Notes under the pieces: generated by a model
Database searches by the model: none
What the model was told of the DNA's origin: nothing
What the model saw: only the letters and a program-made list of their open reading frames with translations
Program-made: the position numbers and the translations under genes
Source: Ectothiorhodospiraceae bacterium WFHF3C12
GTDB lineage: Bacteria; Pseudomonadota; Gammaproteobacteria; Nitrococcales; Nitrococcaceae
Direction of reading: 5' to 3'
Length of the DNA: 64,000 nucleotides
Assembly: GCA_013519935.1 (NCBI GenBank)
Contig: JACDUA010000019.1
Location: 1 to 64,000, forward strand
Shown here: piece after piece, positions 1-64,000 of the stretch
Position numbering within the stretch: position 1 is the first letter of the stretch
How the letters are laid out: each line of letters starts with the position of its first letter

Positions 1-116
1 GCCTCGTCACCGGCGCGTCCGTCGGGCTCGGGGGCGGCGAAGCGCGGCAAGAGCGCCCCCGGGCCGGCAGCGAGCGATACATCCCGGACATATTCACCTC
101 CCCGCTGGCAGCGTGA
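1..116 (+). CDS. 3' end of an unidentified gene (partial)
   Basis: A reading frame is open from the left edge and stops with TGA at 114-116. It would encode about 37 C-terminal residues, ending RYIPDIFTSPLAA. The GC-rich wobble positions fit a real gene end, but the stretch is too short to assign to a family. It stops 44 bases before the likely start of the next gene, so the two could be cotranscribed. Confidence 0.35.
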   Translation, partial: LVTGASVGLGGGEARQERPRAGSERYIPDIFTSPLAA

Positions 117-160
117 ATGCAGTACCCTCGGGGCGTTCACGAGGAAGGGGAGAAGATGCC

Positions 161-529
161 GTGCGTTGGATGGTGATCGCCGGTGCGGTTCTGGGATTCA
201 TCGGTGTCGCCCTGGGTGCTTTCGGGGCCCACGGCCTGCGCGACACGCTGGAGCCCGGGCGTCTGGAGATCTGGCAGACCGCCGTGCTCTACAACCTGGT
301 CCATGCCCTGGCGCTGGTTGCGGTCGGCGTAGCTGCCTACAGCCTGCCCGGCAGGAGTGTGATGGCCGCCTCGGGCTGGGCGTTCCTGTTCGGTACGGTC
401 GTTTTTTCGGGGAGCCTGTACGTGCTGGCGGTGACGGGTATCCGTGGGTTGGGCGCGATCACGCCCATCGGCGGGCTCGGCTTCCTGGCCGGCTGGCTAC
501 TCCTGGCCTGGGCGGCCGTTCGGACCTGA
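161..529 (+). CDS. DUF423 family inner-membrane protein
   Basis: This is a small hydrophobic protein of 122 residues with about four predicted membrane segments (roughly residues 4-25, 40-60, 66-90 and 97-120). The motif GAFGAHGL near residue 19 and the spacing of the helices are typical of the DUF423/YgdD family, whose function is not established. The GTG at 161 is preferred because a purine-rich AAGGGGAGAAG ribosome site lies just upstream. An ATG at 113 in the same frame would add 16 charged residues before the first helix and has no comparable ribosome site. Confidence 0.8.
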   Translation: MRWMVIAGAVLGFIGVALGAFGAHGLRDTLEPGRLEIWQTAVLYNLVHALALVAVGVAAYSLPGRSVMAASGWAFLFGTVVFSGSLYVLAVTGIRGLGAITPIGGLGFLAGWLLLAWAAVRT

Positions 530-607
530 GCGGGCGTTCAACGGGACCCGCGGTTTGCGCGGGGTGCCCGGACGCGACCGGCCGGGGGGCGAGGCACTGA
601 CCATAAA

Positions 608-637
608 TGTGAATATAATCACATTGACGCAAATCAA
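608..637. promoter_or_regulatory. Perfect CRP-type box followed by an FNR/Anr-type box
   Basis: Bases 608-623 are TGTGA-ATATAA-TCACA, a full match to the CRP/Vfr consensus; the flanking AAA and TT also match. Directly adjoining, 624-637 read TTGAC-GCAA-ATCAA, one mismatch from the FNR/Anr/Dnr consensus TTGAT-N4-ATCAA. Both lie about 260 bases upstream of the hemerythrin-like gene, in a spacer with no other plausible plus-strand target. Confidence 0.65.
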
Positions 638-704
638 GGACATCCGCCTTGGAAGGGCATAACAGCTTTATAGATCAGTGAGTTACGTATGCCTCCCCCT
701 CTGC

Positions 705-745
705 GGGAGTCGCTGACCTGTCAATGATGACAGGTGGGTACTCCC
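705..745 (+). other. Two-tiered stem-loop in the leader of the hemerythrin-like gene
   Basis: An outer helix GGGAGT (705-710) / ACTCCC (740-745) encloses a perfect 8-bp hairpin ACCTGTCA (716-723) / TGACAGGT (728-735) with an ATGA loop. No U-tract follows, so it is not a classical terminator. It could be a structured 5' leader element. I recognise no known riboswitch class. The rest of 530-889 shows only the CRP/FNR boxes and no gene I can support. Confidence 0.35.
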
Positions 746-889
746 ATAGCGTTCCCTGACACTAACCTCAACCGCGCGGAAAGGCACGGGGACCGCGCGT
801 TGGCCGCCCACCGGAGTTGCCCGGATTTCGACCGAGCATTCCGTGGCTGGCGGCCTGGCATTCGGGACGTCACTATTTCGGGGGTAGAA

Positions 890-1426
890 ATGGGGTGGCT
901 AAGCAGTATTTTCGGTAGTTCCAGGCAGCCGGCGCACACGACCCAGGTCGAGGGCCGCGTCAACGGTTCGGGTAACCAGCCCGGACGATCCATGGGCAAC
1001 GATTACGATGCGGAGCTCATTCACACGCTCCAGACCGATCACCAGGAGCTTCTCAGCCTCTTCGGCAAGATGGGCCGCCGGCTGCAGAGCGGCGACTACG
1101 CGCCGATCAAGAGCGACCTGACCCTGTTCAAGACAAGGCTGGAAAGCCATCTTCTGACCGAGAACTATCGGCTTTACGCGTACCTGGAGGATCGGCTTTC
1201 CAGCGATCCCGAGAACTCGGAGCTGATGCGGGATTTTCGCAAGGAGATGCGCGAGATTGCCAAGGACGTCATGGGCTTCATTCGCACCTATACCAGCAGC
1301 GGCGTCAACGAGGGCAACGTCCAGGAGTTCGAGCGGGCGTACAAGCAGGTGGGGGAGCGGTTGAAGCAGCGCATCGCCCAGGAAGAGCGCAACCTTTATC
1401 CGATGTATCGGCCGCCGTCCCACTAA
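890..1426 (+). CDS. Hemerythrin-like (HHE domain) protein
   Basis: The predicted protein has 178 residues with a flexible Gly/Ser/Gln-rich N-terminus (about 1-38), followed by a helical bundle. Possible di-iron ligands include H45, H51, H87 and E91 (IHTLQTDH and SHLLTEN), plus a C-terminal EERNLYP segment resembling the last helix of HHE domains. HHE proteins bind O2 or NO, or act in redox signalling; bacterial relatives often mediate oxygen or nitrosative stress responses. The ATG at 890 follows a GGGGT ribosome site; an in-frame upstream extension to 734 lacks a good ribosome site. The CRP/FNR-type boxes upstream suggest control by carbon or oxygen status. The exact ligand set needs a structural model. 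Confidence 0.65.
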   Translation: MGWLSSIFGSSRQPAHTTQVEGRVNGSGNQPGRSMGNDYDAELIHTLQTDHQELLSLFGKMGRRLQSGDYAPIKSDLTLFKTRLESHLLTENYRLYAYLEDRLSSDPENSELMRDFRKEMREIAKDVMGFIRTYTSSGVNEGNVQEFERAYKQVGERLKQRIAQEERNLYPMYRPPSH

Positions 1427-1446
1427 GGGATGGTATGCCGCAGGTC

Positions 1447-1473
1447 GACGGGGCCGGCCGGGCCCCGTCTTTC
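1447..1473 (+). terminator. Rho-independent terminator after the hemerythrin-like gene
   Basis: A perfect 9-bp stem GACGGGGCC (1447-1455) / GGCCCCGTC (1461-1469) with a 5-base loop is followed by TTTC. It sits between convergent genes and may work in both directions. Confidence 0.65.
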
Positions 1474-1511
1474 ATTCGGGCATCCCGCCCGCCTGCCCCG
1501 ATAGAAGCTGT

Positions 1512-2324
1512 TTATTCCCCGGCGCGTTGTGCCGCGACGATCCCCTGTTCCATGGCCGCTCTGGAGACCTCGCCCGCCTGACGAACAACCAGGTTCCCCC
1601 CGGCATCGTATATCAGCGTTGTCGGGTACGCCGTCACCTGCAGCGTCTCACTGGTCCGGTTGCGCGGGTCGAGCCTGATTGCGTTTCCGTCCAGCCCCAC
1701 TTCGTCGAGGAATTGACGAATCTGTTGTGCGGACTCCCCCTGGTTGACCAGCAGTACCGTCACGTCTTCCCGCTCGGCCGCCAGATCGACCAGCATGGGC
1801 ATCTCGCGTCGGCACGGCGGGCACCAGGTGGCCCACAGGTTGATGATCAGTGGCTGGCCCAGGTGGCCGCGCAGGCTGTCTTCGCGCCCGTCCAGGGTGC
1901 TCAGGGTGAGGTCGGGCACCGGCCGTTCAGCGGGTTTCAGTCCCAGCGCGGCCGCCATGCCGGCCGCGAAGGCGAGCGCGGCGGCAACCAGCGGGATTCC
2001 GGCCCGCAGCAGGCTGTCCGGGTCGGGGCGCAAGCGCCAGAAAGTGTAGGGCAGAACGGCCGCTGCGCCGGCGAGCGCGTTGAAACCGCCTTGCCATATG
2101 TAGAGCACGCTCAACGGATGATCTTCATACGCGGGCCAGTGCAGGGCCACGAACGCCAACCGGGCGGAGAGCAGGCCCAGCAGGGCGGCCTCAGTGCTCC
2201 AGGCGCGTAGCCGTGGCCGGTCCCGCGAGACCAGCGCGCCCACGAGCAGCAGGGCGAACAGGGCGGCTATGCCGGGGAGCCGGTCCAGCGGGAGGGCGAA
2301 TGGGCCGAGTTGCAGTGTGTCCAT
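1512..2324 (-). CDS. TlpA-like thioredoxin with multi-helix membrane N-terminus
   Basis: The protein has 270 residues. Residues 1-130 are hydrophobic, with about four membrane helices, and include RLAFVALHW and a YIWQGGFN stretch that resembles part of prolipoprotein diacylglyceryl transferase (Lgt). Residues 135-270 form a TlpA/ResA thioredoxin fold with the active site WCPPC (167-171) and a cis-proline in AYPTTL. The expected role is reduction or isomerisation of periplasmic disulfides, for example in cytochrome c maturation or stress repair. The N-terminus would anchor it in the inner membrane. The gene is convergent with the hemerythrin-like gene. The Lgt-like N-terminus is unusual compared with the single-anchor TlpA; catalytic Lgt function is unlikely because the domain is truncated. 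Confidence 0.75.
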   Translation of the reverse strand: MDTLQLGPFALPLDRLPGIAALFALLLVGALVSRDRPRLRAWSTEAALLGLLSARLAFVALHWPAYEDHPLSVLYIWQGGFNALAGAAAVLPYTFWRLRPDPDSLLRAGIPLVAAALAFAAGMAAALGLKPAERPVPDLTLSTLDGREDSLRGHLGQPLIINLWATWCPPCRREMPMLVDLAAEREDVTVLLVNQGESAQQIRQFLDEVGLDGNAIRLDPRNRTSETLQVTAYPTTLIYDAGGNLVVRQAGEVSRAAMEQGIVAAQRAGE

Positions 2325-2389
2325 GGGCTTCGTGGTAAGAAATGAAATGAAACGTGATCTGGTGTTCCAGGGACCCGAGTGACAGGGGC

Positions 2390-3118
2390 TCAGTCCGGGC
2401 CACGGTGTCCGGCCCCGTCCTCGGGCGGCTCGGTGGCGGATGGCGTCTCGCCGGTACTGCGATCGTAGCTGAACCTCTCCGGTGCGACCGACCCGCCGGA
2501 CATGATGAAGGTCATGGCTTCGTCCATCGTCCAGTCCGTCGAGACGAGCCGCTCCAGCGGGACGATCTCCAGATAGCCCGAAGTCGGGTTGGGCGTGGTC
2601 GGCACGTAAACCGCGGCCAGTTTACGACCGGTCTGCTGATCCGTGAGCACGCGCGTTACCAGTCCGACGGTCTTCATGTCGGCGTTGGGGAATTCCAGCA
2701 GCACCACGCGCTGGGTGTCGGCGCCGGGTTGTTGCTGCAGCGCGGTCAGCAGTTTCTTGGTGGCGCCGTAGATCTTCTGGACGAGCGGGATGCGCTGGAT
2801 CAACCCATCGAAAGCCGAAATGATCCGGCGGCCGATCACCTGGGTAGCGAGCCAGCCGAGGACGTACAGGCCCAGTAGCGTGATGACCACCGCCAGGACA
2901 TTCTGGAACCAGGGATGGAGTAGTGCCGGGCCCAGACTGGGGAAATACCGCTCGGTCGCACCCGCCATCGCCACTACCCAGGGCCGGCCCATGCCGGAGA
3001 GCTGCGTGAGCACGAATCGGAAAACCAGATAGGTGATCCAGACCGGCACGATGGTGAGCAGTCCGGCCAGGAGATACCGCTGCACGTTCAGGGTGAAGCC
3101 ACTGTTCTTCTGCGCCAC
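2390..3118 (-). CDS. DUF502 family membrane protein
   Basis: The 242-residue protein has two clear membrane segments (about residues 14-35 and 60-85) and a soluble part containing RRIISAFDGLIQRIPLVQKIYGATKKL and a VPTTPNPTSGYLEIVP stretch, all hallmarks of DUF502. The function is unknown; plant relatives are COV (continuous vascular ring) proteins. A GTG start at 3118 is chosen because GGAG lies 8-11 bases upstream and the family typically begins with the membrane helix. The frame stays open far upstream, but that extension shows no conservation-like features. The acidic, disordered C-terminal tail (SATEPPEDGAG) is seen in many halophile proteins. Confidence 0.75.
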   Translation of the reverse strand: MAQKNSGFTLNVQRYLLAGLLTIVPVWITYLVFRFVLTQLSGMGRPWVVAMAGATERYFPSLGPALLHPWFQNVLAVVITLLGLYVLGWLATQVIGRRIISAFDGLIQRIPLVQKIYGATKKLLTALQQQPGADTQRVVLLEFPNADMKTVGLVTRVLTDQQTGRKLAAVYVPTTPNPTSGYLEIVPLERLVSTDWTMDEAMTFIMSGGSVAPERFSYDRSTGETPSATEPPEDGAGHRGPD

Positions 3119-3500
3119 TGGGCGACTCCGGAAAGAGCGGTAGGGGCCAAGCGCACGAACGCGCTCGCCGCATTGGCGTGGCTTGACGTCGCCCCGCCAC
3201 GGCGGCGCGCTCGGCAAATAGGCAACGAAGTTCTGATACCGGGCGGTGTTTCGTGACGTGACCGCATTGGGGCATGTTCGCATGCCAGCCACAACGGTGC
3301 TAGATTGGCACCCGAGGGGTAGTGCGGTCCGTCGCCGGGTGCGGCGGGCCGGGTAATGGGTTCCCATCGGAGAGGGAGCTTTCAATGCACGGGGCTTATC
3401 TACCGGACACGGGCCTGGAACCGGGCGTCCGATTCTGCGGTCGTGTTCTCGTCCAATCGGGTGCAATCCGAATCCCGCCGACGTCCACGGGCAGTCTGCC

Positions 3501-3923
3501 ATGATCGCGGACAGCGGACCGCTGATACTTGTGGCCGACGGCGCGCAGATGATGCGGGACGTCATGCGCACGGTGTTGCGCAGCCTGAACCACCACCAGG
3601 TCGTCGAGGCCGAAAGCGGCCGTGCGGCGCTGGAGGCGTTTCGGGGTGCGGTTCGCCCGAGGCTCGCCTTCATCGATATGGCGCTTCAGGGCCCGGGTGG
3701 CATCGATGTATTGCGGGCCTTGCGCAGTGACTATCCAGAGACCTTCCTGGTCATGGTCAGCGGCGGCGAGCACCTGGCTTCCGACCTGCGGGACGCCGTC
3801 GACAACGGTGCCGATGCTTTCCTGGTGAAACCTTATCGGGTCGCCCGGGTGCAGCATGCCCTGGAGAAATTCCACGACGTGCGCCCCAGGGTTTTTCCCG
3901 ACCGGTTTTCAGGCGTCGCCTGA
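3501..3923 (+). CDS. Orphan single-domain response regulator receiver
   Basis: This 140-residue protein is a lone CheY-like receiver. The phospho-acceptor is D59 (AFIDMAL), the conserved Lys is K110 (FLVKPY), and the switch Ser is S87 (VMVSGG). The usual acidic pair is reduced to a single D13 (VADGAQ instead of DD), which may weaken Mg2+ binding or phosphorylation. There is no output domain and no kinase nearby. Its 3' end overlaps the convergent thiI gene by 15 bases. The ribosome site is poor. A role in chemotaxis or two-component signalling is inference. Confidence 0.7.
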   Translation: MIADSGPLILVADGAQMMRDVMRTVLRSLNHHQVVEAESGRAALEAFRGAVRPRLAFIDMALQGPGGIDVLRALRSDYPETFLVMVSGGEHLASDLRDAVDNGADAFLVKPYRVARVQHALEKFHDVRPRVFPDRFSGVA

Positions 3924-5192
3924 GGCGAACTCCGTGATGCCGGCGCGCTCCATGAACGGTCGCGTCTCAACGAGTTCGCCGCAGTCGAAGGTGAGCATCT
4001 GTGCGTCCGCCAGGCTGTCGTCGATCAGCCGCTCGTAATCCGGGAAAAGCGTCTTCTCCAGTGCCGCCACCGTCGCGGCCTGCGAGCGGGTTTTCGGGTT
4101 CTGGCTGATCAGTGCGCAGCAGTCCTTGTAGGGCTGGATGGATATCTCGTACGTGCCGATGCGGCGGGCGAGGTCGATGATCTCCTGTTTGTCGTCCCCG
4201 ATCAGTGGCCGCAGGATCGGCAGGGCCGTGGCATCGGAGCTGGTCACCATATTGGCCAGGGTCTGCGAGGCCACCTGCCCGAGGCTGTCTCCGGCTACCA
4301 TGGCCTCAGCGCCGAACCGTGGCGCCAGGCGCTCGCCGATCCGGGCGACGAACCGGCGGAACAGCACCATCTCATAGCCGGTCTGCGGGTGCCCGAGCAG
4401 CGCCATGTCGAAATAGGTGTAGGGCACCGTGATCAGGGTGCTGCGCAGGGTGTAACGGCTTAGCTGGCACGCCAGCTGCGTGATCGGGCTCTGTTCGGCG
4501 TGCTGCTGGGCGAGTTGGGTGGCGGCCAGATGCAGGAAGTCAACCCGGCAGCCGCGCTTCGCCATCCGAAACGCCGCGACCGGCGAGTCAATGCCCCCGG
4601 ACAGCAGGCTCAGCACGGTGCCGCCGGAGCCGACCGGGAGACCGCCGACGCCTGCACGGCGGTCGCCGTAGACATAGATACCTTCAGGGTAGATGTCCAC
4701 CTGGAAGCGCCGTTGGGGATGGGTGAGATCCACATCCTGCCATCGGCTCCCGGACTGGATCAGCGCGCCGAGCTCGCGGGCGAGGTCGTCGGATTTCACC
4801 GGATAGCGTTTGTCCGCGCGGTTGACCTTTACCGCGAAGCTGCGTTCGCCGAGGTCCTGGGTGGCGACGGCCCACTCCAGCGTGGCGTCCCGTATCCGGG
4901 CGTGCTCGTCCTCGTCTCCGGTGGCCGCGCCGTGGAAGAAGGTTGCCGCGGCATAGGAGGCAACGCCCGGCACCTCGCCGAGCGCTGCCAGGACCGTCTC
5001 CAGGTCCACGGATTCGTGTTGCCTGGGGACATGGACAATGACGCGGTCGTGCCCGCGCCGCACGGTCCAGTCGATACCGGCGGCGCGAATCCGCCGGCGG
5101 ATGTTGTCCCGCAGGGCGCGCTCAAAGTCCCGTCGGTTCCGGCCCTTCAGCGCGATTTCCGCGTAGTTGATCAGGATTCGGTCTATGCGCAT
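3909..5192 (-). CDS. thiI: tRNA 4-thiouridine synthetase ThiI (rhodanese-less form)
   Basis: The 427-residue protein begins with RIDRILINYAEIALKGRNR, typical of the NFLD-THUMP region that binds tRNA. It carries the PP-loop SGGIDS at 198-203, which adenylates uridine 8, followed by GDSLGQVASQTLANM, a ThiI signature. A CC pair at 358-359 (PYKDCCAL) sits where the catalytic cysteine of the core domain lies in E. coli ThiI. The C-terminal rhodanese domain of E. coli ThiI (482 residues) is absent, as in many other bacteria, so sulfur must be handed over directly from a cysteine desulfurase. A TATAAT promoter lies about 140 bases upstream. Confidence 0.92.
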   Translation of the reverse strand: MRIDRILINYAEIALKGRNRRDFERALRDNIRRRIRAAGIDWTVRRGHDRVIVHVPRQHESVDLETVLAALGEVPGVASYAAATFFHGAATGDEDEHARIRDATLEWAVATQDLGERSFAVKVNRADKRYPVKSDDLARELGALIQSGSRWQDVDLTHPQRRFQVDIYPEGIYVYGDRRAGVGGLPVGSGGTVLSLLSGGIDSPVAAFRMAKRGCRVDFLHLAATQLAQQHAEQSPITQLACQLSRYTLRSTLITVPYTYFDMALLGHPQTGYEMVLFRRFVARIGERLAPRFGAEAMVAGDSLGQVASQTLANMVTSSDATALPILRPLIGDDKQEIIDLARRIGTYEISIQPYKDCCALISQNPKTRSQAATVAALEKTLFPDYERLIDDSLADAQMLTFDCGELVETRPFMERAGITEFASGDA

Positions 5193-5330
5193 GGCTTGTA
5201 GATGCTTCCACCCAGGAGTTGCGCCGCCCCTTTGGAAAAGCCGGGTCTCCGCCCGCGGGCGTGCGCTTGACAGATGCTGTCGCCCGTGCCGCGTGGCCGA
5301 ACGGCCACGGCGCGGACGTAAAACGCGCCA

Positions 5331-5358
5331 TTATAACGCCAAGACCGACCGAGTTCAG
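5331..5358 (-). promoter_or_regulatory. Candidate sigma-70 promoter of thiI
   Basis: On the minus strand a perfect TATAAT (5336-5331) follows CTGAAC (5358-5353) with 16-bp spacing. The -35 is weak. The implied leader of about 130 bases contains a CGTGGCCG/CGGCCACG hairpin at 5292-5309. The promoter overlaps the last bases of the upstream peptidase gene. Confidence 0.45.
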
Positions 5359-6788
5359 GCTTCCGCCGGGCCCACCCGGCTTCCCGCAGCATGATGGCCG
5401 GCAATGATGTCGGCGATGCAGCAGGTCAGGCGCTTGGCCATGGGGATATGAAGGAACTCGTTGGGACCGTGGGCATTGGAGTTGGGGCCCAGAACCCCGG
5501 TGATGAGGAACTGGGCGTCGGGAAAGCGCTCACCCAGCATGGCCATGAAGGGAATCGTGCCCCCTTCGCCCATGAGCACGGCGGGCGCACCGAAATGGGC
5601 GTGCGAGGCTTCCTGCAGGGACGCGGATAGCCATTCCGCCAGCGGCGGGGCTTCCCAGCCGGAGGTCGCCTGACCGCCCTCGAAGCGAACCCGGGCCCCG
5701 TTGGGCGGATTGTCCTCCAGCAGTGCCCTGAGCCGTTGGGCGCTCTCGGTCCCGGAGACCGTCGGCGGCAGCCGCAGGGCCAGCTTTGCCCGCGTGCGGG
5801 GCCGCAGGACGTTGCCGGCATCGGCAATCGGCGGCAGGCCGTCCGCGCCCGTCACCTCCAGGCTGGGTCGCCACGTGCGGTTGAGCACCAGCTCACGCGG
5901 CTCGGTGGTCTGGGGTTGGCCGCCGCCCACGAAAGGGAACTTGCGGTAGAGGCTCTCGCCGAGAACGTCGGCCGCAACGGCCGCCTGCTCCACGCGCTCG
6001 GCAGGGATATCGGCGTGCAGCCAGGCGGGCCGGATTTCGCCGGTCTGTTCATCCTCCAACCGGGAGATCAGCTGGCGCAGTACGCGGAAACTGGACGGCA
6101 CGACGCCGCCGGCGTCACCGGAATGCACGCCTTCCGAGAGAATCTCCACATCCAGCACGCCCGCGGCCATGCCGCGCAGGGACGTGGTGCACCAGAGCTG
6201 TTCGTAGTTGCCGCAGCCGGAATCCAGGCAAACGACCAGACTGGGTGAGCCAATACGCGCGGACAACGCTTCCACATACGCGGGCAGGTCGTAGCTGCCG
6301 CTTTCCTCGCAGGCCTCTATGAGAACCACGCACCGGCTGTGGCCCTGCCCCTGATCGCGCAACGCCATGATGGCGGCCAGGGACGCGTAGACCGCGTAGC
6401 CGTCGTCGGCACCGCCTCGCCCGAATAGCCGGTCGTCCCGCCGCACGGGCGTCCAGGGGCCGAGATCGGCGTCCCATCCGGTCATCTCCGGCTGCTTGTC
6501 CAGGTGACCGTAGAGCAGCACGGTGTCGTCGGAATCGCCGGGAATCTCCAGGTAGAGCAACGGCGTGCGGCCCGGCAGGCGGACGATCTCCAGCGTCATG
6601 TCCTGAATCGGCTGGCGGGAGCACCATGCGGCCATGTGGTTCACCGCCCGCTCCATGTGGCCGCTGGCTTCCCAGTCGGGGTCGAAATGAGGGGACTTGT
6701 TGGGGATGCGGATGAACTCCGTCAGCTCATCGACGATCTCGCTTTCCCACAGGTTCTCGACGAACCGCTGACAACGCCTGTTATCCAT
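5355..6788 (-). CDS. M20 family metallopeptidase / dipeptidase
   Basis: The 477-residue protein belongs to the M20 zinc peptidase family. Metal-site signatures are visible: GHLDKQP (H95, D97), RGGADDGYA around D128, and the catalytic/metal pair EE161-162 in ACEESGSYD. SEGVHSGDAGG marks the dimerisation insert and GEGGTIPFM the C-terminal metal region. Expected activity is hydrolysis of dipeptides or N-acyl amino acids. Its start overlaps the stop of the upstream phosphatase gene by 8 bases, so the two are translationally coupled. The substrate cannot be set from sequence. Confidence 0.85.
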   Translation of the reverse strand: MDNRRCQRFVENLWESEIVDELTEFIRIPNKSPHFDPDWEASGHMERAVNHMAAWCSRQPIQDMTLEIVRLPGRTPLLYLEIPGDSDDTVLLYGHLDKQPEMTGWDADLGPWTPVRRDDRLFGRGGADDGYAVYASLAAIMALRDQGQGHSRCVVLIEACEESGSYDLPAYVEALSARIGSPSLVVCLDSGCGNYEQLWCTTSLRGMAAGVLDVEILSEGVHSGDAGGVVPSSFRVLRQLISRLEDEQTGEIRPAWLHADIPAERVEQAAVAADVLGESLYRKFPFVGGGQPQTTEPRELVLNRTWRPSLEVTGADGLPPIADAGNVLRPRTRAKLALRLPPTVSGTESAQRLRALLEDNPPNGARVRFEGGQATSGWEAPPLAEWLSASLQEASHAHFGAPAVLMGEGGTIPFMAMLGERFPDAQFLITGVLGPNSNAHGPNEFLHIPMAKRLTCCIADIIAGHHAAGSRVGPAEA

Positions 6789-7308
6789 CTTCGATGCCTC
6801 CCTCTGTCCGGTTCGGGTGTCGCCAACGCCGATTCATGACATAGTCGAGCTGGTCGTGGCTCTGGATGGCGCCCGGGCGGACCGCCCGCACGCTGGCGAC
6901 GGCCTCGTCGGGGGCGTAGCCCAGCTCGATCAGAATGCGCGCGGCCACGGTGCCGGTACGGCCAAGGCCCGCCAGGCAGTGGATTGCAACGCGCCCGCCG
7001 TCACGCAGATGATCCTGCACCTCGTTGCCACGGCGGGCCCAGACGCGCTCGAACTCCGCACCCGGGGCAGCAAAATCGGCGATGGGCGCGTGCAGCCACG
7101 CCAGGCCGGCCGACCGGGCGTGCAGACCCAGGTCTTCGAGGCCGAAAAAGGCCAGCTCGTGGGATTCCATGAGCGTCACCAGCCACGCCGCACCCCATGA
7201 ATGTAGCGGCTCCAGGTCGGCCCGAGGGGTTCCGCCCCGACCGGCACGTCCGGGGCATGGGATGAGGGCGATCTCGCCGGAGACATCCCGTATCGGGAGT
7301 ATGTTCAT
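6781..7308 (-). CDS. Dual-specificity protein phosphatase-like protein
   Basis: The predicted protein has 175 residues. The Cys-phosphatase P-loop HCLAGLGRTGT (C111, R117) fits the HCX5R signature, and D78 in PIADFAAPG is well placed as the general acid. It most resembles the compact DSP/cyclin-dependent-kinase-inhibitor-3 type of bacterial phosphatases. The ATG at 7308 has a GAGAG ribosome site immediately upstream; the same frame is open much further upstream, but that part overlaps divergent genes and looks non-coding. It is the first gene of a two-gene unit with the M20 peptidase. Confidence 0.8.
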   Translation of the reverse strand: MNILPIRDVSGEIALIPCPGRAGRGGTPRADLEPLHSWGAAWLVTLMESHELAFFGLEDLGLHARSAGLAWLHAPIADFAAPGAEFERVWARRGNEVQDHLRDGGRVAIHCLAGLGRTGTVAARILIELGYAPDEAVASVRAVRPGAIQSHDQLDYVMNRRWRHPNRTEGGIEDG

Positions 7309-7560
7309 CGCTCTCTCGATTGCGCGGGCCCATTGATGCAATGTGTTGGCGGCCTCATGCGCGCCTTGGGCCACGAGCCCGCGAGATCCGTTCACTCGTG
7401 TGCCAAGTGAAACACGCCCTCCGTCCTGTTGAGAAGCGCCGGGTGTGCCGGTCCGGTCCACGGTGACGCGGCGGAAATCGGCCAGGGTTGACGGGGTACG
7501 GGTTAACCTATTCCGTATGGGGATGGCATTTGTACGGGCAATGACGAAAAGGAGCGTTCG

Positions 7561-7860
7561 ATGCGCGTCGTAGCAGAAATCAGTCTCATCCCGGTTGGCG
7601 TGGGCGTGCACCTGAGTGAGTATATCGCCGAGTGCCATCGTGTATTTCAGGACGCGGGCCTGCAAGTGGAGCTGCACGCCAACGGCACGAATATAGAAGG
7701 CGAGTGGGACGATGTGCTCCAGGCCATGAAGCGGTGTCACGAGCGCGTTCACGAGCTCGGAGCGCCGCGCATCGTCAGTAATATCAAGCTGGGAACACGA
7801 ACCGATCGCGAGCAGGGGCTGGGGGACACGGTGCAGCGCGTTCGTCAGCGTCTGCCGTGA
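7561..7860 (+). CDS. MTH1187/YkoF-type thiamine-binding family protein
   Basis: This 99-residue protein starts MRVVAEISLIPVGVGVHLSEYIA and contains LHANGTNIEGEWDDV and VSNIKLGTRTD, matching the UPF0045/MTH1187 ferredoxin-like fold family. Members bind thiamine or related compounds and usually form tetramers. AAGGAG lies 6 bases before the ATG. The upstream spacer (7309-7560) contains a TTCACT/AGTGAA inverted repeat at 7391-7411 that could be an operator. It has no thiamine-synthesis neighbours except that thiI, which shares sulfur chemistry with thiamine synthesis, lies 2.4 kb away. Confidence 0.8.
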   Translation: MRVVAEISLIPVGVGVHLSEYIAECHRVFQDAGLQVELHANGTNIEGEWDDVLQAMKRCHERVHELGAPRIVSNIKLGTRTDREQGLGDTVQRVRQRLP

Positions 7861-7927
7861 GACACCGACGCGGCAGGGCGCGTAGCCACGTACCAACAAC
7901 CATCTGCCGGCAGGGGGAGGGACGAGC

Positions 7928-8359
7928 ATGCCACGACCCGAGACACCGTTATTAACGGTGGACGTCATCATCGAGCTACTGGAGCGTCCCGGGGAAGTCG
8001 TCTTCATCGAGCGCCGCAACGAGCCCCTCGGGCTGGCCCTGCCTGGCGGATTCGTGGATCGTGGCGAGACCGTCACCGCGGCGGCGGTACGTGAAGCCCG
8101 TGAGGAGACGGGCCTCGATGTGACGCTGGAGGGCATGCTGGGCGTCTACTCGGATCCCGGGCGCGATCCCCGCGGTCACACCGCCAGCATCGTGTTCGTC
8201 GGCCGAGCCAGCGGCGAGCCCCGCGCGGGGGACGATGCCGGTGGCGTGCGCGTGATGCCGCCGGACAAGGCCCAGGAACTGGTGTTCGACCACGCGCGGA
8301 TCATCGAGGACTACCTGAGTACCGGAGAGGTCCGCTTCGAGCCGCCATTCGTGCGTTGA
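7928..8359 (+). CDS. Nudix hydrolase
   Basis: The protein has 143 residues with a complete Nudix box from about residue 40 to 62 (GGFVDRGET...REAREETG), which supplies the Mg2+-binding glutamates. The N-terminal strand and the LPGG stretch resemble ADP-ribose or nucleotide-sugar pyrophosphatases. Substrate assignment is not possible from sequence alone. It follows the thiamine-binding gene by 67 bases in the same direction, with a GGGAGGG ribosome site before the ATG. Confidence 0.85.
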   Translation: MPRPETPLLTVDVIIELLERPGEVVFIERRNEPLGLALPGGFVDRGETVTAAAVREAREETGLDVTLEGMLGVYSDPGRDPRGHTASIVFVGRASGEPRAGDDAGGVRVMPPDKAQELVFDHARIIEDYLSTGEVRFEPPFVR

Positions 8360-8406
8360 AGGCCGGCCCTGGCCGCGCCCATCGTTAAGGTCTGCCTCTG
8401 AGCACC

Positions 8407-9447
8407 GTGAAGAACCAGCCATTGACCTGCCCACCGTCTTGCCGCGGCACGGCGCGCTACCGCCGCTACCTGCATGGGACGTTGGCGCTGCTGATTTGGG
8501 GCGGTGTCGCCGCGGCGCGGGAAGGCGGCACGGCCGCGGGAGATCCGGTCGCCGAGGACTCCTGGGGAAGTTACATCGAGGGTGCCCAACGGGCTTTTTC
8601 GGGTGACATTGTCCAGACGGGCCGTTGGCTTGACGGCTTCTTCGGCAGCGACGTGCTGGACGCCGATCAGGAAGGGTCGGTCCTGCGCCTGGGCTTTTCG
8701 ACAGAGCTCAAGCGTGGCGGGCTGCAGTGGGAGCCGGAGGTGCGGCTGCAGCTGGAATTGCCGCGAACGGAGAAGCGCTTCAACTTCTACCTGGAGAGTA
8801 CCGTCGAGGACGCCTTCACCGCGGACGAGAGCGAGCCCGTCGGCGTGGCGGCCGCGGTGGATCCGGCGCGGGAAGAGGACGAGGACGATTTCATCGCCGG
8901 CTTTGAATATGTCGATAGCTGGGCGGAGTTCCTCAACTTTCGAGCCGGCGCCGGCGTGATCGTGCAGTGGCCGCCCAACCCCTTCACCCGAATGCGGATC
9001 CGGCGATCATTCTTCCTCGGCGACTGGCAGCTGCGTCTGGGTCAGGAGCTGTTCTGGAGCCATGATCGGGGGCCGGGCACGGAGACCGAGATGTTGTGGC
9101 AGCATCCAATGGACGAGGTCCACTTCTTCCGTGCCCAGACCGACGCGACCTACCTCGAGCGGGACGATACCGTCTACTATGGTCAGCAGTTTCTGATCAG
9201 TCGGCGGCTGGCGCCGCGGCAGGGCCTGCTCTACCGGCTGGCGTTCTATTCCCAGAGCGATGAGGGTACGCCTTTCACACGAGTCGTATACGATCTACGC
9301 TGGCGCCGGCCCGTGTACAGCGACTGGGTGCTCATGGAGCTTCGGCCGGGGTTCGACTTTCCCCGCGACGAGGACTTCGAGATGCAGCCAAGGGTGTTTC
9401 TGACCGTGGAAGCGCTGTTCGGCGACCGCCAGGAATACGAGTACTGA
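8407..9447 (+). CDS. Putative outer-membrane or periplasmic protein, unknown function
   Basis: The protein has 346 residues. It carries an N-terminal Sec-type segment (LHGTLALLIWGGVAAAR, about residues 22-38) after an Arg-rich start. The rest alternates polar and aromatic residues in short strands ending in an aromatic C-terminus (QEYEY), which suggests a beta-barrel or beta-rich envelope protein. I do not recognise a named family. The GTG start at 8407 lacks a strong ribosome site and could be further downstream. Only 39 bases separate it from a second predicted barrel protein, so they likely form an operon. Confidence 0.6.
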   Translation: MKNQPLTCPPSCRGTARYRRYLHGTLALLIWGGVAAAREGGTAAGDPVAEDSWGSYIEGAQRAFSGDIVQTGRWLDGFFGSDVLDADQEGSVLRLGFSTELKRGGLQWEPEVRLQLELPRTEKRFNFYLESTVEDAFTADESEPVGVAAAVDPAREEDEDDFIAGFEYVDSWAEFLNFRAGAGVIVQWPPNPFTRMRIRRSFFLGDWQLRLGQELFWSHDRGPGTETEMLWQHPMDEVHFFRAQTDATYLERDDTVYYGQQFLISRRLAPRQGLLYRLAFYSQSDEGTPFTRVVYDLRWRRPVYSDWVLMELRPGFDFPRDEDFEMQPRVFLTVEALFGDRQEYEY

Positions 9448-9486
9448 CACCCGCAAAGGGAAACAAGACAAGAAAAGGGGACCGTT

Positions 9487-10203
9487 TTGCTGAGGATGAT
9501 CGTTATCGCGGCGGGCCTGCTGCTATCGGCAGGCGCTGGTGCCCAGCAGGCGGCCCGGGCCGTCAGCCAGGCGAACTTCAATCTGTCCGCCGGTCACGCG
9601 GAGGCGGACGATCTCACCCTTGACGAGCTGGCGGTGGAGGCCAACCTGCCGCTGGGCGCGTATTTCGGTCTCGGTGCCGGGATACGCAGGCAGTGGGTGG
9701 AGGTGTCGGCGGATTCCGGCGCCGGCACGGATGCCGACGTGCTGGGCGGCGAGGTGGGACTCTTCGCCCGGGATCCGGGGCGCGGGGTGCTCGGCCTGGA
9801 ATACGGCAGATCGGAGCGCTCGCCCGAGACCGGCGAGGACCTGGAAGCGGAGACCTACCGGGGTGTCTTCGCGCTCTACGACCAGGCATTCGATCTCATC
9901 CTGAGTCGCGCCGATACTGAATACGATGACGACCGGCCCACGCTGCACACGGCAAACGCCGAGCTCGCCAGCTATGGCGGCCCGAATATCCGCATCGCGG
10001 CGGCGTACGGATTCCTGGACGTGGCCGACGACCTGGACGTCACCCTGGCGTACCAGCCGGACTTCACCGGCAACGTGCTGGCCTTCGAGCTTGGCTACGC
10101 GGACACGGAGGCCGACGGAGAGGTGTACTCGGGCCGGGTCGTCTATTACTTCGGTGCGCCGCGATCACTGATCAGCCGGTACCGCGAACAACTGTTGCCG
10201 TGA
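9487..10203 (+). CDS. Putative beta-barrel outer-membrane protein
   Basis: The product has 238 residues with a clear signal peptide (MLRMIVIAAGLLLSAGAGAQ, cleavage after AGA-Q likely). The mature part consists of alternating strands with amphipathic periodicity (NFNLSAGHAE, LPLGAYFGLGAGIRRQW, GLEYGRS, VLAFELGYADTEADG, YSGRVVYYFG), typical of small barrels. Acidic loops are frequent. The TTG at 9487 follows AAAAGGGG; the ATG at 9496 is an alternative start with longer spacing. The function is unknown; it is probably cotranscribed with the preceding gene. Confidence 0.6.
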   Translation: MLRMIVIAAGLLLSAGAGAQQAARAVSQANFNLSAGHAEADDLTLDELAVEANLPLGAYFGLGAGIRRQWVEVSADSGAGTDADVLGGEVGLFARDPGRGVLGLEYGRSERSPETGEDLEAETYRGVFALYDQAFDLILSRADTEYDDDRPTLHTANAELASYGGPNIRIAAAYGFLDVADDLDVTLAYQPDFTGNVLAFELGYADTEADGEVYSGRVVYYFGAPRSLISRYREQLLP

Positions 10204-10237
10204 CCTGAACCGGGCGCCGGCGAGCCGTGACAGGGGG

Positions 10238-10426
10238 TCAGCGGCCTCGCTGTTCACGGTGCTGTTTGCGCATGTGGTATTCGACCTCGCGGCGCAGACG
10301 TTCCTCGAAGGCGCGGCTTTCCAGCTCGCGGTCAATGCGCTCGTCGAGGGCGATGAGCTCTTCCCGCGTCATGCTCGCCAGGTCGGGGAAATCGGTATTC
10401 CTCTGTGGTTTCTCTATGCTTGCCAT
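10238..10426 (-). CDS. Small charged hypothetical protein
   Basis: A 62-residue protein rich in Glu and Arg (TREELIALDERIDRELESRAFEERLRREVEYHMRKQ), predicted to be almost entirely helical and perhaps coiled-coil. An ATG at 10426 follows GAG; a GTG two codons upstream is also possible. I do not recognise a family. The 10433-10660 spacer next to it shows no other gene. Confidence 0.45.
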   Translation of the reverse strand: MASIEKPQRNTDFPDLASMTREELIALDERIDRELESRAFEERLRREVEYHMRKQHREQRGR

Positions 10427-10660
10427 GATCACTCAGATACACAGTGACGCGGGCGGCACCGGCCATCAATGGCCGCTTCAAGCCGTCCGGCGGTTGCAGT
10501 TCAGTGTGCTTCCGATGCGAGTCAGTTCTGCCAGTCGGCATTATTCTGTTGTCGGCCGCCCGGTGGGATCGGGTGGTCGCGTCGCATGAGCCAGCATGGG
10601 GCCGGGCCGGTCACACGACAAGGCGGGTGAGCGGGCCGTGACCCGCCACCCGGCGAAGGC

Positions 10661-11125
10661 TCAATTATTGAACTTCCGCTGCAGCGCTTCCAGCTTGGAG
10701 TCGCTGGCCACGCCCGTCTGTTTGCGCCGACCCTTGTGCCGCGGCGGCGATTTGCGCTTGGGTGCCGGTTTAGCGGGCTTGCGCGCATCCAGCGTCTGTT
10801 GCGCGTGGGCCTTTGCCTCCTCGCTCACCGGGTCGGCTTCGGTGCCGTCCAGGTGCACCCGGTGACCGCCGCCGGCCAGGGCGCGCAGGTAGCTCGGGCG
10901 GCGCGTATATACTGCAAGTGCCTGGCGGATCAGCCACTTGGGTGAATTCGCCCATTCCGGGTCCTTGGCCAGGTCGCCGCTGAGCGCTTCGAGGGTGCCG
11001 ATGGCCAAAGGCCTTACTGCCTTGGGATCGGCCGACAGCGCGTTCGGATAACGCTTGATCAGCTCGTCGAGGAAGGCACGTGCGCGTTGTGCGCGACGCT
11101 GCTTCTGCGCTGCAGAGTTGCTCAT
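10661..11125 (-). CDS. ProQ/FinO domain RNA-binding protein
   Basis: The predicted protein has 154 residues. Residues 10-100 (RAFLDELIKRYPNALSADPKAVRPLAIGTLEAL...WANSPKWLIRQALAVYTRRPSYLRALAGGGHRVHLDGTEADPVSEEAKAHAQ) match the ProQ/FinO fold, which binds structured 3' ends of sRNAs and mRNAs. The C-terminal 45 residues are a basic, Lys/Arg/Pro-rich tail. It lacks the E. coli ProQ C-terminal Tudor-like domain, so it is a minimal FinO-like chaperone. The ATG at 11125 fits family starts better than longer in-frame possibilities. Monocistronic. Confidence 0.82.
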   Translation of the reverse strand: MSNSAAQKQRRAQRARAFLDELIKRYPNALSADPKAVRPLAIGTLEALSGDLAKDPEWANSPKWLIRQALAVYTRRPSYLRALAGGGHRVHLDGTEADPVSEEAKAHAQQTLDARKPAKPAPKRKSPPRHKGRRKQTGVASDSKLEALQRKFNN

Positions 11126-11395
11126 GCCGGTGTCCGTCCGAGTGGAAAGGGGCAGTGCAGATTGTGGCGCTGGGCCGCTCACGGGGTTGCTTATCAACGA
11201 TGAGCATAGCATAGCGTACCCGACGTATGGATACAGGCCCCGGCGAGCGGCCCTGCACGGAGAAAACGGGTCCGCACCCGCATGTTCGCGCCCACCGGTC
11301 CGGTCGCGCTTGAACGAAGCCGCGTTTCCCTCCATCTTGGGCGTATAGGCAGAGTAAGCGTGTCAGCTTGTTGACCGCCCCTTGAAGGTGTGGCT

Positions 11396-11812
11396 ATGAA
11401 ACATCAGCAGACGATCGGAAAGGAGGAATTCGTTCGGTTGCTCGAAGAGACGCCTTTCGAGCACCTGACCAGCAGCGTCCACGTCATGGAGCTGGATTCC
11501 GCCGAGGAACACTATCTCGCCGGCGTTTCTCTCTACTCCAATCGGACCGGGTGGACCGCCCAGATCAACTGGCTCGCGGTGGTCGGTTCCGAGAACGTGA
11601 CCATTCGGGTGGGCGACGCCGACCGCGGCGAGCCCGCCTACGAGATACGTGACCAGGACCGCAATCCGTTGCGGGTTGTGGACGGCAACATGTTCGTGAG
11701 TGACGACGAGATGGCGAATATCGTCGCCAAATCGGCGCTCGCCCAGGTGTGGGAGCAGGATGCCGTCGATGTCCTGCGCGAGAGCGCGGGGCACCAGGCG
11801 ACGTTGCATTGA
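11396..11812 (+). CDS. Conserved-looking hypothetical protein
   Basis: The predicted protein has 138 residues, starts MKHQQTIGKEEFVRLLEETPFEHLTSSVHVMEL and contains no signal peptide or membrane segment. It is strongly acidic and alpha/beta in prediction. The ATG at 11396 lies 7 bases after GAAGG. A strong terminator follows directly, so it forms its own unit. I do not recognise the family and propose no function. Confidence 0.65.
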   Translation: MKHQQTIGKEEFVRLLEETPFEHLTSSVHVMELDSAEEHYLAGVSLYSNRTGWTAQINWLAVVGSENVTIRVGDADRGEPAYEIRDQDRNPLRVVDGNMFVSDDEMANIVAKSALAQVWEQDAVDVLRESAGHQATLH

Positions 11813-11832
11813 GACGCCGACGCGTCGAACCG

Positions 11833-11862
11833 AACCCGCTGCCGCAGCAGCGGGTTTTTTTT
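11833..11862 (+). terminator. Rho-independent terminator
   Basis: A perfect 7-bp stem CCCGCTG (11835-11841) / CAGCGGG (11848-11854) with a 6-base loop is followed by eight T. It ends the preceding hypothetical gene. Confidence 0.9.
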
Positions 11863-11902
11863 GGGGCGAATCATAGCCAGAAGGATCAAACATTCCGCAC
11901 AG

Positions 11903-11950
11903 TGGAATATCATTCCAATATTTGACAGGCCTCATGGGCCGTGCCAGATT
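11903..11950 (+). promoter_or_regulatory. Palindromic operator candidate and sigma-70-like promoter of the dpp operon
   Basis: TGGAAT-ATC-ATTCCA at 11903-11917 is a perfect 6-3-6 inverted repeat. Four bases downstream begins a perfect -35 TTGACA (11922-11927), then 17 bp and a weak -10 CAGATT (11945-11950). The position fits a repressor or activator site for the transporter operon starting at 12182. The rest of 11863-12181 shows no gene I can support. Confidence 0.4.
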
Positions 11951-12181
11951 CAAACCACAGCTGTCAGGAAGACGGCAATACAGACGGGCCAGGACGCGGG
12001 CGAGCAGACCCGCGAAACGATAATTCGCCCGCAGTGGCCGGAGCGCCTTGAGGAGTGTGGAGAGGAGGAGACTCGGCATGAGCCCCGATTCCGTAATCCG
12101 GGTGCGCCCGCGATCTGTGCCCCGCGTCCGGACCGTCCCGGACGTTGCCCTGGTTCATTCCGCCATCACCGGTAGCCTCTC

Positions 12182-13147
12182 GTGAGCGGTTATCTGCTGC
12201 GCCGATTGCTGGCGCTGCTGCCGACGCTTCTGGTGGCCAGCATTATCGTATTCGGTGTCGTCCGCCTTGTGCCCGGCAATGTGCTGGACCTCATGCTCAG
12301 CGAAAACGACTTCGCTTCAAGCAGCCACGAGACGCGCGCGCAGCTGGAGGAGGCGCTGGGGCTGGATAAGCCGATTTACGTGCAGTACCTGGTGTGGATG
12401 AAGAATATCGTCCTCCACGGGGACCTGGGCGACTCGCTGTGGCGCAATACCTCGGTGCTCTCCGAGATCGGTGAACGCCTGCCCATAACGCTGGAGCTGG
12501 GGCTGCTCTCGCTGTTCTTCGCGCTCCTGATCGCGGTGCCCGTGGGCATTTACTCCGCCGTGCGTCAGGAAACCCTGGGCGACCATGTCGGCCGCACGTT
12601 TTCCATCGTCGCCCTGGCCGTACCCAACTTCTGGGCCGGCACGCTGGTGGTGATACTCCCGGCGATGTGGTGGGGCTGGGCGCCGCCCAACGAGATAGAG
12701 CCTTTCTTCGAATCGCCCATCCAGAATCTCAAGGTATTCCTGGTGCCCAGCCTGATCCTGGGGGCGTCGCTGTCCGCGGTGGTCATGCGGATGATGCGGA
12801 CCATGATGCTCGAGGTCCTGCGACAGGACTACGTGCGCACCGCCTGGGCGAAGGGGCTGCCCGAGCGCACCGTGGTCATGCGCCATGCCGTGAAGAATGC
12901 CCTGATTCCGGTCATCACGCTTGTGGGCATCCTGGTGCCCATTCTTTTCGGGGGTACGGTGATCATCGAGCAGATCTTCCGGCTCCCGGGCATCGGGCAG
13001 CTGCTTCTCGATGCCGTCACCGCCCGCGACTATCCAATCATCACGGGTGTGTTCCTGGTGGCCGGTGTCCTGGTCATGACCGTCAATCTCCTGGTGGATC
13101 TGTGCTACGGCCTGCTGGATCCGAAGGTGCGATTCGACCGCAAGTAG
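12182..13147 (+). CDS. dppB: Peptide-type ABC transporter permease (DppB/OppB family)
   Basis: This 321-residue inner-membrane protein starts with the typical SGYLLRRLLALLPTLLVASIIVFGVVRLVPGN helix of DppB-like permeases. It has about six membrane segments. The EAA loop that contacts the ATPase is visible as RTAWAKGLPERTVVMRHAVKNALIP near residue 220. The GTG start is inferred from the family N-terminus; its ribosome site is weak. It is the first gene of a five-gene dpp/opp-type operon. The symbol gives the family, not a proven substrate. Confidence 0.85.
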   Translation: MSGYLLRRLLALLPTLLVASIIVFGVVRLVPGNVLDLMLSENDFASSSHETRAQLEEALGLDKPIYVQYLVWMKNIVLHGDLGDSLWRNTSVLSEIGERLPITLELGLLSLFFALLIAVPVGIYSAVRQETLGDHVGRTFSIVALAVPNFWAGTLVVILPAMWWGWAPPNEIEPFFESPIQNLKVFLVPSLILGASLSAVVMRMMRTMMLEVLRQDYVRTAWAKGLPERTVVMRHAVKNALIPVITLVGILVPILFGGTVIIEQIFRLPGIGQLLLDAVTARDYPIITGVFLVAGVLVMTVNLLVDLCYGLLDPKVRFDRK

Positions 13148-13160
13148 GGGCGAATTGGGT

Positions 13161-14138
13161 ATGAGCAACGTTTCAGTGGGTTCGGCCTCCGTGAGCAGCG
13201 CAAACGCCGCCGAGCAGGAGACGGTCAGCGGGCGGCGGCGGAACCGCTTCATGGAGTTCGTGGGGCGGCTGGTCCGGGAACGGCCTCTGGGCGCGTTTGG
13301 CGCGGCCATCTGCGTCGTGCTGATCTTCACGGGTGTTTTCGCGGACGTCATCGCCCCGGAAGGCTACAACGCCATCAGCCCCCTGGATCGTCTCAAGGCG
13401 CCCTCCTGGGAGCACTGGTTCGGCACCGATCAGCTTGGCCGTGACCTGTTCGCGCGCACCGTCCACGGCGCGCAGCTGTCCATCATCGTGGCCTTCGCCG
13501 CCACCACCCTGTCCATCATCATCTCGGCGGTCATCGGCATCGCCAGCGGCTACATCGGCGGTCGCTTCGACATGACCGTCCAGCGCTTCGTGGACGGCTG
13601 GATGTGCTTTCCGGATCTGATCATCCTCATCGTCGCCGTCTCGGTGCTCGGCCCCGGCACGGGGCAGGTGATCCTGGTGCTGGGGCTGCTGTTCGGCATC
13701 GCCGGCTCGCGGATCGTCCGCGGCGCGGTTCTAAGCGTCAAGGAGAACACCTACGTCCACGCGGCGCAGTCCATGGGCGCTTCCACGCTCCGCATCCTGC
13801 TGCGCCACATCCTGCCCAACGTCATGGCGCCGATCATCGTGCTCTACACGACCCGGCTGGCCGCGGTGATCCTGGCCGAGTCGGGCCTGAGCTTCCTGGG
13901 TCTGGGCATCCCGCCGCCCGCGCCCAGCTGGGGCGGCATGCTCAGCCTGGACGGGCGGACCTACATGTTCCAGGCGCCCTGGCTGGCCATCGTGCCGGGC
14001 CTGGCCCTGACCGTGGCGGTTTTCGGTATCAACATGTTCGGCGATGCGCTGCGGGACCTGCTGGACCCGCGCATGCGCGGCGGCGGGGGCCGGTTCATAG
14101 CGCGGGTGCGCAAGCGCGCCCCGGCGAGCCAGCGGTAG
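13161..14138 (+). CDS. dppC: Peptide-type ABC transporter permease (DppC/OppC family)
   Basis: The 325-residue permease has a cytoplasmic N-terminal tail, one helix near residues 40-60 with the N-terminal ADVIAPEGYN segment, and a five-helix core. The EAA motif is seen as VHAAQSMGASTLRILLRHILPNVMAP. LSFLGLGIPPPAPSWGGML is the standard DppC signature. ATG 13161 with AGGGG upstream is chosen over an in-frame TTG six bases earlier. It pairs with the preceding permease. Confidence 0.87.
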   Translation: MSNVSVGSASVSSANAAEQETVSGRRRNRFMEFVGRLVRERPLGAFGAAICVVLIFTGVFADVIAPEGYNAISPLDRLKAPSWEHWFGTDQLGRDLFARTVHGAQLSIIVAFAATTLSIIISAVIGIASGYIGGRFDMTVQRFVDGWMCFPDLIILIVAVSVLGPGTGQVILVLGLLFGIAGSRIVRGAVLSVKENTYVHAAQSMGASTLRILLRHILPNVMAPIIVLYTTRLAAVILAESGLSFLGLGIPPPAPSWGGMLSLDGRTYMFQAPWLAIVPGLALTVAVFGINMFGDALRDLLDPRMRGGGGRFIARVRKRAPASQR

Positions 14139-14196
14139 CGGCCATGTTCGGCAACCGGGTTACGGCACAGACTCGCAACGAAGCACTGGGGGGCTC

Positions 14197-15261
14197 ATGA
14201 ACACGGATGCATCCGGCCAGGGTGCCGCGTCGGTCGCCGGGCACGTCGCTGACGCCGACCAGCCCGTCACCGGCGAGGCCCCGCGGACATTGCTGCAGGT
14301 TCGCAACCTGCGGACGATCTTCCGGCACGATCATGGCTCGCTGACCGCGGTGGACGGCGTCAGCTTCGACGTGCGCCGGGGCGAGACGCTGGCGATCGTC
14401 GGCGAGAGCGGCTCGGGCAAGAGCATCACCGCCATGTCCCTGCTGCGTCTGATCCCGAGTCCACCCGGGGAGATCGTCGACGGTGAAGTGGAATTCGACG
14501 GCCGTGACCTCCTGGAGCTCAGCGACGAGGAGATCCGGCAGATCCGGGGCAACGAGATCGCGATGATCTTTCAGGAGCCCATGACCTCCCTGAACCCGGT
14601 GTTGAATATCGCCCGTCAGATCGGCGAACCCATGGAAATCCACTCGCGGCGTGATCGCGACAGCATCTGGAAGCGCTGCGTGGACCTGCTTCGGCAGGTA
14701 CGCATACCCGACCCGGAGCGGCGCCTGAAGGCCTATCCGCACCAGTTCTCCGGCGGAATGCGTCAGCGGGCCATGATCGCCATGGGGCTCGCCTGCGAGC
14801 CCAAGCTGATCATCGCCGACGAGCCCACGACGGCGCTTGACGTCACGGTCCAGGCTCAGATCCTCGAGCTGCTCAAGGACCTGACGCGCGACCACCATTC
14901 GTCGATGATCCTGATTACCCACGATCTCGGCGTCGTGGCCCGGTACGCCGACCGCATCAACGTCATGTACGCCGGGCGCATCGTCGAGCGGGGCACGTCC
15001 GACGAGATCTTCAACCACCCCAGGCATCCCTACACCCTGGGGCTGATGGAGTCCGTCCCGCGACTCAACGACAGCGATGGGACGCGCCTGCGGCCCATTC
15101 CGGGCCAACCGCCGGATTTGTCCAACCTGCCGCGCGGCTGCCCGTTCCATCCGCGCTGCCGCTTCGCCATGGACAAGTGCCGCGAGGCGGAGCCCCCGCT
15201 GGAGCAACTCTCCGAAGAACACTGGAAAGCCTGTTGGGTGGATCTTGATGACAAACACTGA
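14197..15261 (+). CDS. dppD: Peptide ABC transporter ATPase (DppD/OppD family)
   Basis: The protein has 354 residues. Walker A is GESGSGKS at 69-76, the signature is FSGGMRQR, Walker B is LIIADEP, and the switch His lies in LITHDLG. The C-terminal oligopeptide-specific domain has the Cys pattern CPFHPRCRFAMDKC, which in some homologues binds an iron-sulfur cluster. The first 30 residues are an extra acidic tail not common in DppD. The 3' end overlaps the next ATPase gene by 14 bases. Confidence 0.9.
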   Translation: MNTDASGQGAASVAGHVADADQPVTGEAPRTLLQVRNLRTIFRHDHGSLTAVDGVSFDVRRGETLAIVGESGSGKSITAMSLLRLIPSPPGEIVDGEVEFDGRDLLELSDEEIRQIRGNEIAMIFQEPMTSLNPVLNIARQIGEPMEIHSRRDRDSIWKRCVDLLRQVRIPDPERRLKAYPHQFSGGMRQRAMIAMGLACEPKLIIADEPTTALDVTVQAQILELLKDLTRDHHSSMILITHDLGVVARYADRINVMYAGRIVERGTSDEIFNHPRHPYTLGLMESVPRLNDSDGTRLRPIPGQPPDLSNLPRGCPFHPRCRFAMDKCREAEPPLEQLSEEHWKACWVDLDDKH

Positions 15262-16282
15262 ACCGTTGCTGGAGGTCGACAACCTGCAGGTGCATTTCAA
15301 GCTGCACGGCGGCCTGCTGGGTCGGCATCAGGCCACCGTCCGGGCCGTCGACGGCGTCAGTTTCAGAGTGGACCAGGGCGAGACCCTGGGCGTCGTCGGG
15401 GAAAGCGGCTGCGGCAAGTCCACCACCGGGCTCGCCGTACTGCGCATGATTGACCCCAGCGCGGGGAGCATTCGTCTCAACGGGGACGACATCACTCTGT
15501 ACAAGGGGCGGCAGTTGCGCCGCATTCGCCGGCGCCTGCAGATGGTCTACCAGGACCCGTTCGGCGCTCTGGATCCGCGCATGCGGGTGCTGGATATCGT
15601 CGGCGAGCCCCTGCTGGTGCACAAGCTCACCAGCGATCGCCACGCCTACCGTAAGCGGGTTCTCGAGCTGCTGGACCTGGTGGGCCTCAACCCGAAGATG
15701 GCCGAGCGCTATCCCCATGAGTTCTCGGGCGGCCAGCGCCAGCGTATCGGGATCGCCCGCGCCCTGGCGGCCGAGCCGGAGCTGATCATCTGCGATGAGC
15801 CCGTCTCGGCGCTGGATGTCTCCATCCAGGCACAGATCATCAATCTCCTGGAGGATCTGCAGTCCGAGCTGGGCCTGACCTACCTGTTCATCGCCCATGA
15901 CCTCGCGGTGGTCCGGCACATCTGTGACCGCATCATGGTCATGTATCTCGGCCAGGTGGTCGAGACGGCCAGCCGCGACACGCTCTACGATCAGCCCATG
16001 CATCCGTACACGCAGGCGCTGCTCTCGGCCATCCCGGTACCGGATCCCCGGGCCGAGACGGCGCGGGAAGTGGATCCTTCCCTGCAGGGTGAGGTGCCGA
16101 GTCCCGTCAATCCGCCGAGCGGCTGCCCGTTCCACCCGCGCTGCCGGCACGCCCACGATGCCTGTCGTGAGACCAAACCGCCGCTGCGTGAGCTGCAGAG
16201 CGGTCACGCGGTGGCCTGCCATCTCTACGATCCCGCCGCCTCGGAGGTGAATGCCCCTTGGCCGGTGGCGCGCCCCGCGTGA
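15248..16282 (+). CDS. dppF: Peptide ABC transporter ATPase (DppF/OppF family)
   Basis: The 344-residue protein starts MTNTEPLLEVDNLQVHF, overlapping the end of dppD by 14 bases, so translation is coupled. Walker A is GESGCGKS, the signature FSGGQRQRIGIARAL, Walker B LIICDEP, and the C-terminal Cys motif CPFHPRCRHAHDAC. The GLLGRHQATVRAVDGVSF segment is typical of DppF rather than DppD. It forms the heterodimeric motor with dppD. Confidence 0.9.
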   Translation: MTNTEPLLEVDNLQVHFKLHGGLLGRHQATVRAVDGVSFRVDQGETLGVVGESGCGKSTTGLAVLRMIDPSAGSIRLNGDDITLYKGRQLRRIRRRLQMVYQDPFGALDPRMRVLDIVGEPLLVHKLTSDRHAYRKRVLELLDLVGLNPKMAERYPHEFSGGQRQRIGIARALAAEPELIICDEPVSALDVSIQAQIINLLEDLQSELGLTYLFIAHDLAVVRHICDRIMVMYLGQVVETASRDTLYDQPMHPYTQALLSAIPVPDPRAETAREVDPSLQGEVPSPVNPPSGCPFHPRCRHAHDACRETKPPLRELQSGHAVACHLYDPAASEVNAPWPVARPA

Positions 16283-16381
16283 AGCGGTCCGGGCGCCGCG
16301 TCGCGGACGGGAAGCTGGTGTAGGTAGGACTGCGGCGCTGTCTCTGGCCGCAGAAAACGACAAGCGAGGAGGAGTGGTTGG

Positions 16382-18091
16382 ATGAAGCCCTTACACAATG
16401 GCATGCGATTGCTGACCGGAGTCGCAGCGGCGGCCCTGATGTCGGCGGGAACGGCCGCTTCGGCGGAGGAGCCCCAACTGGGCGGTGAGCTCAACATCGT
16501 CACCATGTACCGCACCATCAATCCCACCACGTGGGACTATCAGAAGTGGACATGGAAGGCGAACCACGACGGCAACCAGATGGATCACCTGATACGGGGC
16601 GATCTGGATAAGGGCCCGCGGGGGACGGACGAGAATTCCTTTGTGGCCCAGGCCTATATTCCGCGGGAGCACTACGAGGGTGATCTGGCCGAGAGCTGGG
16701 AGCTCAAGGAAGATCCGCTGCGTTTGGTGTTCAACATTCGAAAGGGTGTCTACTGGCCGGCGAAGGAAGGCGTAATGGAGCGCCGCGAGCTGGTTGCCGA
16801 GGACATCGTCAAGAATTTCGAGACCATGTGGTCCAGCGACCGCAAGATCCCGACCTACTGGGACTTCGTCAAGGAATGGAAGGCCGAGGGCAAGCACACG
16901 CTGGTGGCGTACCTGAACAACTACAACGCCAACTGGGGTTACCGCATCGGCTGGGGCTACTACGACGGCATCATGCCGCCCGAGTGGCATGCGCTGCCGG
17001 AGGAGGAGCGCGCGGACTGGCGCAACGCCACCGGCACCGGCCCCTACAAGGTCGCCGACATCCAGCAGAGCAGCCACGAGACCTTCGTCGCCAACGAGGA
17101 CTACTGGGATACGGCGGAGATCGACGGCAAGACCTACGAGCTGCCGCTGAACGACAAGGTCACCTACCGGATCATCAAGGATGAGTCCAGTGCCATCGCG
17201 GCCCTGATCAGCGGCCGGGTGGACATCATGGAGGCCATTCGCTGGCAGTTCATCGATCAGGTCCGCGAGCAGGCACCGGAGCTGAAGATCAACAAGGCCC
17301 TGTCCACCCAGGGCACGTTCATCGCCCTGCGCAACGACCAGGAGCCGTTCGACGACGTGCGCGTGCGCCGCGCCATGAACCTGGCCGTTAACCAGCGCGA
17401 GATCATGGCGTCGCTGCTCAACGGCGAGGGCGCGCTGCTGAACTATCCCTTCTCCAAGCGCTGGGAGGGGCTGTACACGCCCATCGAGCAGCTCTCGCCA
17501 GCCGGCCAGGAGCTCTTTGAGCACAACCCCGAGAAGGCCAAGCAGCTGCTGGCGGATGCCGGCTACCCCGACGGCTTCGACTTCGAGGTCCAGGTGTGCA
17601 CCTGCGATCCCTACCACATGGACATGGTGGCCATCCTGCAGGCGTACTTTCAGCAGGTGGGCGTGAACATGGAGGTGAACACCCTGGAATACGGCGCCTT
17701 CCGCTCGCAGATGCGCGCGGACAACCAGGCCGCCGGTTACCTGATGGACAACGGCGAGGGCAACCCCTTCTCGGTGCTGCGCAAGAGCTTCGTCACCGGG
17801 CAGACCTGGAACCCGGCCTTCCACTCGGACCCGGAGTTCGACAAGCGCTGGAAGCAGGCCATGGCCGAGACGGACAAAGCCACGCAGAACCAGATGCTCA
17901 GCGACCTCAACCGCTACATCATCGAGGAGCGGGTGCCGCATGTGTGGCTGCCCAACGAGGTCTTCTACTCGGCCTGGTGGCCCTGGGTGAAGAACTACCA
18001 TGGCGAGCTGCGCGTCGGCGCGGTGCGTCCCGGTCCGATCTACTCGCGGATCTGGATCGACCAGGAGATGAAGGAAGAAATGGGTTACTGA
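16382..18091 (+). CDS. Extracellular solute-binding protein of the peptide ABC transporter (SBP family 5)
   Basis: The protein has 569 residues with a signal peptide (about residues 1-28, cleavage near ASA-EE). Motifs of family-5 binding proteins follow: LAESWELKEDPLRLVFNIRKGVYW, VAEDIVKNFETMW, ATGTGPYKV and VRRAMNLAVNQ. No lipobox Cys is seen, so the product is probably free in the periplasm. GGAGGAG precedes the ATG. The gene lies last in the operon, unlike the common binding-protein-first order. Substrate could be peptides or other oligomers; not decided by sequence. Confidence 0.87.
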   Translation: MKPLHNGMRLLTGVAAAALMSAGTAASAEEPQLGGELNIVTMYRTINPTTWDYQKWTWKANHDGNQMDHLIRGDLDKGPRGTDENSFVAQAYIPREHYEGDLAESWELKEDPLRLVFNIRKGVYWPAKEGVMERRELVAEDIVKNFETMWSSDRKIPTYWDFVKEWKAEGKHTLVAYLNNYNANWGYRIGWGYYDGIMPPEWHALPEEERADWRNATGTGPYKVADIQQSSHETFVANEDYWDTAEIDGKTYELPLNDKVTYRIIKDESSAIAALISGRVDIMEAIRWQFIDQVREQAPELKINKALSTQGTFIALRNDQEPFDDVRVRRAMNLAVNQREIMASLLNGEGALLNYPFSKRWEGLYTPIEQLSPAGQELFEHNPEKAKQLLADAGYPDGFDFEVQVCTCDPYHMDMVAILQAYFQQVGVNMEVNTLEYGAFRSQMRADNQAAGYLMDNGEGNPFSVLRKSFVTGQTWNPAFHSDPEFDKRWKQAMAETDKATQNQMLSDLNRYIIEERVPHVWLPNEVFYSAWWPWVKNYHGELRVGAVRPGPIYSRIWIDQEMKEEMGY

Positions 18092-18122
18092 CCCCACGGG
18101 GCTCCATGTGACCGATCAGCAG

Positions 18123-18147
18123 GGCCCGGCCATGTGCCGGGCCTTTC
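18123..18147 (+). terminator. Rho-independent terminator of the transporter operon
   Basis: Perfect 8-bp stem GGCCCGGC (18123-18130) / GCCGGGCC (18136-18143), loop CATGT, followed by TTTCTTC. Confidence 0.8.
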
Positions 18148-18175
18148 TTCCTGAGGCGCCGCCGGCCGCGTTTCG

Positions 18176-18655
18176 GTAGGTCGGACGGGCTTGCCGTGCG
18201 ACTATTCCCGGTCGATGGCCCCGTCATTGTCGGCGTCGCGCTTCGCGCGATGCCGACCTACGATGGTGACTGCGCGGAACGGGCCGACTGAGACCCGTAG
18301 GTCGGACGGGCTTGCCGTCCGACATTTGCCGGTCGATGGCCGGTGGTCGTTGGTGTCGCACTCCGCGCGATCCGGGGCTACGGGCGGGTACGCCCGCCCG
18401 AATCAGGTTTTCGGTCCACGGTCCGACCTGCCAATGCGTAGGTCGGACGGGCTTGCCGTCCGACGATTGCGGGTCGATGGCCCCGCGGTAGTCGGCGTCG
18501 CGCTCCGCGCGATGCCGGCCTACGATGGTGACTGCGCAGAACGGGCCGGCTGAGACCCGTAGGTCGGACGGGCGTGCCGTCCGACATTTGCCGGTCGATG
18601 GCCGGTGATCGTCGGTGTCGCACTCCGCGCGATCCGGGGCTACGGGCGGGTACGC
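18176..18655. repeat. Tandem array of four REP pairs (BIME-like) with a 262-bp duplication
   Basis: Four units of about 85 bp lie at 18176-18261, 18297-18381, 18438-18523 and 18559-18643. Each begins with GTAG, has a first hairpin with GTCGGACGG/CCGTCCGAC-type arms, a spacer with CGGTCGATGGCC, then a second hairpin ending GACCTAC or GGGCTAC. The unit pair 1+2 recurs as 3+4 at exactly 262 bp, including an almost identical 35-bp spacer (18262-18296 and 18524-18558). GTAG heads and paired inverted hairpins are typical of REP elements mobilised by RAYT transposases; a RAYT gene lies at 44.2 kb. No gene is seen in 18148-18742. Confidence 0.85.
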
Positions 18656-18701
18656 GGGATGGCGAGCCCATCCGGTCCAACCTGACCGAAACCCGGGAAC
18701 G

Positions 18702-18736
18702 AAAAAGGGGTTAGCCCGTGTGGACTAACCCCTTGA
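18702..18736 (-). terminator. Terminator of tRNA-Val
   Basis: Read on the minus strand, AAGGGGTTAG (18734-18725 complement) pairs with CTAACCCCTT (18714-18705 complement), a 10-bp perfect stem followed by a T-run. Confidence 0.85.
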
Positions 18737-18742
18737 TTTATC

Positions 18743-18817
18743 TGGTGGGCGCGGCTGGGATTGAACCAGCGACCCCTGCCGTGTGAAGGCAGTGCTCTCC
18801 CGCTGAGCTACGCGCCC
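18743..18817 (-). tRNA. tRNA-Val, anticodon CAC
   Basis: The minus strand gives a 75-nt cloverleaf with an encoded CCA end. The acceptor stem is GGGCGCG paired with CGCGCCC, the anticodon arm is CTGCC-TTCACAC-GGCAG with CAC as anticodon, and the T arm contains GGTTCAATCC. It reads GUG codons, which are frequent in this GC-rich genome. It is divergent from gltX. Confidence 0.93.
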
Positions 18818-18843
18818 GTGACAGCGATCTGTCAGGAACGGGA

Positions 18844-18872
18844 ATTCTAGGTTCGGCCCGAGCGGGTGTCAA
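18844..18872 (-). promoter_or_regulatory. Sigma-70 promoter of tRNA-Val
   Basis: On the minus strand a perfect TTGACA (18872-18867) and TAGAAT (18849-18844) are separated by 17 bp, 27 bases before the tRNA. Confidence 0.75.
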
Positions 18873-18947
18873 CGCGGGGCATACTCCGCGTCGCGCCGGC
18901 AGTTTTGGTAGCATAAGCGCCCCGCAATCCCAGCCGCGAGTAGCTCC

Positions 18948-20375
18948 ATGACTGTGAAGACACGCTTTGCACCGAGTCCCACTGGCTTCCTGCATATTGG
19001 TGGTGCCCGCACCGCGCTGTTCTCCTGGTTGTACGCGCGCCGGCATGGGGGGCGCTTCGTGCTCCGCGTGGAAGACACCGATAGGGAGCGTTCCACCGAG
19101 GAGGCCGTGAACGCCATCCTCGAGGGCATGGCGTGGCTGGGGCTGGACTATGACGAGGGACCCTTCTACCAGACCGAGAGCTTCGATCGGTACCGGGAGG
19201 TACTGGACAAGCTCCTGGAAGAGGGTCACGCCTATCGCTGCTATTGCTCCAGGGAACGCCTTGATGCCCTGCGGGAAGAGCAGCAGGCCCGCAAGGAGAA
19301 GCCGCGATACGACGGCCGTTGCCGGAATCTGACGGAACCGCCGCAGGGCGCGGGCGATCCGGTGATCCGCTTCCGCAGTCCGCAGGAAGGCCAGACCTTG
19401 ATCGACGACCGCGTGCGCGGGCGTGTCAGCTTCGACAATGCCGAGCTGGACGACCTGATCATCGCCCGGGCGGACGGCAGCCCCACCTACAATTTCACCG
19501 TTGTGGTGGATGATATGGACATGGGTATTACCCATGTCATCCGGGGCGACGACCATCTCAACAACGCCCCCCGCCAGGCAAACATTCTCAAGGCCCTCGG
19601 CGTGACGCCGCCGGTTTACGCGCACATCCCGATGATCCTGGACGAGAACGGCAAGAAGCTGTCCAAGCGCACCGGCGCGGCGAGCGTGATGGACTACCGC
19701 GATCAGGGGTTCCTGCCCGAGGCGGTGGTGAACTACCTGGTGCGGCTGGGCTGGTCCCACGGCGATCAGGAGATCTTCAGCCTGGACGAGATGGTCTCGC
19801 TGTTCGATATCGACGAGATCAACGCCTCGGCCTCCAGCCTGAATCCCTCCAAGCTGCTGTGGTTGAACCAGCACTACCTGAAGACGTCCGATCCCGCGCA
19901 CGTGGCGCGCCATCTCGCCTGGCATCTGGGAACGCTGGGCGTGGACCCGGATGACGGTCCGGCGCTGGAGGCGCTCGTGGACGCCCAGGCCGAGCGCTCC
20001 AAGACCCTGGTGGAAATGGCCCGGAACAGCCTGTTCTTCTACTGTGAGCCCGAGGGCTACGACGAGAAGGCGGCCCGCAAGAATTTCAAGGGCGAGGCGT
20101 CCACAGTGCTCGCACGGGTCCGGGAGGCCCTGGCTGGACTCGACGACTGGGATGCATCGGCCATTCACGGCGTTGTCGAGGGCGTGGCGGAGGAACTGGA
20201 GCTCAAAATGGGCAAGGTAGCGCAGCCGATCCGGGTGGCGGTCTCGGGCGGGCCGGTGTCGCCGCCCATCGACCAGACCCTGGCGCTGCTGGGCAAGGCG
20301 ACGACGTTGCGGCGCCTGGACGCTGCCGTCAGCCACATCGAAAAGAGTGGCGAATTTATTTCCGACGCGCCTTGA
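18948..20375 (+). CDS. gltX: Glutamyl-tRNA synthetase
   Basis: The 475-residue class I synthetase has the HIGH motif as PTGFLHIGG (residues 11-19) and the KMSKS motif as KKLSKRTG near residue 236. It also shows VEDTDRERS and VIRGDDHLNNAPRQ, all typical of GltX. The Cys pair RCYCS lies in the acceptor-binding region. Function: charging tRNA-Glu with glutamate in the cytosol. Length is standard. It is divergent from tRNA-Val and followed 40 bases later by tRNA-Ala, which has its own promoter. Confidence 0.95.
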   Translation: MTVKTRFAPSPTGFLHIGGARTALFSWLYARRHGGRFVLRVEDTDRERSTEEAVNAILEGMAWLGLDYDEGPFYQTESFDRYREVLDKLLEEGHAYRCYCSRERLDALREEQQARKEKPRYDGRCRNLTEPPQGAGDPVIRFRSPQEGQTLIDDRVRGRVSFDNAELDDLIIARADGSPTYNFTVVVDDMDMGITHVIRGDDHLNNAPRQANILKALGVTPPVYAHIPMILDENGKKLSKRTGAASVMDYRDQGFLPEAVVNYLVRLGWSHGDQEIFSLDEMVSLFDIDEINASASSLNPSKLLWLNQHYLKTSDPAHVARHLAWHLGTLGVDPDDGPALEALVDAQAERSKTLVEMARNSLFFYCEPEGYDEKAARKNFKGEASTVLARVREALAGLDDWDASAIHGVVEGVAEELELKMGKVAQPIRVAVSGGPVSPPIDQTLALLGKATTLRRLDAAVSHIEKSGEFISDAP

Positions 20376-20400
20376 TTCGTCCTGGGGGCGTTCGTATAAT
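20372..20400 (+). promoter_or_regulatory. Sigma-70 promoter of tRNA-Ala
   Basis: TTGATT (20372-20377), 17 bp, and a perfect TATAAT (20395-20400) lie 16 bases before the tRNA. The -35 overlaps the gltX stop codon. Confidence 0.85.
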
Positions 20401-20415
20401 GCGCACCTCTTCAAC

Positions 20416-20491
20416 GGGGCCATAGCTCAGCTGGGAGAGCGCCTGCATGGCATGCAGGAGGTCGGCGGTTCGATCCCGCCTGGCTCCACCA
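20416..20491 (+). tRNA. tRNA-Ala, anticodon GGC
   Basis: A 76-nt cloverleaf with encoded CCA. Acceptor GGGGCCA pairs with TGGCTCC; the anticodon arm is CCTGC-ATGGCAT-GCAGG with GGC in the loop; the T loop contains GGTTCGATCC. Confidence 0.95.
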
Positions 20492-20503
20492 AACACCCGA
20501 AAA

Positions 20504-20529
20504 GGCCGGTGCATCGCACCGGCCTTTTT
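20504..20529 (+). terminator. Terminator of tRNA-Ala
   Basis: A perfect 9-bp stem GGCCGGTGC (20504-20512) / GCACCGGCC (20516-20524), a 3-base loop, then five T. The flanking A-run may allow function on both strands, also ending the convergent ycgR unit. Confidence 0.92.
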
Positions 20530-20558
20530 CGTTTGTGCCGCGAGAGCTCGAGTTCTGC

Positions 20559-21266
20559 CTACGTCGAGCGGATAAGCTCGCGCTCGAGCTCCATGACCAG
20601 CCGTTCGACACGCCCGCGCTGACGCCTGTCCAGGTTCAGGAACAGCGCGCCGAAGCGCAGGTTGCGTCGCACCCTGTCCCGATGGACATGGCGTATCTCG
20701 ACGTCCGCCTCCAGCGGATCGGCGCCATGCAGCTCCAGCTCGCAGCGGTATGTTTCCCCGCTGGTCAGGGGCGCGTCCCCGCTCGCGGTGCCGCCGAAAC
20801 CGCCCACGGAGATATCCGTCAGCCGCACGGTCAACTCGGCGCTTTCGCTGCGCAGCGTGGCGCGCGACTGGAGCGTCATGCGTACCGGTACGCGGTGGAA
20901 GGCCCGGCGCTGGTGATAGGTAATGGTCTCGGGGAATGGCACCACGTAGTAGGAAATCCCGTCTTCCTCGCCGATGGACTCGACCCGCGTCTTGAAACGG
21001 GTCTCCACGCCGTGGGCCCGGGTCTCGATCCGGACCTCGGAACCCACCTGCATGTGCTTGTGGCCGCCCGCGGGATTGAGCTCGTCGAGATAGAGGCGTG
21101 AACGGCGGGTGTCCACGGAGACGATGGCGCTGGTGTACTGGTTCCTGGTGAGCGCCGGGATCCGTACGCTGAGGGGGCAGTGCTGGTCCTTGAGCTGGTT
21201 GAGCAGCCGGCCCTGCTGGGCGGCTTTGCGGATGCGCTGCGGCTCGTTGCTGTCGTTCATCGCCAT
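20559..21266 (-). CDS. ycgR: YcgR-like PilZ-domain flagellar brake protein
   Basis: The protein has 235 residues with an N-terminal YcgR-type domain (about 1-110, LKDQHCPLSVRIPALTRNQYTSAIVSVD) and a PilZ domain. The c-di-GMP motif RRAFHRVPV matches RxxxR and DISVGGFG matches the (D/N)xSxxG element. In enterics YcgR binds the motor with c-di-GMP and slows swimming. The gene is the last of the flgM-flgN-ycgR run, consistent with sigma-28 control. An ATG two codons downstream is an alternative start. Confidence 0.87.
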   Translation of the reverse strand: MAMNDSNEPQRIRKAAQQGRLLNQLKDQHCPLSVRIPALTRNQYTSAIVSVDTRRSRLYLDELNPAGGHKHMQVGSEVRIETRAHGVETRFKTRVESIGEEDGISYYVVPFPETITYHQRRAFHRVPVRMTLQSRATLRSESAELTVRLTDISVGGFGGTASGDAPLTSGETYRCELELHGADPLEADVEIRHVHRDRVRRNLRFGALFLNLDRRQRGRVERLVMELERELIRST

Positions 21267-21349
21267 GGCGGCATTTTCGCCGAAAGCCGGCGCGGTGTCA
21301 GCGTCGCCGTCACCGCGGGCCGGTGTGTGACGGCGGATTAAGCATGGCT

Positions 21350-21775
21350 TCAGGCCTGCGTGATCTGGCGGCTGCGGGCGCCTTCCTGGCGGGCGCCGTC
21401 ACGTCCGTAGACCTCGGCGGGAGCGCCGGTCTCGAACGCCCCGTGGATGATGGCGAGCTCTCGCTCGACGGTGCGCATCCGGTGGGCTATGTAGATGCCG
21501 TTGGTTTCGTTCGCGGCGTTGATCTGGGTGAGCAGGTCCCGAAGCGTTGCGGCAGGGGCCAGTTCCGGATGGGCGGCCAGTAACTGCTCCGCGCCGCAGG
21601 CCTGCAGATGGTCCACCGCGCCCAGCTTCTCGGAGGCCAGGCGCTCGATCGCCTCGACATCCTGGCGCGCCAGGGCATCGTTCTCGCGATGCAGCAGGTC
21701 CAGCAGTTGCCGGGCGGCGTCCACCGCGACCGCCCAGTCACTGCCTTCGTTTCCGGATGCACGGGACTCGATCAT
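21350..21775 (-). CDS. flgN: FlgN-like chaperone of hook-associated proteins
   Basis: This 141-residue, Leu- and Ala-rich, mainly helical protein (ARQLLDLLHRENDALARQDVEAIERLASEKLGAVDHL) fits the FlgN family, which escorts FlgK and FlgL to the export gate. The NANETNGIYIAHR-like stretch (INAANETNGIYIAHRM) is the common FlgN C-terminal helix. Only 14 bases separate it from the flgM stop. Sequence divergence is high in the family, so context carries part of the call. Confidence 0.85.
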   Translation of the reverse strand: MIESRASGNEGSDWAVAVDAARQLLDLLHRENDALARQDVEAIERLASEKLGAVDHLQACGAEQLLAAHPELAPAATLRDLLTQINAANETNGIYIAHRMRTVERELAIIHGAFETGAPAEVYGRDGARQEGARSRQITQA

Positions 21776-21789
21776 GACCCTGTTGGCCC

Positions 21790-22101
21790 CTAGTCGTTGA
21801 GCAGGCCTTCAAGCTCGGCGAACTTCGCGGCCACGCGCTTCGGGTCGACCACGTACTCGCCGTTGGCGATGCGCTCCTTCAGGGCATCGACACGCTCGCG
21901 GTCCACTTCGCCGGTGTTGTCGACACGCTCACGCAGCGCCTGCAGCCGCTCGGACTCGACGGAGCGGTCTCCCTGCTGTACCGACTTCGCCGCGTCACCG
22001 CCGGTGGTCTGGCCCTGGCCTTCCCGGGGACCGTCGCTGCGCGTCGTACCGCCCAGGTTGGTACCGGGGATCCGCGGGTTGTTGTCAATCGGGTTGGACA
22101 T
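21790..22101 (-). CDS. flgM: Anti-sigma-28 factor FlgM
   Basis: The protein has 103 residues with a disordered, Gly/Thr-rich N-terminus (MSNPIDNNPRIPGTNLGGTTRSDG) and a C-terminal sigma-28-binding helix region (LQALRERVDNTGEVDRERVDALKERIANGEYVVDPKRVAAKF). IANGEYVVDPKRVA is the family signature. It holds sigma-28 inactive until exported through the finished hook. GGAGAGAG precedes the ATG. A sigma-28 promoter lies about 85 bases upstream, giving the usual feedback loop. Confidence 0.93.
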   Translation of the reverse strand: MSNPIDNNPRIPGTNLGGTTRSDGPREGQGQTTGGDAAKSVQQGDRSVESERLQALRERVDNTGEVDRERVDALKERIANGEYVVDPKRVAAKFAELEGLLND

Positions 22102-22185
22102 CTCTCTCTCCGTTAGCTCTGGCGCCGCCGTCGAAGAACCCCATCGGGCACGGCTACCATCCATGTATCACCCTCTCGATCAAGG

Positions 22186-22212
22186 GTATCGGCGACGCGC
22201 CCCGGGACTTTA
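22186..22212 (-). promoter_or_regulatory. Sigma-28 promoter of flgMN
   Basis: On the minus strand TAAA (22212-22209), 15 bp, and GCCGATAC (22193-22186) match the FliA consensus TAAA-N15-GCCGATAA with one mismatch. Confidence 0.85.
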
Positions 22213-22242
22213 GCCCTCAGTGCGAAAATTTTGCGTCCCGTC

Positions 22243-23022
22243 TCACCGCCCGGCCATCGGGGCGGATACGGTGCCCACGTTCACCCGGTGACTGTCTAGG
22301 ACCGTGCCCTCCACGGTGCGGCCCGACCGGGTGTTTCGTACCCTGATGCGTTCGCCGCGGGCGCCGTTCTCCAGCGCCACGCCGGACATGCTCACCTGCA
22401 CGCTGCCCGTATCGGCCACCAGGATCAATTCCTGACCGCGCTGGACCAGGGTCGGTTCAGCGAGTGTGGCGGGCCGGACAACGTCGCCGGCGGCGAGTGG
22501 CTGGCGAACCGCCTGACCCACCACGGGTTCGATCCGCTCATAATACCCGTACGGCAAACGGGCCGTGTTCTTGCGAGCCATGGTCAGGTCGGCGGCGGAT
22601 ATGCGTTGTCCGCTGGACAGCGGGTGACGGGTGACCACGACCTCCATGAAACGGTCAATCGAGACGGGCACGTAAAGCTTCCACCGTTTGGTGTCGTTAC
22701 AGCGCACCCCGACCGTCGTTCGGCCGCTGAGCTCGACCCGTCCATGCGGCGCAAACGCCTCCAGCGGCGTCCGGCACGCGTGCAGGCGCAGGCGCCGGTC
22801 GAGGCGGTGTACGCGGATATCCCATTCCCCCGGCTCCTTCTCACCCTGAGCCCGGAGGAAGTCGCGGACCGTCTGCTCTATTGCCTCAATGGACTGACCC
22901 GCGGGTGCCGCTACTGCGCCGCCGGGTGCCAGAAAGGCCGCCATGAGCAGGCCCAGGGCCGTCAAAAAGCCGGCGCTCAGCCCCCGGTGGGCGCGATCGT
23001 TGGTTTTGCCGAACATGGTCAT
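22243..23022 (-). CDS. flgA: Flagellar P-ring assembly chaperone FlgA
   Basis: The 259-residue protein has a signal peptide after MTMFGKTNDRAHRG (hydrophobic residues about 17-37, cleavage near AVA-AP) and a C-terminal SAF-like domain. DRRLRLHACRTPLEAF with its Cys, VRCNDTKRWKLYVPV with a second Cys, and VRNTRSGRTVEGTVLDSHRV are family signatures. FlgA assists FlgI polymerisation in the periplasm. GGGAG is 4-5 bases before ATG 23022; ATG 23016 is also possible. A sigma-54 promoter lies just upstream. Confidence 0.92.
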   Translation of the reverse strand: MTMFGKTNDRAHRGLSAGFLTALGLLMAAFLAPGGAVAAPAGQSIEAIEQTVRDFLRAQGEKEPGEWDIRVHRLDRRLRLHACRTPLEAFAPHGRVELSGRTTVGVRCNDTKRWKLYVPVSIDRFMEVVVTRHPLSSGQRISAADLTMARKNTARLPYGYYERIEPVVGQAVRQPLAAGDVVRPATLAEPTLVQRGQELILVADTGSVQVSMSGVALENGARGERIRVRNTRSGRTVEGTVLDSHRVNVGTVSAPMAGR

Positions 23023-23063
23023 GCGTCTCCCGGCGGTCCGCATAGTCTGCTGGGCCGTACGTT

Positions 23064-23080
23064 TGCAGTTCCCGTGCCAA
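23064..23080 (-). promoter_or_regulatory. Sigma-54 promoter of flgA
   Basis: On the minus strand TTGGCACGGGAACTGCA has GG (23078-23077) and GC (23066-23065) separated by 10 bp, a near-consensus RpoN site 42 bases before the gene. Confidence 0.85.
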
Positions 23081-23137
23081 CGAATGCACCCCGCTGCTCC
23101 TCCCCGCAAAGCCCTGCGGGAATTCCCGCGCCGTCGC

Positions 23138-23164
23138 TAAAGCTTTCCGCCCAATGACCGATGA
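23138..23164 (+). promoter_or_regulatory. Sigma-28 promoter candidate of cheV
   Basis: TAAA (23138-23141), 15 bp, ACCGATGA (23157-23164): six of eight -10 bases match GCCGATAA. It is divergent from the flgA sigma-54 promoter, with 57 bp between them. Confidence 0.6.
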
Positions 23165-23313
23165 CACGGGTAGCAGGAAGCCCACCGCCAGGACCCGCCG
23201 GCCCACGCACGGGGCCGGATGTTCCGGAAATGCGGATGCGTCACGGAATTCGCCAGTTGCAGCGTCTACCTTCGGCGGGTGAGTCCGGGGGTCACGTATC
23301 AGGGGGAAATACA

Positions 23314-24264
23314 ATGTCGGGCATCATGGCCAGCGTGGATCAGCGTACGCAGCTTGCGGGCCGCAACCGCATGGAGCTGCTGTTGTTCCACATGAACACC
23401 GCTCAGCGGTTCGGCATCAACGTTTTCAAGGTGCGCGAGGTCATCCCGACACCGCGACTGGTGAAGGTGCCCCACGCGCATCCTTCGGTGCGGGGCATCG
23501 CCCACATTCGCGGTCAGACCATCTCCGTTCTCGACCTCAGCCTGGCGACCACGGGGCGGCCCCTCCAGGACATTGCCGAGACCTCGGTCATCGTCACCGA
23601 GTACAACCGCACGGTGCAGGGCTTCCTGGTTTCCGGTGTCGACCGCATCGTCAATATCAACTGGAAAGAGGTTCTGCCACCCCCGAATCAGGCTGCCGCC
23701 GCCGCGTACCTGACCGCCGTCGCGAAGGTGGAAGGCCGCATGGTGCAGATCATCGACGTGGAGAAGATCCTCGCGGAGGTGAACAAGGCGGGCGGGACCG
23801 ATCCGGAAATGCTCTACAGTGGCGGGGTCGAGGCCAGCGAGCACGCCGGCGGCAAGAGCGTGCTCCTGGTCGACGACTCGGTGGTCGCGCGCAACCAGAT
23901 GAAGCGCACCATGGAGAAGATCGGCCTGGAGGTGCACCTGGCCAACGATGGTGAAGCGGCCCTGGAGATGCTGCAGGACTGGGCGGATGGTGAGGACTCG
24001 CCGCTGCAGCGTACCCCTATCGTCGTATCGGACATCGAAATGCCGAGGATGGACGGGTATACCCTGACCACGGCCATTCGTAACGACGAGCGGCTGAGTC
24101 ACCTGTTCATTCTGCTGCACACGTCGCTGAGTGGCGTGTTCAACATCGATATGGTGCGTCAGGTCGGCGCGGACGATTTCCTCGCGAAATTCCACCCCGC
24201 GGAGTTGGCGGAGAAAGTGGTCGGCCTCATGGAACGGGGAGAGGCGGTTCACGAAGTGGACTGA
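23314..24264 (+). CDS. cheV: Chemotaxis coupling protein CheV (CheW-receiver fusion)
   Basis: The protein has 316 residues. Residues 15-165 form a CheW domain (LLLFHMNTAQRFGINVFKVREVIPTP, SVRGIAHIRGQTISVLDLSLA), linking receptors to CheA. Residues 185-310 form a receiver with VLLVDDSVVARN, the phospho-acceptor in VVSDIEMPRMDG and FLAKFHP as the Lys site. CheV modulates array signalling and adaptation. ATG 23314 follows AGGGGGA; an in-frame upstream extension is not needed. It lies beside cheR and flgB as in Pseudomonas. Confidence 0.95.
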   Translation: MSGIMASVDQRTQLAGRNRMELLLFHMNTAQRFGINVFKVREVIPTPRLVKVPHAHPSVRGIAHIRGQTISVLDLSLATTGRPLQDIAETSVIVTEYNRTVQGFLVSGVDRIVNINWKEVLPPPNQAAAAAYLTAVAKVEGRMVQIIDVEKILAEVNKAGGTDPEMLYSGGVEASEHAGGKSVLLVDDSVVARNQMKRTMEKIGLEVHLANDGEAALEMLQDWADGEDSPLQRTPIVVSDIEMPRMDGYTLTTAIRNDERLSHLFILLHTSLSGVFNIDMVRQVGADDFLAKFHPAELAEKVVGLMERGEAVHEVD

Positions 24265-24314
24265 TCGGGTCGTTTCGCCGACGACCGGAATGAATCGCTT
24301 GAGCTAGGGGACCC

Positions 24315-25163
24315 ATGTTGGCGCCATCCATCCGGCCTGACGATTACCAGCGTTTTCGCCAGTTCCTGGAACAGACCTGCGGTATCGTCCTGGGCGAGAA
24401 CAAGCAGTACCTGGTATCCAGCCGGCTGGGCCAGTTGATGGCCCGACAGGGCATCTCCGAACTGGGTGTGCTGGTGGATCGCCTGGACCGGCCCGGTGCC
24501 AGCGCCCTGCGGGGCGAGGTCATCGAGGCGATGACCACCAACGAGACCAGCTGGTTCCGCGACATCTACCCGTTTCATACCCTGAATAACGAGCTCTTTC
24601 CCCGATTCCAGGCCGAGCATCGCAACCAGATCCGCGTCTGGTCGGCCGGCTGCTCCTCCGGTCAGGAGGTCTACTCCATCCTCATGGCCCTGGACGAGTA
24701 CCGCCAGGGCGGGGGGCGCATGGAGGGCGAGGTGGTCGGCACGGACATCTCGCCGAACATGATCGAGCGGGGCAAGGAGGGCATCTACGCGGCGAGCGAG
24801 GTCCGGCGCGGTCTCTCCGAGGAGCGCCGGCGTCGATACTTTGACACTCTGTCCGCGGACCGTTGGCAGGTGAAGTCGTCGCTCCGCCATCGGGCCACCT
24901 TCCGGGTCCATAACCTGCTGGACAGTTATTCCCCGCTGGGCCGTTTCGATGCGGTGTTCTGCCGCAACGTGCTCATCTATTTCTCCATGGACTCCCGCGA
25001 GGACATCATCCGCCGCATCGCCCAGACGCTGCGTCCCGGTGGTTACCTCATCGTCGGCGCGTCCGAGTCCGTGGCCCGGAACATGAGCGAGTTCGAGATG
25101 ATTCGTTGCCAGACAGGCGTCGTCTATCGCCTGCGCGACTCCCGCCCGGTTCTCAGCCGGTAG
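24315..25163 (+). CDS. cheR: Chemotaxis receptor methyltransferase CheR
   Basis: The 282-residue enzyme has an N-terminal helical domain (to about residue 75) and an S-adenosylmethionine-binding domain with VWSAGCSSGQEVYSI, VGTDISPNMIERG and DAVFCRNVLIYFS. NETSWFRD is the usual CheR contact motif. It methylates glutamates of chemoreceptors. It follows cheV by 50 bases. No cheB is visible in the window. Confidence 0.95.
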   Translation: MLAPSIRPDDYQRFRQFLEQTCGIVLGENKQYLVSSRLGQLMARQGISELGVLVDRLDRPGASALRGEVIEAMTTNETSWFRDIYPFHTLNNELFPRFQAEHRNQIRVWSAGCSSGQEVYSILMALDEYRQGGGRMEGEVVGTDISPNMIERGKEGIYAASEVRRGLSEERRRRYFDTLSADRWQVKSSLRHRATFRVHNLLDSYSPLGRFDAVFCRNVLIYFSMDSREDIIRRIAQTLRPGGYLIVGASESVARNMSEFEMIRCQTGVVYRLRDSRPVLSR

Positions 25164-25233
25164 CGGCGGGGGAGGCGCGCCGCCCCTGACCGACAGTACG
25201 TACGAATGCCCCAAGCGTGATGTCTCGAATCCC

Positions 25234-25456
25234 GTAGGTCGGACGGGCTTGCCGTCCGACAATTGCCGGTCGATATGCCGGGAGGCGTCGGCGTCGCGCT
25301 CCGCGCGATGCCGACCTACAGCCAGGGCAGCCGGGATGTAGGGAGGCCGCAGGGCTGGACGCCACACATCACGTAGGTCGGACGGGCTTGCCGTCCGACA
25401 TTTGCCGGTCGATATCCCGGGGCGTCGGCGTCGCGCTCCGGGCGATGCCGATCTAC
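25234..25456. repeat. Two REP pairs between cheR and flgB
   Basis: Units 25234-25319 and 25373-25456 carry the same GTAG head, GTCGGACGG/CCGTCCGAC hairpin, CGGTCGATATGCC-type spacer and closing hairpin as the 18-kb array. The rest of 25164-25694 shows only the flgB promoter and no gene. Confidence 0.85.
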
Positions 25457-25640
25457 GGTTGGCTAGGAGGGGCCGTTCTCGCCGCGAATTCGGGCGGGGC
25501 CAGGCATGGGTTTGCCGCCCCCCGGCAAGCCGTTGCCGGAATCCCCCGGCGGTTAAAGATTGCAGCGACACTGCCGTTAACCCCTTGAGCGGGCCTCCAT
25601 GCCCGCCAACCCACCTCTCCGGACCCCGCGTCTTCAGACC

Positions 25641-25656
25641 TGGCACGGCGGTTGCA
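25641..25656 (+). promoter_or_regulatory. Sigma-54 promoter of flgBCDEF
   Basis: TGGCAC-GGCGG-TTGCA has GG (25642-25643) and GC (25654-25655) with 10 bp between, close to the RpoN consensus, about 40 bases before flgB. Confidence 0.92.
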
Positions 25657-25694
25657 TTAGCACCGCCAACGCGACTGGAACGCGAGGCTTCGCG

Positions 25695-26090
25695 ATGAGC
25701 ATTTCCTTCGACAAGGCGTTCGGAGTTCACCAGCAGGCGCTGCGCGTGCAGGGCCAGCGGGTGAAGCTGATTTCCGAGAACCTGGCCAACGCCGACACGC
25801 CCAACTTCAAGGCCCGGGACATTGATTTTCGCCAGGCCCTGCGGCAGGCGGAGTCGGGTGATGCCGGCCTGCGCACGACCCGTTCCAACCATCTCCAGTC
25901 CGGCGGCAACGGCTTCGACCGCGCCGCCGTGCTCTACCGTGTTCCGTCCAGCCCTTCGCTGGACGGCAACACGGTAGAGACGCAGCGCGAGCAGGCCAAG
26001 TTCGCCGAAGCCAGTGTCCAGTACCAGACAGCGCTGAACTTCCTCGGGTCCCGGATCCAGGGCCTGATTGGCGCCATCAAGGGGGAGTAA
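25695..26090 (+). CDS. flgB: Flagellar proximal rod protein FlgB
   Basis: The 131-residue rod protein has the N-terminal rod/hook helix with ALRVQGQRVKLISENLANADTPNFKARD and the C-terminal heptad helix ending YQTALNFLGSRIQGLIGAIKGE, as in the family. It builds the rod next to the MS ring. GAGG precedes the ATG. It opens the flgBCDEF unit under the sigma-54 promoter; flgC begins 7 bases after its stop. Confidence 0.95.
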   Translation: MSISFDKAFGVHQQALRVQGQRVKLISENLANADTPNFKARDIDFRQALRQAESGDAGLRTTRSNHLQSGGNGFDRAAVLYRVPSSPSLDGNTVETQREQAKFAEASVQYQTALNFLGSRIQGLIGAIKGE

Positions 26091-26096
26091 CGAGCC

Positions 26097-26516
26097 ATGT
26101 CCCTGTTCAAGATTTTCGACGTTGCCGGTTCCGGCATGAACGCCCAGGCGCTGCGGCTGAACATGACCGCCAGCAATCTCGCCAACGCCGAGACCGTCGC
26201 CGGCAGTGCCCAGGAGGCCTACAAGGCCCGTCATCCCGTGTTCGCCAGCGAGCTCAAGGCGGTGCAGGGCGGCGAGGAGGCCACTGCCCAGGTGGAGGTC
26301 AAGGGGGTGGTCGAGGACAACAGCCCGGCGCAGCGGTTGTACCAGCCCAACCATCCCATGGCGGATGGCGACGGCTACGTCTACCGCTCCAACGTGAACT
26401 CCGTGGAGGAAATGGTGGACATGATTTCCGCCCAGCGCTCGTACCAGAACAACGTGGAGGTGATGAACACCTCCCGGGACCTTTTGCTGCAGACCCTGCG
26501 CCTCGGCCGCAGCTGA
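26097..26516 (+). CDS. flgC: Flagellar proximal rod protein FlgC
   Basis: The 139-residue rod protein starts MSLFKIFDVAGSGMNAQALRLNMTASNLANAETV and ends AQRSYQNNVEVMNTSRDLLLQTLRLGRS, both standard for FlgC. It polymerises after FlgB in the rod. It is closely packed between flgB and flgD (15 bases) and expressed with them. Confidence 0.96.
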   Translation: MSLFKIFDVAGSGMNAQALRLNMTASNLANAETVAGSAQEAYKARHPVFASELKAVQGGEEATAQVEVKGVVEDNSPAQRLYQPNHPMADGDGYVYRSNVNSVEEMVDMISAQRSYQNNVEVMNTSRDLLLQTLRLGRS

Positions 26517-26531
26517 TAGAGGGCTAGACGG

Positions 26532-27200
26532 ATGACCGATATCAACGCATTGAACGCCCTGGGCGGCACCAGCGGCGCGTCCGGAGCCGGGCAGGGGATG
26601 ATGGACATGGGCAGCGAGGACTTCCTGCGCCTGCTCACCACCCAGCTCAAAAACCAGGACCCGCTCAATCCCACGGACAGCACCGAGTTCATGGGGCAGA
26701 TCGCGCAGCTGACCTCCGCTTCCGGGATTCAGGAGCTCAACGCGTCCTTTGCCTCCCTGACCGAGGGGCTGCGGGGCAACCAGACCATGCAGGCCGCCTC
26801 GCTCATAGGCCGTGAGGTGACCGTCGAATCCAATACCGGCTACCTGCCGGAGGACGGCGCGCTGTCCGGCACCGTCAATCTCCCGTCTGGTGTCGACAAT
26901 TTGACTGTCACGGTCACCGACGGCGCCGGGCAGGTGGTGCGCCAGATGGAGATGGGCTCCCACGCCGGCGGTGCGGTGGACTTCAGCTGGGACGGGGTCA
27001 ACGCCGAAGGTGAGCGCATGCCGTCCGGCAGTTACACGATCTCCGCCAATGCCGGTAACGACGGCGAGGGGCAGAGTTTTCAGGTAACGACGGCGGCGGA
27101 GGTCGAGAGCGTCAATCTCGGCGCCGCCGGTGAGAATCCGACCCTGAACCTCAGGGGTCTCGGGGAAGTCAGTCTGGCCGCCGTGCGGCAGGTCAGGTAA
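26532..27200 (+). CDS. flgD: Hook cap protein FlgD
   Basis: The 222-residue protein has the FlgD N-terminal export region (SEDFLRLLTTQLKNQDPLNPTDSTEFMGQIAQLTSASGIQ) and the FlgD Ig/Tudor-type domain with VDFSWDGVNAEGERMPSGSYTI. It caps the growing hook so that FlgE monomers can add. The Gly/Ser-rich start is typical. It lies between flgC and flgE with 20 bases to the next start. Confidence 0.95.
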   Translation: MTDINALNALGGTSGASGAGQGMMDMGSEDFLRLLTTQLKNQDPLNPTDSTEFMGQIAQLTSASGIQELNASFASLTEGLRGNQTMQAASLIGREVTVESNTGYLPEDGALSGTVNLPSGVDNLTVTVTDGAGQVVRQMEMGSHAGGAVDFSWDGVNAEGERMPSGSYTISANAGNDGEGQSFQVTTAAEVESVNLGAAGENPTLNLRGLGEVSLAAVRQVR

Positions 27201-27220
27201 CGCATCGCGGGAGGTGCAAC

Positions 27221-28450
27221 ATGTCCTTTGAAACGTCATTGACCGGCCTGAACGCGGCCTCCGCGGACCTGGACGTCACGGGCAACAACATCGCCAACTC
27301 GGCGACCACCGGCTTCAAGTATTCAAGGGCCGAGTTCGCGGATATCTTCGCGTCCACCAGCTCCGGCGTATCGGCAAACGCCATCGGCCAGGGCGTGCGG
27401 CTGGCGAATGTGTCCCAGCAGTTCAGCCAGGGGCAGTTCGACTTCACCAGCAACAACCTGGATATGGCCATCAGCGGGAATGGGTTCTTCCGCACCAGTC
27501 AGGGCGGCGAGATCAGTTATACCCGCAACGGTGCCTTCCAGCTGGATCGGGACGGCTATGTCGTGGACGCCGATGGCCGCCATCTGACCGGTTTCACGGC
27601 CAACAACGCCGGGGCCATCACCGGCGCCCTCGGGGATCTGCAGGTGAACACCGGCAACATCGATCCCAGTGAGTCCACTGAAGTCGACATCACGGCCAAC
27701 CTGAACGCGGCCGCCGAGGACCTGGACGCCGCCGGCGCGCCGGCATTCGACACCGCCGATCCGCAGCCGGAACAGTACAACTTCTCCACGTCGACCACGG
27801 TGTACGACTCCCTGGGAACGGACCACCTGGGCACGTTCTATTTCCGCAAGACCGGCGCCAACACCTGGGACACCTACTTCCAGGTGGACGGCAACGCGGC
27901 GACGGGCCCGACCCAGCTGCAGTTCAACGCCGACGGCACCTTCAACCAGGTGGGCGGCGGCGGCAGCACGGCCGTTTACAACCAGGCCCTGACCAACGGC
28001 GCTGATCCGCTCAACCTTACCGTCGACTACCAGTCGCTGAGCCAGTTCGGCACGCCGTTCGCGGTGAACGACCTGGCCCAGGACGGTTATGCCGCCGGTG
28101 AATTCTCCAGTGTCGGCATTGAGCGCGACGGGCGCATGTTCGCCCGCTACAGCAACGGCCAGTCCCAGCTTCTGGGTCAGGTGGCCCTGACGCGCTTCTC
28201 CAGCCCGCAGAATCTTCAGGAGGTGGGGGATACCCGCTGGGTCGAGACCGCCGCCGCCGGAACGCCGGTGAACACGGCGCCGGGCAACTCCGGCGTGGGC
28301 ACCCTGCAGTCGGGGGCGCTGGAGCAGTCCAACGTCAACCTGACCGAGCAGCTCGTGCAGATGATCACCGCCCAGCGGAACTTCCAGGCGAACTCACAGG
28401 CGATCAGCACGCAAAGCGAGATCACCCAGAACGTCCTGCAGATCCGCTAG
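27221..28450 (+). CDS. flgE: Flagellar hook protein FlgE
   Basis: The 409-residue protein starts MSFETSLTGLNAASADLDVTGNNIANSATTGFK and ends NLTEQLVQMITAQRNFQANSQAISTQSEITQNVLQIR, the rod/hook family termini. The central domain (ADPQPEQYNFSTSTTVYDSLGTDH) forms the surface D2 region. Length matches E. coli FlgE (402). It is the hook subunit. GGAGG precedes the ATG. Confidence 0.96.
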   Translation: MSFETSLTGLNAASADLDVTGNNIANSATTGFKYSRAEFADIFASTSSGVSANAIGQGVRLANVSQQFSQGQFDFTSNNLDMAISGNGFFRTSQGGEISYTRNGAFQLDRDGYVVDADGRHLTGFTANNAGAITGALGDLQVNTGNIDPSESTEVDITANLNAAAEDLDAAGAPAFDTADPQPEQYNFSTSTTVYDSLGTDHLGTFYFRKTGANTWDTYFQVDGNAATGPTQLQFNADGTFNQVGGGGSTAVYNQALTNGADPLNLTVDYQSLSQFGTPFAVNDLAQDGYAAGEFSSVGIERDGRMFARYSNGQSQLLGQVALTRFSSPQNLQEVGDTRWVETAAAGTPVNTAPGNSGVGTLQSGALEQSNVNLTEQLVQMITAQRNFQANSQAISTQSEITQNVLQIR

Positions 28451-28478
28451 GCGCGGGTGACACGCGGAGGATAGCGCC

Positions 28479-29219
28479 ATGGACCGAATGGTTTATCTGG
28501 CCATGACCGGGGCCAAGCACGCATTGCAGGCCCAGCAGAACACGGCTCACAACCTGGCCAACGCCAACACCACCGGCTTCCGGGCCGACCTGGACAGCCT
28601 GATGTCGGCTCCCGTTACCGGACCCGGCCATGACAGCCGGGTCTACAGCCTGGAGACCGGCGTGGGCAATGACTTCCAGCAAGGGTCCATGCAGCACACC
28701 GGCCGCGAGCTGGACATTGCCGTGGAGGGCAAGGGCTGGATCGCCGTGCAGGCCGCCGACGGCACCGAGGGTTACACCCGCCGCGGCGACCTCAAGGTCG
28801 GGCCCGGCGGGTTGCTGGAGACCGGCGACGGCCGGCTCGTAATGGGTAACGACGGCCCGGTGGCGGTTCCGCCAGCGGAGAAGATCGAGATCGGCTCGGA
28901 CGGCACGGTCAGTGTCGTGCCCCTGGGTCAGAGCGCCGACACCCTGGCCGTGGTGGACCGGATCAAGCTGGTGAACCCGCCCGAGACCGAGCTCACCAAG
29001 GGCGAGGACGGACTGTTCCGGCTCAAGCAGGGCGGCCAGGCGGCCCCCGACGGCGCGGTGAGCGTGGTCAACGGCACCCTGGAGGGCAGCAACGTGAACA
29101 CCGTCGATGCCCTCGTGGAGATGATCGACAACCAGCGGCAGTTCGAGGCCTACGTGAAGCTCATGGACGCCGCCAAGACCAACGACGAGGCGAGCTCCCG
29201 GCTGCTGCGGAGTAGTTAG
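28479..29219 (+). CDS. flgF: Proximal rod protein FlgF
   Basis: The 246-residue rod protein starts MDRMVYLAMTGAKHALQAQQNTAHNLANANTTGFRAD and ends with the family helix MIDNQRQFEAYVKLMDAAKTNDEASSRLLRSS. It assembles with FlgB, FlgC and FlgG. A compound repeat element begins 6 bases after the stop and separates the gene from flgG by about 0.58 kb, whereas flgF and flgG are usually adjacent. Confidence 0.95.
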   Translation: MDRMVYLAMTGAKHALQAQQNTAHNLANANTTGFRADLDSLMSAPVTGPGHDSRVYSLETGVGNDFQQGSMQHTGRELDIAVEGKGWIAVQAADGTEGYTRRGDLKVGPGGLLETGDGRLVMGNDGPVAVPPAEKIEIGSDGTVSVVPLGQSADTLAVVDRIKLVNPPETELTKGEDGLFRLKQGGQAAPDGAVSVVNGTLEGSNVNTVDALVEMIDNQRQFEAYVKLMDAAKTNDEASSRLLRSS

Positions 29220-29225
29220 GGCGGG

Positions 29226-29723
29226 TTAGCCACGGATGAACACAGATAAACACAAATGTGGATTCCGCTCCGCGGCAAACCGCAGCGTTGTGGGAGCGGC
29301 GACCTCGCCGCGATCGGGGCCGCCGAGAGCTGTCGCCGCGGGGACGCGCCTCCCACAGCCGAGTACCAGCCCCACGGTTTGTCGGGAAGTTGTGGGAGAG
29401 GCACCGCCGTCGCGATGCCGGCCGCCGAAAGGCGTCGCCGCGGGGACGCGCCTCCCACAGCCGAATTGCGGCGCCTCGGCGTATCGGGGTGATGTGGGAG
29501 AGGCACCGCCGTCGCGATGCCGGCCGCCGAAAGGCGTCGCCGCGGGGACGCGCCTCCCACAGCCGAGTACCAGCATCACGGCTTGTCGGGAAGTTGTGGG
29601 AGGGGCGACCTCGCCGCGATCGGGGCCGCCGAGAGCCGTCGCCGCGGGGACGCGCCTCCCACAGGCGTTCGACGGCATCTCCGGACACGAAATCAGCGTT
29701 CATCCGCGTTCATTAGCGGCTAA
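29226..29723. mobile_element. Compound repeat element 1 with terminal inverted repeats (between flgF and flgG)
   Basis: The left end starts TTAGCCACGGATGAACACAG and the right end is the inverted equivalent, ending GGCTAA at 29723; the two match over about 32 bases with several mismatches. The same ends bound elements at 32415-32621 and 59307-60043. Inside is a four-copy 102-bp array. No transposase, and no clear target duplication, is seen. It is best viewed as a MITE-like or REP-derived non-autonomous element. Confidence 0.65.
29289..29663. repeat. Four-unit tandem array, period exactly 102 bp
   Basis: Units of 69 bp at 29289-29357, 29391-29459, 29493-29561 and 29595-29663 begin TGTGGGAG and end CTCCCACA; spacers are 33 bp. 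Units 1 and 4 share one core (GCGACCTCGCCGCGATC) and units 2 and 3 another (CACCGCCGTCGCGATGCC). Spacers 1 and 3 are nearly identical. Each unit can fold as a long hairpin. Open frames through the array arise because the period is a multiple of three and are not considered genes. Confidence 0.85.
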
Positions 29724-29747
29724 AGAAGTTGCGTTTTGATGCGCCGA

Positions 29748-29764
29748 TTGGCGCGAAGCTTGCA
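29748..29764 (+). promoter_or_regulatory. Sigma-54 promoter of flgGHI
   Basis: TTGGCGCGAAGCTTGCA has GG (29750-29751) and GC (29762-29763) separated by 10 bp, 39 bases before flgG and 24 bases after the repeat element. Confidence 0.75.
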
Positions 29765-29802
29765 AATACTAGTACAGCAAGCGAACCGAACGAGGTGAGA
29801 CC

Positions 29803-30588
29803 ATGAATCCTGCACTTTGGGTGGCAAAGACCGGGCTCGACGCCCAACAGACGCGGATGTCCGTGGTGGCCAACAACCTGGCCAACGTGAACACCACCGG
29901 CTTCAAGAAGGACCGGGCGGACTTCGAGAGCCTGATCTACCAGACCGTCCGCCAGGCCGGCGGCCAGACCTCGCAGCAGACCGAGCTGCCCACGGGCCTG
30001 AACCTCGGCACCGGCGTGCGCGTGGCGGCCACGGAGAAGGCCCATACCCAGGGCAACATCGTCCAGACCGGCAACTCGCTGGATCTGGCCATCAGCGGGC
30101 GCGGGTTCTTCCAGGTGCTCAAGCCCGACGGCAACGTGGCCTACACCCGGGACGGCTCGTTCCAGATCGACGATCAGGGCCAGATGGTCACCTCCAGCGG
30201 CTACACCCTGCAGCCCAACATCACGCTGCCGCCCAACGCCGAGAGCGTCACCATCGGCGCCGACGGCACGGTAAGCGCGAAGACGCCGGGCCAGGCCCAG
30301 CCGGTGCAGGTGGGCACCATCCAGCTCGCCGACTTCGTCAATCCGGCGGGCCTGCAGCCCGTCGGCCAGAACCTGTTCGAGGAGACCGGGGCCAGCGGCG
30401 CGGCCCAGACGGGCACGGCCGGCCTCAACGGCCTGGGCGCGCTGCAGCAGGGCGCGCTGGAGAGCTCCAACGTGAACATCGCCGAGGAGCTGGTGAACAT
30501 GATCGAGACGCAGCGCGGGTTCGAGACGAATACCAAGGCCATCCAGTCCACGGACCAGATGCTGCAGTTCGTCACCCAGAACCTCTAA
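29803..30588 (+). CDS. flgG: Distal rod protein FlgG
   Basis: The 261-residue protein starts [42 protein letters not shown] and ends [31 protein letters not shown], matching FlgG. Length is standard (260). It forms the distal drive shaft through the outer membrane. GAGGTGAG precedes the ATG. It starts a flgG-flgH-flgI unit with its own sigma-54-type promoter. Confidence 0.97.
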
Positions 30589-30617
30589 CGGGCGGCCATC
30601 ACCGCCGAGGTGTCGTC

Positions 30618-31286
30618 ATGAGATTCCGAATTCCGCTGATCGCCGTTGCCCTGAGCCTGCTGGCCGGCTGCGCCACGGCGCCGGAGATGAAGCCGCCCCA
30701 GGCTCTGCCGGAGCCCGACCTGCAGCGCCCCGAGCGCAAGCAGAACGGGGCCATCTACCAGTCCGGCTACGACATGCGGCTCTACGAGGATCGCCGTGCG
30801 CGGCGCGTCGGCGACGTGGTGACGGTTATCCTCGAGGAGGAGACCGACGCCTCCAAGGACGCCAACACCAACATCGGCCGGCAGAGCTCTTACGGCCTGC
30901 CCACGCCGACCATCGCCGGGCGGGAGCTGTCCGTCAACGGCAATCCGTTCTCCTTCGATATCGAGAGCGACAACAGCTTCGAGGGCGGCGGCGGCACCAG
31001 CCAGAGCAACGAGCTCTCCGGCGTGCTCACCGCCACGGTCATCCGCGTCCAGCCCAACGGCAACCTGGTGATCCAGGGCCAGAAGCAGATGACCCTCAAC
31101 CGGGGGGACGAATACGTGACCATCACCGGCGTGGTGCGGCCCGACGACGTGGGCGCGGACAACGTGGTTTCGTCCACGCGAGTCGCCAATGCGCAGATCA
31201 GCTACACGGGCACGGGCGCCATGGCGGACAGCAACCGCATGGGCTGGCTGTCGCGCCTGTTCATGAGCGTTATCTGGCCCTTCTGA
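30618..31286 (+). CDS. flgH: Flagellar L-ring lipoprotein FlgH
   Basis: The 222-residue protein has a lipoprotein signal MRFRIPLIAVALSLLAGC (lipobox LLAGC, Cys18). The mature part contains GDVVTVILEEETDASKDANT, LVIQGQKQMTLNRGDEYVTITGVVRPDDV and the C-terminal GWLSRLFMSVIWPF, all FlgH signatures. It forms the outer-membrane bushing for the rod. It lies 29 bases after flgG. Confidence 0.96.
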   Translation: MRFRIPLIAVALSLLAGCATAPEMKPPQALPEPDLQRPERKQNGAIYQSGYDMRLYEDRRARRVGDVVTVILEEETDASKDANTNIGRQSSYGLPTPTIAGRELSVNGNPFSFDIESDNSFEGGGGTSQSNELSGVLTATVIRVQPNGNLVIQGQKQMTLNRGDEYVTITGVVRPDDVGADNVVSSTRVANAQISYTGTGAMADSNRMGWLSRLFMSVIWPF

Positions 31287-31301
31287 GGGCGGGGGGAAAC
31301 G

Positions 31302-32405
31302 ATGAAACGCCTGCTTGCGATCCTGTTTATCGCCGCCGGTCTCGCGGCGGGTGCGGCCCAGGCCGAACGCATCAAGGATATTGCATCGGTGGCCGGGGTG
31401 CGGCCCAACCAGCTGGTGGGTTACGGCCTGGTGGTCGGCCTCAACGGCACCGGCGACCAGACGACCCAGACACCGTTCACGGTGCAGAGCATCCGCGCCA
31501 TGCTCGCCGCCCAGGGCGTGACCATTCCCCAGGGCCAGAACCTGCAGCTGTCCAACGTGGCCGCGGTGATGGTCACCGCCGAGCTCAAGGCCTTCGCCAA
31601 GCCCGGCCAGACCATCGACATCTCCGTGGCGAGCCTGGGCAACGCCGAGAGCCTGCGCGGCGGCACGCTGCTGATGACACCGCTCAAGGGCGCGGACGGC
31701 CAGGTCTACGCCATGGCCCAGGGCCAGCTGATCGTCAGCGGCTTCGGTGCCGGCGGCGACGATGGCTCGCGTATTACCGTCAACGTACCCAGCGCCGGGC
31801 GCATCCCCAACGGCGCCACCGTGGAGCGCTCCGTGCCGTCGCCCTTCGCCATGGGCGAGTCCCTGGTGCTGAACCTGCACACGCCGGATTTCACCACCGC
31901 GCAGCGTACCGCCAAGGTCATCAACGAGACCCTGGGGCCGGACACCGCCCAGGCGGTGGATGCCGTGTCCATCAAGGTTCGCGCGCCCAAGGACACCGAC
32001 CAGCGGGTGAGCTTCGTCTCCTTCCTGGAGAAGCTGCAGGTGGATCCGGGCGACGCGCCGGCCAAGGTCATCGTCAACGCCCGCACCGGCACCATCGTCA
32101 TCGGCAGTCATGTGCGGGTACAGCCGGCGGCGGTGACCCACGGCAGCCTGACGGTGACCATCTCCGAGGACCCCCAGGTGAGCCAGCCGGAGCCGCTGTC
32201 CGGCGGCGAGACGGTGGTCACGCCGGAATCCGACGTGGAGATTACCCAGGAGAAGAGCCCAATGTTTCTGTTCGGTCCCGGCACCGAGCTCTCGGAGATC
32301 GTCAACGCGGTCAACCGCGTCGGCGCCGCGCCGGGAGACCTGGTGGCCATCCTGGAAGCCCTGCGCCAGGCCGGCGCGCTGCGGGCCGAGCTGATCGTGA
32401 TTTAA
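31302..32405 (+). CDS. flgI: Flagellar P-ring protein FlgI
   Basis: The 367-residue periplasmic protein has a signal peptide (about residues 1-20, cleavage AQA-E). [33 protein letters not shown] is the conserved N-terminus, and [30 protein letters not shown] the conserved end. It forms the P ring in the peptidoglycan layer with FlgA as chaperone. Compound repeat element 2 begins 9 bases after its stop. Confidence 0.97.
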
Positions 32406-32414
32406 CGGCTGGTT

Positions 32415-32621
32415 TTAGCCACAGATGAACACGGATAAACACAGATTCTGTACTGGCCCTGGAGCGACCCGTGGGAGGCGCGTCCCCGCGGCGATGGACC
32501 TTGGGAATCGTAGCCACGATGGGCTCGCCGCTCCGGCGCGGCGGCAGGGCGACGCAGGAGCGGCCCCTGACCTAGGAGCGTGCGTCGTTATCCGTGTGTA
32601 TCCGTGTTCATCTGTGGCTAA
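32415..32621. mobile_element. Compound repeat element 2 with terminal inverted repeats (between flgI and flgJ)
   Basis: The left end TTAGCCACAGATGAACACGG (from 32415) is repeated inverted at the right end, closing with GGCTAA at 32621. The 207-bp interior has one GTGGGAGGCGCGTCCCCGCGGCGATGG half-palindrome and other GC-rich inverted segments. It begins 9 bases after the flgI stop and ends 26 bases before flgJ. No promoter for flgJ is recognised in the remaining spacer. Confidence 0.7.
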
Positions 32622-32647
32622 CACGCAGTTGAACTGGACTTTTAACC

Positions 32648-33739
32648 ATGGCCACTGACCCGAGCCTGTACAACACCAGCTTCTCCAATGCCGGCCTGAC
32701 CCGGCTGAAGGCGGACGTGCAGCAGCCCTCGCGGGATAGCATCCGCGAGGTGGCCAAGCAGTTCGAGTCGCTGTTCGTCCAGACCATGCTCAAGTCCATG
32801 CGGGACGCCAGCTCGGCCATGGGCTCGGACCTGCTTAGCGGCGAGCAGACCAAGCAGTATCGGGCCCTGTTCGACCAGGAGATCGCCTCGCGGATCTCGC
32901 AGGGGCAGGGCATGGGCCTTGCGAGCGCCGTGGAGCGGCAGCTGCTGGAGAACGCGGGTCTCGGCGCCCGGGGCGATAACGCAACCGGCGGACGTTCGTT
33001 GAACGACTACCAGGCAAACGCCGTGCCCCATCGCCCGGTCGCTGAGTCGTCCCGGACGCCTGGGTCGGATGGACTCGCCATCCGGCAAGCCGGCCAGGCC
33101 GACCGCGCCGCCGTCCTGGCCCGCACCGGCAAAGCGGAGGCTCCCGAAACCCGGAGGTCGGATGCTCTCGGCATCCGACAACCCGGCGAAACGCAATCCG
33201 CCTCCTCGGTTCGCGGCGGCAAAGGCCCACTCTGGGATTCCCCCGAGGCCTTCGCCCGCGACGTCTGGCCCATGGCCGAGCGCGTGGGCCGCAAGCTGGA
33301 CGTGGCGCCCGAGGCCATTGTGGCCCAGGCCGCGCTGGAGACCGGTTGGGGGCAGCATGTCATCCGCGACGGGGCCGGTCAGAGCAGCCACAACCTCTTC
33401 AACATCAAGGCCCACGGCGGCTGGCGTGGGGACGCGGTTGAAGTGCCGACCATGGAATACGGCCCGGGCGGCGCGCGTCGCGAGGTTGCCGCCTTCCGGT
33501 CCTATCCGTCCCTGGAGGCGGCGTTCGATGACTACGCCCGGTTCCTGCAGGACAACCCGCGCTACCGCAACGCCCTGGAGGCCGGCGGCGACGGGGATGC
33601 CTTCGTGCGCGAGCTGCAGGAAGCCGGCTACGCCACCGATCCGCGCTATGCGGACAAGCTCCAGCGCATCATGCGCAGCGAACCGCTGACCACGGCCCAG
33701 GCCGGATTCAAGTTTAGCGGCGAACGGACGACAACCTGA
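32648..33739 (+). CDS. flgJ: Rod cap / peptidoglycan hydrolase FlgJ with REP-derived linker
   Basis: The 363-residue protein has the rod-binding domain at about 25-105 (VAKQFESLFVQTMLKSMRDASSAMGSDLLSGEQTKQYRALFDQEIASRI) and a glucosaminidase domain from about 200 to 350, with the catalytic Glu likely in AALETGWGQHVI. It caps the rod and opens a hole in the cell wall. The linker (about 110-200) contains two in-frame REP hairpins encoding SDGLAIR and SDALGIR. No good ribosome site precedes ATG 32648. Confidence 0.95.
   Translation: MATDPSLYNTSFSNAGLTRLKADVQQPSRDSIREVAKQFESLFVQTMLKSMRDASSAMGSDLLSGEQTKQYRALFDQEIASRISQGQGMGLASAVERQLLENAGLGARGDNATGGRSLNDYQANAVPHRPVAESSRTPGSDGLAIRQAGQADRAAVLARTGKAEAPETRRSDALGIRQPGETQSASSVRGGKGPLWDSPEAFARDVWPMAERVGRKLDVAPEAIVAQAALETGWGQHVIRDGAGQSSHNLFNIKAHGGWRGDAVEVPTMEYGPGGARREVAAFRSYPSLEAAFDDYARFLQDNPRYRNALEAGGDGDAFVRELQEAGYATDPRYADKLQRIMRSEPLTTAQAGFKFSGERTTT
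33064..33179. repeat. Two REP hairpins inside the flgJ coding region
   Basis: GTCGGATGG-ACTCG-CCATCCGGC (33064-33086) and GTCGGATGC-TCTCG-GCATCCGAC (33157-33179) are REP-type palindromes like those between genes elsewhere in the window. They lie 93 bp apart, a multiple of three, and keep the frame open. Confidence 0.8.
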
Positions 33740-33782
33740 GAATAGGCCGGCCCGGTCACCGGGCTCTGGGAGGTAGGTTTCA

Positions 33783-35747
33783 ATGGCCGATCTGTTCAAC
33801 ACCAGCGTGTCGGGGCTGTTGGCCATGCAAAAGGCCTTGCAGACCACCTCGCACAACATCTCCAACGTCAACACCGACGGCTACTCTCGGCAGAAGGTGG
33901 ACTTCGCCGTGCGCGAACCGCAGCCCTTCGGCAACGGTTTCGTCGGCAGCGGCGTGGAGGTCCAGACCATCCGGCGGCTGATCAGCGAGAGCCGTGAGGA
34001 GTCCCTGCGCACCGGTACCTCCCGCTTCGAGGCCCAGGACACACTGGCCCAGCTCACCGGGCGTATCGACGACCTGCTGGCCGACCAGTCCGCTGGTCTG
34101 AGCCCGACGCTGAACGATTTCTTTGCCAGCGTTCAGGACGTTTCCAACGATCCGGGCTCGGCCACTGCCCGCGAGGCCATGCTCAGCCAGGGCCAGAACC
34201 TGGTCAGCCGTTTCCAGTACCTGGACCAGCGGCTGACCGAGGTGAACGAGGACGTTGAGGAGCGTATCGACCTCAACGTCGAGGAGATCAACCAGATCGC
34301 CGAGTCCATCGCCCAGGTCAACGAGTCCATCGTCGCGGAGCTCGGGCGCACGGGCGGTCAGCCGCCCAACGATTTGCTGGACCAGCGGGGCGAGCTCATT
34401 CGCCAGCTCTCGGAGCGGGTGGACGCCAAGACCATTCCCCAGGAAAACGGGGCGGTCAACGTGTTCATCGGCACCGGTCAGGTGCTGGTATCGCAGTTCA
34501 GCGCCAATAGCCTCGAGGTCACGCCGTCCCAGCGCGACCCCAGTTTCCCCGAGGTGTCCATCACGTCACAGACCGGTCAGGTGAACATCACGTCCAACCT
34601 CACCGGCGGACGTCTCGGTGGCGCCCTGGACTTCCGCCGGGAGGTGCTCGATCCGGTACGCGACGACCTCGGCCGGCTGGCGGCCACGGTTGCCGTGACC
34701 TTCAACAGCCAGCACCAGCTGGGCATGCAGTACGCCAACGGCACGGCGGGCCAGATGGGGGGTGACTTCTTCGACGTCGCCCAGCCTCAGGTGGTGATCG
34801 GCCAGGGGAACAGCACGGCGGACTCCCCGGCCGTCGCGTTCGACCCGGCCAGCATCAGCGACCTGACCGGCGACAACTACCAGATGTCATACGACAGCGG
34901 CGCGGGCCAGTGGAACGTGCGCAACCTCACCGATGGCACCACGACGGGTATCGCCGCGGGGGGCACGGCGGTCATCGACGGTGTGCAGATCGACACCTCC
35001 GGGATGGGCGGGCTGGCCGACGGCGACAGCTTCCTGTTGCGTCCCACGCGTAACGCCGCCGGCGCGGGCCTGGACGTGTCCCTGTTGCGGCCTTCGCAGA
35101 TCGCGGCAGCCGGCCCGGTGCGCGCCGGCGAGCAGACGGATGCCAACGGCCTGCCGGTCAACACCGGCAGCGCGCAGATCACCCAGCCGGTTGTCAGCAA
35201 CACCAGCAACATGCCGCTGGCCAGTGACATCACGCTGACCTTCGATGACGCGGCCAACGAGTTCGTGGTGACCAACGGCCCCGGCGGCACCATCGCCTAT
35301 GACCCGGCCACCGACGCCGACGGCCGGGAGTACACCTTCCCCGGCTACGGCGGCATGAACTTCACCCTGTCCGGCGTGCCGGATGACGGCGACGAGTTCG
35401 TCATCGAGCGCAACTCGGGCGGCGAGGGCGACAACCGCAACGCCCTGGCGCTCGGCCAGCTGCAGGACCGCTCGATTCTCTCCGGCGGCGCGGCGACCTA
35501 CCAGGAGGCCTATTCGAGCCTCGTCGGCGAGGTGGGCACGGCGACACAACGGGCCCAGACCAACCGCGATGCCCAGGAGACGGGGCTGGAACAGGCAAAG
35601 GCGTCCCGGGAGGAAGTCTCCGGCGTCAACCTGGAAGAGGAGGCGGCCAACCTCCTACGTTATCAGCAGGCCTATCAGGCGGCCGCCCAGTCCATCAACA
35701 TCGCCAGGTCCACGTTCGACTCGCTGATCAGCGCGGTCCGGGGGTAA
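33783..35747 (+). CDS. flgK: Hook-associated protein 1 FlgK
   Basis: The 654-residue protein starts MADLFNTSVSGLLAMQKALQTTSHNISNVNTDGYSRQKVDF and ends EEEAANLLRYQQAYQAAAQSINIARSTFDSLISAVRG, both HAP1 signatures. It joins hook and filament. It is longer than E. coli FlgK (547); the extra length is in the variable central region (about 330-560), acidic and rich in Gly and Asp. GGGAGGTAGG precedes the ATG. Confidence 0.96.
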   Translation: MADLFNTSVSGLLAMQKALQTTSHNISNVNTDGYSRQKVDFAVREPQPFGNGFVGSGVEVQTIRRLISESREESLRTGTSRFEAQDTLAQLTGRIDDLLADQSAGLSPTLNDFFASVQDVSNDPGSATAREAMLSQGQNLVSRFQYLDQRLTEVNEDVEERIDLNVEEINQIAESIAQVNESIVAELGRTGGQPPNDLLDQRGELIRQLSERVDAKTIPQENGAVNVFIGTGQVLVSQFSANSLEVTPSQRDPSFPEVSITSQTGQVNITSNLTGGRLGGALDFRREVLDPVRDDLGRLAATVAVTFNSQHQLGMQYANGTAGQMGGDFFDVAQPQVVIGQGNSTADSPAVAFDPASISDLTGDNYQMSYDSGAGQWNVRNLTDGTTTGIAAGGTAVIDGVQIDTSGMGGLADGDSFLLRPTRNAAGAGLDVSLLRPSQIAAAGPVRAGEQTDANGLPVNTGSAQITQPVVSNTSNMPLASDITLTFDDAANEFVVTNGPGGTIAYDPATDADGREYTFPGYGGMNFTLSGVPDDGDEFVIERNSGGEGDNRNALALGQLQDRSILSGGAATYQEAYSSLVGEVGTATQRAQTNRDAQETGLEQAKASREEVSGVNLEEEAANLLRYQQAYQAAAQSINIARSTFDSLISAVRG

Positions 35748-35751
35748 GAGC

Positions 35752-36960
35752 ATGCGCGTATCCACGTCACTTTTTCAGGACCTCGCGACCAACCGGATCC
35801 TGGACCAGCAGGCCCGGCTGTCGGACATCCAGCAGCAGCTGTCCACGGGCCGTCGCATCCTCAACCCGTCGGACGACCCGGCGGGCTCCGCCCGCGCGCT
35901 GGATCTCGCCAAGTCCATCGACACCATCGAGAGCTACAACCGCAACGCCGACTTCGCCGAGTCGCGGATGAACGTGGAGGAATCCGCGCTCACCGAGGTG
36001 GGCAACGTCATCAACCGCATCCGCGAGCTGGCGGTGCAGGCGAACAACGCCAGCGCGACGGCCGACGACCGCCAGAAAATCGGCGCGGAGGTGCGCGAGC
36101 GCCTGGATCAGCTCGTGGCCCTGGCCAACAGCACCGACGGCAATGGCGAGTATCTGTTCGCGGGCCTGAGCTCGCGCAACGAGCCCTTCGTCCGGCGCAA
36201 CGGCGAGTACGCGTACGAAGGCGACCAGGGCACCCGCCATGTTCAGGTCGGCCCCAACCGGCAGATCGAGACGACCCACTCGGGCTACGAGGTGTTTCTC
36301 AAGGTGCCGGACGGCAGCAACGGCTACGTCTCCGAGGCCGGTAACGGCAACACCGGCACGGGCATCGTCTCCGCCGTCAACGTGGCCGACGCCAGTATCG
36401 CCAACGATCCCGTCTACGACATCAGCTTCTCGGAGACACCGGGCGGCGCCATGGAGTACACCATCACCGACGGCTCGGGCGGCACCGTGGCGGCGAACGT
36501 CGCCTATCAGGAGGGTGAGCCCATTGCCTTCGATGGCCTGGAGATCTCCATCGAAGGACAACCGGAGGACGGTGACAGCTTCACCGTGGATCGCGCCGGC
36601 ACCACGTCGCTGTTCCAGGCCGTCCAGCGCTTCACCGAGGCCCTGGAATCCGCCCGTCCCGGCACTGACGGTGCCGCCGATTTCATCAATACCGGCAACC
36701 GGACGCTGGAGGTCCTGGACAACGCCACGGAGCACCTGCTCGGCATCCGCGCCGAGCTCGGCGGCCGGCTGAACCGCCTGGACCAGGAGCGCGACGCCAA
36801 CGACGCGGCCGTGCTGGAGCTCAAGACCACCAAGAGCGGCATCGAGGATCTGGACTACGCCAAGGCGGTGTCCGACCTTAATCTGAGCCTGACCGGCCTC
36901 CGGGCCGCCCAGCAGAGCTATACGAAAATTCAGGGGCTTAGCCTGTTCAACTATTTGTAG
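35752..36960 (+). CDS. flgL: Hook-associated protein 3 FlgL
   Basis: The 402-residue flagellin-like protein starts MRVSTSLFQDLATNRILDQQARLSDIQQQLSTGRRILNPSDDPAGSARALDL and ends LRAAQQSYTKIQGLSLFNYL, typical of FlgL. It forms the second hook-filament junction ring. It begins 4 bases after the flgK stop and is chaperoned by FlgN. Surface-exposed central part (about 150-290) is acidic. Confidence 0.96.
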   Translation: MRVSTSLFQDLATNRILDQQARLSDIQQQLSTGRRILNPSDDPAGSARALDLAKSIDTIESYNRNADFAESRMNVEESALTEVGNVINRIRELAVQANNASATADDRQKIGAEVRERLDQLVALANSTDGNGEYLFAGLSSRNEPFVRRNGEYAYEGDQGTRHVQVGPNRQIETTHSGYEVFLKVPDGSNGYVSEAGNGNTGTGIVSAVNVADASIANDPVYDISFSETPGGAMEYTITDGSGGTVAANVAYQEGEPIAFDGLEISIEGQPEDGDSFTVDRAGTTSLFQAVQRFTEALESARPGTDGAADFINTGNRTLEVLDNATEHLLGIRAELGGRLNRLDQERDANDAAVLELKTTKSGIEDLDYAKAVSDLNLSLTGLRAAQQSYTKIQGLSLFNYL

Positions 36961-37012
36961 GTTTCGGTGGTGAGTCGGGTTAGTGACTGAGGAACATCTC
37001 AAGGAGAGTGCC

Positions 37013-38737
37013 ATGGGGCAAGTCGCCATTGACGACAAGAAGCGTATCGAAACGCTTTGGCGGGAGGGGCAGGCGGCCTTCCAGGCCGGTGATCTGGAGA
37101 CCGCTACCAGTCGATTCCAGGCATTGACCCAGGTTGATCCGAACAACGCGGATGCGCTCCACCGGCTGGGACAGATCGCGTACTTCCGGAATCAGTACCC
37201 GCTTGCGCTGAGATTGGTTACGGAGGCACTCAAACGCCGCAACCATTTCCCAGTGGCATTGAACACGCTTGGTGGCGTGTTGATGAAGATGAAGGAATGG
37301 GACGCGGCCAGAGATACGCTCAAGGGTGCACTCCGACAGCGGCCGCGGGATGCCAGCGCACTCTCGAATCTGGGAACGGTTTATCTGGAGACCGGCGATC
37401 TCGAAAAGGCCGAGAAGTACCTTCGTCGTGCGTTGGATGTGAGGCCGACCCACGCGATTGCCTGGAATAACCTGGGCAATGTTTTTCGCAATCGTGAGCA
37501 GTGGTCGACCGCGCAGGCGTATTACCAGAAGGCGCTGTCCCAGGACGCCAACTATCAGGATGCCTTGCGCAACCTGGGTAACGTGTGCACGAAGCTGGGC
37601 GAGCTGGACCGTGCTGTCGAGTACTACCATCGTGCGCTGGACCTGGATCCGCTGGGTGTGGACTCTCTCACCGGGTTGGCCTCCGCGAAAAAGTTCACGG
37701 CAGAGGATCCGGATCTTCAGCGGTTCCGGGTAGCTGCAGAGGATGCAGGGAACTGGAGCCGCAATCAGCGTATCGGTTTCTTCTTCGCGTGGGGCAAGGC
37801 GCTGGATGACGCCAAATGCTTCGACGATGCCTATGTGTGTTTCGAAAACGGTAACCGGCAGCGCGCCGAGGAGCGTCCCTACGACGCACGCGCTTTCCAC
37901 GCCTTTGTCGACGAAATTCAGAGCACCTTCCCGGAGGAGCGCATCGAGCGCCTCCAGGCGGCTGGTAGTCTGGATGAGTCGCCTGTTTTCATCCTCGGAA
38001 TGCCACGGTCCGGTACTACGCTTACCGAACAGATCCTCGCCAGCCATCCTCAAGTGTTGGGCGCAGGGGAGCTTACAGCCTGGAAAGAGACCATGGACGG
38101 GCTTCTTGGCGGCGAGCTCGTCGACCACTATGGCTCATGGCTTCGCGAACTGGACGAGACGCAGCTGCGACGAGCCGCGGAAGGTTACCTGACGCATCGG
38201 CCCGACGCGCAGGGAGCCGTCCGCGTCACCGACAAGATGCCGGGGAATTTCATTCACCTCGGACTCATCCGTCTGGCATTCCCGAAGGCGCGCATCATTC
38301 ACTGTGTACGTAATCCCGTGGACGTGTGTCTTTCCTGTTTCCAGAAGGATTTCAGCCAGGGGCAGAACTTCAGCTACGGACAGGAGTGGCTGGGTAGCCG
38401 GTTCAGTGAGTATGCACGGTTGATGGAATACTGGCGGACGGTCTTCCCGGGCCAGTGGCTCGATGTGCCCTACGAACAGGTTGTCAGCGATCCTGAATAT
38501 TGGGCACGCCGTATCGTCGATTTCGCCGGGCTGCCCTGGGACGATGCGTGCATAGACTTTCATCGCGCCGAGCGCGCGGTTCATACGGCGAGCGTTTGGC
38601 AGGTCCGCCAGCCCGTGTACAAATCGGCGGTGGAGCGCTGGCGCCGCTATGAGTCACATCTTGAGCCGCTGCTGCGTACGCTCGGCGAGTATCGTGACTG
38701 GCACCTCCGGTTTACCGAGAGTACCCCTCAAACCTGA
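37013..38737 (+). CDS. TPR-repeat sulfotransferase
   Basis: The 574-residue protein has an N-terminal half of tetratricopeptide repeats (about residues 10-215; for example ALSNLGTVYLETGDLEKAEKYLRRALDVRP). The C-terminal half is a sulfotransferase domain with the PAPS 5'-phosphosulfate loop ILGMPRSGTTLTEQIL near residue 329 and a 3'-phosphate region around HCVRNPVDVCLSCF. Acceptor specificity is unknown; tyrosylprotein or sugar sulfation are possibilities. ATG 37013 follows AAGGAG, preferred over an in-frame GTG at 36983. Codon third positions are less GC-rich than neighbouring genes, suggesting acquisition. It sits between flgL and fliC, as glycosylation genes do in other species. Confidence 0.82.
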   Translation: MGQVAIDDKKRIETLWREGQAAFQAGDLETATSRFQALTQVDPNNADALHRLGQIAYFRNQYPLALRLVTEALKRRNHFPVALNTLGGVLMKMKEWDAARDTLKGALRQRPRDASALSNLGTVYLETGDLEKAEKYLRRALDVRPTHAIAWNNLGNVFRNREQWSTAQAYYQKALSQDANYQDALRNLGNVCTKLGELDRAVEYYHRALDLDPLGVDSLTGLASAKKFTAEDPDLQRFRVAAEDAGNWSRNQRIGFFFAWGKALDDAKCFDDAYVCFENGNRQRAEERPYDARAFHAFVDEIQSTFPEERIERLQAAGSLDESPVFILGMPRSGTTLTEQILASHPQVLGAGELTAWKETMDGLLGGELVDHYGSWLRELDETQLRRAAEGYLTHRPDAQGAVRVTDKMPGNFIHLGLIRLAFPKARIIHCVRNPVDVCLSCFQKDFSQGQNFSYGQEWLGSRFSEYARLMEYWRTVFPGQWLDVPYEQVVSDPEYWARRIVDFAGLPWDDACIDFHRAERAVHTASVWQVRQPVYKSAVERWRRYESHLEPLLRTLGEYRDWHLRFTESTPQT

Positions 38738-38764
38738 TCAAACGCCGCCGAGGAGCAAGGCTAC

Positions 38765-38790
38765 GCACGGGCGCCCATGGGCGCCCGTGC
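38765..38790 (+). terminator. Strong hairpin after the sulfotransferase gene
   Basis: Perfect arms GCACGGGCGCCC (38765-38776) and GGGCGCCCGTGC (38779-38790). No T-run follows, so termination is probable but not certain. It separates the gene from fliC control sites. Confidence 0.5.
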
Positions 38791-38822
38791 CGATTCGGGC
38801 CGCAGTTGCTTCTCCGTCAGAA

Positions 38823-38838
38823 TGTGAGATGAATCACA
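38823..38838. promoter_or_regulatory. Perfect CRP/Vfr-type box upstream of fliC
   Basis: TGTGA-GATGAA-TCACA matches the CRP consensus in all ten conserved bases. It is centred about 52 bases before the expected fliC transcription start and ends 12 bases before the sigma-28 -35 element. Confidence 0.7.
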
Positions 38839-38849
38839 AGATCGAGGTG

Positions 38850-38876
38850 TAAAGTTCCCCGAGACGAGGCCGCTAA
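38850..38876 (+). promoter_or_regulatory. Sigma-28 promoter of fliC
   Basis: TAAA (38850-38853), 15 bp, GCCGCTAA (38869-38876) matches the FliA consensus with one mismatch. The fliC ATG lies 75 bases downstream, after a GAGGAGT ribosome site. Confidence 0.93.
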
Positions 38877-38950
38877 TACTCCTGAGGGCAGCATATGCCC
38901 GTCAGCACAGGCAAACGTGTCTGTCACCGGTCAAAGAGGAGTAATGAGCA

Positions 38951-40342
38951 ATGCCTCAGGTAATTAACACCAACATCGCTTCGCTTAACGCGCAGCGGAA
39001 TCTGAACCGGTCCCAGGACCAGTTGCAGACGTCGCTGGAGCGCCTGTCGACGGGTCTTCGCATCAACAGCGCGAAGGACGACGCGGCTGGCCTGGCTATC
39101 TCCGAGCGGTTCACGTCCCAGATCAAGGGCCTGGAGCAGGCGACCCGGAATGCCAACGACGGCATCTCCTTCGCGCAGACTGCCGAAGGCGCGCTGGGCG
39201 AGATCGGCAACGCCCTGCAGCGTATCCGTGAGCTGTCCGTTCAGTCGGCCAACGACACCAATTCCGCGTCCGACCGCGAGGCCCTGAACAACGAGGTATC
39301 CGCCCTGGTTTCGGAGGTCAACCGGATCGCTCAGTCCACGCAGTTCAACGGGCAGAACGTTCTGGACGGCTCGCTGGAGGATCTGGTGTTCCAGGTCGGC
39401 GCCAACCGTAACCAGACCATCTCCGTCGACGGCGTTGATGCACGCGGTGCTGAGCTGGGCGCGGCGTTCGACACCGGTGACGCCGTTACGGCTTCCGGCG
39501 TGGCGAGCATTACCGGTAGCGGCGCGCTGACGATCAATGGCGTGGGTGTCGACATCAGCGATGCCGCTTCCCTGACTGATTCCGCGAATGTGGATTCCAG
39601 CACGATCAGCGGCATCGTCTCGGCGATTAACGCGAAGTCGGCTGACACCGGCGTAACGGCCACCCAGGCCTCGACGACCGAGACCACCATTTCGAGCCTG
39701 GCGACGGGCACCACGGACGTGACCATCAATGGCGTGACCGTCTCCTTTGATTCAACATCCAGTGCCGACGCGACAGCGATTGCGGACCGCCTGAATGAGT
39801 TCTCGTCGCAGACTGGTGTTTCAGCCTCTGCCGACGGCACCGGTACTCTGGTTCTCACCGAGGGCAACGGCGGGTCCATCGACGTCTCTTCGGATGGGGG
39901 CGGCATTATCGGGGGTGCCGAGGAGTATTTCGCCGGCATCGAACTGGCAACGGACGTGGGTGAAAGCATCAATGTCGCCGGTGGTGATGCTGGTGCGCTC
40001 GGCCTGGGCTCGATCACGGCTACCGACTCGGCACTCAACGGCGTGAGCGTGCAAACCCGCGAGGATGCGACCGCGACCCTGCGCACGGTTGACTTCGCCC
40101 TCGATCAGGTCAACGGCCTGCGGGCGGAGCTCGGTGCGGTGCAGAGCCGTTTCGAGTCCACCATCGCCAACCTGAGCACCACCTCCGAGAACCTCTCCGC
40201 TGCACGTTCCCGGATCCGTGATGCCGACTTCGCTGCCGAGACTGCCAGCCTGACGAAGGCCCAGATCCTGCAGCAGGCCGGTACCTCGGTGCTCTCTCAG
40301 GCCAACTCCATCCCGCAGAACGTGCTCTCGCTGCTCCAGTAA
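38951..40342 (+). CDS. fliC: Flagellin FliC
   Basis: The 463-residue filament subunit has conserved N-terminal (MPQVINTNIASLNAQRNLNRSQDQLQTSLERLSTGLRINSAKDDAAGLAI) and C-terminal (FAAETASLTKAQILQQAGTSVLSQANSIPQNVLSLLQ) coiled-coil regions. The central 180-320 part has two flagellin-IN-like modules (ALTINGVGVDISD, TDVTINGVTVSF). It has no Cys and only acidic surface loops, as expected for flagellin in salty media. A sigma-28 promoter and a CRP box lie upstream. Confidence 0.98.
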   Translation: MPQVINTNIASLNAQRNLNRSQDQLQTSLERLSTGLRINSAKDDAAGLAISERFTSQIKGLEQATRNANDGISFAQTAEGALGEIGNALQRIRELSVQSANDTNSASDREALNNEVSALVSEVNRIAQSTQFNGQNVLDGSLEDLVFQVGANRNQTISVDGVDARGAELGAAFDTGDAVTASGVASITGSGALTINGVGVDISDAASLTDSANVDSSTISGIVSAINAKSADTGVTATQASTTETTISSLATGTTDVTINGVTVSFDSTSSADATAIADRLNEFSSQTGVSASADGTGTLVLTEGNGGSIDVSSDGGGIIGGAEEYFAGIELATDVGESINVAGGDAGALGLGSITATDSALNGVSVQTREDATATLRTVDFALDQVNGLRAELGAVQSRFESTIANLSTTSENLSAARSRIRDADFAAETASLTKAQILQQAGTSVLSQANSIPQNVLSLLQ

Positions 40343-40362
40343 GCGAGGCCGCGACGCGGGGC

Positions 40363-40389
40363 GGGCGGCCGGGGATGTCCCGGCCGCCC
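40363..40389 (+). terminator. Hairpin after fliC
   Basis: Perfect 11-bp stem GGGCGGCCGGG (40363-40373) / CCCGGCCGCCC (40379-40389) with a GATGT loop; no long T-run. It may end most fliC transcripts and lower expression of flaG-fliDST. Confidence 0.65.
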
Positions 40390-40425
40390 GACCTTCGAAG
40401 CTAGGGCGGTTTGGAGGCAGAGGTC

Positions 40426-40800
40426 ATGTCGAGCTCAATCAGTTCCACGGTGGTGGTCGACTACCCGAGGAACGTCAATGACTCGGGTCGTTCCGGGAGC
40501 ACCCGCGCGCCCGAAGAGGCGGCTGCTGCCGTAACGGCCGTTAAGGACAAGGCGTCCCAGTCCGGTGAAGGCGTAACCGGCGTGCCGGTCACCGAAGCCG
40601 TCGAAAAGGTAAAGGATTTCGTCCAGGTGGTCAGCCGCGACCTGGAGTTCAGCGTCGACGAGGAAACCGGCAGGACGATCATCCGCGTCTACGATTCCGA
40701 GAGCGGCAGCCTGATCCGGCAGATACCGCCGGAGGAACTGCTGGATCTCGCCGAGAATCTGGACCAGGCGCGGGGCATTCTTTTCCGCGGTCAGGCCTGA
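40426..40800 (+). CDS. flaG: FlaG family protein
   Basis: The 124-residue protein has a Ser-rich start and the FlaG domain at about 60-120 (VKDFVQVVSRDLEFSVDEETGRTIIRVYDSESGSLIRQIPPEELLDLAENLD), with RQIPPEE as signature. FlaG affects filament length in Vibrio and Pseudomonas. ATG 40426 lies 8 bases after GGAGG; an upstream in-frame TTG is less likely. It lies between fliC and fliD as in polar-flagellate gammaproteobacteria. Confidence 0.92.
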   Translation: MSSSISSTVVVDYPRNVNDSGRSGSTRAPEEAAAAVTAVKDKASQSGEGVTGVPVTEAVEKVKDFVQVVSRDLEFSVDEETGRTIIRVYDSESGSLIRQIPPEELLDLAENLDQARGILFRGQA

Positions 40801-40848
40801 AAATTGCAAAGCAATACGGTCTAGATCGTTGGAATCGGGAGTGTAGTC

Positions 40849-42906
40849 ATGGCAGGCATCAGTTCGCTCGGAGTCGGGTCGGGCATCGACATTCGCAGCC
40901 TCGTCGATCAGCTGGTCGAGGCCGAGCGGGCGCCGGTGGCCAACCGGCTCGACCGTAAGGAGACCCAGTTCCAGGCCGAGCTCTCCGGTATGGGCAACCT
41001 GAAGTCGGCGCTGAACGCCTTCCGCAGTGAAGTCCGGGCTTTGGCCGATATCGAAGCGTTCCAGACCGTCAAGGCGACGTCGGACAATTCGGATGCGGTG
41101 AGCGTCTCCGCGTCCGCCGGGGCGGACACCGGCAGCTTCGACGTGGAGGTCAATGCGCTGGCCCAGGCGCAGGCGACGGCCTCCGGCGCGTTCGCCGAAT
41201 CCACCACGGCGGTGGGGTCGGGAACGCTGACCTTCCGGTTCGGCGAGGTGACCACGGATGGCTCAGGGTCGGTCACTGGCTTCAGCCAGAATGCCGATCG
41301 CGCCGTCGCCACCGTCGAGATCCCGTCGGGCGCAACGAGCCTGGCCTCCATCCGGGATGCGGTGAACGAGGCCGATGTCGGCGTGCGCGCCTCCATCATC
41401 AATGACGGCAGCGGCGAGCGCCTGGTCTTCAACGCCGCCGACAGCGGCGCCGCGAACGGCTTCGTAGTGGACGTCAGCGACGACGACGGCAACGACACCG
41501 ACAACAGCGGCCTGTCACAGCTGGCCTTCAACACCAGCGCCAGCAATCAGAGCGCTACTCGCGACGCAGCAGATGCCTCGCTGGTCGTCAACGGTCTCGA
41601 CATCACCCGCGAGAGCAACACGATTACCGATGTCATTCAGGGCGTGATGCTGGATCTCAACGAGACGACCAGCTCCGTCGCGAACATCAGTATCAGCAGC
41701 GACACCGGCGCGGTTCGCAAGAAGATCGAAACGTTCGTGGGGGCCTTCAACAGCCTTCAGGGCCAGGTCACCCAGCTCAGCGGCTACGACGCCGAAACGC
41801 AGCAAGGCGGTATTCTGCAGGGCAACGCCGTGGTGCGGAACATCAATTCCAACCTGCGCCAGCTCGTGACCGACACCCTGGGGGCCCTGGAAGGGCGCTC
41901 CGTCCGGTCGCTGGCCGATCTGGGGATCATCACCAAGCGTGATGGGACCATGGAGATCGACAGCGAGAAGCTGACCGACGCCTTGGAGAACAGCTTCGAC
42001 GAGGTCGGTGCGCTCTTCGCCTCGACGGGCCTCGTAAACGGCGACAACATCCGCTACGAGAGCAGTCGCAGTACGACGCAGCCCGGGACCTACGGGGTCA
42101 ACGTCACGCAGGTGGCGGAGCAGGCGAGCGTCAACGGCGGCTCGCTCAGCGTGACCCCGTCCGGCTCGACGCCGCTGACCATCGATGCCGACAACGACAA
42201 CTTCGTCATTGTGGTGGATGGCGAGCGTTCGGGCTCCATCTCCCTGACCCAGGGCGATTACACCAGTGGTGACGCCCTGGCCGCCGAGGTGCAGGCGCGC
42301 ATCAACGGCGACGGCAACCTGGAAGATGCCGGTGTGGGCGTATCCGTCGACTACGACAGCGCAAACAATCGCCTGGTGTTTTCCTCCGAGCGCTACGGTT
42401 CGGAATCCAGCATCGAGTTCGGCTCCGTTGACACGAATTCCGCGGCGGAGCTCGGCATCGACACCAGCCTCAATGACACCGGCGTCGACGTGGCCGGCAC
42501 CATCGGTGGCGTCGCGGGCGAGGGCTTTGGCCGCTTCCTGACGGCCCAGAGCGGCGATCCCAACGGGCTCAAGGTCGAGGTGCTGGGTCAGGCCACGGGC
42601 AGCCGCGGCGACATTACCTATTCCAAGGGCATCACCTCCCGTCTCGAGGGGGCCCTGAACAGCTACCTGGATTCCGATGGTCTGCTGGATTCGGTCACCG
42701 ACAGCCTTCGGGGACGCATCGAGGATATCGGCGACGAGCGTTCACGGCTGCAGGATCGTCTGCAGCGGATCGAAGAGCGCTATATCGCGGAGTTCAGCGC
42801 CATGGACACGCTAGTGGCGCAGCTCAACCAGACCAGCAGTTTCCTGACCAACCAGCTTTCCGGGCTGGAGTCCCTCGCGGGCTCCGGTGGCGGTGGCAGC
42901 AAATAG
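40849..42906 (+). CDS. fliD: Filament cap protein FliD (long form)
   Basis: The 685-residue protein starts MAGISSLGVGSGIDIRSLVDQLVEAERAPVANRLDRKETQFQAELSGMGNLKSAL and ends MDTLVAQLNQTSSFLTNQLSGLESLAGSGGGGSK, matching FliD. Flagellin-IN-like segments are seen at about 160-190. It is about 210 residues longer than E. coli or P. aeruginosa FliD; extra sequence lies around 400-570 and carries a second module with NRLVFSSERYGSESSIEF. It caps the filament. Confidence 0.94.
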   Translation: MAGISSLGVGSGIDIRSLVDQLVEAERAPVANRLDRKETQFQAELSGMGNLKSALNAFRSEVRALADIEAFQTVKATSDNSDAVSVSASAGADTGSFDVEVNALAQAQATASGAFAESTTAVGSGTLTFRFGEVTTDGSGSVTGFSQNADRAVATVEIPSGATSLASIRDAVNEADVGVRASIINDGSGERLVFNAADSGAANGFVVDVSDDDGNDTDNSGLSQLAFNTSASNQSATRDAADASLVVNGLDITRESNTITDVIQGVMLDLNETTSSVANISISSDTGAVRKKIETFVGAFNSLQGQVTQLSGYDAETQQGGILQGNAVVRNINSNLRQLVTDTLGALEGRSVRSLADLGIITKRDGTMEIDSEKLTDALENSFDEVGALFASTGLVNGDNIRYESSRSTTQPGTYGVNVTQVAEQASVNGGSLSVTPSGSTPLTIDADNDNFVIVVDGERSGSISLTQGDYTSGDALAAEVQARINGDGNLEDAGVGVSVDYDSANNRLVFSSERYGSESSIEFGSVDTNSAAELGIDTSLNDTGVDVAGTIGGVAGEGFGRFLTAQSGDPNGLKVEVLGQATGSRGDITYSKGITSRLEGALNSYLDSDGLLDSVTDSLRGRIEDIGDERSRLQDRLQRIEERYIAEFSAMDTLVAQLNQTSSFLTNQLSGLESLAGSGGGGSK

Positions 42907-42923
42907 CAGTCGAGGGGTGACGC

Positions 42924-43358
42924 ATGACCTATAACCGCGCCGGCATTGCCCAGTATCAGCAGACGCACACCTACAGCGGTGCGGCCTACGCCGATCCGCA
43001 CCGGCTCGTGCAGATGCTCATGGAAGGCGCCCTGGAGCGCATTGCGCAGGCCAAGGGCGCCCTGGAGCGCGGTGAAACCGCAGCCAAGGGCGAGCGCATC
43101 GGCAAGGCCATTGGCATCGTGGAGGGATTGCGCGCCGCTCTGGACGCCGAGCGCGGCGGCGAGATCGCCGGTAACCTGGATGGGCTTTACGAATACATGG
43201 CGCGGCGTCTGTTGGAGGCTAACCTGCACAACGACCCGCAACGGCTGGACGAAGTGGCCGGGCTGATGCGTGAAATCAAGGAAGCCTGGGACGCTATTCC
43301 TCCGGAATACCGCAACGCCAATAACGCCAGCACCCAGGGTGTCGGCGTCACCGGATGA
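42924..43358 (+). CDS. fliS: Flagellin chaperone FliS
   Basis: The 144-residue helical protein begins MTYNRAGIAQYQQTHTYSGAAYADPHRLVQMLMEGALERIAQAKGALERG. The DPHRLVQMLMEGALERI stretch and LYEYMARRLLEANLHNDPQRLDEVAGLMREIKEAWDAIP are FliS signatures. It binds the flagellin C-terminus and prevents early polymerisation. It follows fliD by 17 bases. Confidence 0.95.
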   Translation: MTYNRAGIAQYQQTHTYSGAAYADPHRLVQMLMEGALERIAQAKGALERGETAAKGERIGKAIGIVEGLRAALDAERGGEIAGNLDGLYEYMARRLLEANLHNDPQRLDEVAGLMREIKEAWDAIPPEYRNANNASTQGVGVTG

Positions 43359-43370
43359 CGATGGAGCCTC

Positions 43371-43691
43371 ATGGGGCCGGAAGAACGTGAAGAGGCGGCC
43401 CGCCGCCTGCTGGACCTGACGCGGGAGATGCTGGATCTCGCGAAATCCGGCGACTGGCCCCTGTTCGCTCAGCGCGAGCTGCGGCGCCAGGAGCTTTCCC
43501 AGGCGCTCTTCGCCACGCCCGTGCCCCGCGAGGCGGCGCCGGTCGTGGCCGACTGCATCCGGCGGGTCCTCGACATGGATCAGGAGCTCATAACCCTGGC
43601 CGACAAGGGCCGGGAGGAAGCCGCCCGCGCCATGAAGGAAACCCAGAAGGGCAAGCAGGCGGCCGACGCCTACCGGCGGTTTTCGCGATAG
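43371..43691 (+). CDS. fliT: FliT-like chaperone
   Basis: The 106-residue, highly charged helical protein (EEREEAARRLLDLTREMLDLAKSGDWPLFAQRELRRQELSQALF) lies directly after fliS, where FliT is found. The family is poorly conserved; small size, helical content and DWPLFAQRELRRQELSQ fit. FliT escorts FliD to the export gate and can control flagellar gene expression in enterics. Confidence 0.8.
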   Translation: MGPEEREEAARRLLDLTREMLDLAKSGDWPLFAQRELRRQELSQALFATPVPREAAPVVADCIRRVLDMDQELITLADKGREEAARAMKETQKGKQAADAYRRFSR

Positions 43692-43721
43692 GTCTCACAC
43701 GGCGGCGCAAAGGCGCCAGAG

Positions 43722-44121
43722 GGAGGTCGGATGGCGAGCCCATCCGACCTCCGGAAGGACCACCACGTAGGTCGGCATCGCGCGCCAGCGCGACGCCGAC
43801 ATTCCGCCGTAGGTTGAAATGTCGGACGGCAAGCCCGTCCGACCTACGGCATATACCGCCTCCGTCATCATCGCCCCAACGGTCGTGCCGAGGATCCCGA
43901 CGAGGGCGGAAACGTCGGATGGTAAGCCCATCCGACCTTGTATGTTTTCGGGTTGAGGGTTCGCGCGGGCACGATGGAGCGGGAGCCCCGTAAGTCGGCA
44001 TCGCGCGCCAGCGCGACGCCGACGAAGCAGTCGATCATCGGCGCGAAATGTCGGACGGCAAGTCCGTCCGACCTACGGTATAGAAAGCGTAGGTCGGCAT
44101 CGCCCAAAGGGCGACGCCGAC
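43722..44121. repeat. Cluster of REP hairpins upstream (left) of the RAYT gene
   Basis: Elements at 43722-43752 (GGTCGGATGG palindrome), 43767-43847 (REP pair), 43914-43938 (GTCGGATGG/CCATCCGAC), 43990-44076 (REP pair) and 44089-44121 (single GTAG-headed hairpin). Heads are GTAGGTCGGC and tails CCGACCTAC; cores alternate between GTCGGACGGCAAG and GGCATCGCGCGCCAGCGCGACGCC types. No gene is seen in 43692-44164. Confidence 0.85.
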
Positions 44122-44164
44122 AACCCACGGGTCAGCGCTGACGCATACCATGAACCGGGGACCA

Positions 44165-44659
44165 TCACTCCCGCCCGACGGTTGCCGGCAAAGGCGGTTC
44201 GGATCGCCCCCAATCGGCCGGATAGACCCCCTCCGCCACAAACCGGTGAAAGCTCGAATACGGCCATTCTCCTGGCATCGCCGCCAACCCGTGCTTTACC
44301 GGGTTGTAATGGACGTAATCCACATGAGCGCGCCAATCCGCGTCATCGCGGATCAAGTGCTCCCAGAACCGCCCCTGCCAGATGTGGCCGGCACCGGCGC
44401 GCAGGGTGACGAATCGCTTGATTCGCCGCCACCGGGTGGAGAAGTCCGCGTCGTCCGCTGGCAGGGTCCAGATGCAGTGGAGATGGTCCGGCAGGAGCAC
44501 CACTGCATCCATCGAGAACGGTTGAGTTCGCCGTGTCGCCCGCAATGCCGCGCCAACTAGCGCCCGAACGCGCCCGTTTGTAAGCACGGGCCGTCGCTGG
44601 TGGGTAACCACCGTGAAGAAGTAGCGCGCTCCGGGCGTCCGTGCCCGCCGATATCGCAT
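44165..44659 (-). CDS. REP-associated tyrosine transposase (RAYT)
   Basis: The 164-residue enzyme is a Y1/HUH transposase of the RAYT group. The HUH motif is LPDHLHCIW (about residues 57-65), and the catalytic Tyr lies in VDYVHYNPVKHG (about 113-124). GHIWQGRFWEHLIRDD is a RAYT signature. These enzymes nick and join REP single strands and are single-copy domesticated relatives of IS200/IS605. REP hairpins with GTAG heads lie on both sides within 90 bases, as expected for its substrates. Confidence 0.93.
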   Translation of the reverse strand: MRYRRARTPGARYFFTVVTHQRRPVLTNGRVRALVGAALRATRRTQPFSMDAVVLLPDHLHCIWTLPADDADFSTRWRRIKRFVTLRAGAGHIWQGRFWEHLIRDDADWRAHVDYVHYNPVKHGLAAMPGEWPYSSFHRFVAEGVYPADWGRSEPPLPATVGRE

Positions 44660-44748
44660 GGCCGCTCCTCCATGAGCGTCGATTTATGCGAGGGTCGGTA
44701 GCGTAGCCAACGCCGCGTCGCGTCAGCAACGATGGGGGCACCGCCATT

Positions 44749-44873
44749 GTCGGACGGCAAGCCCATCCGACCTACGCCATATCCCGCGTAGGTCGGCATC
44801 GCCCGAAGGGCGACGCCGACGATGCCGTGGATCATCGGCGTGGAATGTCGGACGGCAAGTCCGTCCGACCTAC
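44749..44873. repeat. REP hairpins on the right side of the RAYT gene
   Basis: A single inverted REP (44749-44775, GTCGGACGGCAAGCCCATCC ending GACCTAC) and a REP pair (44788-44873) have the same heads and cores as those on the left. The remainder of 44660-45158 contains only the fleQ control sites. Confidence 0.85.
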
Positions 44874-44977
44874 GCGTTGAGGGTTCGCGGTGGCCCCATG
44901 GGTTGGGGTGACAACGAACCGGCGCCCATGCCACGACTCGCCGTCACTGACAATCCTTTGACGTTTTTTCAGGACTA

Positions 44978-44993
44978 TGTGATCTGCTTCACA
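44978..44993. promoter_or_regulatory. Perfect CRP/Vfr-type box upstream of fleQ
   Basis: TGTGA-TCTGCT-TCACA matches the CRP/Vfr consensus in all ten conserved bases. It ends 8 bases before the putative -35 of fleQ. In P. aeruginosa Vfr binds and represses the fleQ promoter; the sign of control here is not known. Confidence 0.7.
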
Positions 44994-45001
44994 CTAGGCC
45001 G

Positions 45002-45030
45002 TTGACTCCCTGACGCTCCCCCTCTAACTT
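45002..45030 (+). promoter_or_regulatory. Sigma-70 promoter candidate of fleQ
   Basis: TTGACT (45002-45007), 17 bp, TAACTT (45025-45030), about 130 bases before the fleQ start. Confidence 0.5.
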
Positions 45031-45158
45031 CCAACTCAACGTCACTTGGTTGACACGGTTCGCGGGGAAGGGGCTCCCGTTTTGCGAACCGGGGGGAAAG
45101 GCGGTTCATCCGGCGGGACAAGCCGGAGCCGGATCGCAATTCAATGAGGGGGTAAGCC

Positions 45159-46574
<1,416 letters not shown>

Positions 46575-46668
46575 AGGCGTTGCGATGGTGTCGAAATACT
46601 GACGCCACCGGCCCAACGATCCCGGCGGGATACCCCTAAGCAATTGATGAAAAAGAAAAACGCCAGAT

Positions 46669-46686
46669 CTGGTCCGCGTCCTGCAT
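46669..46686 (+). promoter_or_regulatory. Weak sigma-54 promoter candidate of fleR
   Basis: CTGGTCCGCGTCCTGCAT has GG (46671-46672) and GC (46683-46684) separated by 10 bp, but the TGGCAC core is poor. It lies in the 175-bp spacer between fleQ and fleR. Confidence 0.4.
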
Positions 46687-46749
46687 TCGCTCAGGCAGAA
46701 GGCTGTCCCGCAGCGGGATGGCGAGTGCTCTGAGACACACGGGGAAGCC

Positions 46750-48054
46750 ATGACGGAATCAACCATACTCGTGGTGGCAGCGGAACCGGACCGGCGGCGC
46801 CGGCTGGCGGGGACGCTGTACGACATGGGCTTCGCGGTCGAGGCGGTTGCCGAGGCGCCGGAAACCGTGGACGGGCGCTGGCTGGCCGCCGTCTTCGGCG
46901 TGGGCTCGGTGAGCGATGCCGGCTGGCGCAATCTGGCCGCAACGGGGCTCCCGACGGTTCTCGTCGCGGCCCGTGCGCAGGTGCGCGACGCGGTAACGGC
47001 GCTGCGCGGCGGCGCCAGCGACTTTCTGGTGGAGCCCTTTGACGAAGCCGCCCTTGGCGAGGCGCTGCCGGCGCCGGTCGATGCGGCGGTGGAGGGGCGG
47101 CTGATTGCCAGCGACGCCGCGCTCAAGGACGTGACCCAGCTTGCCGCCCGGGTGGCCGGGAAGGATATCAGTGTGCTCCTCACCGGCGAGAGTGGCACCG
47201 GCAAGGAGCTCTTCGCCCGGTTCATTCACGAACACTCCGACAGGGCCGCGCAGCCGTTCGTGGCCGTCAACTGCGCGGCGATCCCCGAAAACATGCTGGA
47301 AGCCGTCCTGTTCGGCTACGAGAAGGGCGCTTTCACCGGCGCCCACCGCAGTCACGCCGGCAAGTTCGAACAGGCCCAGGGCGGCACCCTGCTGCTCGAC
47401 GAGGTCTCCGAGATCGACGCCGGCCTGCAGGCCAAGCTGTTGCGGGTGCTGCAGGAGCGCGAGGTGGAGCGTTTGTGCGGTACGCGCGCCATTCCCCTGG
47501 ACGTGCGGGTGGTCGCCACCACCAACCGGGATCTGCGCGCCATGGTACGCAGCGGCGAATTCCGGGAGGACCTCTACTACCGGCTCCATGTTTTCCCGCT
47601 GCACATTCCCCCGCTGAGGGAACGCACGGGCGACATCCTGCCGCTGGCCCGCAGCTTCCTGCGGCGCTATGGCGGCAGCGCCGACCTGGCGCTGACGGAA
47701 CAAGCCGAGCAGCTGCTGCTGGCCCATGAGTGGCCCGGCAATGTCCGCGAGCTGGAGAACGTCGTGCAGCGCGCCGTGATTCTTGCCGACGGTCTCCAGG
47801 TCGGCGCGGGCGCCATACGCTTCGACGCCGTGTCGGCGACGGTGGCGTCTCCCGACGCCACCGCGGATCTGGAGGCGGAGGTCCGCAGCAGTGAGCACCG
47901 GGTGATCCTCGACACGCTGCAGCGGGTCAACGGCAGCCGCAAGGCCGCCGCAGAGCGTCTGGGTATCAGCGACCGCACGCTGCGCTACAAGCTGGCCCGC
48001 ATGCGCCGGGACGGTCTCAGCATTCCCGCCCGGTTTGGCGCGGAATGTGCATAA
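46750..48054 (+). CDS. fleR: Sigma-54 activator FleR/FlrC with degenerate receiver
   Basis: The 434-residue protein has a receiver-like domain (1-110), an AAA+ domain with GESGTGKE (146-153) and GAFTGA (193-198), and a Fis HTH (RVNGSRKAAAERLGISDRTLRYKLARM). The receiver lacks key residues: VVAAEPD replaces the acidic pair, VFGVGS stands where the phospho-Asp should be, and LVEPFD has E95 instead of the conserved Lys. No fleS kinase gene lies between fleQ and fleR. It should activate class III flagellar promoters without FleS. Its last codons overlap the fliE promoter. Confidence 0.88.
   Translation: MTESTILVVAAEPDRRRRLAGTLYDMGFAVEAVAEAPETVDGRWLAAVFGVGSVSDAGWRNLAATGLPTVLVAARAQVRDAVTALRGGASDFLVEPFDEAALGEALPAPVDAAVEGRLIASDAALKDVTQLAARVAGKDISVLLTGESGTGKELFARFIHEHSDRAAQPFVAVNCAAIPENMLEAVLFGYEKGAFTGAHRSHAGKFEQAQGGTLLLDEVSEIDAGLQAKLLRVLQEREVERLCGTRAIPLDVRVVATTNRDLRAMVRSGEFREDLYYRLHVFPLHIPPLRERTGDILPLARSFLRRYGGSADLALTEQAEQLLLAHEWPGNVRELENVVQRAVILADGLQVGAGAIRFDAVSATVASPDATADLEAEVRSSEHRVILDTLQRVNGSRKAAAERLGISDRTLRYKLARMRRDGLSIPARFGAECA
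48035..48052 (+). promoter_or_regulatory. Sigma-54 promoter of fliEFGHIJ (inside the fleR 3' end)
   Basis: TTGGCGCGGAATGTGCA has GG (48037-48038) and GC (48049-48050) with 10 bp between, 33 bases before fliE. It overlaps the fleR stop region. Confidence 0.65.
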
Positions 48055-48084
48055 GGGCAGACAGTCGCATCGGGGGCTAGAGCC

Positions 48085-48402
48085 ATGAACAACGTCAGCA
48101 TTCAGAAAGCGCTTCAGGACATGCAGGCCCTGGCCAACCAGGCCAAGGCCGGCGGAGTCCAGGAGACGCAGAACACGGAGCAGGCGGATTTCTCGTCGAT
48201 GCTCAAGCAGGCCGTGGACAACGTCAACGAGCTGCAGAGCCAGTCTTCGGAGATGAGCGCGGCCTTCGTCCGCGGCGAGAACGTGCCGCTGACCGACGTG
48301 ATGGTTGCCGCGCAGAAGTCCCGCGTGGCGTTCGAGGCCATGAAGGAAACGCGGCGTCATCTGCTGGAGGCCTACCAGCAGATCTCGCGGATGCAGGTCT
48401 GA
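48085..48402 (+). CDS. fliE: Flagellar hook-basal body protein FliE
   Basis: The 105-residue protein has the FliE C-terminal signature ENVPLTDVMVAAQKSRVAFEAMKETRRHLLEAYQQISRMQV and FSSMLKQAVDNVNELQ. It links the MS ring to the rod and is the first rod substrate exported. Length fits the family (about 104). It opens the fliE-fliJ unit. Confidence 0.96.
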   Translation: MNNVSIQKALQDMQALANQAKAGGVQETQNTEQADFSSMLKQAVDNVNELQSQSSEMSAAFVRGENVPLTDVMVAAQKSRVAFEAMKETRRHLLEAYQQISRMQV

Positions 48403-48446
48403 CGCGGCTCTGCCGCAGGGTGAACCGGGGGCACTGGGGATAACAC

Positions 48447-50198
48447 ATGGCACAGGCAGGTCAGGCAATGGCGCAGACGGCGGGCAACATGCCCGCCCAG
48501 GGCAGCTCCGGCGGCGGTAGCGGCCCGGCGGCGTTCTTCGACCAGTACATCGGGCAGCGCGCCCTGCGCCAGATCGGGCTCATCGCCGGGCTCGCCGCGG
48601 CGATCGCGGCCGGCATCGGGCTGTTCATGTGGGCCAACGAGCCGGTCTACCGCCAGCTCTACGCGGAGCTCGGCCAGGAGGACGCCAGCGCCGTCATGGA
48701 TGCCCTCCAGGGGGCGGGCATCGACTACCGCCTTGACCAGTCCACCGGCGCCATTATGGTTCCCGCCGACGCCGTCCACCGTGCCCGTTTGCAGCTCGCC
48801 GGAGACGGCCTGCCCAGCGGCGGTGCCGTGGGCTTCGAGAGCCTGCGCCAGGAACAGGGATTCGGTACGAGCCAGTTCATGGAGACGGCGCGGTTCCATC
48901 GCGCGCTGGAGACCGAGCTGGCCCGCACGGTAGGCACCCTGGACGCCGTTCGGGCCGCCCGCGTGCATCTCGCGATCCCGCGCCAGTCGGTATTCGTGCG
49001 CGACCGCAACGAGCCGCGGGCCTCCGTGGTGCTGAATCTGCACGCCGGGCGCAACCTGGGTGACGGCCAGGTGGCGGCCATCGTCAATATGGTGGCGGGC
49101 AGCGTGACCGAGCTGGATCCGAAGCGCGTCAGCGTCGTGGACCAGAGCGGCCGGCTGCTCTCGGCCAACGACGGGGAGGCCAGCGGCGCGATGGAGGGCG
49201 ATGCCCGGCAGCTGGAGTTCCGCCGCCGTATCGAGACGGATTACGCCCGCCGAATCGAGGCATTGCTGGCACCGATCATCGGCAGCGACCGGGTGCGTGC
49301 GCAGGTCAACGCCGACGTCGACTTCAGCAGCGCGGAGGCCACCGAAGAGATCTACGATCCCGACGGCCGGGCCCTGGTCAGCGAGCAGAGCAGCTCGGAG
49401 CGCCGTACGGCCGGGGAACAGGCGCAGGGCGTGCCCGGCGCCCTGGCGAACCAGCCGCCGGAGGGTGGCCAGGTCAACGTCGGCAACGCCAACAACGCCG
49501 AAGCCAACGCCAATGCCGGGGACGGACAGGGGCAGCAGCAGAACGAGCCCGTGGATGTCTCGGAGTCGGCGACGCGCAACTACGAAGTCAGCCGCACGGT
49601 TCGCCACGTGCGAAACCCCATGGGCGAGATCGAGCGCCTGACGGTGGCCGTGCTGCTGGACGCCCAGCGCAGCACCAACGCCGACGGCGAGCCGGTGGTG
49701 GAGCCGCTGCCCCAGGAAACCATCGAGCAGGTCCGCGCCCTGGTATCGGATGCCGTGGGTCTGAACCAGGAGCGCGGCGACAGCCTGAACGTGGTCAGCA
49801 CGCCGTTCCAGCCGGCCGAGGACATGGAACCGGTGGAGACGCCCGTCTGGGAGCAGCCCTGGGTCTGGGAGGTCGGCAAGCTGGCGCTCGCCTCGGTGCT
49901 CGGCCTGGTGCTGATCCTCGCGGTGGTGCGGCCGCTGGTGTACGGGCTGCTCGGCCGCACCACCGTGCGCCGGGAGGAATCGGCGGGCGCCCAGGGCGGT
50001 GCCGAACAGCCCGGCCAGATCGAAGACGGGCAGGGCGGCACGCCGCAGCTCACCGGGCCGCAGGCGGACCAGGCACGGCAGCAGATGCCCAGCGCCGAGT
50101 CCTATCAGGATCAGGTCTCCGCGGCGCGGGAGATCGCCCAGCAGGAGCCCGCGCTGGCGGCCAACGTGGTGAAGAACTGGCTCAATAACGATGACTGA
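48447..50198 (+). CDS. fliF: MS-ring protein FliF
   Basis: The 583-residue inner-membrane protein has two transmembrane segments (about residues 46-66 and 475-495). Between them lie the ring-building motifs (ELGQEDASAVMDALQGAGIDYRLD, GVGFESLR-like AVGFESLRQEQGFGTSQFMETARFHRALETELARTV, RVHLAIPRQSVFVRD). The C-terminus ENEPALAANVVKNWLNND-like tail binds FliG. A 30-residue Asn/Ala-rich linker (about 345-370) is acidic. It overlaps fliG by 8 bases. Confidence 0.96.
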   Translation: MAQAGQAMAQTAGNMPAQGSSGGGSGPAAFFDQYIGQRALRQIGLIAGLAAAIAAGIGLFMWANEPVYRQLYAELGQEDASAVMDALQGAGIDYRLDQSTGAIMVPADAVHRARLQLAGDGLPSGGAVGFESLRQEQGFGTSQFMETARFHRALETELARTVGTLDAVRAARVHLAIPRQSVFVRDRNEPRASVVLNLHAGRNLGDGQVAAIVNMVAGSVTELDPKRVSVVDQSGRLLSANDGEASGAMEGDARQLEFRRRIETDYARRIEALLAPIIGSDRVRAQVNADVDFSSAEATEEIYDPDGRALVSEQSSSERRTAGEQAQGVPGALANQPPEGGQVNVGNANNAEANANAGDGQGQQQNEPVDVSESATRNYEVSRTVRHVRNPMGEIERLTVAVLLDAQRSTNADGEPVVEPLPQETIEQVRALVSDAVGLNQERGDSLNVVSTPFQPAEDMEPVETPVWEQPWVWEVGKLALASVLGLVLILAVVRPLVYGLLGRTTVRREESAGAQGGAEQPGQIEDGQGGTPQLTGPQADQARQQMPSAESYQDQVSAAREIAQQEPALAANVVKNWLNNDD

Positions 50199-51201
50199 GC
50201 TCAAGAAATCCAAGGTCAGCGGTGCCGAGCGCGCCGCGATTTTCCTGATGAGCCTCGGCGAGGACGAGGCCGCCGCCATCATGCGCCATCTGGGGCCGAA
50301 AGAGGTTCAGGCCCTGGGCAGCGCGATGACGACGCTGAGCAACGTCTCGAAGGAGCAGGTCGGGAGCGTGCTGACCGACTTCGTCACCACCGTCTCCGAG
50401 CAGACCTCCCTGGGCGTCGGCAATACCGATTACATCCGCTCCGTGCTGGTGAAGGCGTTGGGCGAGGACAAGGCCGGCAGCATCATCGACCGCATCCTCA
50501 TGGGCGGCAGCACCCGGGGTCTGGAGCAGCTCAAGTGGCTGGACTCGCGCACCATCGCCGAGATGATCCGCCTGGAGCATCCGCAGATCATCGCCATCGT
50601 GCTGGCCTACCTGGACTCCGACCAGGCCGCCGAGGTGCTGGCGGAGCTGCCGGACCGCATCCGCCATGACATCGTCATGCGTATCGCCACCATGGAGGGT
50701 ATCCAGCCCGCGGCGCTGCACGAGCTGGACGAAATCATGGAGCGTCAATTCTCCGGCAAGGAGCGCATCAAGTCCTCCAACATCGGCGGTATCCAGGCGG
50801 CGGCCGGCATACTCAACAACATGGATTCCAGCTCCGAAAGCGGCATTCTCGACCAGGTGACCGAGCTGGACTCTGAGCTCGGCGAGCGCATCCAGGACCT
50901 GATGTTCGTCTTCGAGGACCTGTCCGATGTCGACGACCGCGGCGTTCAGCAGCTGCTGCGTGAAATCAACACCGAGACCCTGGTCATCGCCCTGAAGGGC
51001 GCGGACGAGAACCTGCAGGAGAAGTTCTTCAGGAACCTCTCCAAGCGGGCCTCGGAAATGCTGCGGGACGACCTGGAGGCGAAGGGTCCCGTGCGGGTGA
51101 GCGAGGTGGAGGCCGCCCAGAAGGAGATCCTGGCCGTCGCCAAGCGCATGTCCGACGACGGCCAGATCAACCTCGGCGGCGGCGGTGACGACTTCGTCTG
51201 A
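50191..51201 (+). CDS. fliG: Motor switch protein FliG
   Basis: The 336-residue protein has the FliF-binding start (SGAERAAIFLMSLGEDEAAAIMRHLGPKEVQALG), the EHPQIIAIVLAYL-type middle domain and the C-terminal torque helix region (DLMFVFEDLSDVDDRGVQQLLREINTETLVIALKGADENLQEKFFRNLSKRASEMLRDDLEAKGPVRVSEVEAAQKEI) with the conserved charged residues that meet MotA. Start overlaps fliF. Confidence 0.97.
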   Translation: MTELKKSKVSGAERAAIFLMSLGEDEAAAIMRHLGPKEVQALGSAMTTLSNVSKEQVGSVLTDFVTTVSEQTSLGVGNTDYIRSVLVKALGEDKAGSIIDRILMGGSTRGLEQLKWLDSRTIAEMIRLEHPQIIAIVLAYLDSDQAAEVLAELPDRIRHDIVMRIATMEGIQPAALHELDEIMERQFSGKERIKSSNIGGIQAAAGILNNMDSSSESGILDQVTELDSELGERIQDLMFVFEDLSDVDDRGVQQLLREINTETLVIALKGADENLQEKFFRNLSKRASEMLRDDLEAKGPVRVSEVEAAQKEILAVAKRMSDDGQINLGGGGDDFV

Positions 51202-51221
51202 ACGGGAGCGGGCGCAGGCAG

Positions 51222-51893
51222 ATGGTATCCAAGGTCATTTCCGCAGAGCATGCCCGGGCCAGCCGCTGGTCCATCCCCGACGTCGACGATCCCCGCGCGG
51301 CCGCGGGGGATCCGGGGCACGGCCGCAGCGTCCAGGAACTGGAGGCGCTGCAGCAGGCCGCCTACGAGGAGGCCTTCGAGCAGGGCAGGGAAGCGGGCCG
51401 CGAGGCGGGCTACGAGGCCGGCCTGCGCGAGGGGCGCAAGGCGGCGAAAGGCGATGTCGACAGGTTCAAGTCCGTACTGGACACGCTGTCGGAGCCCGTC
51501 GCCCAGCTCGACGAGAGCGTGGAACAGCAGCTCATGGAAATGGTGTTCCAGGTGGCGCAGCAGGTCATTCGCCGCGAGATCCAGACTCAGCCGGGCGAGG
51601 TCGTCGCCGTCATCCGGGAGAGCATCGCCCTGCTGCCCATGTCGGCCCGCGAGATCACCGTGCGCCTGCATCCGGAGGACGTGGCCCTGGTGCGCGAGCT
51701 CTGGGGCGAGGACGCGGCCGAAAGCGGCTGGAAGCTCATAGAGGACCCCGGCGTGAGTCGCGGTGGCTGCATCGTTCAGACACCGAGCTCGCGCATTGAC
51801 GCCACGCTGGAGCGCCGCATCGCCGCGCTCTGCAGCCAGATGCTGGGCGGCGAGCGCGCCGGCGACGAAGCGGAATCGGAGGACGAGGCGTGA
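51222..51893 (+). CDS. fliH: Flagellar export ATPase regulator FliH
   Basis: The 223-residue protein has a GxxxG-like coiled-coil stretch ([27 protein letters not shown]), a FliH hallmark, and the C-terminal FliI-binding domain ([32 protein letters not shown]...[23 protein letters not shown]). It regulates FliI and links it to the C-ring. Stop overlaps the fliI start by 4 bases. Confidence 0.94.
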
Positions 51894-53257
51894 GTGCCGC
51901 CGCGCCCCGCGATGCCGCCGGCTGGGTCTCGCGCCTGCGCGAGCGCCGCGAGGGCCTGCAGCCTCCGGCCATGGTCGTGGAAGGGCAGCTGCGCCGCATG
52001 GTCGGGTTGACCCTGGAGGCCGAGGGCTGCCAGGCGCCCGTCGGTGCCCGTTGCATTGTCAGCGGCGGTGACGACAGCGAGGTGGAGGCCGAAGTAGTGG
52101 GCTTCGCCGGCGACAGCCTGTATCTCATGCCCACCGGCACCCTGCATGGTCTGACGCCCAACGCCCGGGTCGTGCCCCAGGAAGGCGTCTCCGCGGCATC
52201 GGTGGGCCCGGACCTGCTGGGCCGCGTGCTCGACGGCGGCGGGGTGCCTATCGACGGGCTGGGAAAGGTCGAGACCGATACCCGCGTCCCCCTGGTGGGC
52301 CGTGAGATCAACCCGCTGACCCGGGCGCCCATCCGCAAGCCGCTGGACGTGGGTGTGCGCGCCATCAATGCCCTGCTGACCGTGGGCCGCGGTCAGCGCA
52401 TGGGCCTGTTCGCCGGCTCCGGCGTGGGCAAGAGCGTGCTGCTGGGCATGATGACCAAATACACCACCGCCGACGTCGTGGTGGTGGGGCTGATCGGCGA
52501 ACGTGGCCGCGAGGTCAAGGAGTTCATCGAGGGTATTCTGGGCGAGGAGGGCCTGGCCCGGTCGGTGGTCGTAGCGGCCCCGGCGGACACCTCGCCGTTG
52601 CGGCGCATGCACGGCGCCATGCTCGCCACCAGTATTGCCGAATATTTCCGCGATCAGGGCAGGGACGTGCTGCTGCTGATGGACTCGCTGACCCGGTATG
52701 CCCAGGCCCAGCGCGAGATCGGACTGGCCATCGGTGAGCCGCCCACCACCAAGGGGTATCCGCCCTCGGTGTTCGCCAAGCTGCCGCAACTGGTGGAGCG
52801 TGCCGGCAACGGTGCCGAGGGCAGCGGTTCGATCACGGCGTTCTATACCGTGCTCACCGAGGGCGACGACCAGCAGGACCCGGTGGCGGACGCCGCCCGC
52901 GCCATCCTCGACGGCCACGTGGTACTCTCCCGTCAGCTGGCGGAGTCGGGCCATTACCCGGCCATCGATATCGAGGCCTCCATCAGTCGCGCCATGCTCA
53001 ACATTACCGACGACGACCAGCGCTCCGCGGTCCAGCGGTTCAAGCAGCTCTACGCGCTGTATCGCCAGAACCAGGACCTGATCAGCGTCGGCGCCTACCA
53101 GCGCGGCAGCGACCCGAGGCTGGACGAAGCCATCGCCTATCATCCGCAGCTCATGGGATTCCTGCGCCAGGACTACTCGCAGGCCGTGCCCCTGCAGCAC
53201 AGCATTGGGGAGCTGCTGGATCTGGTGGGCACCGAGACCGCCGGCCACGGCGCGTGA
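51890..53257 (+). CDS. fliI: Flagellum-specific export ATPase FliI
   Basis: The 455-residue F1-beta-like ATPase has Walker A AGSGVGKS (175-182), [15 protein letters not shown], and Walker [28 protein letters not shown]. It drives or gates protein export at the base of the flagellum. The GTG start overlaps the fliH stop (GTGA). Confidence 0.97.
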
Positions 53258-53291
53258 GGCCGTTCACCGCAATTCCTGAGAGGGGGCAGAG

Positions 53292-53735
53292 GTGACCCGT
53301 TCCAAACGACTCGAGCCGGTTCAGCGGATCGCCGAAGAACGCAGTTCCGAGGCGGGACGGGCCTACGGCGAGCGGCAGAAGTTCCTGCAGAGCCAGGTCC
53401 AGCGGCTGGAACAGCTCGAGCAGTTCCGCGACGACTACAAACACGGCCGCACGGCAGCCGGCGAGGCGGGTATGGACGCCTACCGCCTGCGCGACTACAA
53501 CGCTTTCATCGCCCGTATCGAGCAGGCCATCAAGCAGCAGCGCGAGCTGGTGCGCAATCTCGAAAGCGAGGTGGAGCAGCTCCGCCGCGGCTGGATGGAA
53601 CAGCTGAGCCACTCCCGTGCCCTGGACAGCGCGGTGGACCGCATGCGCGGCCAGGAACGCCGCGACCGGAACAAGCGCGAACAGGCCCTGCTCGACGAGC
53701 TCGCCCAGCGCCGTATCCGCGGCGACTTGGAGTAA
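53292..53735 (+). CDS. fliJ: Flagellar export chaperone FliJ
   Basis: The 147-residue protein is a continuous coiled-coil rich in Gln, Arg and Glu (KFLQSQVQRLEQLEQFRDDYKHGR, EQAIKQQRELVRNLESEVEQLRRGWMEQ), typical of FliJ, which acts like the gamma stalk of F1 in the export ATPase. GTG start with AGAGG upstream. The unit ends here; REP repeats follow. Confidence 0.93.
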   Translation: MTRSKRLEPVQRIAEERSSEAGRAYGERQKFLQSQVQRLEQLEQFRDDYKHGRTAAGEAGMDAYRLRDYNAFIARIEQAIKQQRELVRNLESEVEQLRRGWMEQLSHSRALDSAVDRMRGQERRDRNKREQALLDELAQRRIRGDLE

Positions 53736-53792
53736 TCCCGCCGGGTTTTTTCCGACCCTCTCGCACCAACGCAACCGGACATCCCCGGCACC

Positions 53793-53900
53793 TGTAGTAG
53801 CGCCGCGAGGCGCGATCCGGCGGGGGCGTCCACCAATCGCGCCTCGCGGCGCTCCTACGGCTTGAACGGGCGTTGTGGGAGCGGCCCATGGCCGCGAACG
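53793..53900. repeat. REP-like inverted pair between fliJ and fliK
   Basis: TGTAGTAGCGCCGCGAGGCG (from 53793) is mirrored by CGCCTCGCGGCGCTCCTACGG ending near 53859. A further half-unit TTGTGGGAGCGGCCCATGGCC lies at 53873-53900. The hairpin could terminate fliJ transcription. Confidence 0.75.
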
Positions 53901-53947
53901 CTACGAGCCGAATGCCTCATTGGCGCGTTCGTTCCGGTCGATACGCG

Positions 53948-53965
53948 TTGGCGCCGAATTTGCAT
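53948..53965 (+). promoter_or_regulatory. Sigma-54 promoter of fliK
   Basis: TTGGCGCCGAATTTGCAT has GG (53950-53951) and GC (53962-53963) separated by 10 bp, 40 bases before fliK and just after the repeats. Confidence 0.7.
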
Positions 53966-54004
53966 TGAAACCCCGTGGAATCACCGCACAGGGTCGAGAC
54001 AGGC

Positions 54005-55045
54005 ATGAACGCACTGAATACCTTACAGATCAGCACCAGCAGTATCCGGGAGACGCTCAAGGGCGAGGGCAAGGGCCCGGAGGGCGATGGCAAGGCGTTT
54101 CTGCAGGCCCTGCTGGACTCCGAGTACGCCGCCGATGGCGAGATAACCGGCGAGGAGCTCGTTCGCTTTCTGCAGTCCCGGGGCGGCAAGGATTTGCCGG
54201 TGCTCGGCGAGCTCTTGCCGGAGATGCTGGCGGTGGAGGGGCAGGAGGCGCCCATCCCGGCCGTCGACACGGATAGCGGCGAGGCGCGGCAGCCCGAGGA
54301 AGTCGTGGCCGGCCTGCTGGCGATGATCGAGGGCCCCCACCGCGCCGAGACCCGGGTGGGTGGCTCTTCGGGGCTGGATGCCTTCCTGCAGCAGGGCGGC
54401 GGCGACCGGACGATGACCGCCGCGCAATTGCGTGAAGTGCTGATCCAGGGCATGGCCGCGGCTCGATCCGCCGAGGCCGATGGCGCCGCCAAGCAGACGA
54501 AACTGGAGGACTTCCAGGCGGCGCTGAACCGTCTCACGTCGCCGGTGCCGGGCGCGGCCAGCCAGCCGGCACCGGAGGCCGGCCAGACGCGCGCGGCGCC
54601 GACGCTGCAGATCAATACGCCCCCGGGCCAGCCCGGCTGGGGTCAGGCCGTGGGGGACAAGATGGTCTGGATGGTGCGCCAGGAAGTGCAGCAGGCACGC
54701 ATCCAGCTCAATCCCCCGGGGATGGGACCTTTGGATATCTCCGTGAACATCCAGGACGACAAGGCCAGCGTCACCCTGACCGCGCAACACGCGGTGACCC
54801 GTGAGGCGCTTCAGGCCGAGCTTCCGCGGCTTCGCTCGATGATGAACGAACAGGGCTTTGATGCCGTCGACGTCAACGTGGCCGAGGACTCCGGCGGCCA
54901 GCGCTATGAGGCGGAAGGCACCGACGGCGGCGGCCAGGGCGGTCGGGGCGGGGACGGCGAGGAGAGCGACGCCGCCCTGGCCGAGGCCGAAGTGAACACC
55001 ACCGAAACCCGGCTCGGGGACGGGCTCATCGACCACTACGCCTGA
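54005..55045 (+). CDS. fliK: Hook-length control protein FliK
   Basis: The 346-residue protein has a variable Glu/Gly/Ala-rich N-terminal two-thirds and the conserved C-terminal domain (about 215-310, VRQEVQQARIQLNPPGMGPLDISVNIQDDKASVTLTAQHAVTREALQAELPRLRSMMNEQGF), with the LNPPxxGPLxI signature that switches FlhB specificity. It acts as a molecular ruler for the hook. ATG 54005 is preferred; an in-frame GTG at 53975 is possible. Confidence 0.92.
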   Translation: MNALNTLQISTSSIRETLKGEGKGPEGDGKAFLQALLDSEYAADGEITGEELVRFLQSRGGKDLPVLGELLPEMLAVEGQEAPIPAVDTDSGEARQPEEVVAGLLAMIEGPHRAETRVGGSSGLDAFLQQGGGDRTMTAAQLREVLIQGMAAARSAEADGAAKQTKLEDFQAALNRLTSPVPGAASQPAPEAGQTRAAPTLQINTPPGQPGWGQAVGDKMVWMVRQEVQQARIQLNPPGMGPLDISVNIQDDKASVTLTAQHAVTREALQAELPRLRSMMNEQGFDAVDVNVAEDSGGQRYEAEGTDGGGQGGRGGDGEESDAALAEAEVNTTETRLGDGLIDHYA

Positions 55046-55069
55046 AATCGCCGACCGGCCGAAACCGGC

Positions 55070-55508
55070 CGTGGGAGGCGCGCCCCCGCGGCGACGCTTC
55101 GGTCCGCCACTATCGCGACGAGGACGTCGCTCCCACAGCCCACCCGCGAGCCGAGGGCGTCGAAACCGGCCGTGGGAGGCGCGTCCCCGCGGCGACGGCT
55201 TCGAGACGCCAGCATCGCGACGAGGACGTCCCTCCCACAGCACACCGGCGAGCCGAGGCGGCCGAAACCGTTTGTGGGAGGCGCGTCCCCGCGGCGACGG
55301 GTTCGGACAGCCAGCATCGCGACGGCGACGTCGCTCCCACAGCACACCGGCGAGCCAAGGCGGCCGGAACCGGCAGTGGGAGGCGCGTCCCCGCGGCGAC
55401 GGCTTCGGGCCGCCAGCATCGCGACGAGGACGTCGCTCCCACAGCCCACCCGCGAGCCGAAGCGGCCGAAACCGGCGGTGGGAGGCGCGTCCTCGCGGCG
55501 ATATGCGC
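55070..55508. repeat. Five-unit tandem array after fliK, period 102 bp
   Basis: Units at 55070-55137, 55171-55239, 55273-55341, 55375-55443 and a partial one from 55477 begin GTGGGAGGCGCGTCCCCGCG and end CTCCCACA. The palindrome is 69 bp (68 in the first) and the spacer 33 bp, the same geometry as the flgF-flgG array although spacer sequences differ (GCCGAGGCGGCCGAAACC-type). No TTAGCCACAGATGAACAC-type terminal repeat flanks this array. The stretch 55509-55720 shows no gene. Confidence 0.85.
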
Positions 55509-55721
55509 GGGAGCGCATCGACAATCCCGGTTCCATGGGTGTTAAGAACATCTCAAAAGCCATGCCGTGAGCCCCATACAATGATGTCCTGCGCAGAAGG
55601 CGGATGACCCCGACGGAATTCCGGCGGCGTGCCGGATGGCTGACGGTCCAGCCCCGCGATGAAACTTGGAGATTTCCGCCGCGCGGCCGATAAATGGGGG
55701 TAGAGCGGTCCGCGTGCAGGT

Positions 55722-55738
55722 TTGGCACGGGGATTGCT
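55722..55738 (+). promoter_or_regulatory. Sigma-54 promoter of fliLMNOPQ
   Basis: TTGGCACGGGGATTGCT has GG (55724-55725) and GC (55736-55737) with 10 bp between, a full match to the RpoN core, 57 bases before fliL. Confidence 0.93.
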
Positions 55739-55794
55739 TCGCTAATGCTCAGGCGGGGCGAGACGCTCCGGGGGAAAAGAATCTGGAGGGCTCA

Positions 55795-56316
55795 ATGCGG
55801 GCGGTGCGCACAGGGCGCAAAGAAAAAGGCCTGTCAAAGGTAATGCTGCTGGTGATCATCCTGGTGTTCCTGCTGCTCACCGGCGGCTCCACCGCGCTGG
55901 CCCTCTACCTGGGTGGCATGCTGGGCGCGCCGGCCGAGGACGCCGTCGCCGAGGGCGAGGCCGGCGAGGAGGGCGCTGAGGCCGAGCCACCGAAGCCGCC
56001 GCCCCAGTACCTGCCCATCGAGCCGGCGTTGGTGGTCAATTTCGACTACAAGGGCCGCGTGGGCTTCCTGCAGGCCGACATCGAGATCATGGCCCGGGAG
56101 CAGGCGGCCGTATCGGGGGTGCAGCAGCACATGCCGGTGATCCGGAACAATCTGCTGCTGCTGCTCAGCAGCACCACCTATGAGGACGTGGCCACCCGGC
56201 AGGGCAAGGAACAGCTCGCCCAGGACGCCAGGGAGGAAGTCAACAAGGTGCTGGCCGAACAGGGCGTGGAGGCCGAGATAGAGGCCGTCTACTTCACCGG
56301 ATTCGTGATGCAGTAG
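55795..56316 (+). CDS. fliL: Basal-body-associated protein FliL
   Basis: The 173-residue protein has a single membrane helix (about residues 16-38, VMLLVIILVFLLLTGGSTALALYLG), an acidic linker, and the periplasmic FliL domain (YLPIEPALVVNFDYKGRVGFLQADIEIMAREQ...NNLLLLLSSTTYEDVATRQGKEQLAQDAREEVNKVL...AVYFTGFVMQ). It stabilises stator action. GGAGGG precedes the ATG. It begins a unit with a strong sigma-54 promoter. Confidence 0.95.
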   Translation: MRAVRTGRKEKGLSKVMLLVIILVFLLLTGGSTALALYLGGMLGAPAEDAVAEGEAGEEGAEAEPPKPPPQYLPIEPALVVNFDYKGRVGFLQADIEIMAREQAAVSGVQQHMPVIRNNLLLLLSSTTYEDVATRQGKEQLAQDAREEVNKVLAEQGVEAEIEAVYFTGFVMQ

Positions 56317-56323
56317 GTCCAAT

Positions 56324-57331
56324 ATGGCAACCCAGGACATTCTCAGCCAGGACGAAATCGACGCGCTGCTTCACGGCATCGACGACGGCGGCGTCGAGAC
56401 CGACGGCGAAGAAGGTGCCGACGGCGAGGTCCGGTCGTTCGACTTCAAGACCCAGGACCGCATCGTGCGTGGGCGCATGCCCACGCTGGAGATGATCAAC
56501 GAGCGCTTCGCGCGGTTGTTGCGTATCGGCCTGTTCAACATGCTGCGCCGGGCTCCGGAAGTCTCCGTGGGCGGCGTGGAGATGATGAAGTTCGGCGAGT
56601 ACGTGCACACACTGTTCGTGCCCACCAGTCTCAACCTCATGAAGGTGAACCCGCTGCGCGGCACGGGGTTGGCGATCCTGGATCCCAAGCTGGTGTTCAT
56701 CGTCGTGGACAACTTCTTCGGCGGCGACGGGCGCTTCTTCACCAAGATCGAGGGCCGGGAGTTCACGCCCACGGAGTTCCGGGTCATCCGGATGGTCCTC
56801 GACCAGGTTTTCAAGGACCTGGAAGAGGCCTGGAAGCCGGTGCTGCCCGTGGACTTCGAGTACATGCACTCCGAGGTGAACCCGCAGTTCGCCAACATCG
56901 TCTCGCCGTCCGAAATCGTAGTCGTCAGCCGCTTCCACGTGGAGCTGGAGGGCGGCGGCGGCGATCTGCACGTGACGCTGCCGTACACGATGATCGAGCC
57001 CATGCGCGACGTGCTCGATGCCGGCATCCAGAGCGACCGCAACGAGGTGGACGAGCGCTGGATCCGTTCCCTGCGGGAGGAGATGAAGACCGCCAGCGTG
57101 GAGGTGAAGACCACCCTCGGCGAGGTGCAGATCGGTCTCCGCGACCTCATGAAGCTGCGCCCCGGCGATGTAATCCCTTTCGAGATGCCTGAGGCCGCGA
57201 CCTTGAGCGTGGAGGATGTCCCGATCATGCGCGGCGAGTTCGGTCAGTCCGGCGGCAATGCCGCCATAAAGATTACCGAGCAGATCAGGCAGGAGAACCG
57301 TGACCACATAGACATGAGGTTCCGCCGATGA
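56324..57331 (+). CDS. fliM: Motor switch protein FliM
   Basis: The 335-residue protein starts DILSQDEIDALLHGIDDG, the CheY-P-binding peptide (LSQDEIDALL). The middle CheC-like domain and the C-terminal SpoA domain (TTLGEVQIGLRDLMKLRPGDVIPFEMPEAATLSVEDVPIMRGEFGQSGGNAAIKI) follow. It is the C-ring component that sets rotation direction. It overlaps fliN by 4 bases. Confidence 0.97.
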   Translation: MATQDILSQDEIDALLHGIDDGGVETDGEEGADGEVRSFDFKTQDRIVRGRMPTLEMINERFARLLRIGLFNMLRRAPEVSVGGVEMMKFGEYVHTLFVPTSLNLMKVNPLRGTGLAILDPKLVFIVVDNFFGGDGRFFTKIEGREFTPTEFRVIRMVLDQVFKDLEEAWKPVLPVDFEYMHSEVNPQFANIVSPSEIVVVSRFHVELEGGGGDLHVTLPYTMIEPMRDVLDAGIQSDRNEVDERWIRSLREEMKTASVEVKTTLGEVQIGLRDLMKLRPGDVIPFEMPEAATLSVEDVPIMRGEFGQSGGNAAIKITEQIRQENRDHIDMRFRR

Positions 57332-57762
57332 GCGACGAGACCGAGAACCAACAGGCCGGAGACGACTGGGCCGCGGCCATGGCCGAGCAGGAAGCCCACG
57401 ACTCCGGTCAGAGCGACGGCGGCGAGGACGCCGGCGGGCAGGACGTCAAGCCCGCGCCCCTCGACAACCTGCAGTCCGAGGGCCAGGCGGTGGACGACGA
57501 AGACGTCAACCTGGACGTCATACTGGACATACCGGTGACCCTGTCCATGGAAATCGGCCGTACCCGGATCAACATCCGCAATCTGCTGCAGCTCAATCAG
57601 GGCTCGGTGGTGGAGCTGGACCGGCTGGCGGGCGAGCCCCTGGACGTCATGGTCAACGGGACGCTCATTGCCCACGGCGAGGTCGTGGTGGTCAACGAGC
57701 GATTCGGCATCCGCCTGACCGACGTGGTGAGCCCGTCGGAGCGCGTCCGGAAGCTCAAGTAG
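57328..57762 (+). CDS. fliN: Motor switch protein FliN
   Basis: The 144-residue protein has an acidic, Gln/Gly-rich N-terminal 60 residues and a SpoA domain (DVILDIPVTLSMEIGRTRINIRNLLQLNQGSVVELDRLAGEPLDVMVNGTLIAHGEVVVVNERFGIRLTDVVSPSERVRKL) matching FliN. It forms the lower C-ring and interacts with FliH. ATG overlaps the fliM stop. Confidence 0.97.
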   Translation: MSDETENQQAGDDWAAAMAEQEAHDSGQSDGGEDAGGQDVKPAPLDNLQSEGQAVDDEDVNLDVILDIPVTLSMEIGRTRINIRNLLQLNQGSVVELDRLAGEPLDVMVNGTLIAHGEVVVVNERFGIRLTDVVSPSERVRKLK

Positions 57763-57768
57763 CCGTTT

Positions 57769-58257
57769 ATGCGCGCCATCCTCGACAGCCATCGGTCACG
57801 CACCCCCGGCCGCGCTCTGCGGCGGCTGGCCGCCGGGCTCGTGGCGGCGGCTGTCAATGTTCCGGCGCTGGCTGCGCCGGAGGCCTCCAACGGCGGCTCC
57901 GTCGTCGACATCTCTTCCCTGGCGCGGCTGACCATCGGCCTGATGGTGGTCGTCGCCGTGATACTCGTGGTTGCGTTTCTGCTGCGGCGAAGCGGCGGGC
58001 TCAGTGGCAGCGTCGGCGGACAGCTGCGCGTGCTGGGCGCCGTTTCCGTGGGGCAGCGGGAGCGCGTGGTCCTGGTCAAGGCCGGTAATCAACAGCTTCT
58101 CGTGGGAGTTGCGCCCGGACAGGTACGGACCTTGCATGTGCTTGAAGAGCCCATCGAGGCGGAGTCTCAGGACACCGCCGCGGGGGCCGGCATGCGAGGC
58201 AGTCCGTTCGCGCAACGGCTGCATCAGATGATGCGGCAACACGAGAAGCGTCAATGA
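57769..58257 (+). CDS. fliO: Flagellar export protein FliO
   Basis: The 162-residue protein has a membrane helix at about 45-67 ([24 protein letters not shown]) and the FliO domain with [43 protein letters not shown]. An initial hydrophobic stretch ([18 protein letters not shown]) may be a signal peptide. It assists FliP assembly. Stop overlaps the fliP start by 4 bases. Confidence 0.92.
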
Positions 58258-58997
58258 TTCGGCTGGTACTAGCTCTAATCCTGATTGCCCTGCCGGGCCT
58301 GGCATTCGGCCAGGTCGGCGGCCTCGAGGCGGTCACCGTCCAGGACACCGAGGACGGTCAGACCTACAGCCTGAGCATTCAGATCCTCTTCCTGATGACG
58401 GTGCTGACCCTGCTGCCGGCGGGGTTGCTGATGATGACGTCCTTCACGCGCATCATCGTCGTCCTGGCCATCCTGCGCCAGGCCATCGGCACCGCCTCGA
58501 CGCCTTCGAACCAGGTGCTCATTGGCCTGGCGCTGTTCCTGTCGCTGTTCGTGATGGCCCCGGTCTTCCAGCAGATCAACACCCAGGCCCTGCAGCCCTA
58601 TCTCAACGAGGAGCTGGGCCCGCTGGATGCCGCGCAGGCGGCCAGCGAGCCGCTCCGGGCGTTCATGACGGCGCAGACCCGGGAGGAGGACCTGGGGCTG
58701 TTCCTGCGCATCGCCGGCGAGGAGGAGGTGCTGGAGGACCCCGCCGACGTGCCGTTCACGGTGCTGGTGCCGGCGTTCGTAACCAGCGAGCTCAAGACCG
58801 CCTTCCAGATCGGCTTCATCATCTTCCTGCCGTTCCTGGTTATCGACCTGGTGGTCGCCAGCACGCTCATGTCCATGGGCATGCTCATGCTCTCGCCCAT
58901 GATCATCTCGCTGCCGTTCAAGATCATGCTGTTCGTCCTGGTGGACGGTTGGTCGATGATCATGGGCACGCTGGCCTCCAGCTTCTTTACCGGGTAG
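58254..58997 (+). CDS. fliP: Flagellar export gate protein FliP
   Basis: The 247-residue membrane protein has a signal peptide ([13 protein letters not shown]) and the FliP signatures [46 protein letters not shown] and [50 protein letters not shown]. It forms the core of the export gate with FliQ and FliR. Confidence 0.97.
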
Positions 58998-59030
58998 TCG
59001 TACCACTGGAGATTCTGAGGGGGATCTTTC

Positions 59031-59300
59031 ATGTCACCGGATTTCGCCATTCAGATGGGCAAGGAGGCGCTCACCGTCGCCGTCCTGCTCGCCGCGCCCA
59101 TCCTGCTCTCGGCCCTGATCACCGGCCTGATCATCGGCATGTTCCAGGCCGCCACCCAGATCAACGAGCAGACGCTGTCCTTCGTGCCCAAGCTCGGTGT
59201 GCTGGCGCTGACGCTGTTCATCGCCTCGCCCTGGATGCTGTCCGTGCTGATGGATTTCACCGACCGGTTGCTGCTGGGCATCCCGCAGTTCATTCAGTAA
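59031..59300 (+). CDS. fliQ: Flagellar export gate protein FliQ
   Basis: The 89-residue protein has two membrane helices and the FliQ signature LIIGMFQAATQINEQTLSFVPKLG. It joins FliP and FliR in the gate. Compound repeat element 3 starts 6 bases after the stop, separating it from fliR by 768 bases; these genes are usually adjacent. Confidence 0.96.
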   Translation: MSPDFAIQMGKEALTVAVLLAAPILLSALITGLIIGMFQAATQINEQTLSFVPKLGVLALTLFIASPWMLSVLMDFTDRLLLGIPQFIQ

Positions 59301-59306
59301 CTTCCC

Positions 59307-60043
59307 TTGGCCGCAGATGAACGCCGATAAACGCGGATTTCTGGTCGAGAACGCCGCGGCGAGGTTAATCGCTGTGGCGCAGGCCGTTTTTCGGGGCACC
59401 GTTCAAGGCATCTATCGCGGCGGGGACGCCGCTCCCACGGGTCCGCGATGGCCCGCGAGTGCCCCTCTCCCCTCGTGGGAGAGCGGCCGGGGGAGAGGGG
59501 GTGCGGCGGCAGCCGCGATCGTGGGTCCATGGGCCTCCGGGGGGATCGCGCCTTGCGGTGCTCCTACAGGTGCTGGGGGTCGGCCGTTTTCGTCGGGGAC
59601 AGCCCGGTTCGCGGCCAGGGGCCGCTCCTACGGGGCGTCGAGCCGGCTTTGGGATACCCCTCTCCCCTTGTGGGAGAGGGGGCAGGGGAGAGGGGGTGCG
59701 GCGGCAGCCGCGATTCGGGTTGGATGGCGTTCCGACCCATTCGCGCCTTGCGGCGCTCCTACAGGTGCCGGGGTTCGGCCGTTTTCGTCGGGGATATACC
59801 GGTCCGCGGCCAGGGGCCGCTCCTACGGGGCAGCGGGTCGGCTCGTGGGGCCGTCGCCGCGGGGACGCGCCTCCCACAGGGCGGTTCGGCCCGTGGCGGG
59901 GCGGGCGCAGTTGTGGGAGCGGCGTCCCCGCCGCGATCATCGGCAGACCGCAAGCCTCAGCGCCGGGGCCGGTGTGGCCGAAGCGGAAGACGGCAAGACC
60001 CGGCGCACCGAATCCGTGTCCATCGGTGTTCATCTGTGGCTAA
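59307..60043. mobile_element. Compound repeat element 3 with terminal inverted repeats (between fliQ and fliR)
   Basis: The left end (TTGGCCGCAGATGAACGCCG) and the right end (inverted TTAGCCACAGATGAACACCG, ending 60043) match those of elements 1 and 2. The 737-bp interior holds a 195-bp tandem duplication and further GTGGGAG/CTCCCAC units. It begins 6 bases after the fliQ stop and ends 25 bases before fliR. No gene or transposase is seen in 59301-60068. Confidence 0.7.
59462..59851. repeat. Direct tandem duplication of 195 bp inside element 3
   Basis: Copy 1 begins at 59462 (CCCCTCTCCCCT) and copy 2 at 59657. Five markers (CCCCTCTCC, GTGCGGCGGCAGCCGCGAT, CTACAGGTGC, CGGCCGTTTTCGTCGGGGA and CCTACGGGG) recur at exactly 195 bp. 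Several marker sites have diverged, so the duplication is not very recent. Confidence 0.8.
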
Positions 60044-60068
60044 ACACAGCCGTCTTTGAGCGAGACCG

Positions 60069-60845
60069 ATGACCATCACCACCGCCGAGATCGCCGCCTG
60101 GGTGGGCAGCTTCATGTGGCCGTTCCTGCGAGTCGGGGCCATGCTCATGGCGGCGCCGATATTCGGCAACATGATGGTGCCGGTACGCGTGCGCGTGCTA
60201 TTCGGCGTCGCGCTGACCATCGCGGTTATGCCGGCCGTGGGTCCTGCCCCAGCCGTGGGGCCGTTGTCCCCCGAGGGCATGATGATCGCCTTTCAGCAGG
60301 TGCTCATCGGGGTGGCCATGGGGTTGCTCGTGAGCCTGGCCTTCCAGGCGGCGACCATCGCCGGCGAGAGCATCTCCATGACCATGGGCCTGGCCTTCGC
60401 CCAGATGGCCGATCCCCAGACCGGTGCCTCCGTGCCGGTGCTCAGTCAGTTCCTGCTCATCGTCATCACGCTGCTGTTTCTGGCCATGGGCGGGCATCTC
60501 ATGCTCATCGAGCTCACCGCCGAGAGCTTCCGCATGTTGCCCCTGGCACCGGAAGGGCTGGTCCGGCAGGACCTGTTCGACGTGATCTCCTGGGGCAGCC
60601 AGATGTTCGTCGGCGCGCTGCTCATTGCCTTGCCGGCCCTGGCCGTGCTGCTGACCACCAACATGATCATCGGCGTCATGACCCGCGCCGCGCCGCAGAT
60701 GAACATCTTCTCCGTGGGCTTTCCTATCACCATGCTGGTGGGCTACGTCACTGTGCTGACACTGGTGCTGCCGTCGCTTTCCGGGCGGATGTCAGATCTT
60801 TGGCGCGCCGCTTTCATGACCATCCGCCAGATCCTCGAAACCTAG
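60069..60845 (+). CDS. fliR: Flagellar export gate protein FliR
   Basis: The 258-residue membrane protein has about six hydrophobic helices and the FliR signatures FLRVGAMLMAAPIFGNMMVPVRVRVLFGVALTIAVMPAV and AGESISMTMGLAFAQMADPQTGASVPVLSQF. It is the third gate subunit. No promoter is recognised in the 25 bases after element 3, so transcription may come through the repeats from fliL. Confidence 0.96.
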   Translation: MTITTAEIAAWVGSFMWPFLRVGAMLMAAPIFGNMMVPVRVRVLFGVALTIAVMPAVGPAPAVGPLSPEGMMIAFQQVLIGVAMGLLVSLAFQAATIAGESISMTMGLAFAQMADPQTGASVPVLSQFLLIVITLLFLAMGGHLMLIELTAESFRMLPLAPEGLVRQDLFDVISWGSQMFVGALLIALPALAVLLTTNMIIGVMTRAAPQMNIFSVGFPITMLVGYVTVLTLVLPSLSGRMSDLWRAAFMTIRQILET

Positions 60846-60859
60846 CGTTCGCGGCGCGG

Positions 60860-61339
60860 TATTCGCGGCCAGGGGCCGCTCCTACGGGGCAGCGGGTTGG
60901 CTCCTGGGGCTGCCGTCCTGCGGCCTGGGTGGGTCGAAGCCGTCGCCGCGAGGACGCGCCTCCCACAGGCCCAGAGGCACCCCGAACCCTTGTAGAAGCG
61001 CCGCGAGGCGCTGGCCGACGGCTTCTCGAGCCCAATCGCGCCTCGCGGCGCTCCTCCGCGTGCCGGCGTTCCCGTGGGAGCGCCGACCCCGGCGCGAACC
61101 GGGTTCCGGCTGACGTGCCGCTATTCGCGGCGAGGTCGCCGCTCCCACGAGACCTTCTCCAGGAGGACGCGCCTCCCACAGGCGGTCATTGGCACGCGGA
61201 TACGCATGGACCTGTGGCAGCGGCGTCCCCGCCGCGAATGGCCTTCCCCCGCGCCCCAACCCCTCGCCCGCCAGGGGCGAGGCGCTTTCCGGAGCGCCAA
61301 GCCGTCGTAGGAGCGGCCCCTGGCCGCGAACCTTTTAGG
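60860..61339. repeat. Mosaic of REP-like palindromes between fliR and flhB
   Basis: GCGGCCAGGGGCCGCTCCTACGG (60868 region), GTCGCCGCGAGGACGCGCCTCCCACAGG, TAGAAGCGCCGCGAGGCG paired with CGCCTCGCGGCGCTCCTC, and GTGGGAGCGCCGACCCCGGCGCGAA are present. They belong to the same GTGGGAG/CTCCCAC and TAGGAGC/GCTCCTA families as the other arrays. The 32-bp terminal repeat of elements 1-3 is absent. No gene is seen. Confidence 0.75.
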
Positions 61340-61351
61340 GACCACTCCACG

Positions 61352-61369
61352 CCGGCATGTTTCCTGCAA
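61352..61369 (+). promoter_or_regulatory. Weak sigma-54 promoter candidate of flhB
   Basis: CCGGCATGTTTCCTGCAA has GG (61354-61355) and GC (61366-61367) separated by 10 bp. The core deviates (CGGCAT, CTGC). It lies 71 bases before flhB. Confidence 0.45.
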
Positions 61370-61439
61370 ATGTACCTGCCAGATACCGACTCCTCCGCCC
61401 GGGGCGATCCCCGTGGCGCCACGAGCCCAGAGCGCATCC

Positions 61440-62603
61440 ATGGCCGAAGAGAATCAAGACGGGCAGGAGAAAACCGAAGAACCAACCGCGAAACGCCAGC
61501 GGGAAGCCAAGGAAAAAGGCCAGGTTCCGAGATCGCGCGAGCTCAACACCACGCTGGTCATGCTGGCGGCGGCGGCCGGGCTGCTGGTGCTCGGTCCCTA
61601 TATCAGCCGGCACCTGCTGGAGGTCTTCCACCGTACATTCCAGGTCAGCCGCAGCCGGGTGTTCGATCCGCAGGCGCCGGTGGAGCTGCTCTACGACACG
61701 ATAAGTATCGGCCTGCTGGCGGTGGCCCCGTTCGCCATCCTGATGCTGGTGGTGGCCGTCACCTCGCCGCTCGCCATCGGCGGCTGGTCGTTCAGCGGCA
61801 AGGCCATGGCCCCGAAGCTGGAGAAGATCGACCCGCTCAAGGGTCTCAAGCGCATCTTCGGCACCCGCGGACTGGTGGAGCTGGCCAAGGCGGTGGCCAA
61901 GGTCCTGGTGGTGGGCGCCGTCGGCACCCTGATGTTCTGGACCAACCTGGACGACTTCGCGGCACTGGCCGGCGAGCCCCTGGAAGGCGCCATGGGGCAC
62001 GCCTCCACCATCTTTTTCATGACCTTCTTCGCCCTGTCGGGCTCGCTGGTGATCATCGCGCTGGTGGATATCCCGTACCAGATCTGGGACCACACCCAGA
62101 AGATCAAGATGACCAAGCAGGAGGTGAAGGAGGAGTTCAAGGAGACCGAGGGCAAGCCGGAGGTCAAGAGCAAGGTGCGCCAGCTCCAGCAACAGATGGC
62201 CCAGGGCCGGATGATGGAGCAGGTGCCCAAGGCCGACGTCGTGGTCACCAACCCCACGCACTTCGCCGTGGCCCTGAAGTACGACCAGCTGCACATGCGC
62301 GCGCCGACCGTGCTGGCCAAGGGCACCGGCATCGTTGCCCTCAACATCCGCGAGCTGGCGAAGGAGAACAGCATCCCGCTGTTCGAGGCGCCGCCGTTGG
62401 CACGGGCCTTGTATCACACCACGGAACTGGAACAGGAAATCCCCGCCGGGCTCTACCTGGCCGTGGCGCAGGTGCTCGCCTACATCTACCAGTTGCGCGG
62501 CGCCGCGCGGGATCCCAAGCGCCGGCCGTCGAGGCCGGACCCGGAGATCCCGGAGGAGTTCCGTCAATACACCGACACCACCGGGGGTAGGTCCGACGCA
62601 TGA
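61440..62603 (+). CDS. flhB: Flagellar export switch protein FlhB
   Basis: The 387-residue protein starts AEENQDGQEKTEEPTAKRQREAKEKGQVPRSRELN, has four membrane helices (to about residue 210) and the autocleavage site NPTH near residue 270 (VVVTNPTHFAVALKY). It switches export from rod/hook to filament substrates after FliK contact. ATG 61440 is preferred over GTG 61413. The stop overlaps the flhA start (ATGA). Confidence 0.96.
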   Translation: MAEENQDGQEKTEEPTAKRQREAKEKGQVPRSRELNTTLVMLAAAAGLLVLGPYISRHLLEVFHRTFQVSRSRVFDPQAPVELLYDTISIGLLAVAPFAILMLVVAVTSPLAIGGWSFSGKAMAPKLEKIDPLKGLKRIFGTRGLVELAKAVAKVLVVGAVGTLMFWTNLDDFAALAGEPLEGAMGHASTIFFMTFFALSGSLVIIALVDIPYQIWDHTQKIKMTKQEVKEEFKETEGKPEVKSKVRQLQQQMAQGRMMEQVPKADVVVTNPTHFAVALKYDQLHMRAPTVLAKGTGIVALNIRELAKENSIPLFEAPPLARALYHTTELEQEIPAGLYLAVAQVLAYIYQLRGAARDPKRRPSRPDPEIPEEFRQYTDTTGGRSDA

Positions 62604-64000
62604 GCGCCGTGATGCAAGGTCAGATGAGACGGCTGGGCATAACCGGGCTGGGCACGCCCGGCCTGGTCGTGGCGCTGCTGGCGATGATGGTGGTCCCGCT
62701 GCCGCCGCTGGTGCTGGACATGCTGTTCACGTTCAACATCGCGCTCAGCCTGGTCATCCTGCTGGTCACCATCTATAGCCTGCGCCCGCTGGATTTCGCC
62801 ATATTCCCGTCGATCCTGCTGGTGGCCACGTTGCTGCGGCTGGCCCTCAACGTCGCCTCCACGCGCGTGGTGCTGATGAACGGCCACACGGGTACCGGGG
62901 CGGCCGGCAACGTCATCGAGGCCTTCGGCGACTTCGTCATCGGCGGCAATTACGCCGTGGGCCTGGTGGTGTTCGCCATCCTGGTCATCATCAACTTCGT
63001 GGTGGTGACCAAGGGTGCCGGACGCATCTCCGAGGTCACCGCCCGGTTCACCCTGGACGCGCTGCCCGGCAAGCAGATGGCCATCGACGCCGACCTCAAC
63101 GCCGGCCTCATCAACCAGGACGAGGCGCGCCACCGCCGCGCCGAGGTGGCCCAGGAGGCGGACTTCTACGGCTCCATGGACGGTGCCTCCAAGTTCGTCC
63201 GCGGCGACGCCATCGCCGGCATCCTCATCCTGTTCATCAACATCATCGGCGGGCTGACCATCGGGCTGCTGCAGCACGGCCTGACCTTCTCCACGGCCAT
63301 GGAGTACTACACCCTGCTGACCATCGGCGACGGACTGGTGGCGCAGATCCCGTCGCTGGTGCTGTCCACGTCGACGGCGCTGCTGGTCACGCGCATGTCC
63401 GCCTCCCAGGAGCTGGGCGACGCGGTCACGACCCAGCTCATCGGCAACCCCAAGGTGCTGGCGATCACCGCCGGCGTGATCGGCTTCCTGGGCCTGATCC
63501 CCGGGATGCCCAACCTGCCGTTCCTGACCCTGGCGGCCCTGGCCGGCGGCGCGGCCTGGTTCACGTGGCAGCGGCGCCAGCGCGCCGAGGCGGAAGAGGC
63601 TGCAATGCCGGCGCGGGAGCAGGCCGAGCCCCGGCCCGCGGAGGGCGAGCAGAAGGAGCTCTCCTGGGAGGACGTGCCGCCCGTGGACATCATCGGGCTG
63701 GAGGTGGGCTACGGGCTCATTCCGCTGGTGGATCGCAATCAGGGCGGCCAGCTGCTCACCCGGATCAAGGGCGTGCGCAAGAAGCTGTCCCAGGACCTCG
63801 GTTTCCTGGTCCAGCCGGTGCACATCCGGGACAACCTGGACCTGGCGCCCAACCAGTACCGCATCAGCGTGCTGGGCGTGCCCATCGGCCAGGCCGAGGT
63901 CCAGTCCAACCGCGAGCTGGCCATCAACCCCGGCAGCGTCCAGGGCCAGCTCCAGGGCACACCCACGAAGGACCCGGCCTTCGGTCTGGAGGCGGTGTGG
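62600..64000 (+). CDS. flhA: Flagellar export gate protein FlhA (3' end beyond the window)
   Basis: About 467 codons are visible. The N-terminal half has eight membrane helices with LDFAIFPSILLVATLLRLALNVASTRVVLM, VVTKGAGRISEVTARFTLDALPGKQMAIDADLNAG and the FHIPEP-type loop region. The cytoplasmic domain starts after about residue 330 (acidic linker) with IIGLEVGYGLIPLVD. It couples the ATPase and proton force to export. The gene runs off the right edge; roughly 220 C-terminal residues are missing. Confidence 0.97.
   Translation, partial: MSAVMQGQMRRLGITGLGTPGLVVALLAMMVVPLPPLVLDMLFTFNIALSLVILLVTIYSLRPLDFAIFPSILLVATLLRLALNVASTRVVLMNGHTGTGAAGNVIEAFGDFVIGGNYAVGLVVFAILVIINFVVVTKGAGRISEVTARFTLDALPGKQMAIDADLNAGLINQDEARHRRAEVAQEADFYGSMDGASKFVRGDAIAGILILFINIIGGLTIGLLQHGLTFSTAMEYYTLLTIGDGLVAQIPSLVLSTSTALLVTRMSASQELGDAVTTQLIGNPKVLAITAGVIGFLGLIPGMPNLPFLTLAALAGGAAWFTWQRRQRAEAEEAAMPAREQAEPRPAEGEQKELSWEDVPPVDIIGLEVGYGLIPLVDRNQGGQLLTRIKGVRKKLSQDLGFLVQPVHIRDNLDLAPNQYRISVLGVPIGQAEVQSNRELAINPGSVQGQLQGTPTKDPAFGLEAVW

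What the first reader, a model, noticed from the sequence alone, without database searches (positions are those of the whole stretch)
33064..33179. REP hairpins domesticated as the FlgJ interdomain linker
Two REP palindromes lie in frame in flgJ and encode SDGLAIR and SDALGIR between the rod-cap and glucosaminidase domains. Their spacing (93 bp) is a multiple of three. REP elements rarely lie in coding DNA. Linker extension could alter FlgJ reach or mRNA folding.
Basis: seen in the sequence. Interest (0 to 1): 0.7.

Follow-up and report, generated by a model that had tools for sequence, protein, structure and literature searches.

The report
Two REP hairpins inside flgJ linker
Two short mobile DNA hairpins of a kind normally confined to the gaps between genes lie in frame inside a flagellar-assembly gene, where they code for part of a floppy spacer between its two domains; this is a clean new example of a phenomenon already described in other bacteria, and nothing shows that the cell uses it.

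Summary
Both palindromes (33064-33086, 33157-33179) lie in frame in an intact, single-copy flgJ and encode SDGLAIR and SDALGIR. They belong to this genome's own GTAG-type REP family: a model built only from intergenic copies scores them at E 3e-8 and 8e-8. Of 126 copies checked, 124 are intergenic; the two in flgJ are the only ones inside a gene. A REP-associated transposase (RAYT) flanked by the same REPs lies 11 kb away, and REPs are about 8-fold enriched in the window. The family was found in no other genome searched (58 relatives, 368 class genomes), and no relative's FlgJ linker holds the hairpin. The linker is hypervariable in length (50-133 aa) and modelled as disordered. Best reading: two lineage-specific REP insertions, from two sub-variants, tolerated because the site is permissive. 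'Domesticated' is not supported: selection could not be tested, REPs supply only about 19 residues, and the shared frame is roughly a 1-in-6 coincidence. In-frame intragenic REPs, with neutrality in flexible linkers proposed, were described in 2013 (PMC3733652); Rickettsia palindromic elements are the older parallel. New member of a known kind.

The parts
32648..33739 (+). flgJ, dual-domain flagellar rod-cap / peptidoglycan hydrolase, 363 aa, single copy in the genome
32969..33223 (+). interdomain stretch (residues 108-192) modelled as disordered
   Evidence: pLDDT below 50; linker lengths in relatives
33060..33087 (+). REP copy 1: degenerate tetranucleotide CTGG + 9-bp stem/5-nt loop; encodes SDGLAIR (residues 140-146)
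   Evidence: (39.3 bits, E 2.9e-8)
33153..33180 (+). REP copy 2, GGATGC..GCATCC sub-variant: degenerate tetranucleotide GGAG + 9-bp stem/5-nt loop; encodes SDALGIR (residues 171-177)
   Evidence: (37.9 bits, E 7.9e-8)
44165..44659 (-). RAYT (REP-associated tyrosine transposase), the likely mobiliser of this REP family
   Evidence: NF047646, 174 bits, cut-off 80
43725..44076 (-). four intergenic REPs of the same family on one side of the RAYT (43725, 43820, 43913, 44049)
44748..44873 (-). two intergenic REPs of the same family on the other side of the RAYT (44748, 44846)

Best explanation
Two solitary units of this lineage's own GTAG-type REP family were inserted, probably by its RAYT transposase, into the part of flgJ that codes for the disordered linker between the rod-cap and glucosaminidase domains. 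The element has an open frame that reads (R)SDGLAIR, and the linker tolerates almost any in-frame sequence, so the insertions were kept as neutral or nearly neutral linker filler. Shown: REP identity, frame, intact domains, lineage specificity, absence from other genes, the nearby REPtron, a hypervariable linker modelled as disordered. Inferred: RAYT-mediated insertion, two separate events, neutrality.
For: Covariance model from 24 intergenic copies, flgJ copies excluded, finds both at E 3e-8 and 8e-8. 124 of 126 checked copies are intergenic and only these two are in a gene. Each flgJ copy is one base from a different intergenic variant but four bases from the other, which favours two sub-variants over one duplicated insertion. 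The REP pattern was found in 0 of 58 relatives and 0 of 368 other class genomes. No REP hairpin in the FlgJ linkers of 35 retrieved loci; linker length 50-133 aa, same family 50-71. Linker pLDDT below 50. The catalytic-domain motif ALETGWG is kept. RAYT flanked by this REP family 11 kb away; 14 REPs in the window against 1.75 expected. Published precedents and the same neutral-linker suggestion: PMC3733652.
Against: Both hairpin stems are still perfect and the GGATGC/GCATCC change in copy 2 is paired; that could reflect selection on the hairpin, but the same sub-variant exists in intergenic copies, so inheritance explains it. Two insertions in the same small target and in no other gene is a coincidence that neutrality explains only through a permissive site and a local REP hot spot. 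A single ~28-nt REP insertion would shift the frame, so a length adjustment must have occurred; no empty-site ortholog is held to show the junctions. The tetranucleotide GTAG is degraded in both copies.
Confidence: 0.78

Rival explanations
1. True domestication: the REP-encoded blocks are under selection, lengthening the linker so that the muramidase domain reaches peptidoglycan, or acting as coding-region mRNA hairpins that pause translation between the two domains.
For: Two copies in the same linker; both hairpins intact and strong as isolated RNA (-15.6 and -23.1 kcal/mol); linker longer than in the same family (98 against 50-71 aa).
Against: No selection test possible without close relatives; linkers of 80-133 aa occur elsewhere without REPs; the whole segment folds only slightly better than shuffles (z -1.56); disordered model.
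Confidence: 0.08
2. One REP insertion followed by a local 93-bp tandem duplication, rather than two insertions.
For: Same orientation and frame; similarity runs about 9 nt past the REP on the 3' side.
Against: The remaining ~60 nt of the two 93-nt units show no reported similarity. Each copy is closest to a different intergenic variant (1 difference) and 4 from the other. The 3' similarity partly matches the usual REP downstream sequence (copy 2 strongly, copy 1 weakly).
Confidence: 0.12
3. A REP doublet moved in as one ~120-bp block, as in the intergenic arrays with 93-98 bp spacing.
For: Spacing of 93 bp equals that between intergenic REPs at 43725-43940 (95, 93) and 44748-44846 (98); removing ~40 aa would bring the linker to 58 aa, inside the family range.
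Against: The DNA between the flgJ copies is not similar to any intergenic REP flank (best score not above shuffles), and the inverted partner hairpin of the usual REP pair is absent.
Confidence: 0.15
4. Not REP: convergence, chance, or an assembly or annotation artefact.
For: None beyond the general rarity of REPs in genes.
Against: Zero chance expectation, E-values of 1e-8 order, uninterrupted frame joining two conserved domains.
Confidence: 0.01

Closest known systems
Intragenic GTAG-type REPs (PMC3733652, 2013)
   Same: REP palindromes wholly inside ORFs of known proteins, sometimes two in one gene, adding in-frame residues; the paper proposes neutrality through location in flexible linkers or loops.
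   Different: That paper stresses DNA-repair and replication genes and its main text does not mention flgJ or flagella; here the only target is flgJ. Its supplementary list could not be read.
Rickettsia palindromic elements (RPE)
   Same: Short palindromic repeats inserted in frame in functional proteins.
   Different: The RPE-type repeats described in that paper carry a CGTC tag, lack a dedicated transposase and occur in many Rickettsia genes; here a GTAG-type family with a RAYT and one gene.
REPtron / REP + RAYT (TnpA-REP) systems (PMC8266576)
   Same: RAYT gene flanked by its cognate REPs, REPs concentrated near the transposase gene, inverted REP pairs in intergenic DNA.
   Different: The flgJ copies are solitary and have lost the GTAG tetranucleotide, so are probably no longer good RAYT substrates.

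Membership tests
GTAG-type REP family of this genome | Palindrome of the family's sequence and structure | tested here: met
   Model from 24 intergenic copies: 39.3 and 37.9 bits
GTAG-type REP family of this genome | GTAG tetranucleotide 5' of the palindrome, family level | tested here: met
   Consensus GTAGGTCGGATGGGCTTGCCATCCGACA
GTAG-type REP family of this genome | GTAG tetranucleotide in the two flgJ copies themselves | tested here: not met
   CTGG and GGAG; the same variants occur in some intergenic copies (43725, L068:5086). They are filed as decayed members by homology, not as active elements
GTAG-type REP family of this genome | Many copies, mostly extragenic | tested here: met
   About 126 copies, 124 intergenic
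REPtron | RAYT gene flanked by cognate REPs | tested here: met
   44165-44659 (-), NF047646 174 bits, six REPs around it
REPtron | RAYT cleaves this REP as single-stranded DNA | not testable with these tools
   Needs biochemistry
Intragenic REP (PMC3733652) | REP entirely inside an ORF coding a recognisable protein over 120 aa, frame kept | tested here: met
   flgJ 363 aa, both domains present
Rickettsia palindromic element | RPE sequence with CGTC tag | tested here: not met
   GTAG-type sequence, RAYT-associated
Domesticated (exapted) element | Purifying or positive selection on the inserted sequence | not testable with these tools
   No congeneric genome held; closest same-family FlgJ about 53% identical

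The most novel reading that the evidence does not exclude
Two different REP sub-variants were independently recruited into one linker because the encoded RSDxLxIR peptide or the coding-region hairpins help FlgJ, for instance by lengthening its reach or pausing translation between the rod-cap and muramidase domains: a case of real REP domestication in the flagellum.
Probability: 0.07. Interest if true: 0.55.

Novelty: new member of a known kind. Interest (0 to 1): 0.3.

Why it matters
It is a clean natural case in which an intergenic mobile palindrome became protein sequence: one genome, about 126 copies, a single gene hit, twice, in a disordered interdomain linker. It illustrates how RAYT/REP activity can feed new linker sequence and why such insertions survive only where structure is permissive. 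It does not change the picture of FlgJ or of REPs.

Tried and rejected
Looked for the inverted partner hairpin or REP-pair spacer between the two flgJ copies: no similarity above shuffles. Looked for REP-like hairpins in the FlgJ linkers of relatives, including the long ones: none with a 9-bp stem. Looked for the same REP family in relatives and across the class: none in the genomes searched. Looked for other REP-bearing genes in this genome: none among 126 copies. Looked for a congener to show the empty site: none held; one genome-contig scan gave only distant genera. First coordinates for the RAYT were out of frame, corrected. Plasmid collection search gave only distant FlgJ. Literature searches for FlgJ linker studies gave nothing on point.

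Full report
OBSERVATION. They are 33064-33086 (GTCGGATGGACTCGCCATCCGGC) and 33157-33179 (GTCGGATGCTCTCGGCATCCGAC), 93 bp apart, in the same orientation, each with a 9-bp stem and a 5-nt loop. They lie in the frame of flgJ (32648-33739, +, 363 aa) and encode SDGLAIR (residues 140-146) and SDALGIR (171-177). FlgJ is recognised by TIGR02541 at 274.6 bits, with the Rod-binding domain at 49-98 and the Glucosaminidase domain at 208-344, and it is the only match to itself in the genome.

ARE THEY REPs? Yes. Shuffled windows give no match to the pattern. The genome (4.6 Mb, 168 contigs) holds 60 exact matches to a relaxed pattern and none to its reversed control. The intergenic consensus is GTAGGTCGGATGGGCTTGCCATCCGACA, often followed after a short spacer by an inverted partner hairpin ending in CCGACCTAC, as expected of GTAG-type REP pairs. 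A covariance model built from 24 intergenic copies without the flgJ pair scores those two at 39.3 and 37.9 bits, E 2.9e-8 and 7.9e-8.

HOW UNUSUAL IS THE LOCATION? I fetched the DNA around 126 copies found by the model and predicted genes by codon usage: 124 copies are intergenic, none overlaps a gene edge, and two are inside a gene, both in flgJ. The fetched DNA is about 74% coding, so the depletion from genes is extreme. The gene finder is a simple one and strongly decayed REPs inside genes would be missed.

RELATIVES. Nearest held relatives are in the same family but other genera; records found by name are Alkalilimnicola, Nitrococcus and related taxa. Their FlgJ linkers are 50-98 aa in most cases (same family 50-71; 133 in Halomonas), against 98 aa here. 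None contains the REP hairpin, and the REP pattern was found in 0 of 58 relatives and 0 of 368 other class genomes. The blocks and the element are therefore specific to this lineage as far as the held data go. Because no congener is held, the empty site cannot be seen and selection cannot be measured.

MECHANISM. A RAYT gene (44165-44659, -, NF047646 at 174 bits) lies 11 kb from flgJ, flanked by six REPs of the same family. Of the five RAYT loci retrieved, it is the only one flanked by this family. The window carries 14 copies against 1.75 expected from the genome's density. Concentration of REPs near their transposase gene has been reported for Marinomonas (PMC8266576). The flgJ copies have CTGG and GGAG in place of GTAG; tetranucleotide changes reduced or abolished cleavage in the tested Stenotrophomonas system and GTAG is crucial in E. 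coli (same paper), so the copies are probably no longer active elements; this is inference. Each flgJ copy is one base from a different intergenic variant and four bases from the other flgJ copy, and the DNA between them resembles no REP flank. This favours two separate insertions over one duplicated or one composite insertion, without proving it.

WHY IT WAS TOLERATED. Residues 108-192 have pLDDT below 50 in an AlphaFold2 model from a shallow six-sequence alignment, whose overall confidence is low (mean pLDDT 57.8), while much of the glucosaminidase domain is at 70-90. The linker varies freely in length and sequence among relatives. Five of six frames of the REP consensus are open. A lone ~28-nt insertion would shift the frame, so only insertions with a length adjustment survive. 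Shared frame and orientation of the two copies has a prior chance of roughly one in six, so the 93-bp spacing is weak evidence for anything. Two REPs supply about 19 residues; they do not explain all of the extra length.

DOMESTICATION? No result here shows selection. The hairpins are strong in isolation (z -3.4 and -4.4), but the 150-nt region is only modestly more structured than shuffles (z -1.56), and perfect stems are what recently copied REPs have anyway. The paired G-C to C-G change in copy 2 is also present in an intergenic sub-variant, so it is not evidence for selection in flgJ.

WHAT IS KNOWN. [quoted passage not shown]). It also recalls the in-frame Rickettsia palindromic elements. 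Its main text does not mention flagella or flgJ; its supplementary list was not available. The present case is a new member of that known kind.

VERDICT. Observation confirmed; interpretation partly supported: REP-derived linker, yes; domestication, unproven and unlikely on present evidence.

Noticed in passing
44165-44659 (-), flanks 43725-44873: A complete REPtron: RAYT transposase gene with six cognate REPs around it, and REPs 8-fold enriched in the window.
   Followed up: yes
32412-32446 and 32590-32624: 35-nt inverted repeat (CACAGATGAACACGGATAAACACAGAT type) between flgI and flgJ enclosing a copy of another repeat (CCGTGGGAGGCGCGTCCCCGCGGCGATGG).
   Followed up: partly
29287-29664 and 55056-55501: Two arrays with 102-bp period made of a different palindromic repeat (TGTGGGAGGCGCGTCCCCGCGGCGA type) next to flagellar and other genes.
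   Followed up: no
59411-61240: Dense mosaic of several short repeat families, including a 195-bp tandem pair at 59462-59831.
   Followed up: no
genome G000, loci L110, L112, L113, L114: Four further RAYT genes over the family cut-off whose loci show no REPs of this family; they may serve other repeat families in the genome.
   Followed up: partly

What the first reader, a model, noticed from the sequence alone, without database searches (positions are those of the whole stretch)
37013..38737. TPR-sulfotransferase between flgL and fliC
A PAPS-dependent sulfotransferase with TPR repeats occupies the position of flagellin glycosylation genes. Codon use is less GC-rich than neighbours, suggesting transfer. 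It may sulfate flagellin (Tyr or glycan) or hook-associated proteins, a modification little known for flagella.
Basis: inference. Interest (0 to 1): 0.7.

Follow-up and report, generated by a model that had tools for sequence, protein, structure and literature searches.

The report
Sulfotransferase gene in flagellin slot
A bacterial gene for an enzyme that attaches sulfate groups, built like the enzymes that sulfate proteins in animals, sits just before the flagellin gene here and in several distant bacteria, which suggests that some bacteria sulfate their flagella before exporting the subunits, a modification not yet shown for bacterial flagella as far as I could find.

Summary
Window 37013-38737 (+) encodes an intact 574-aa protein: six or more TPRs plus a Sulfotransfer_3 domain, between flgL and fliC, GC-poorer than its neighbours (GC3 0.71 against 0.85-0.95). 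It is the genome's only TPR-sulfotransferase. The catalytic domain matches protein-tyrosine sulfotransferases best, with the key residues conserved in 42 of 42 homologues.

The gene sits directly beside a flagellin gene in three other genomes of the order, in an unrelated gammaproteobacterium with the same flgK-flgL-ST-fliC order, in a MAG and on an alphaproteobacterial plasmid. Two supported clades of flagellar sulfotransferases exist, while order relatives without the gene have flgL and fliC directly adjacent. So it is a discrete, horizontally mobile insert at the flagellin slot.

Beyond the finding: relatives elsewhere adjoin autotransporters, a type I-secreted adhesin with its own cysC, and TonB receptors or porins. 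The shared rule looks like 'cytosolic sulfotransferase beside an exported surface protein'.

Most likely it sulfates flagellin before type III export. Tyr versus glycan versus Ser/Thr is open. FliC has a single tyrosine (AEEYFAG), but acidic-context tyrosines also occur in flagellins without the enzyme. No biochemistry exists here.

The parts
37013..38737 (+). TPR-sulfotransferase gene (574 aa), ATG start with AAGGAG at 37001-37006
37019..37738 (+). N-terminal TPR superhelix, residues ~3-242; NLG/NNLG motifs at residues 84, 119, 152, 187
   Evidence: Pfam TPRs, helix pairs in the model, closest solved TPRs after designed TPR proteins are OGT and SPINDLY
37982..38722 (+). Sulfotransferase domain, residues 324-570
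   Evidence: Sulfotransfer_3 1.7e-45; family profile against PDB: protein-tyrosine sulfotransferases 4e-23 to 1e-16
37997..38020 (+). 5'-PSB PAPS loop GMPRSGTT, residues 329-336 (Arg332)
   Evidence: R332 invariant in 42/42; aligned with PRSGTT of TPSTs
38069..38071 (+). Glu353, predicted catalytic base
   Evidence: invariant 42/42; 21 residues after the loop Arg, aligned with the GEE motif of TPSTs
38234..38236 (+). Lys408 (DKMP), aligned with the NKdP lysine of TPSTs
38309..38335 (+). 3'-PB motif: Arg433 ... Ser441
   Evidence: R 42/42, S 41/42
38591..38614 (+). S527-x-x-Q-V-x-x-P534, counterpart of SxxQVxxP(I/V) of TPSTs
35752..36960 (+). flgL, 52 nt upstream; no promoter or terminator found between flgL and the sulfotransferase gene
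38951..40342 (+). fliC, the likely substrate
   Evidence: Flagellin_N 2.3e-49
39917..39937 (+). AEE-Tyr326-FAG, the only tyrosine of FliC, in the variable domain
38850..38876 (+). sigma-28-type promoter (1 mismatch) of fliC, downstream of the sulfotransferase gene
33708..33734 (+). weak sigma-28-like site (3 mismatches) ahead of flgK; possible promoter of a flgK-flgL-ST unit

Best explanation
The gene encodes a cytosolic, PAPS-dependent sulfotransferase dedicated to a flagellar export substrate, most likely the flagellin FliC encoded next to it. It is probably made with flgK-flgL late in flagellar assembly. Its TPR superhelix, of the type seen in O-GlcNAc transferase and SPINDLY, would hold the unfolded flagellin; the C-terminal TPST-like domain would move sulfate from PAPS to an acceptor on the variable, surface-exposed part before FliS-assisted type III export. 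Tyr326 (AEEYFAG) is the leading acceptor candidate; a sugar or Ser/Thr is possible. The result would be a more negatively charged filament. Shown: gene, fold, conserved active-site residues, APS kinase in the genome, recurring linkage. Inferred: activity, substrate, acceptor and physiological effect.
For: Fold and active site: Sulfotransfer_3 1.7e-45; a profile of 15 relatives finds tyrosylprotein sulfotransferases as its seven best PDB matches, 4e-23 to 1e-16, ahead of CurM-type, aryl and heparan sulfotransferases; R332, E353, K408, R433, S527 and P534 in 42/42 homologues; model pLDDT 94, pTM 0.90, Foldseek hits OGT/SPY TPRs and tick TPST 8w5z. PAPS supply: APS kinase in the genome, 6.4e-62. 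Linkage: ST adjacent to fliC in G008, G001, G027, in unrelated G156 with flgK-flgL-ST-fliC, head to head with flagellin on the Paroceanicella plasmid, divergent next to flagellin in MAG L015. Class survey excluding the window: 5 of 75 STs within 15 kb of a flagellin, about 1.0 expected, P=0.003. Tree: clade A {window, G008, G027} 99/90 and clade B {G001, G156, G364} 99/99, flagellar members only. Relatives without the gene have flgL-fliC directly adjacent. General rule: STs beside autotransporters, or between a cadherin adhesin and its T1SS with cysC; TonB receptors plus porins among neighbours 19/147 against 4/120, P=0.004. Precedent: Maf glycosylates flagellin before chaperone binding and export (PMC4065374); RaxST sulfates RaxX Tyr before type I secretion (PMC6637879).
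Against: No measured sulfate, activity or expression. Most TPR-STs are not near flagellins. The linkage statistic ignores phylogeny, and two of the five cases are in one family. Tyr is not discriminated: flagellins without ST often carry Tyr in acidic contexts and G034 has a Tyr at the same place; zero-Tyr flagellins occur in 6/21 unlinked genomes against 0/10 linked loci, only about P=0.07 by hand calculation. Autotransporter partners mostly lack acidic-context Tyr. FlgL and FlgK have 12 tyrosines each and adjoin the gene too.
Confidence: 0.6

Rival explanations
1. The enzyme sulfates a glycan carried by flagellin, not the polypeptide.
For: In G311 the ST is a few bp from a TPR-GT41 glycosyltransferase in the flagellin region; Enterobacter, Kluyvera, Ralstonia and Acidocella STs adjoin a GT8 or GT9-like gene. 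Sulfated glycans decorate Halobacterium archaellins (PMC11980604).
Against: No glycosyltransferase among the window genes scanned or beside the ST in G008, G001 and G156; no Maf in the genome; no TPR-GT41 among the genome's TPR matches seen. A distant glycosyltransferase is not excluded. Closest solved domain is a protein sulfotransferase.
Confidence: 0.22
2. The substrate is a hook-associated protein (FlgL, FlgK or FliD), or several flagellar export substrates.
For: The gene follows flgL by 52 nt and is probably co-transcribed with flgKL; FlgL and FlgK are tyrosine-rich with EY/DY sites.
Against: In G001 the ST is on the opposite strand, and in G027 no flgL match lies upstream while fliC is adjacent; in Paroceanicella and L015 it pairs with flagellin.
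Confidence: 0.1
3. The flagellar position is incidental: a mobile TPR-ST landed in a tolerant spot and sulfates something else (LPS, another surface protein, a metabolite).
For: Patchy and mobile; most relatives are elsewhere; GC3 is unlike the neighbours.
Against: Recurs at the same slot in two clades and in distant lineages more often than expected; ST, flgK and flgL show similar identity between window and G008, about 54-61%, so it has been kept since their divergence.
Confidence: 0.13

Closest known systems
Tyrosylprotein sulfotransferases TPST1/2 (PDB 3AP1, 5WRI; tick 8W5Z)
   Same: Sulfotransferase fold, PRSGTT loop, Glu at the same spacing, NKdP-type Lys, 3'-PB Arg/Ser, SxxQVxxP
   Different: TPSTs are Golgi membrane enzymes without TPRs; Tyr specificity of the bacterial protein is untested
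RaxST of Xanthomonas (sulfates RaxX Tyr before RaxAB export)
   Same: Bacterial cytosolic PAPS sulfotransferase next to the gene of an exported polypeptide (PMC6637879)
   Different: A different neighbour and export route; no TPR domain described in the passages I read; no direct sequence comparison made here
TPR-GT41 glycosyltransferases (OGT, SPINDLY, bacterial relatives)
   Same: TPR superhelix joined to a transferase domain; found beside flagellins and TPR-STs in G311
   Different: Transfers sugar from a nucleotide sugar; different catalytic fold
Flagellin glycosylation genes (Maf and others)
   Same: Position in the flagellin locus; modification in the cytosol before export (PMC4065374)
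   Different: Sugar rather than sulfate; Maf absent here
Sulfated archaellin N-glycans of Halobacterium
   Same: Sulfate on a motility filament (PMC11980604, PMC6591318)
   Different: Archaeal, on N-glycans made by other enzymes; unrelated filament

Membership tests
TPR-containing sulfotransferase (PF13469 Sulfotransfer_3 plus TPR) | Sulfotransfer_3 domain with PAPS motifs | tested here: met
   1.7e-45, 156 bits against cut-off 27; motifs conserved
TPR-containing sulfotransferase (PF13469 Sulfotransfer_3 plus TPR) | N-terminal TPR array | tested here: met
Tyrosylprotein sulfotransferase (TPST-like activity) | Catalytic residues Arg (5'-PSB), Glu base, Lys, Ser | tested here: met
   R332, E353, K408, S527 align with TPST positions; the identity of TPST2 Glu99 as base is my own knowledge
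Tyrosylprotein sulfotransferase (TPST-like activity) | Transfers sulfate to protein tyrosine | not testable with these tools
   needs an enzyme assay or MS
Tyrosylprotein sulfotransferase (TPST-like activity) | Acceptor Tyr with acidic neighbours in the linked protein | tested here: inconclusive
   window and G008 FliC AEE[Y]FAG, G027 VD[Y]DAD, but also present in unlinked flagellins and mostly lacking in autotransporter partners
Flagellin-modification locus | Gene adjacent to flagellin in several lineages | tested here: met
Flagellin-modification locus | Modification present on flagellin | not testable with these tools
   needs purified filaments
Maf-type flagellin glycosylation | Maf (PF01973) in the genome | tested here: not met
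   no match in G000
RaxST system | Partner RaxX-like peptide and RaxAB exporter next to the gene | tested here: not met
   neighbours are flagellar genes

The most novel reading that the evidence does not exclude
TPR-sulfotransferases are a widespread, mobile bacterial system for sulfating exported surface polypeptides (flagellins, autotransporters, type I-secreted adhesins, TonB receptors) in the cytosol before secretion, a prokaryotic counterpart of Golgi tyrosine sulfation; the window holds its flagellar branch, acting on Tyr326 of FliC.
Probability: 0.3. Interest if true: 0.85.

Novelty: new variant of a known kind. Interest (0 to 1): 0.62.

Why it matters
Bacterial flagellins are known to be glycosylated and methylated; I found no report of sulfation of a bacterial flagellin in the held library. 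Sulfation would add charge to the filament and could alter salt tolerance, phage attachment or immune recognition. More broadly, the neighbourhood pattern gives a testable substrate rule for a large family that is annotated but has no assigned substrates that I could find.

Tried and rejected
Tyrosine content as a decisive test: rejected, since order relatives without ST also carry Tyr, often acid-flanked. Recent transfer from GC alone: weakened, because in G008 ST and fliC have equal GC3, 0.795 and 0.793. Linkage as a family-wide rule: rejected; across Pseudomonadota the TPR-ST family is widespread but rarely near flagellins. Searches in the orders of G156 and G364 found no further copies. 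BLAST with two TonB receptors recovered none of the divergent ones, so Pfam counts were used. Enrichment P values are uncorrected and rest on a home-made gene caller. FliC model: pLDDT 77, pTM 0.54, too weak to judge exposure of Tyr326.

Full report
WHAT IS THERE. The ORF at 37013-38737 (+) is intact, 574 aa, with a Shine-Dalgarno AAGGAG 6 nt before ATG. It has TPRs over about residues 3-242 and a Sulfotransfer_3 domain at 324-511, E=1.7e-45. The order around it is flgG-flgH-flgI-flgJ-flgK-flgL-ST-fliC-flaG-fliD-fliS-fliT-fleQ, then fliF, fliG, a flagellar-type ATPase, fliK, fliM and flhB (flgG to flgK placed by order and homology). AlphaFold2 from 42 sequences gives pLDDT 94.0 and pTM 0.90. 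It is the only TPR-sulfotransferase in the 4.6 Mb assembly; the other matches cover TPRs only.

COMPOSITION AND TRANSCRIPTION. GC3 is 0.706, against 0.85-0.95 for most neighbours and 0.795 for fliC. In G008, G001, G027 and G156 the ST is much closer to its own locus (GC3 0.80-0.91). The gap from flgL is 52 nt, with no promoter or terminator found there. A sigma-28-like site with one mismatch lies after the ST and before fliC (38850-38876; 0.19 matches with up to three mismatches expected by chance in the window) and a weak one (3 mismatches) before flgK. A flgK-flgL-ST unit with separately driven fliC is the simplest reading; this is inference.

CATALYTIC MACHINERY. In 42 homologues R332, G334, H345, E353, K408, P410, R433, S527 and P534 are invariant. 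With the single sequence the best PDB hits of the domain are protein-tyrosine sulfotransferases (8w5z 3.4e-11); with a 15-sequence profile the first seven are all TPSTs, 4e-23 to 1e-16, above CurM-type, aryl and heparan sulfotransferases. Glu353 lies 21 residues after Arg332, the same spacing as between the loop Arg and the second Glu of GEE in the TPST alignment. From my own knowledge that Glu is the catalytic base of TPST2. Foldseek on the whole model is dominated by TPR structures, with OGT and SPINDLY next to designed TPRs, and tick TPST at rank 36, probability 1.00. APS kinase is present, 6.4e-62, so PAPS is available.

LINKAGE. In the order (54 genomes, 26 with a matched flagellin) four other genomes carry a homologue; in G008 (56% identical), G001 and G027 it is directly beside fliC, in G039 not. 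Relatives without it, such as G034, G024, G033 and G040, have flgL and fliC directly adjacent; so does G039, whose own ST lies elsewhere. In the class survey 88 of 370 genomes have such sulfotransferases. Of 75 STs in 46 other flagellated genomes, five lie within 15 kb of a flagellin (G001, G156, G364, G311, G101), about 1.0 expected, P=0.003; within 8 kb four, 0.57 expected. This is a crude model without phylogeny. G156 has flgK-flgL-ST-fliC-flaG-fliD-fliS on one strand. Outside the class linkage is rare, but a Paroceanicella plasmid has flagellin and ST head to head within a flagellar cluster, and the MAG locus L015 has them divergent.

PHYLOGENY. A tree of 46 domains gives clade A {window, G008, G027} at 99/90 and clade B {G001, G156, G364} at 99/99; G311, G101 and L015 lie elsewhere. 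The bootstrap had not settled, so values are rough. Window and G001 are in one family, yet their STs belong to different clades at the same slot. That and the patchy occurrence argue for repeated acquisition.

THE WIDER FAMILY. Plasmid copies adjoin autotransporters (Pacificitalea, Enterobacter, Kluyvera, Thalassospira). In Comamonas endophytica the order is cadherin adhesin, TPR-ST, TolC, ABC transporter, HlyD, cysC: a secreted adhesin, its exporter, the sulfotransferase and PAPS synthesis in one run. Ralstonia has an autotransporter upstream. For 67 loci I compared the immediate neighbours (147 genes) with genes at least four positions away (120 scanned): TonB receptors 12 against 2 (P=0.015), porins 7 against 2 (P=0.15), together 19 against 4 (P=0.004), GT41 4 against none among the families listed, methyltransferases 11 against at most 2. 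P values are uncorrected; one search confirms several TonB receptors individually. Komagataeibacter and Methylovirgula plasmid copies do not fit.

ACCEPTOR. FliC of the window and of G008 has exactly one Tyr, in a conserved AEEYFAGIELA stretch of the variable domain; G027 has VDYDAD. TPSTs favour acidic residues near Tyr (PMC9774471). But unlinked flagellins also have such sites, G034 has Tyr at the equivalent position without an ST, and the autotransporter partners have few. Acceptor chemistry is therefore open. No Maf in the genome and no glycosyltransferase among the window genes scanned lean towards the polypeptide; GT partners in G311 and several autotransporter loci lean the other way.

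MECHANISM COMMITTED TO. PAPS binds the loop 329-336 and the 3'-PB Arg433/Ser441; Glu353 deprotonates the acceptor; the TPR superhelix selects and presents unfolded flagellin before FliS and the type III gate. Cytosolic modification before export has a precedent in Maf glycosylation (PMC4065374). Confidence: sulfotransferase fold 0.97, flagellar export substrate about 0.7, FliC 0.6, Tyr as acceptor about 0.35.

NOVELTY. Known enzyme family, known kind of locus (flagellin modification), new combination. No paper found in the held library reports sulfation of bacterial flagellin or links TPR-STs to autotransporters; that library lacks most subscription journals.

Noticed in passing
window 33066-33086: A REP-like palindrome (CGGATGGACTCGCCATCCGGC) lies inside the flgJ reading frame and is translated in the linker of FlgJ (GSDGLAIRQAG ... 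RSDALGIRQPG).
   Followed up: partly
window 43726-44918 and 44165-44659 (-): Six REP-like copies of 28 nt between fliT and fleQ, flanking a REP-associated tyrosine transposase (NF047646, 1.5e-51).
   Followed up: partly
L112 (NZ_CP106882.1) 1-14631: Comamonas endophytica plasmid: cadherin adhesin - TPR-ST - TolC - ABC - HlyD - cysC, an apparent self-contained sulfated-adhesin export cluster.
   Followed up: partly
L107, L110: Enterobacter and Kluyvera plasmids: TPR-ST overlapping a GT8 gene, followed by an autotransporter; could be a sulfated glyco-autotransporter cassette.
   Followed up: no
L095 284-8263: In order relative G005 genes including a glycosyltransferase and a TPR-less Sulfotransfer_3 protein (1.7e-22) lie about 2 kb upstream of fliC.
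   Followed up: no
L131 8050-10056, L149 8016-10331: TPR-methyltransferase fusions directly beside TPR-STs; with TPR-GT41 this looks like a shared TPR-plus-transferase design.
   Followed up: no
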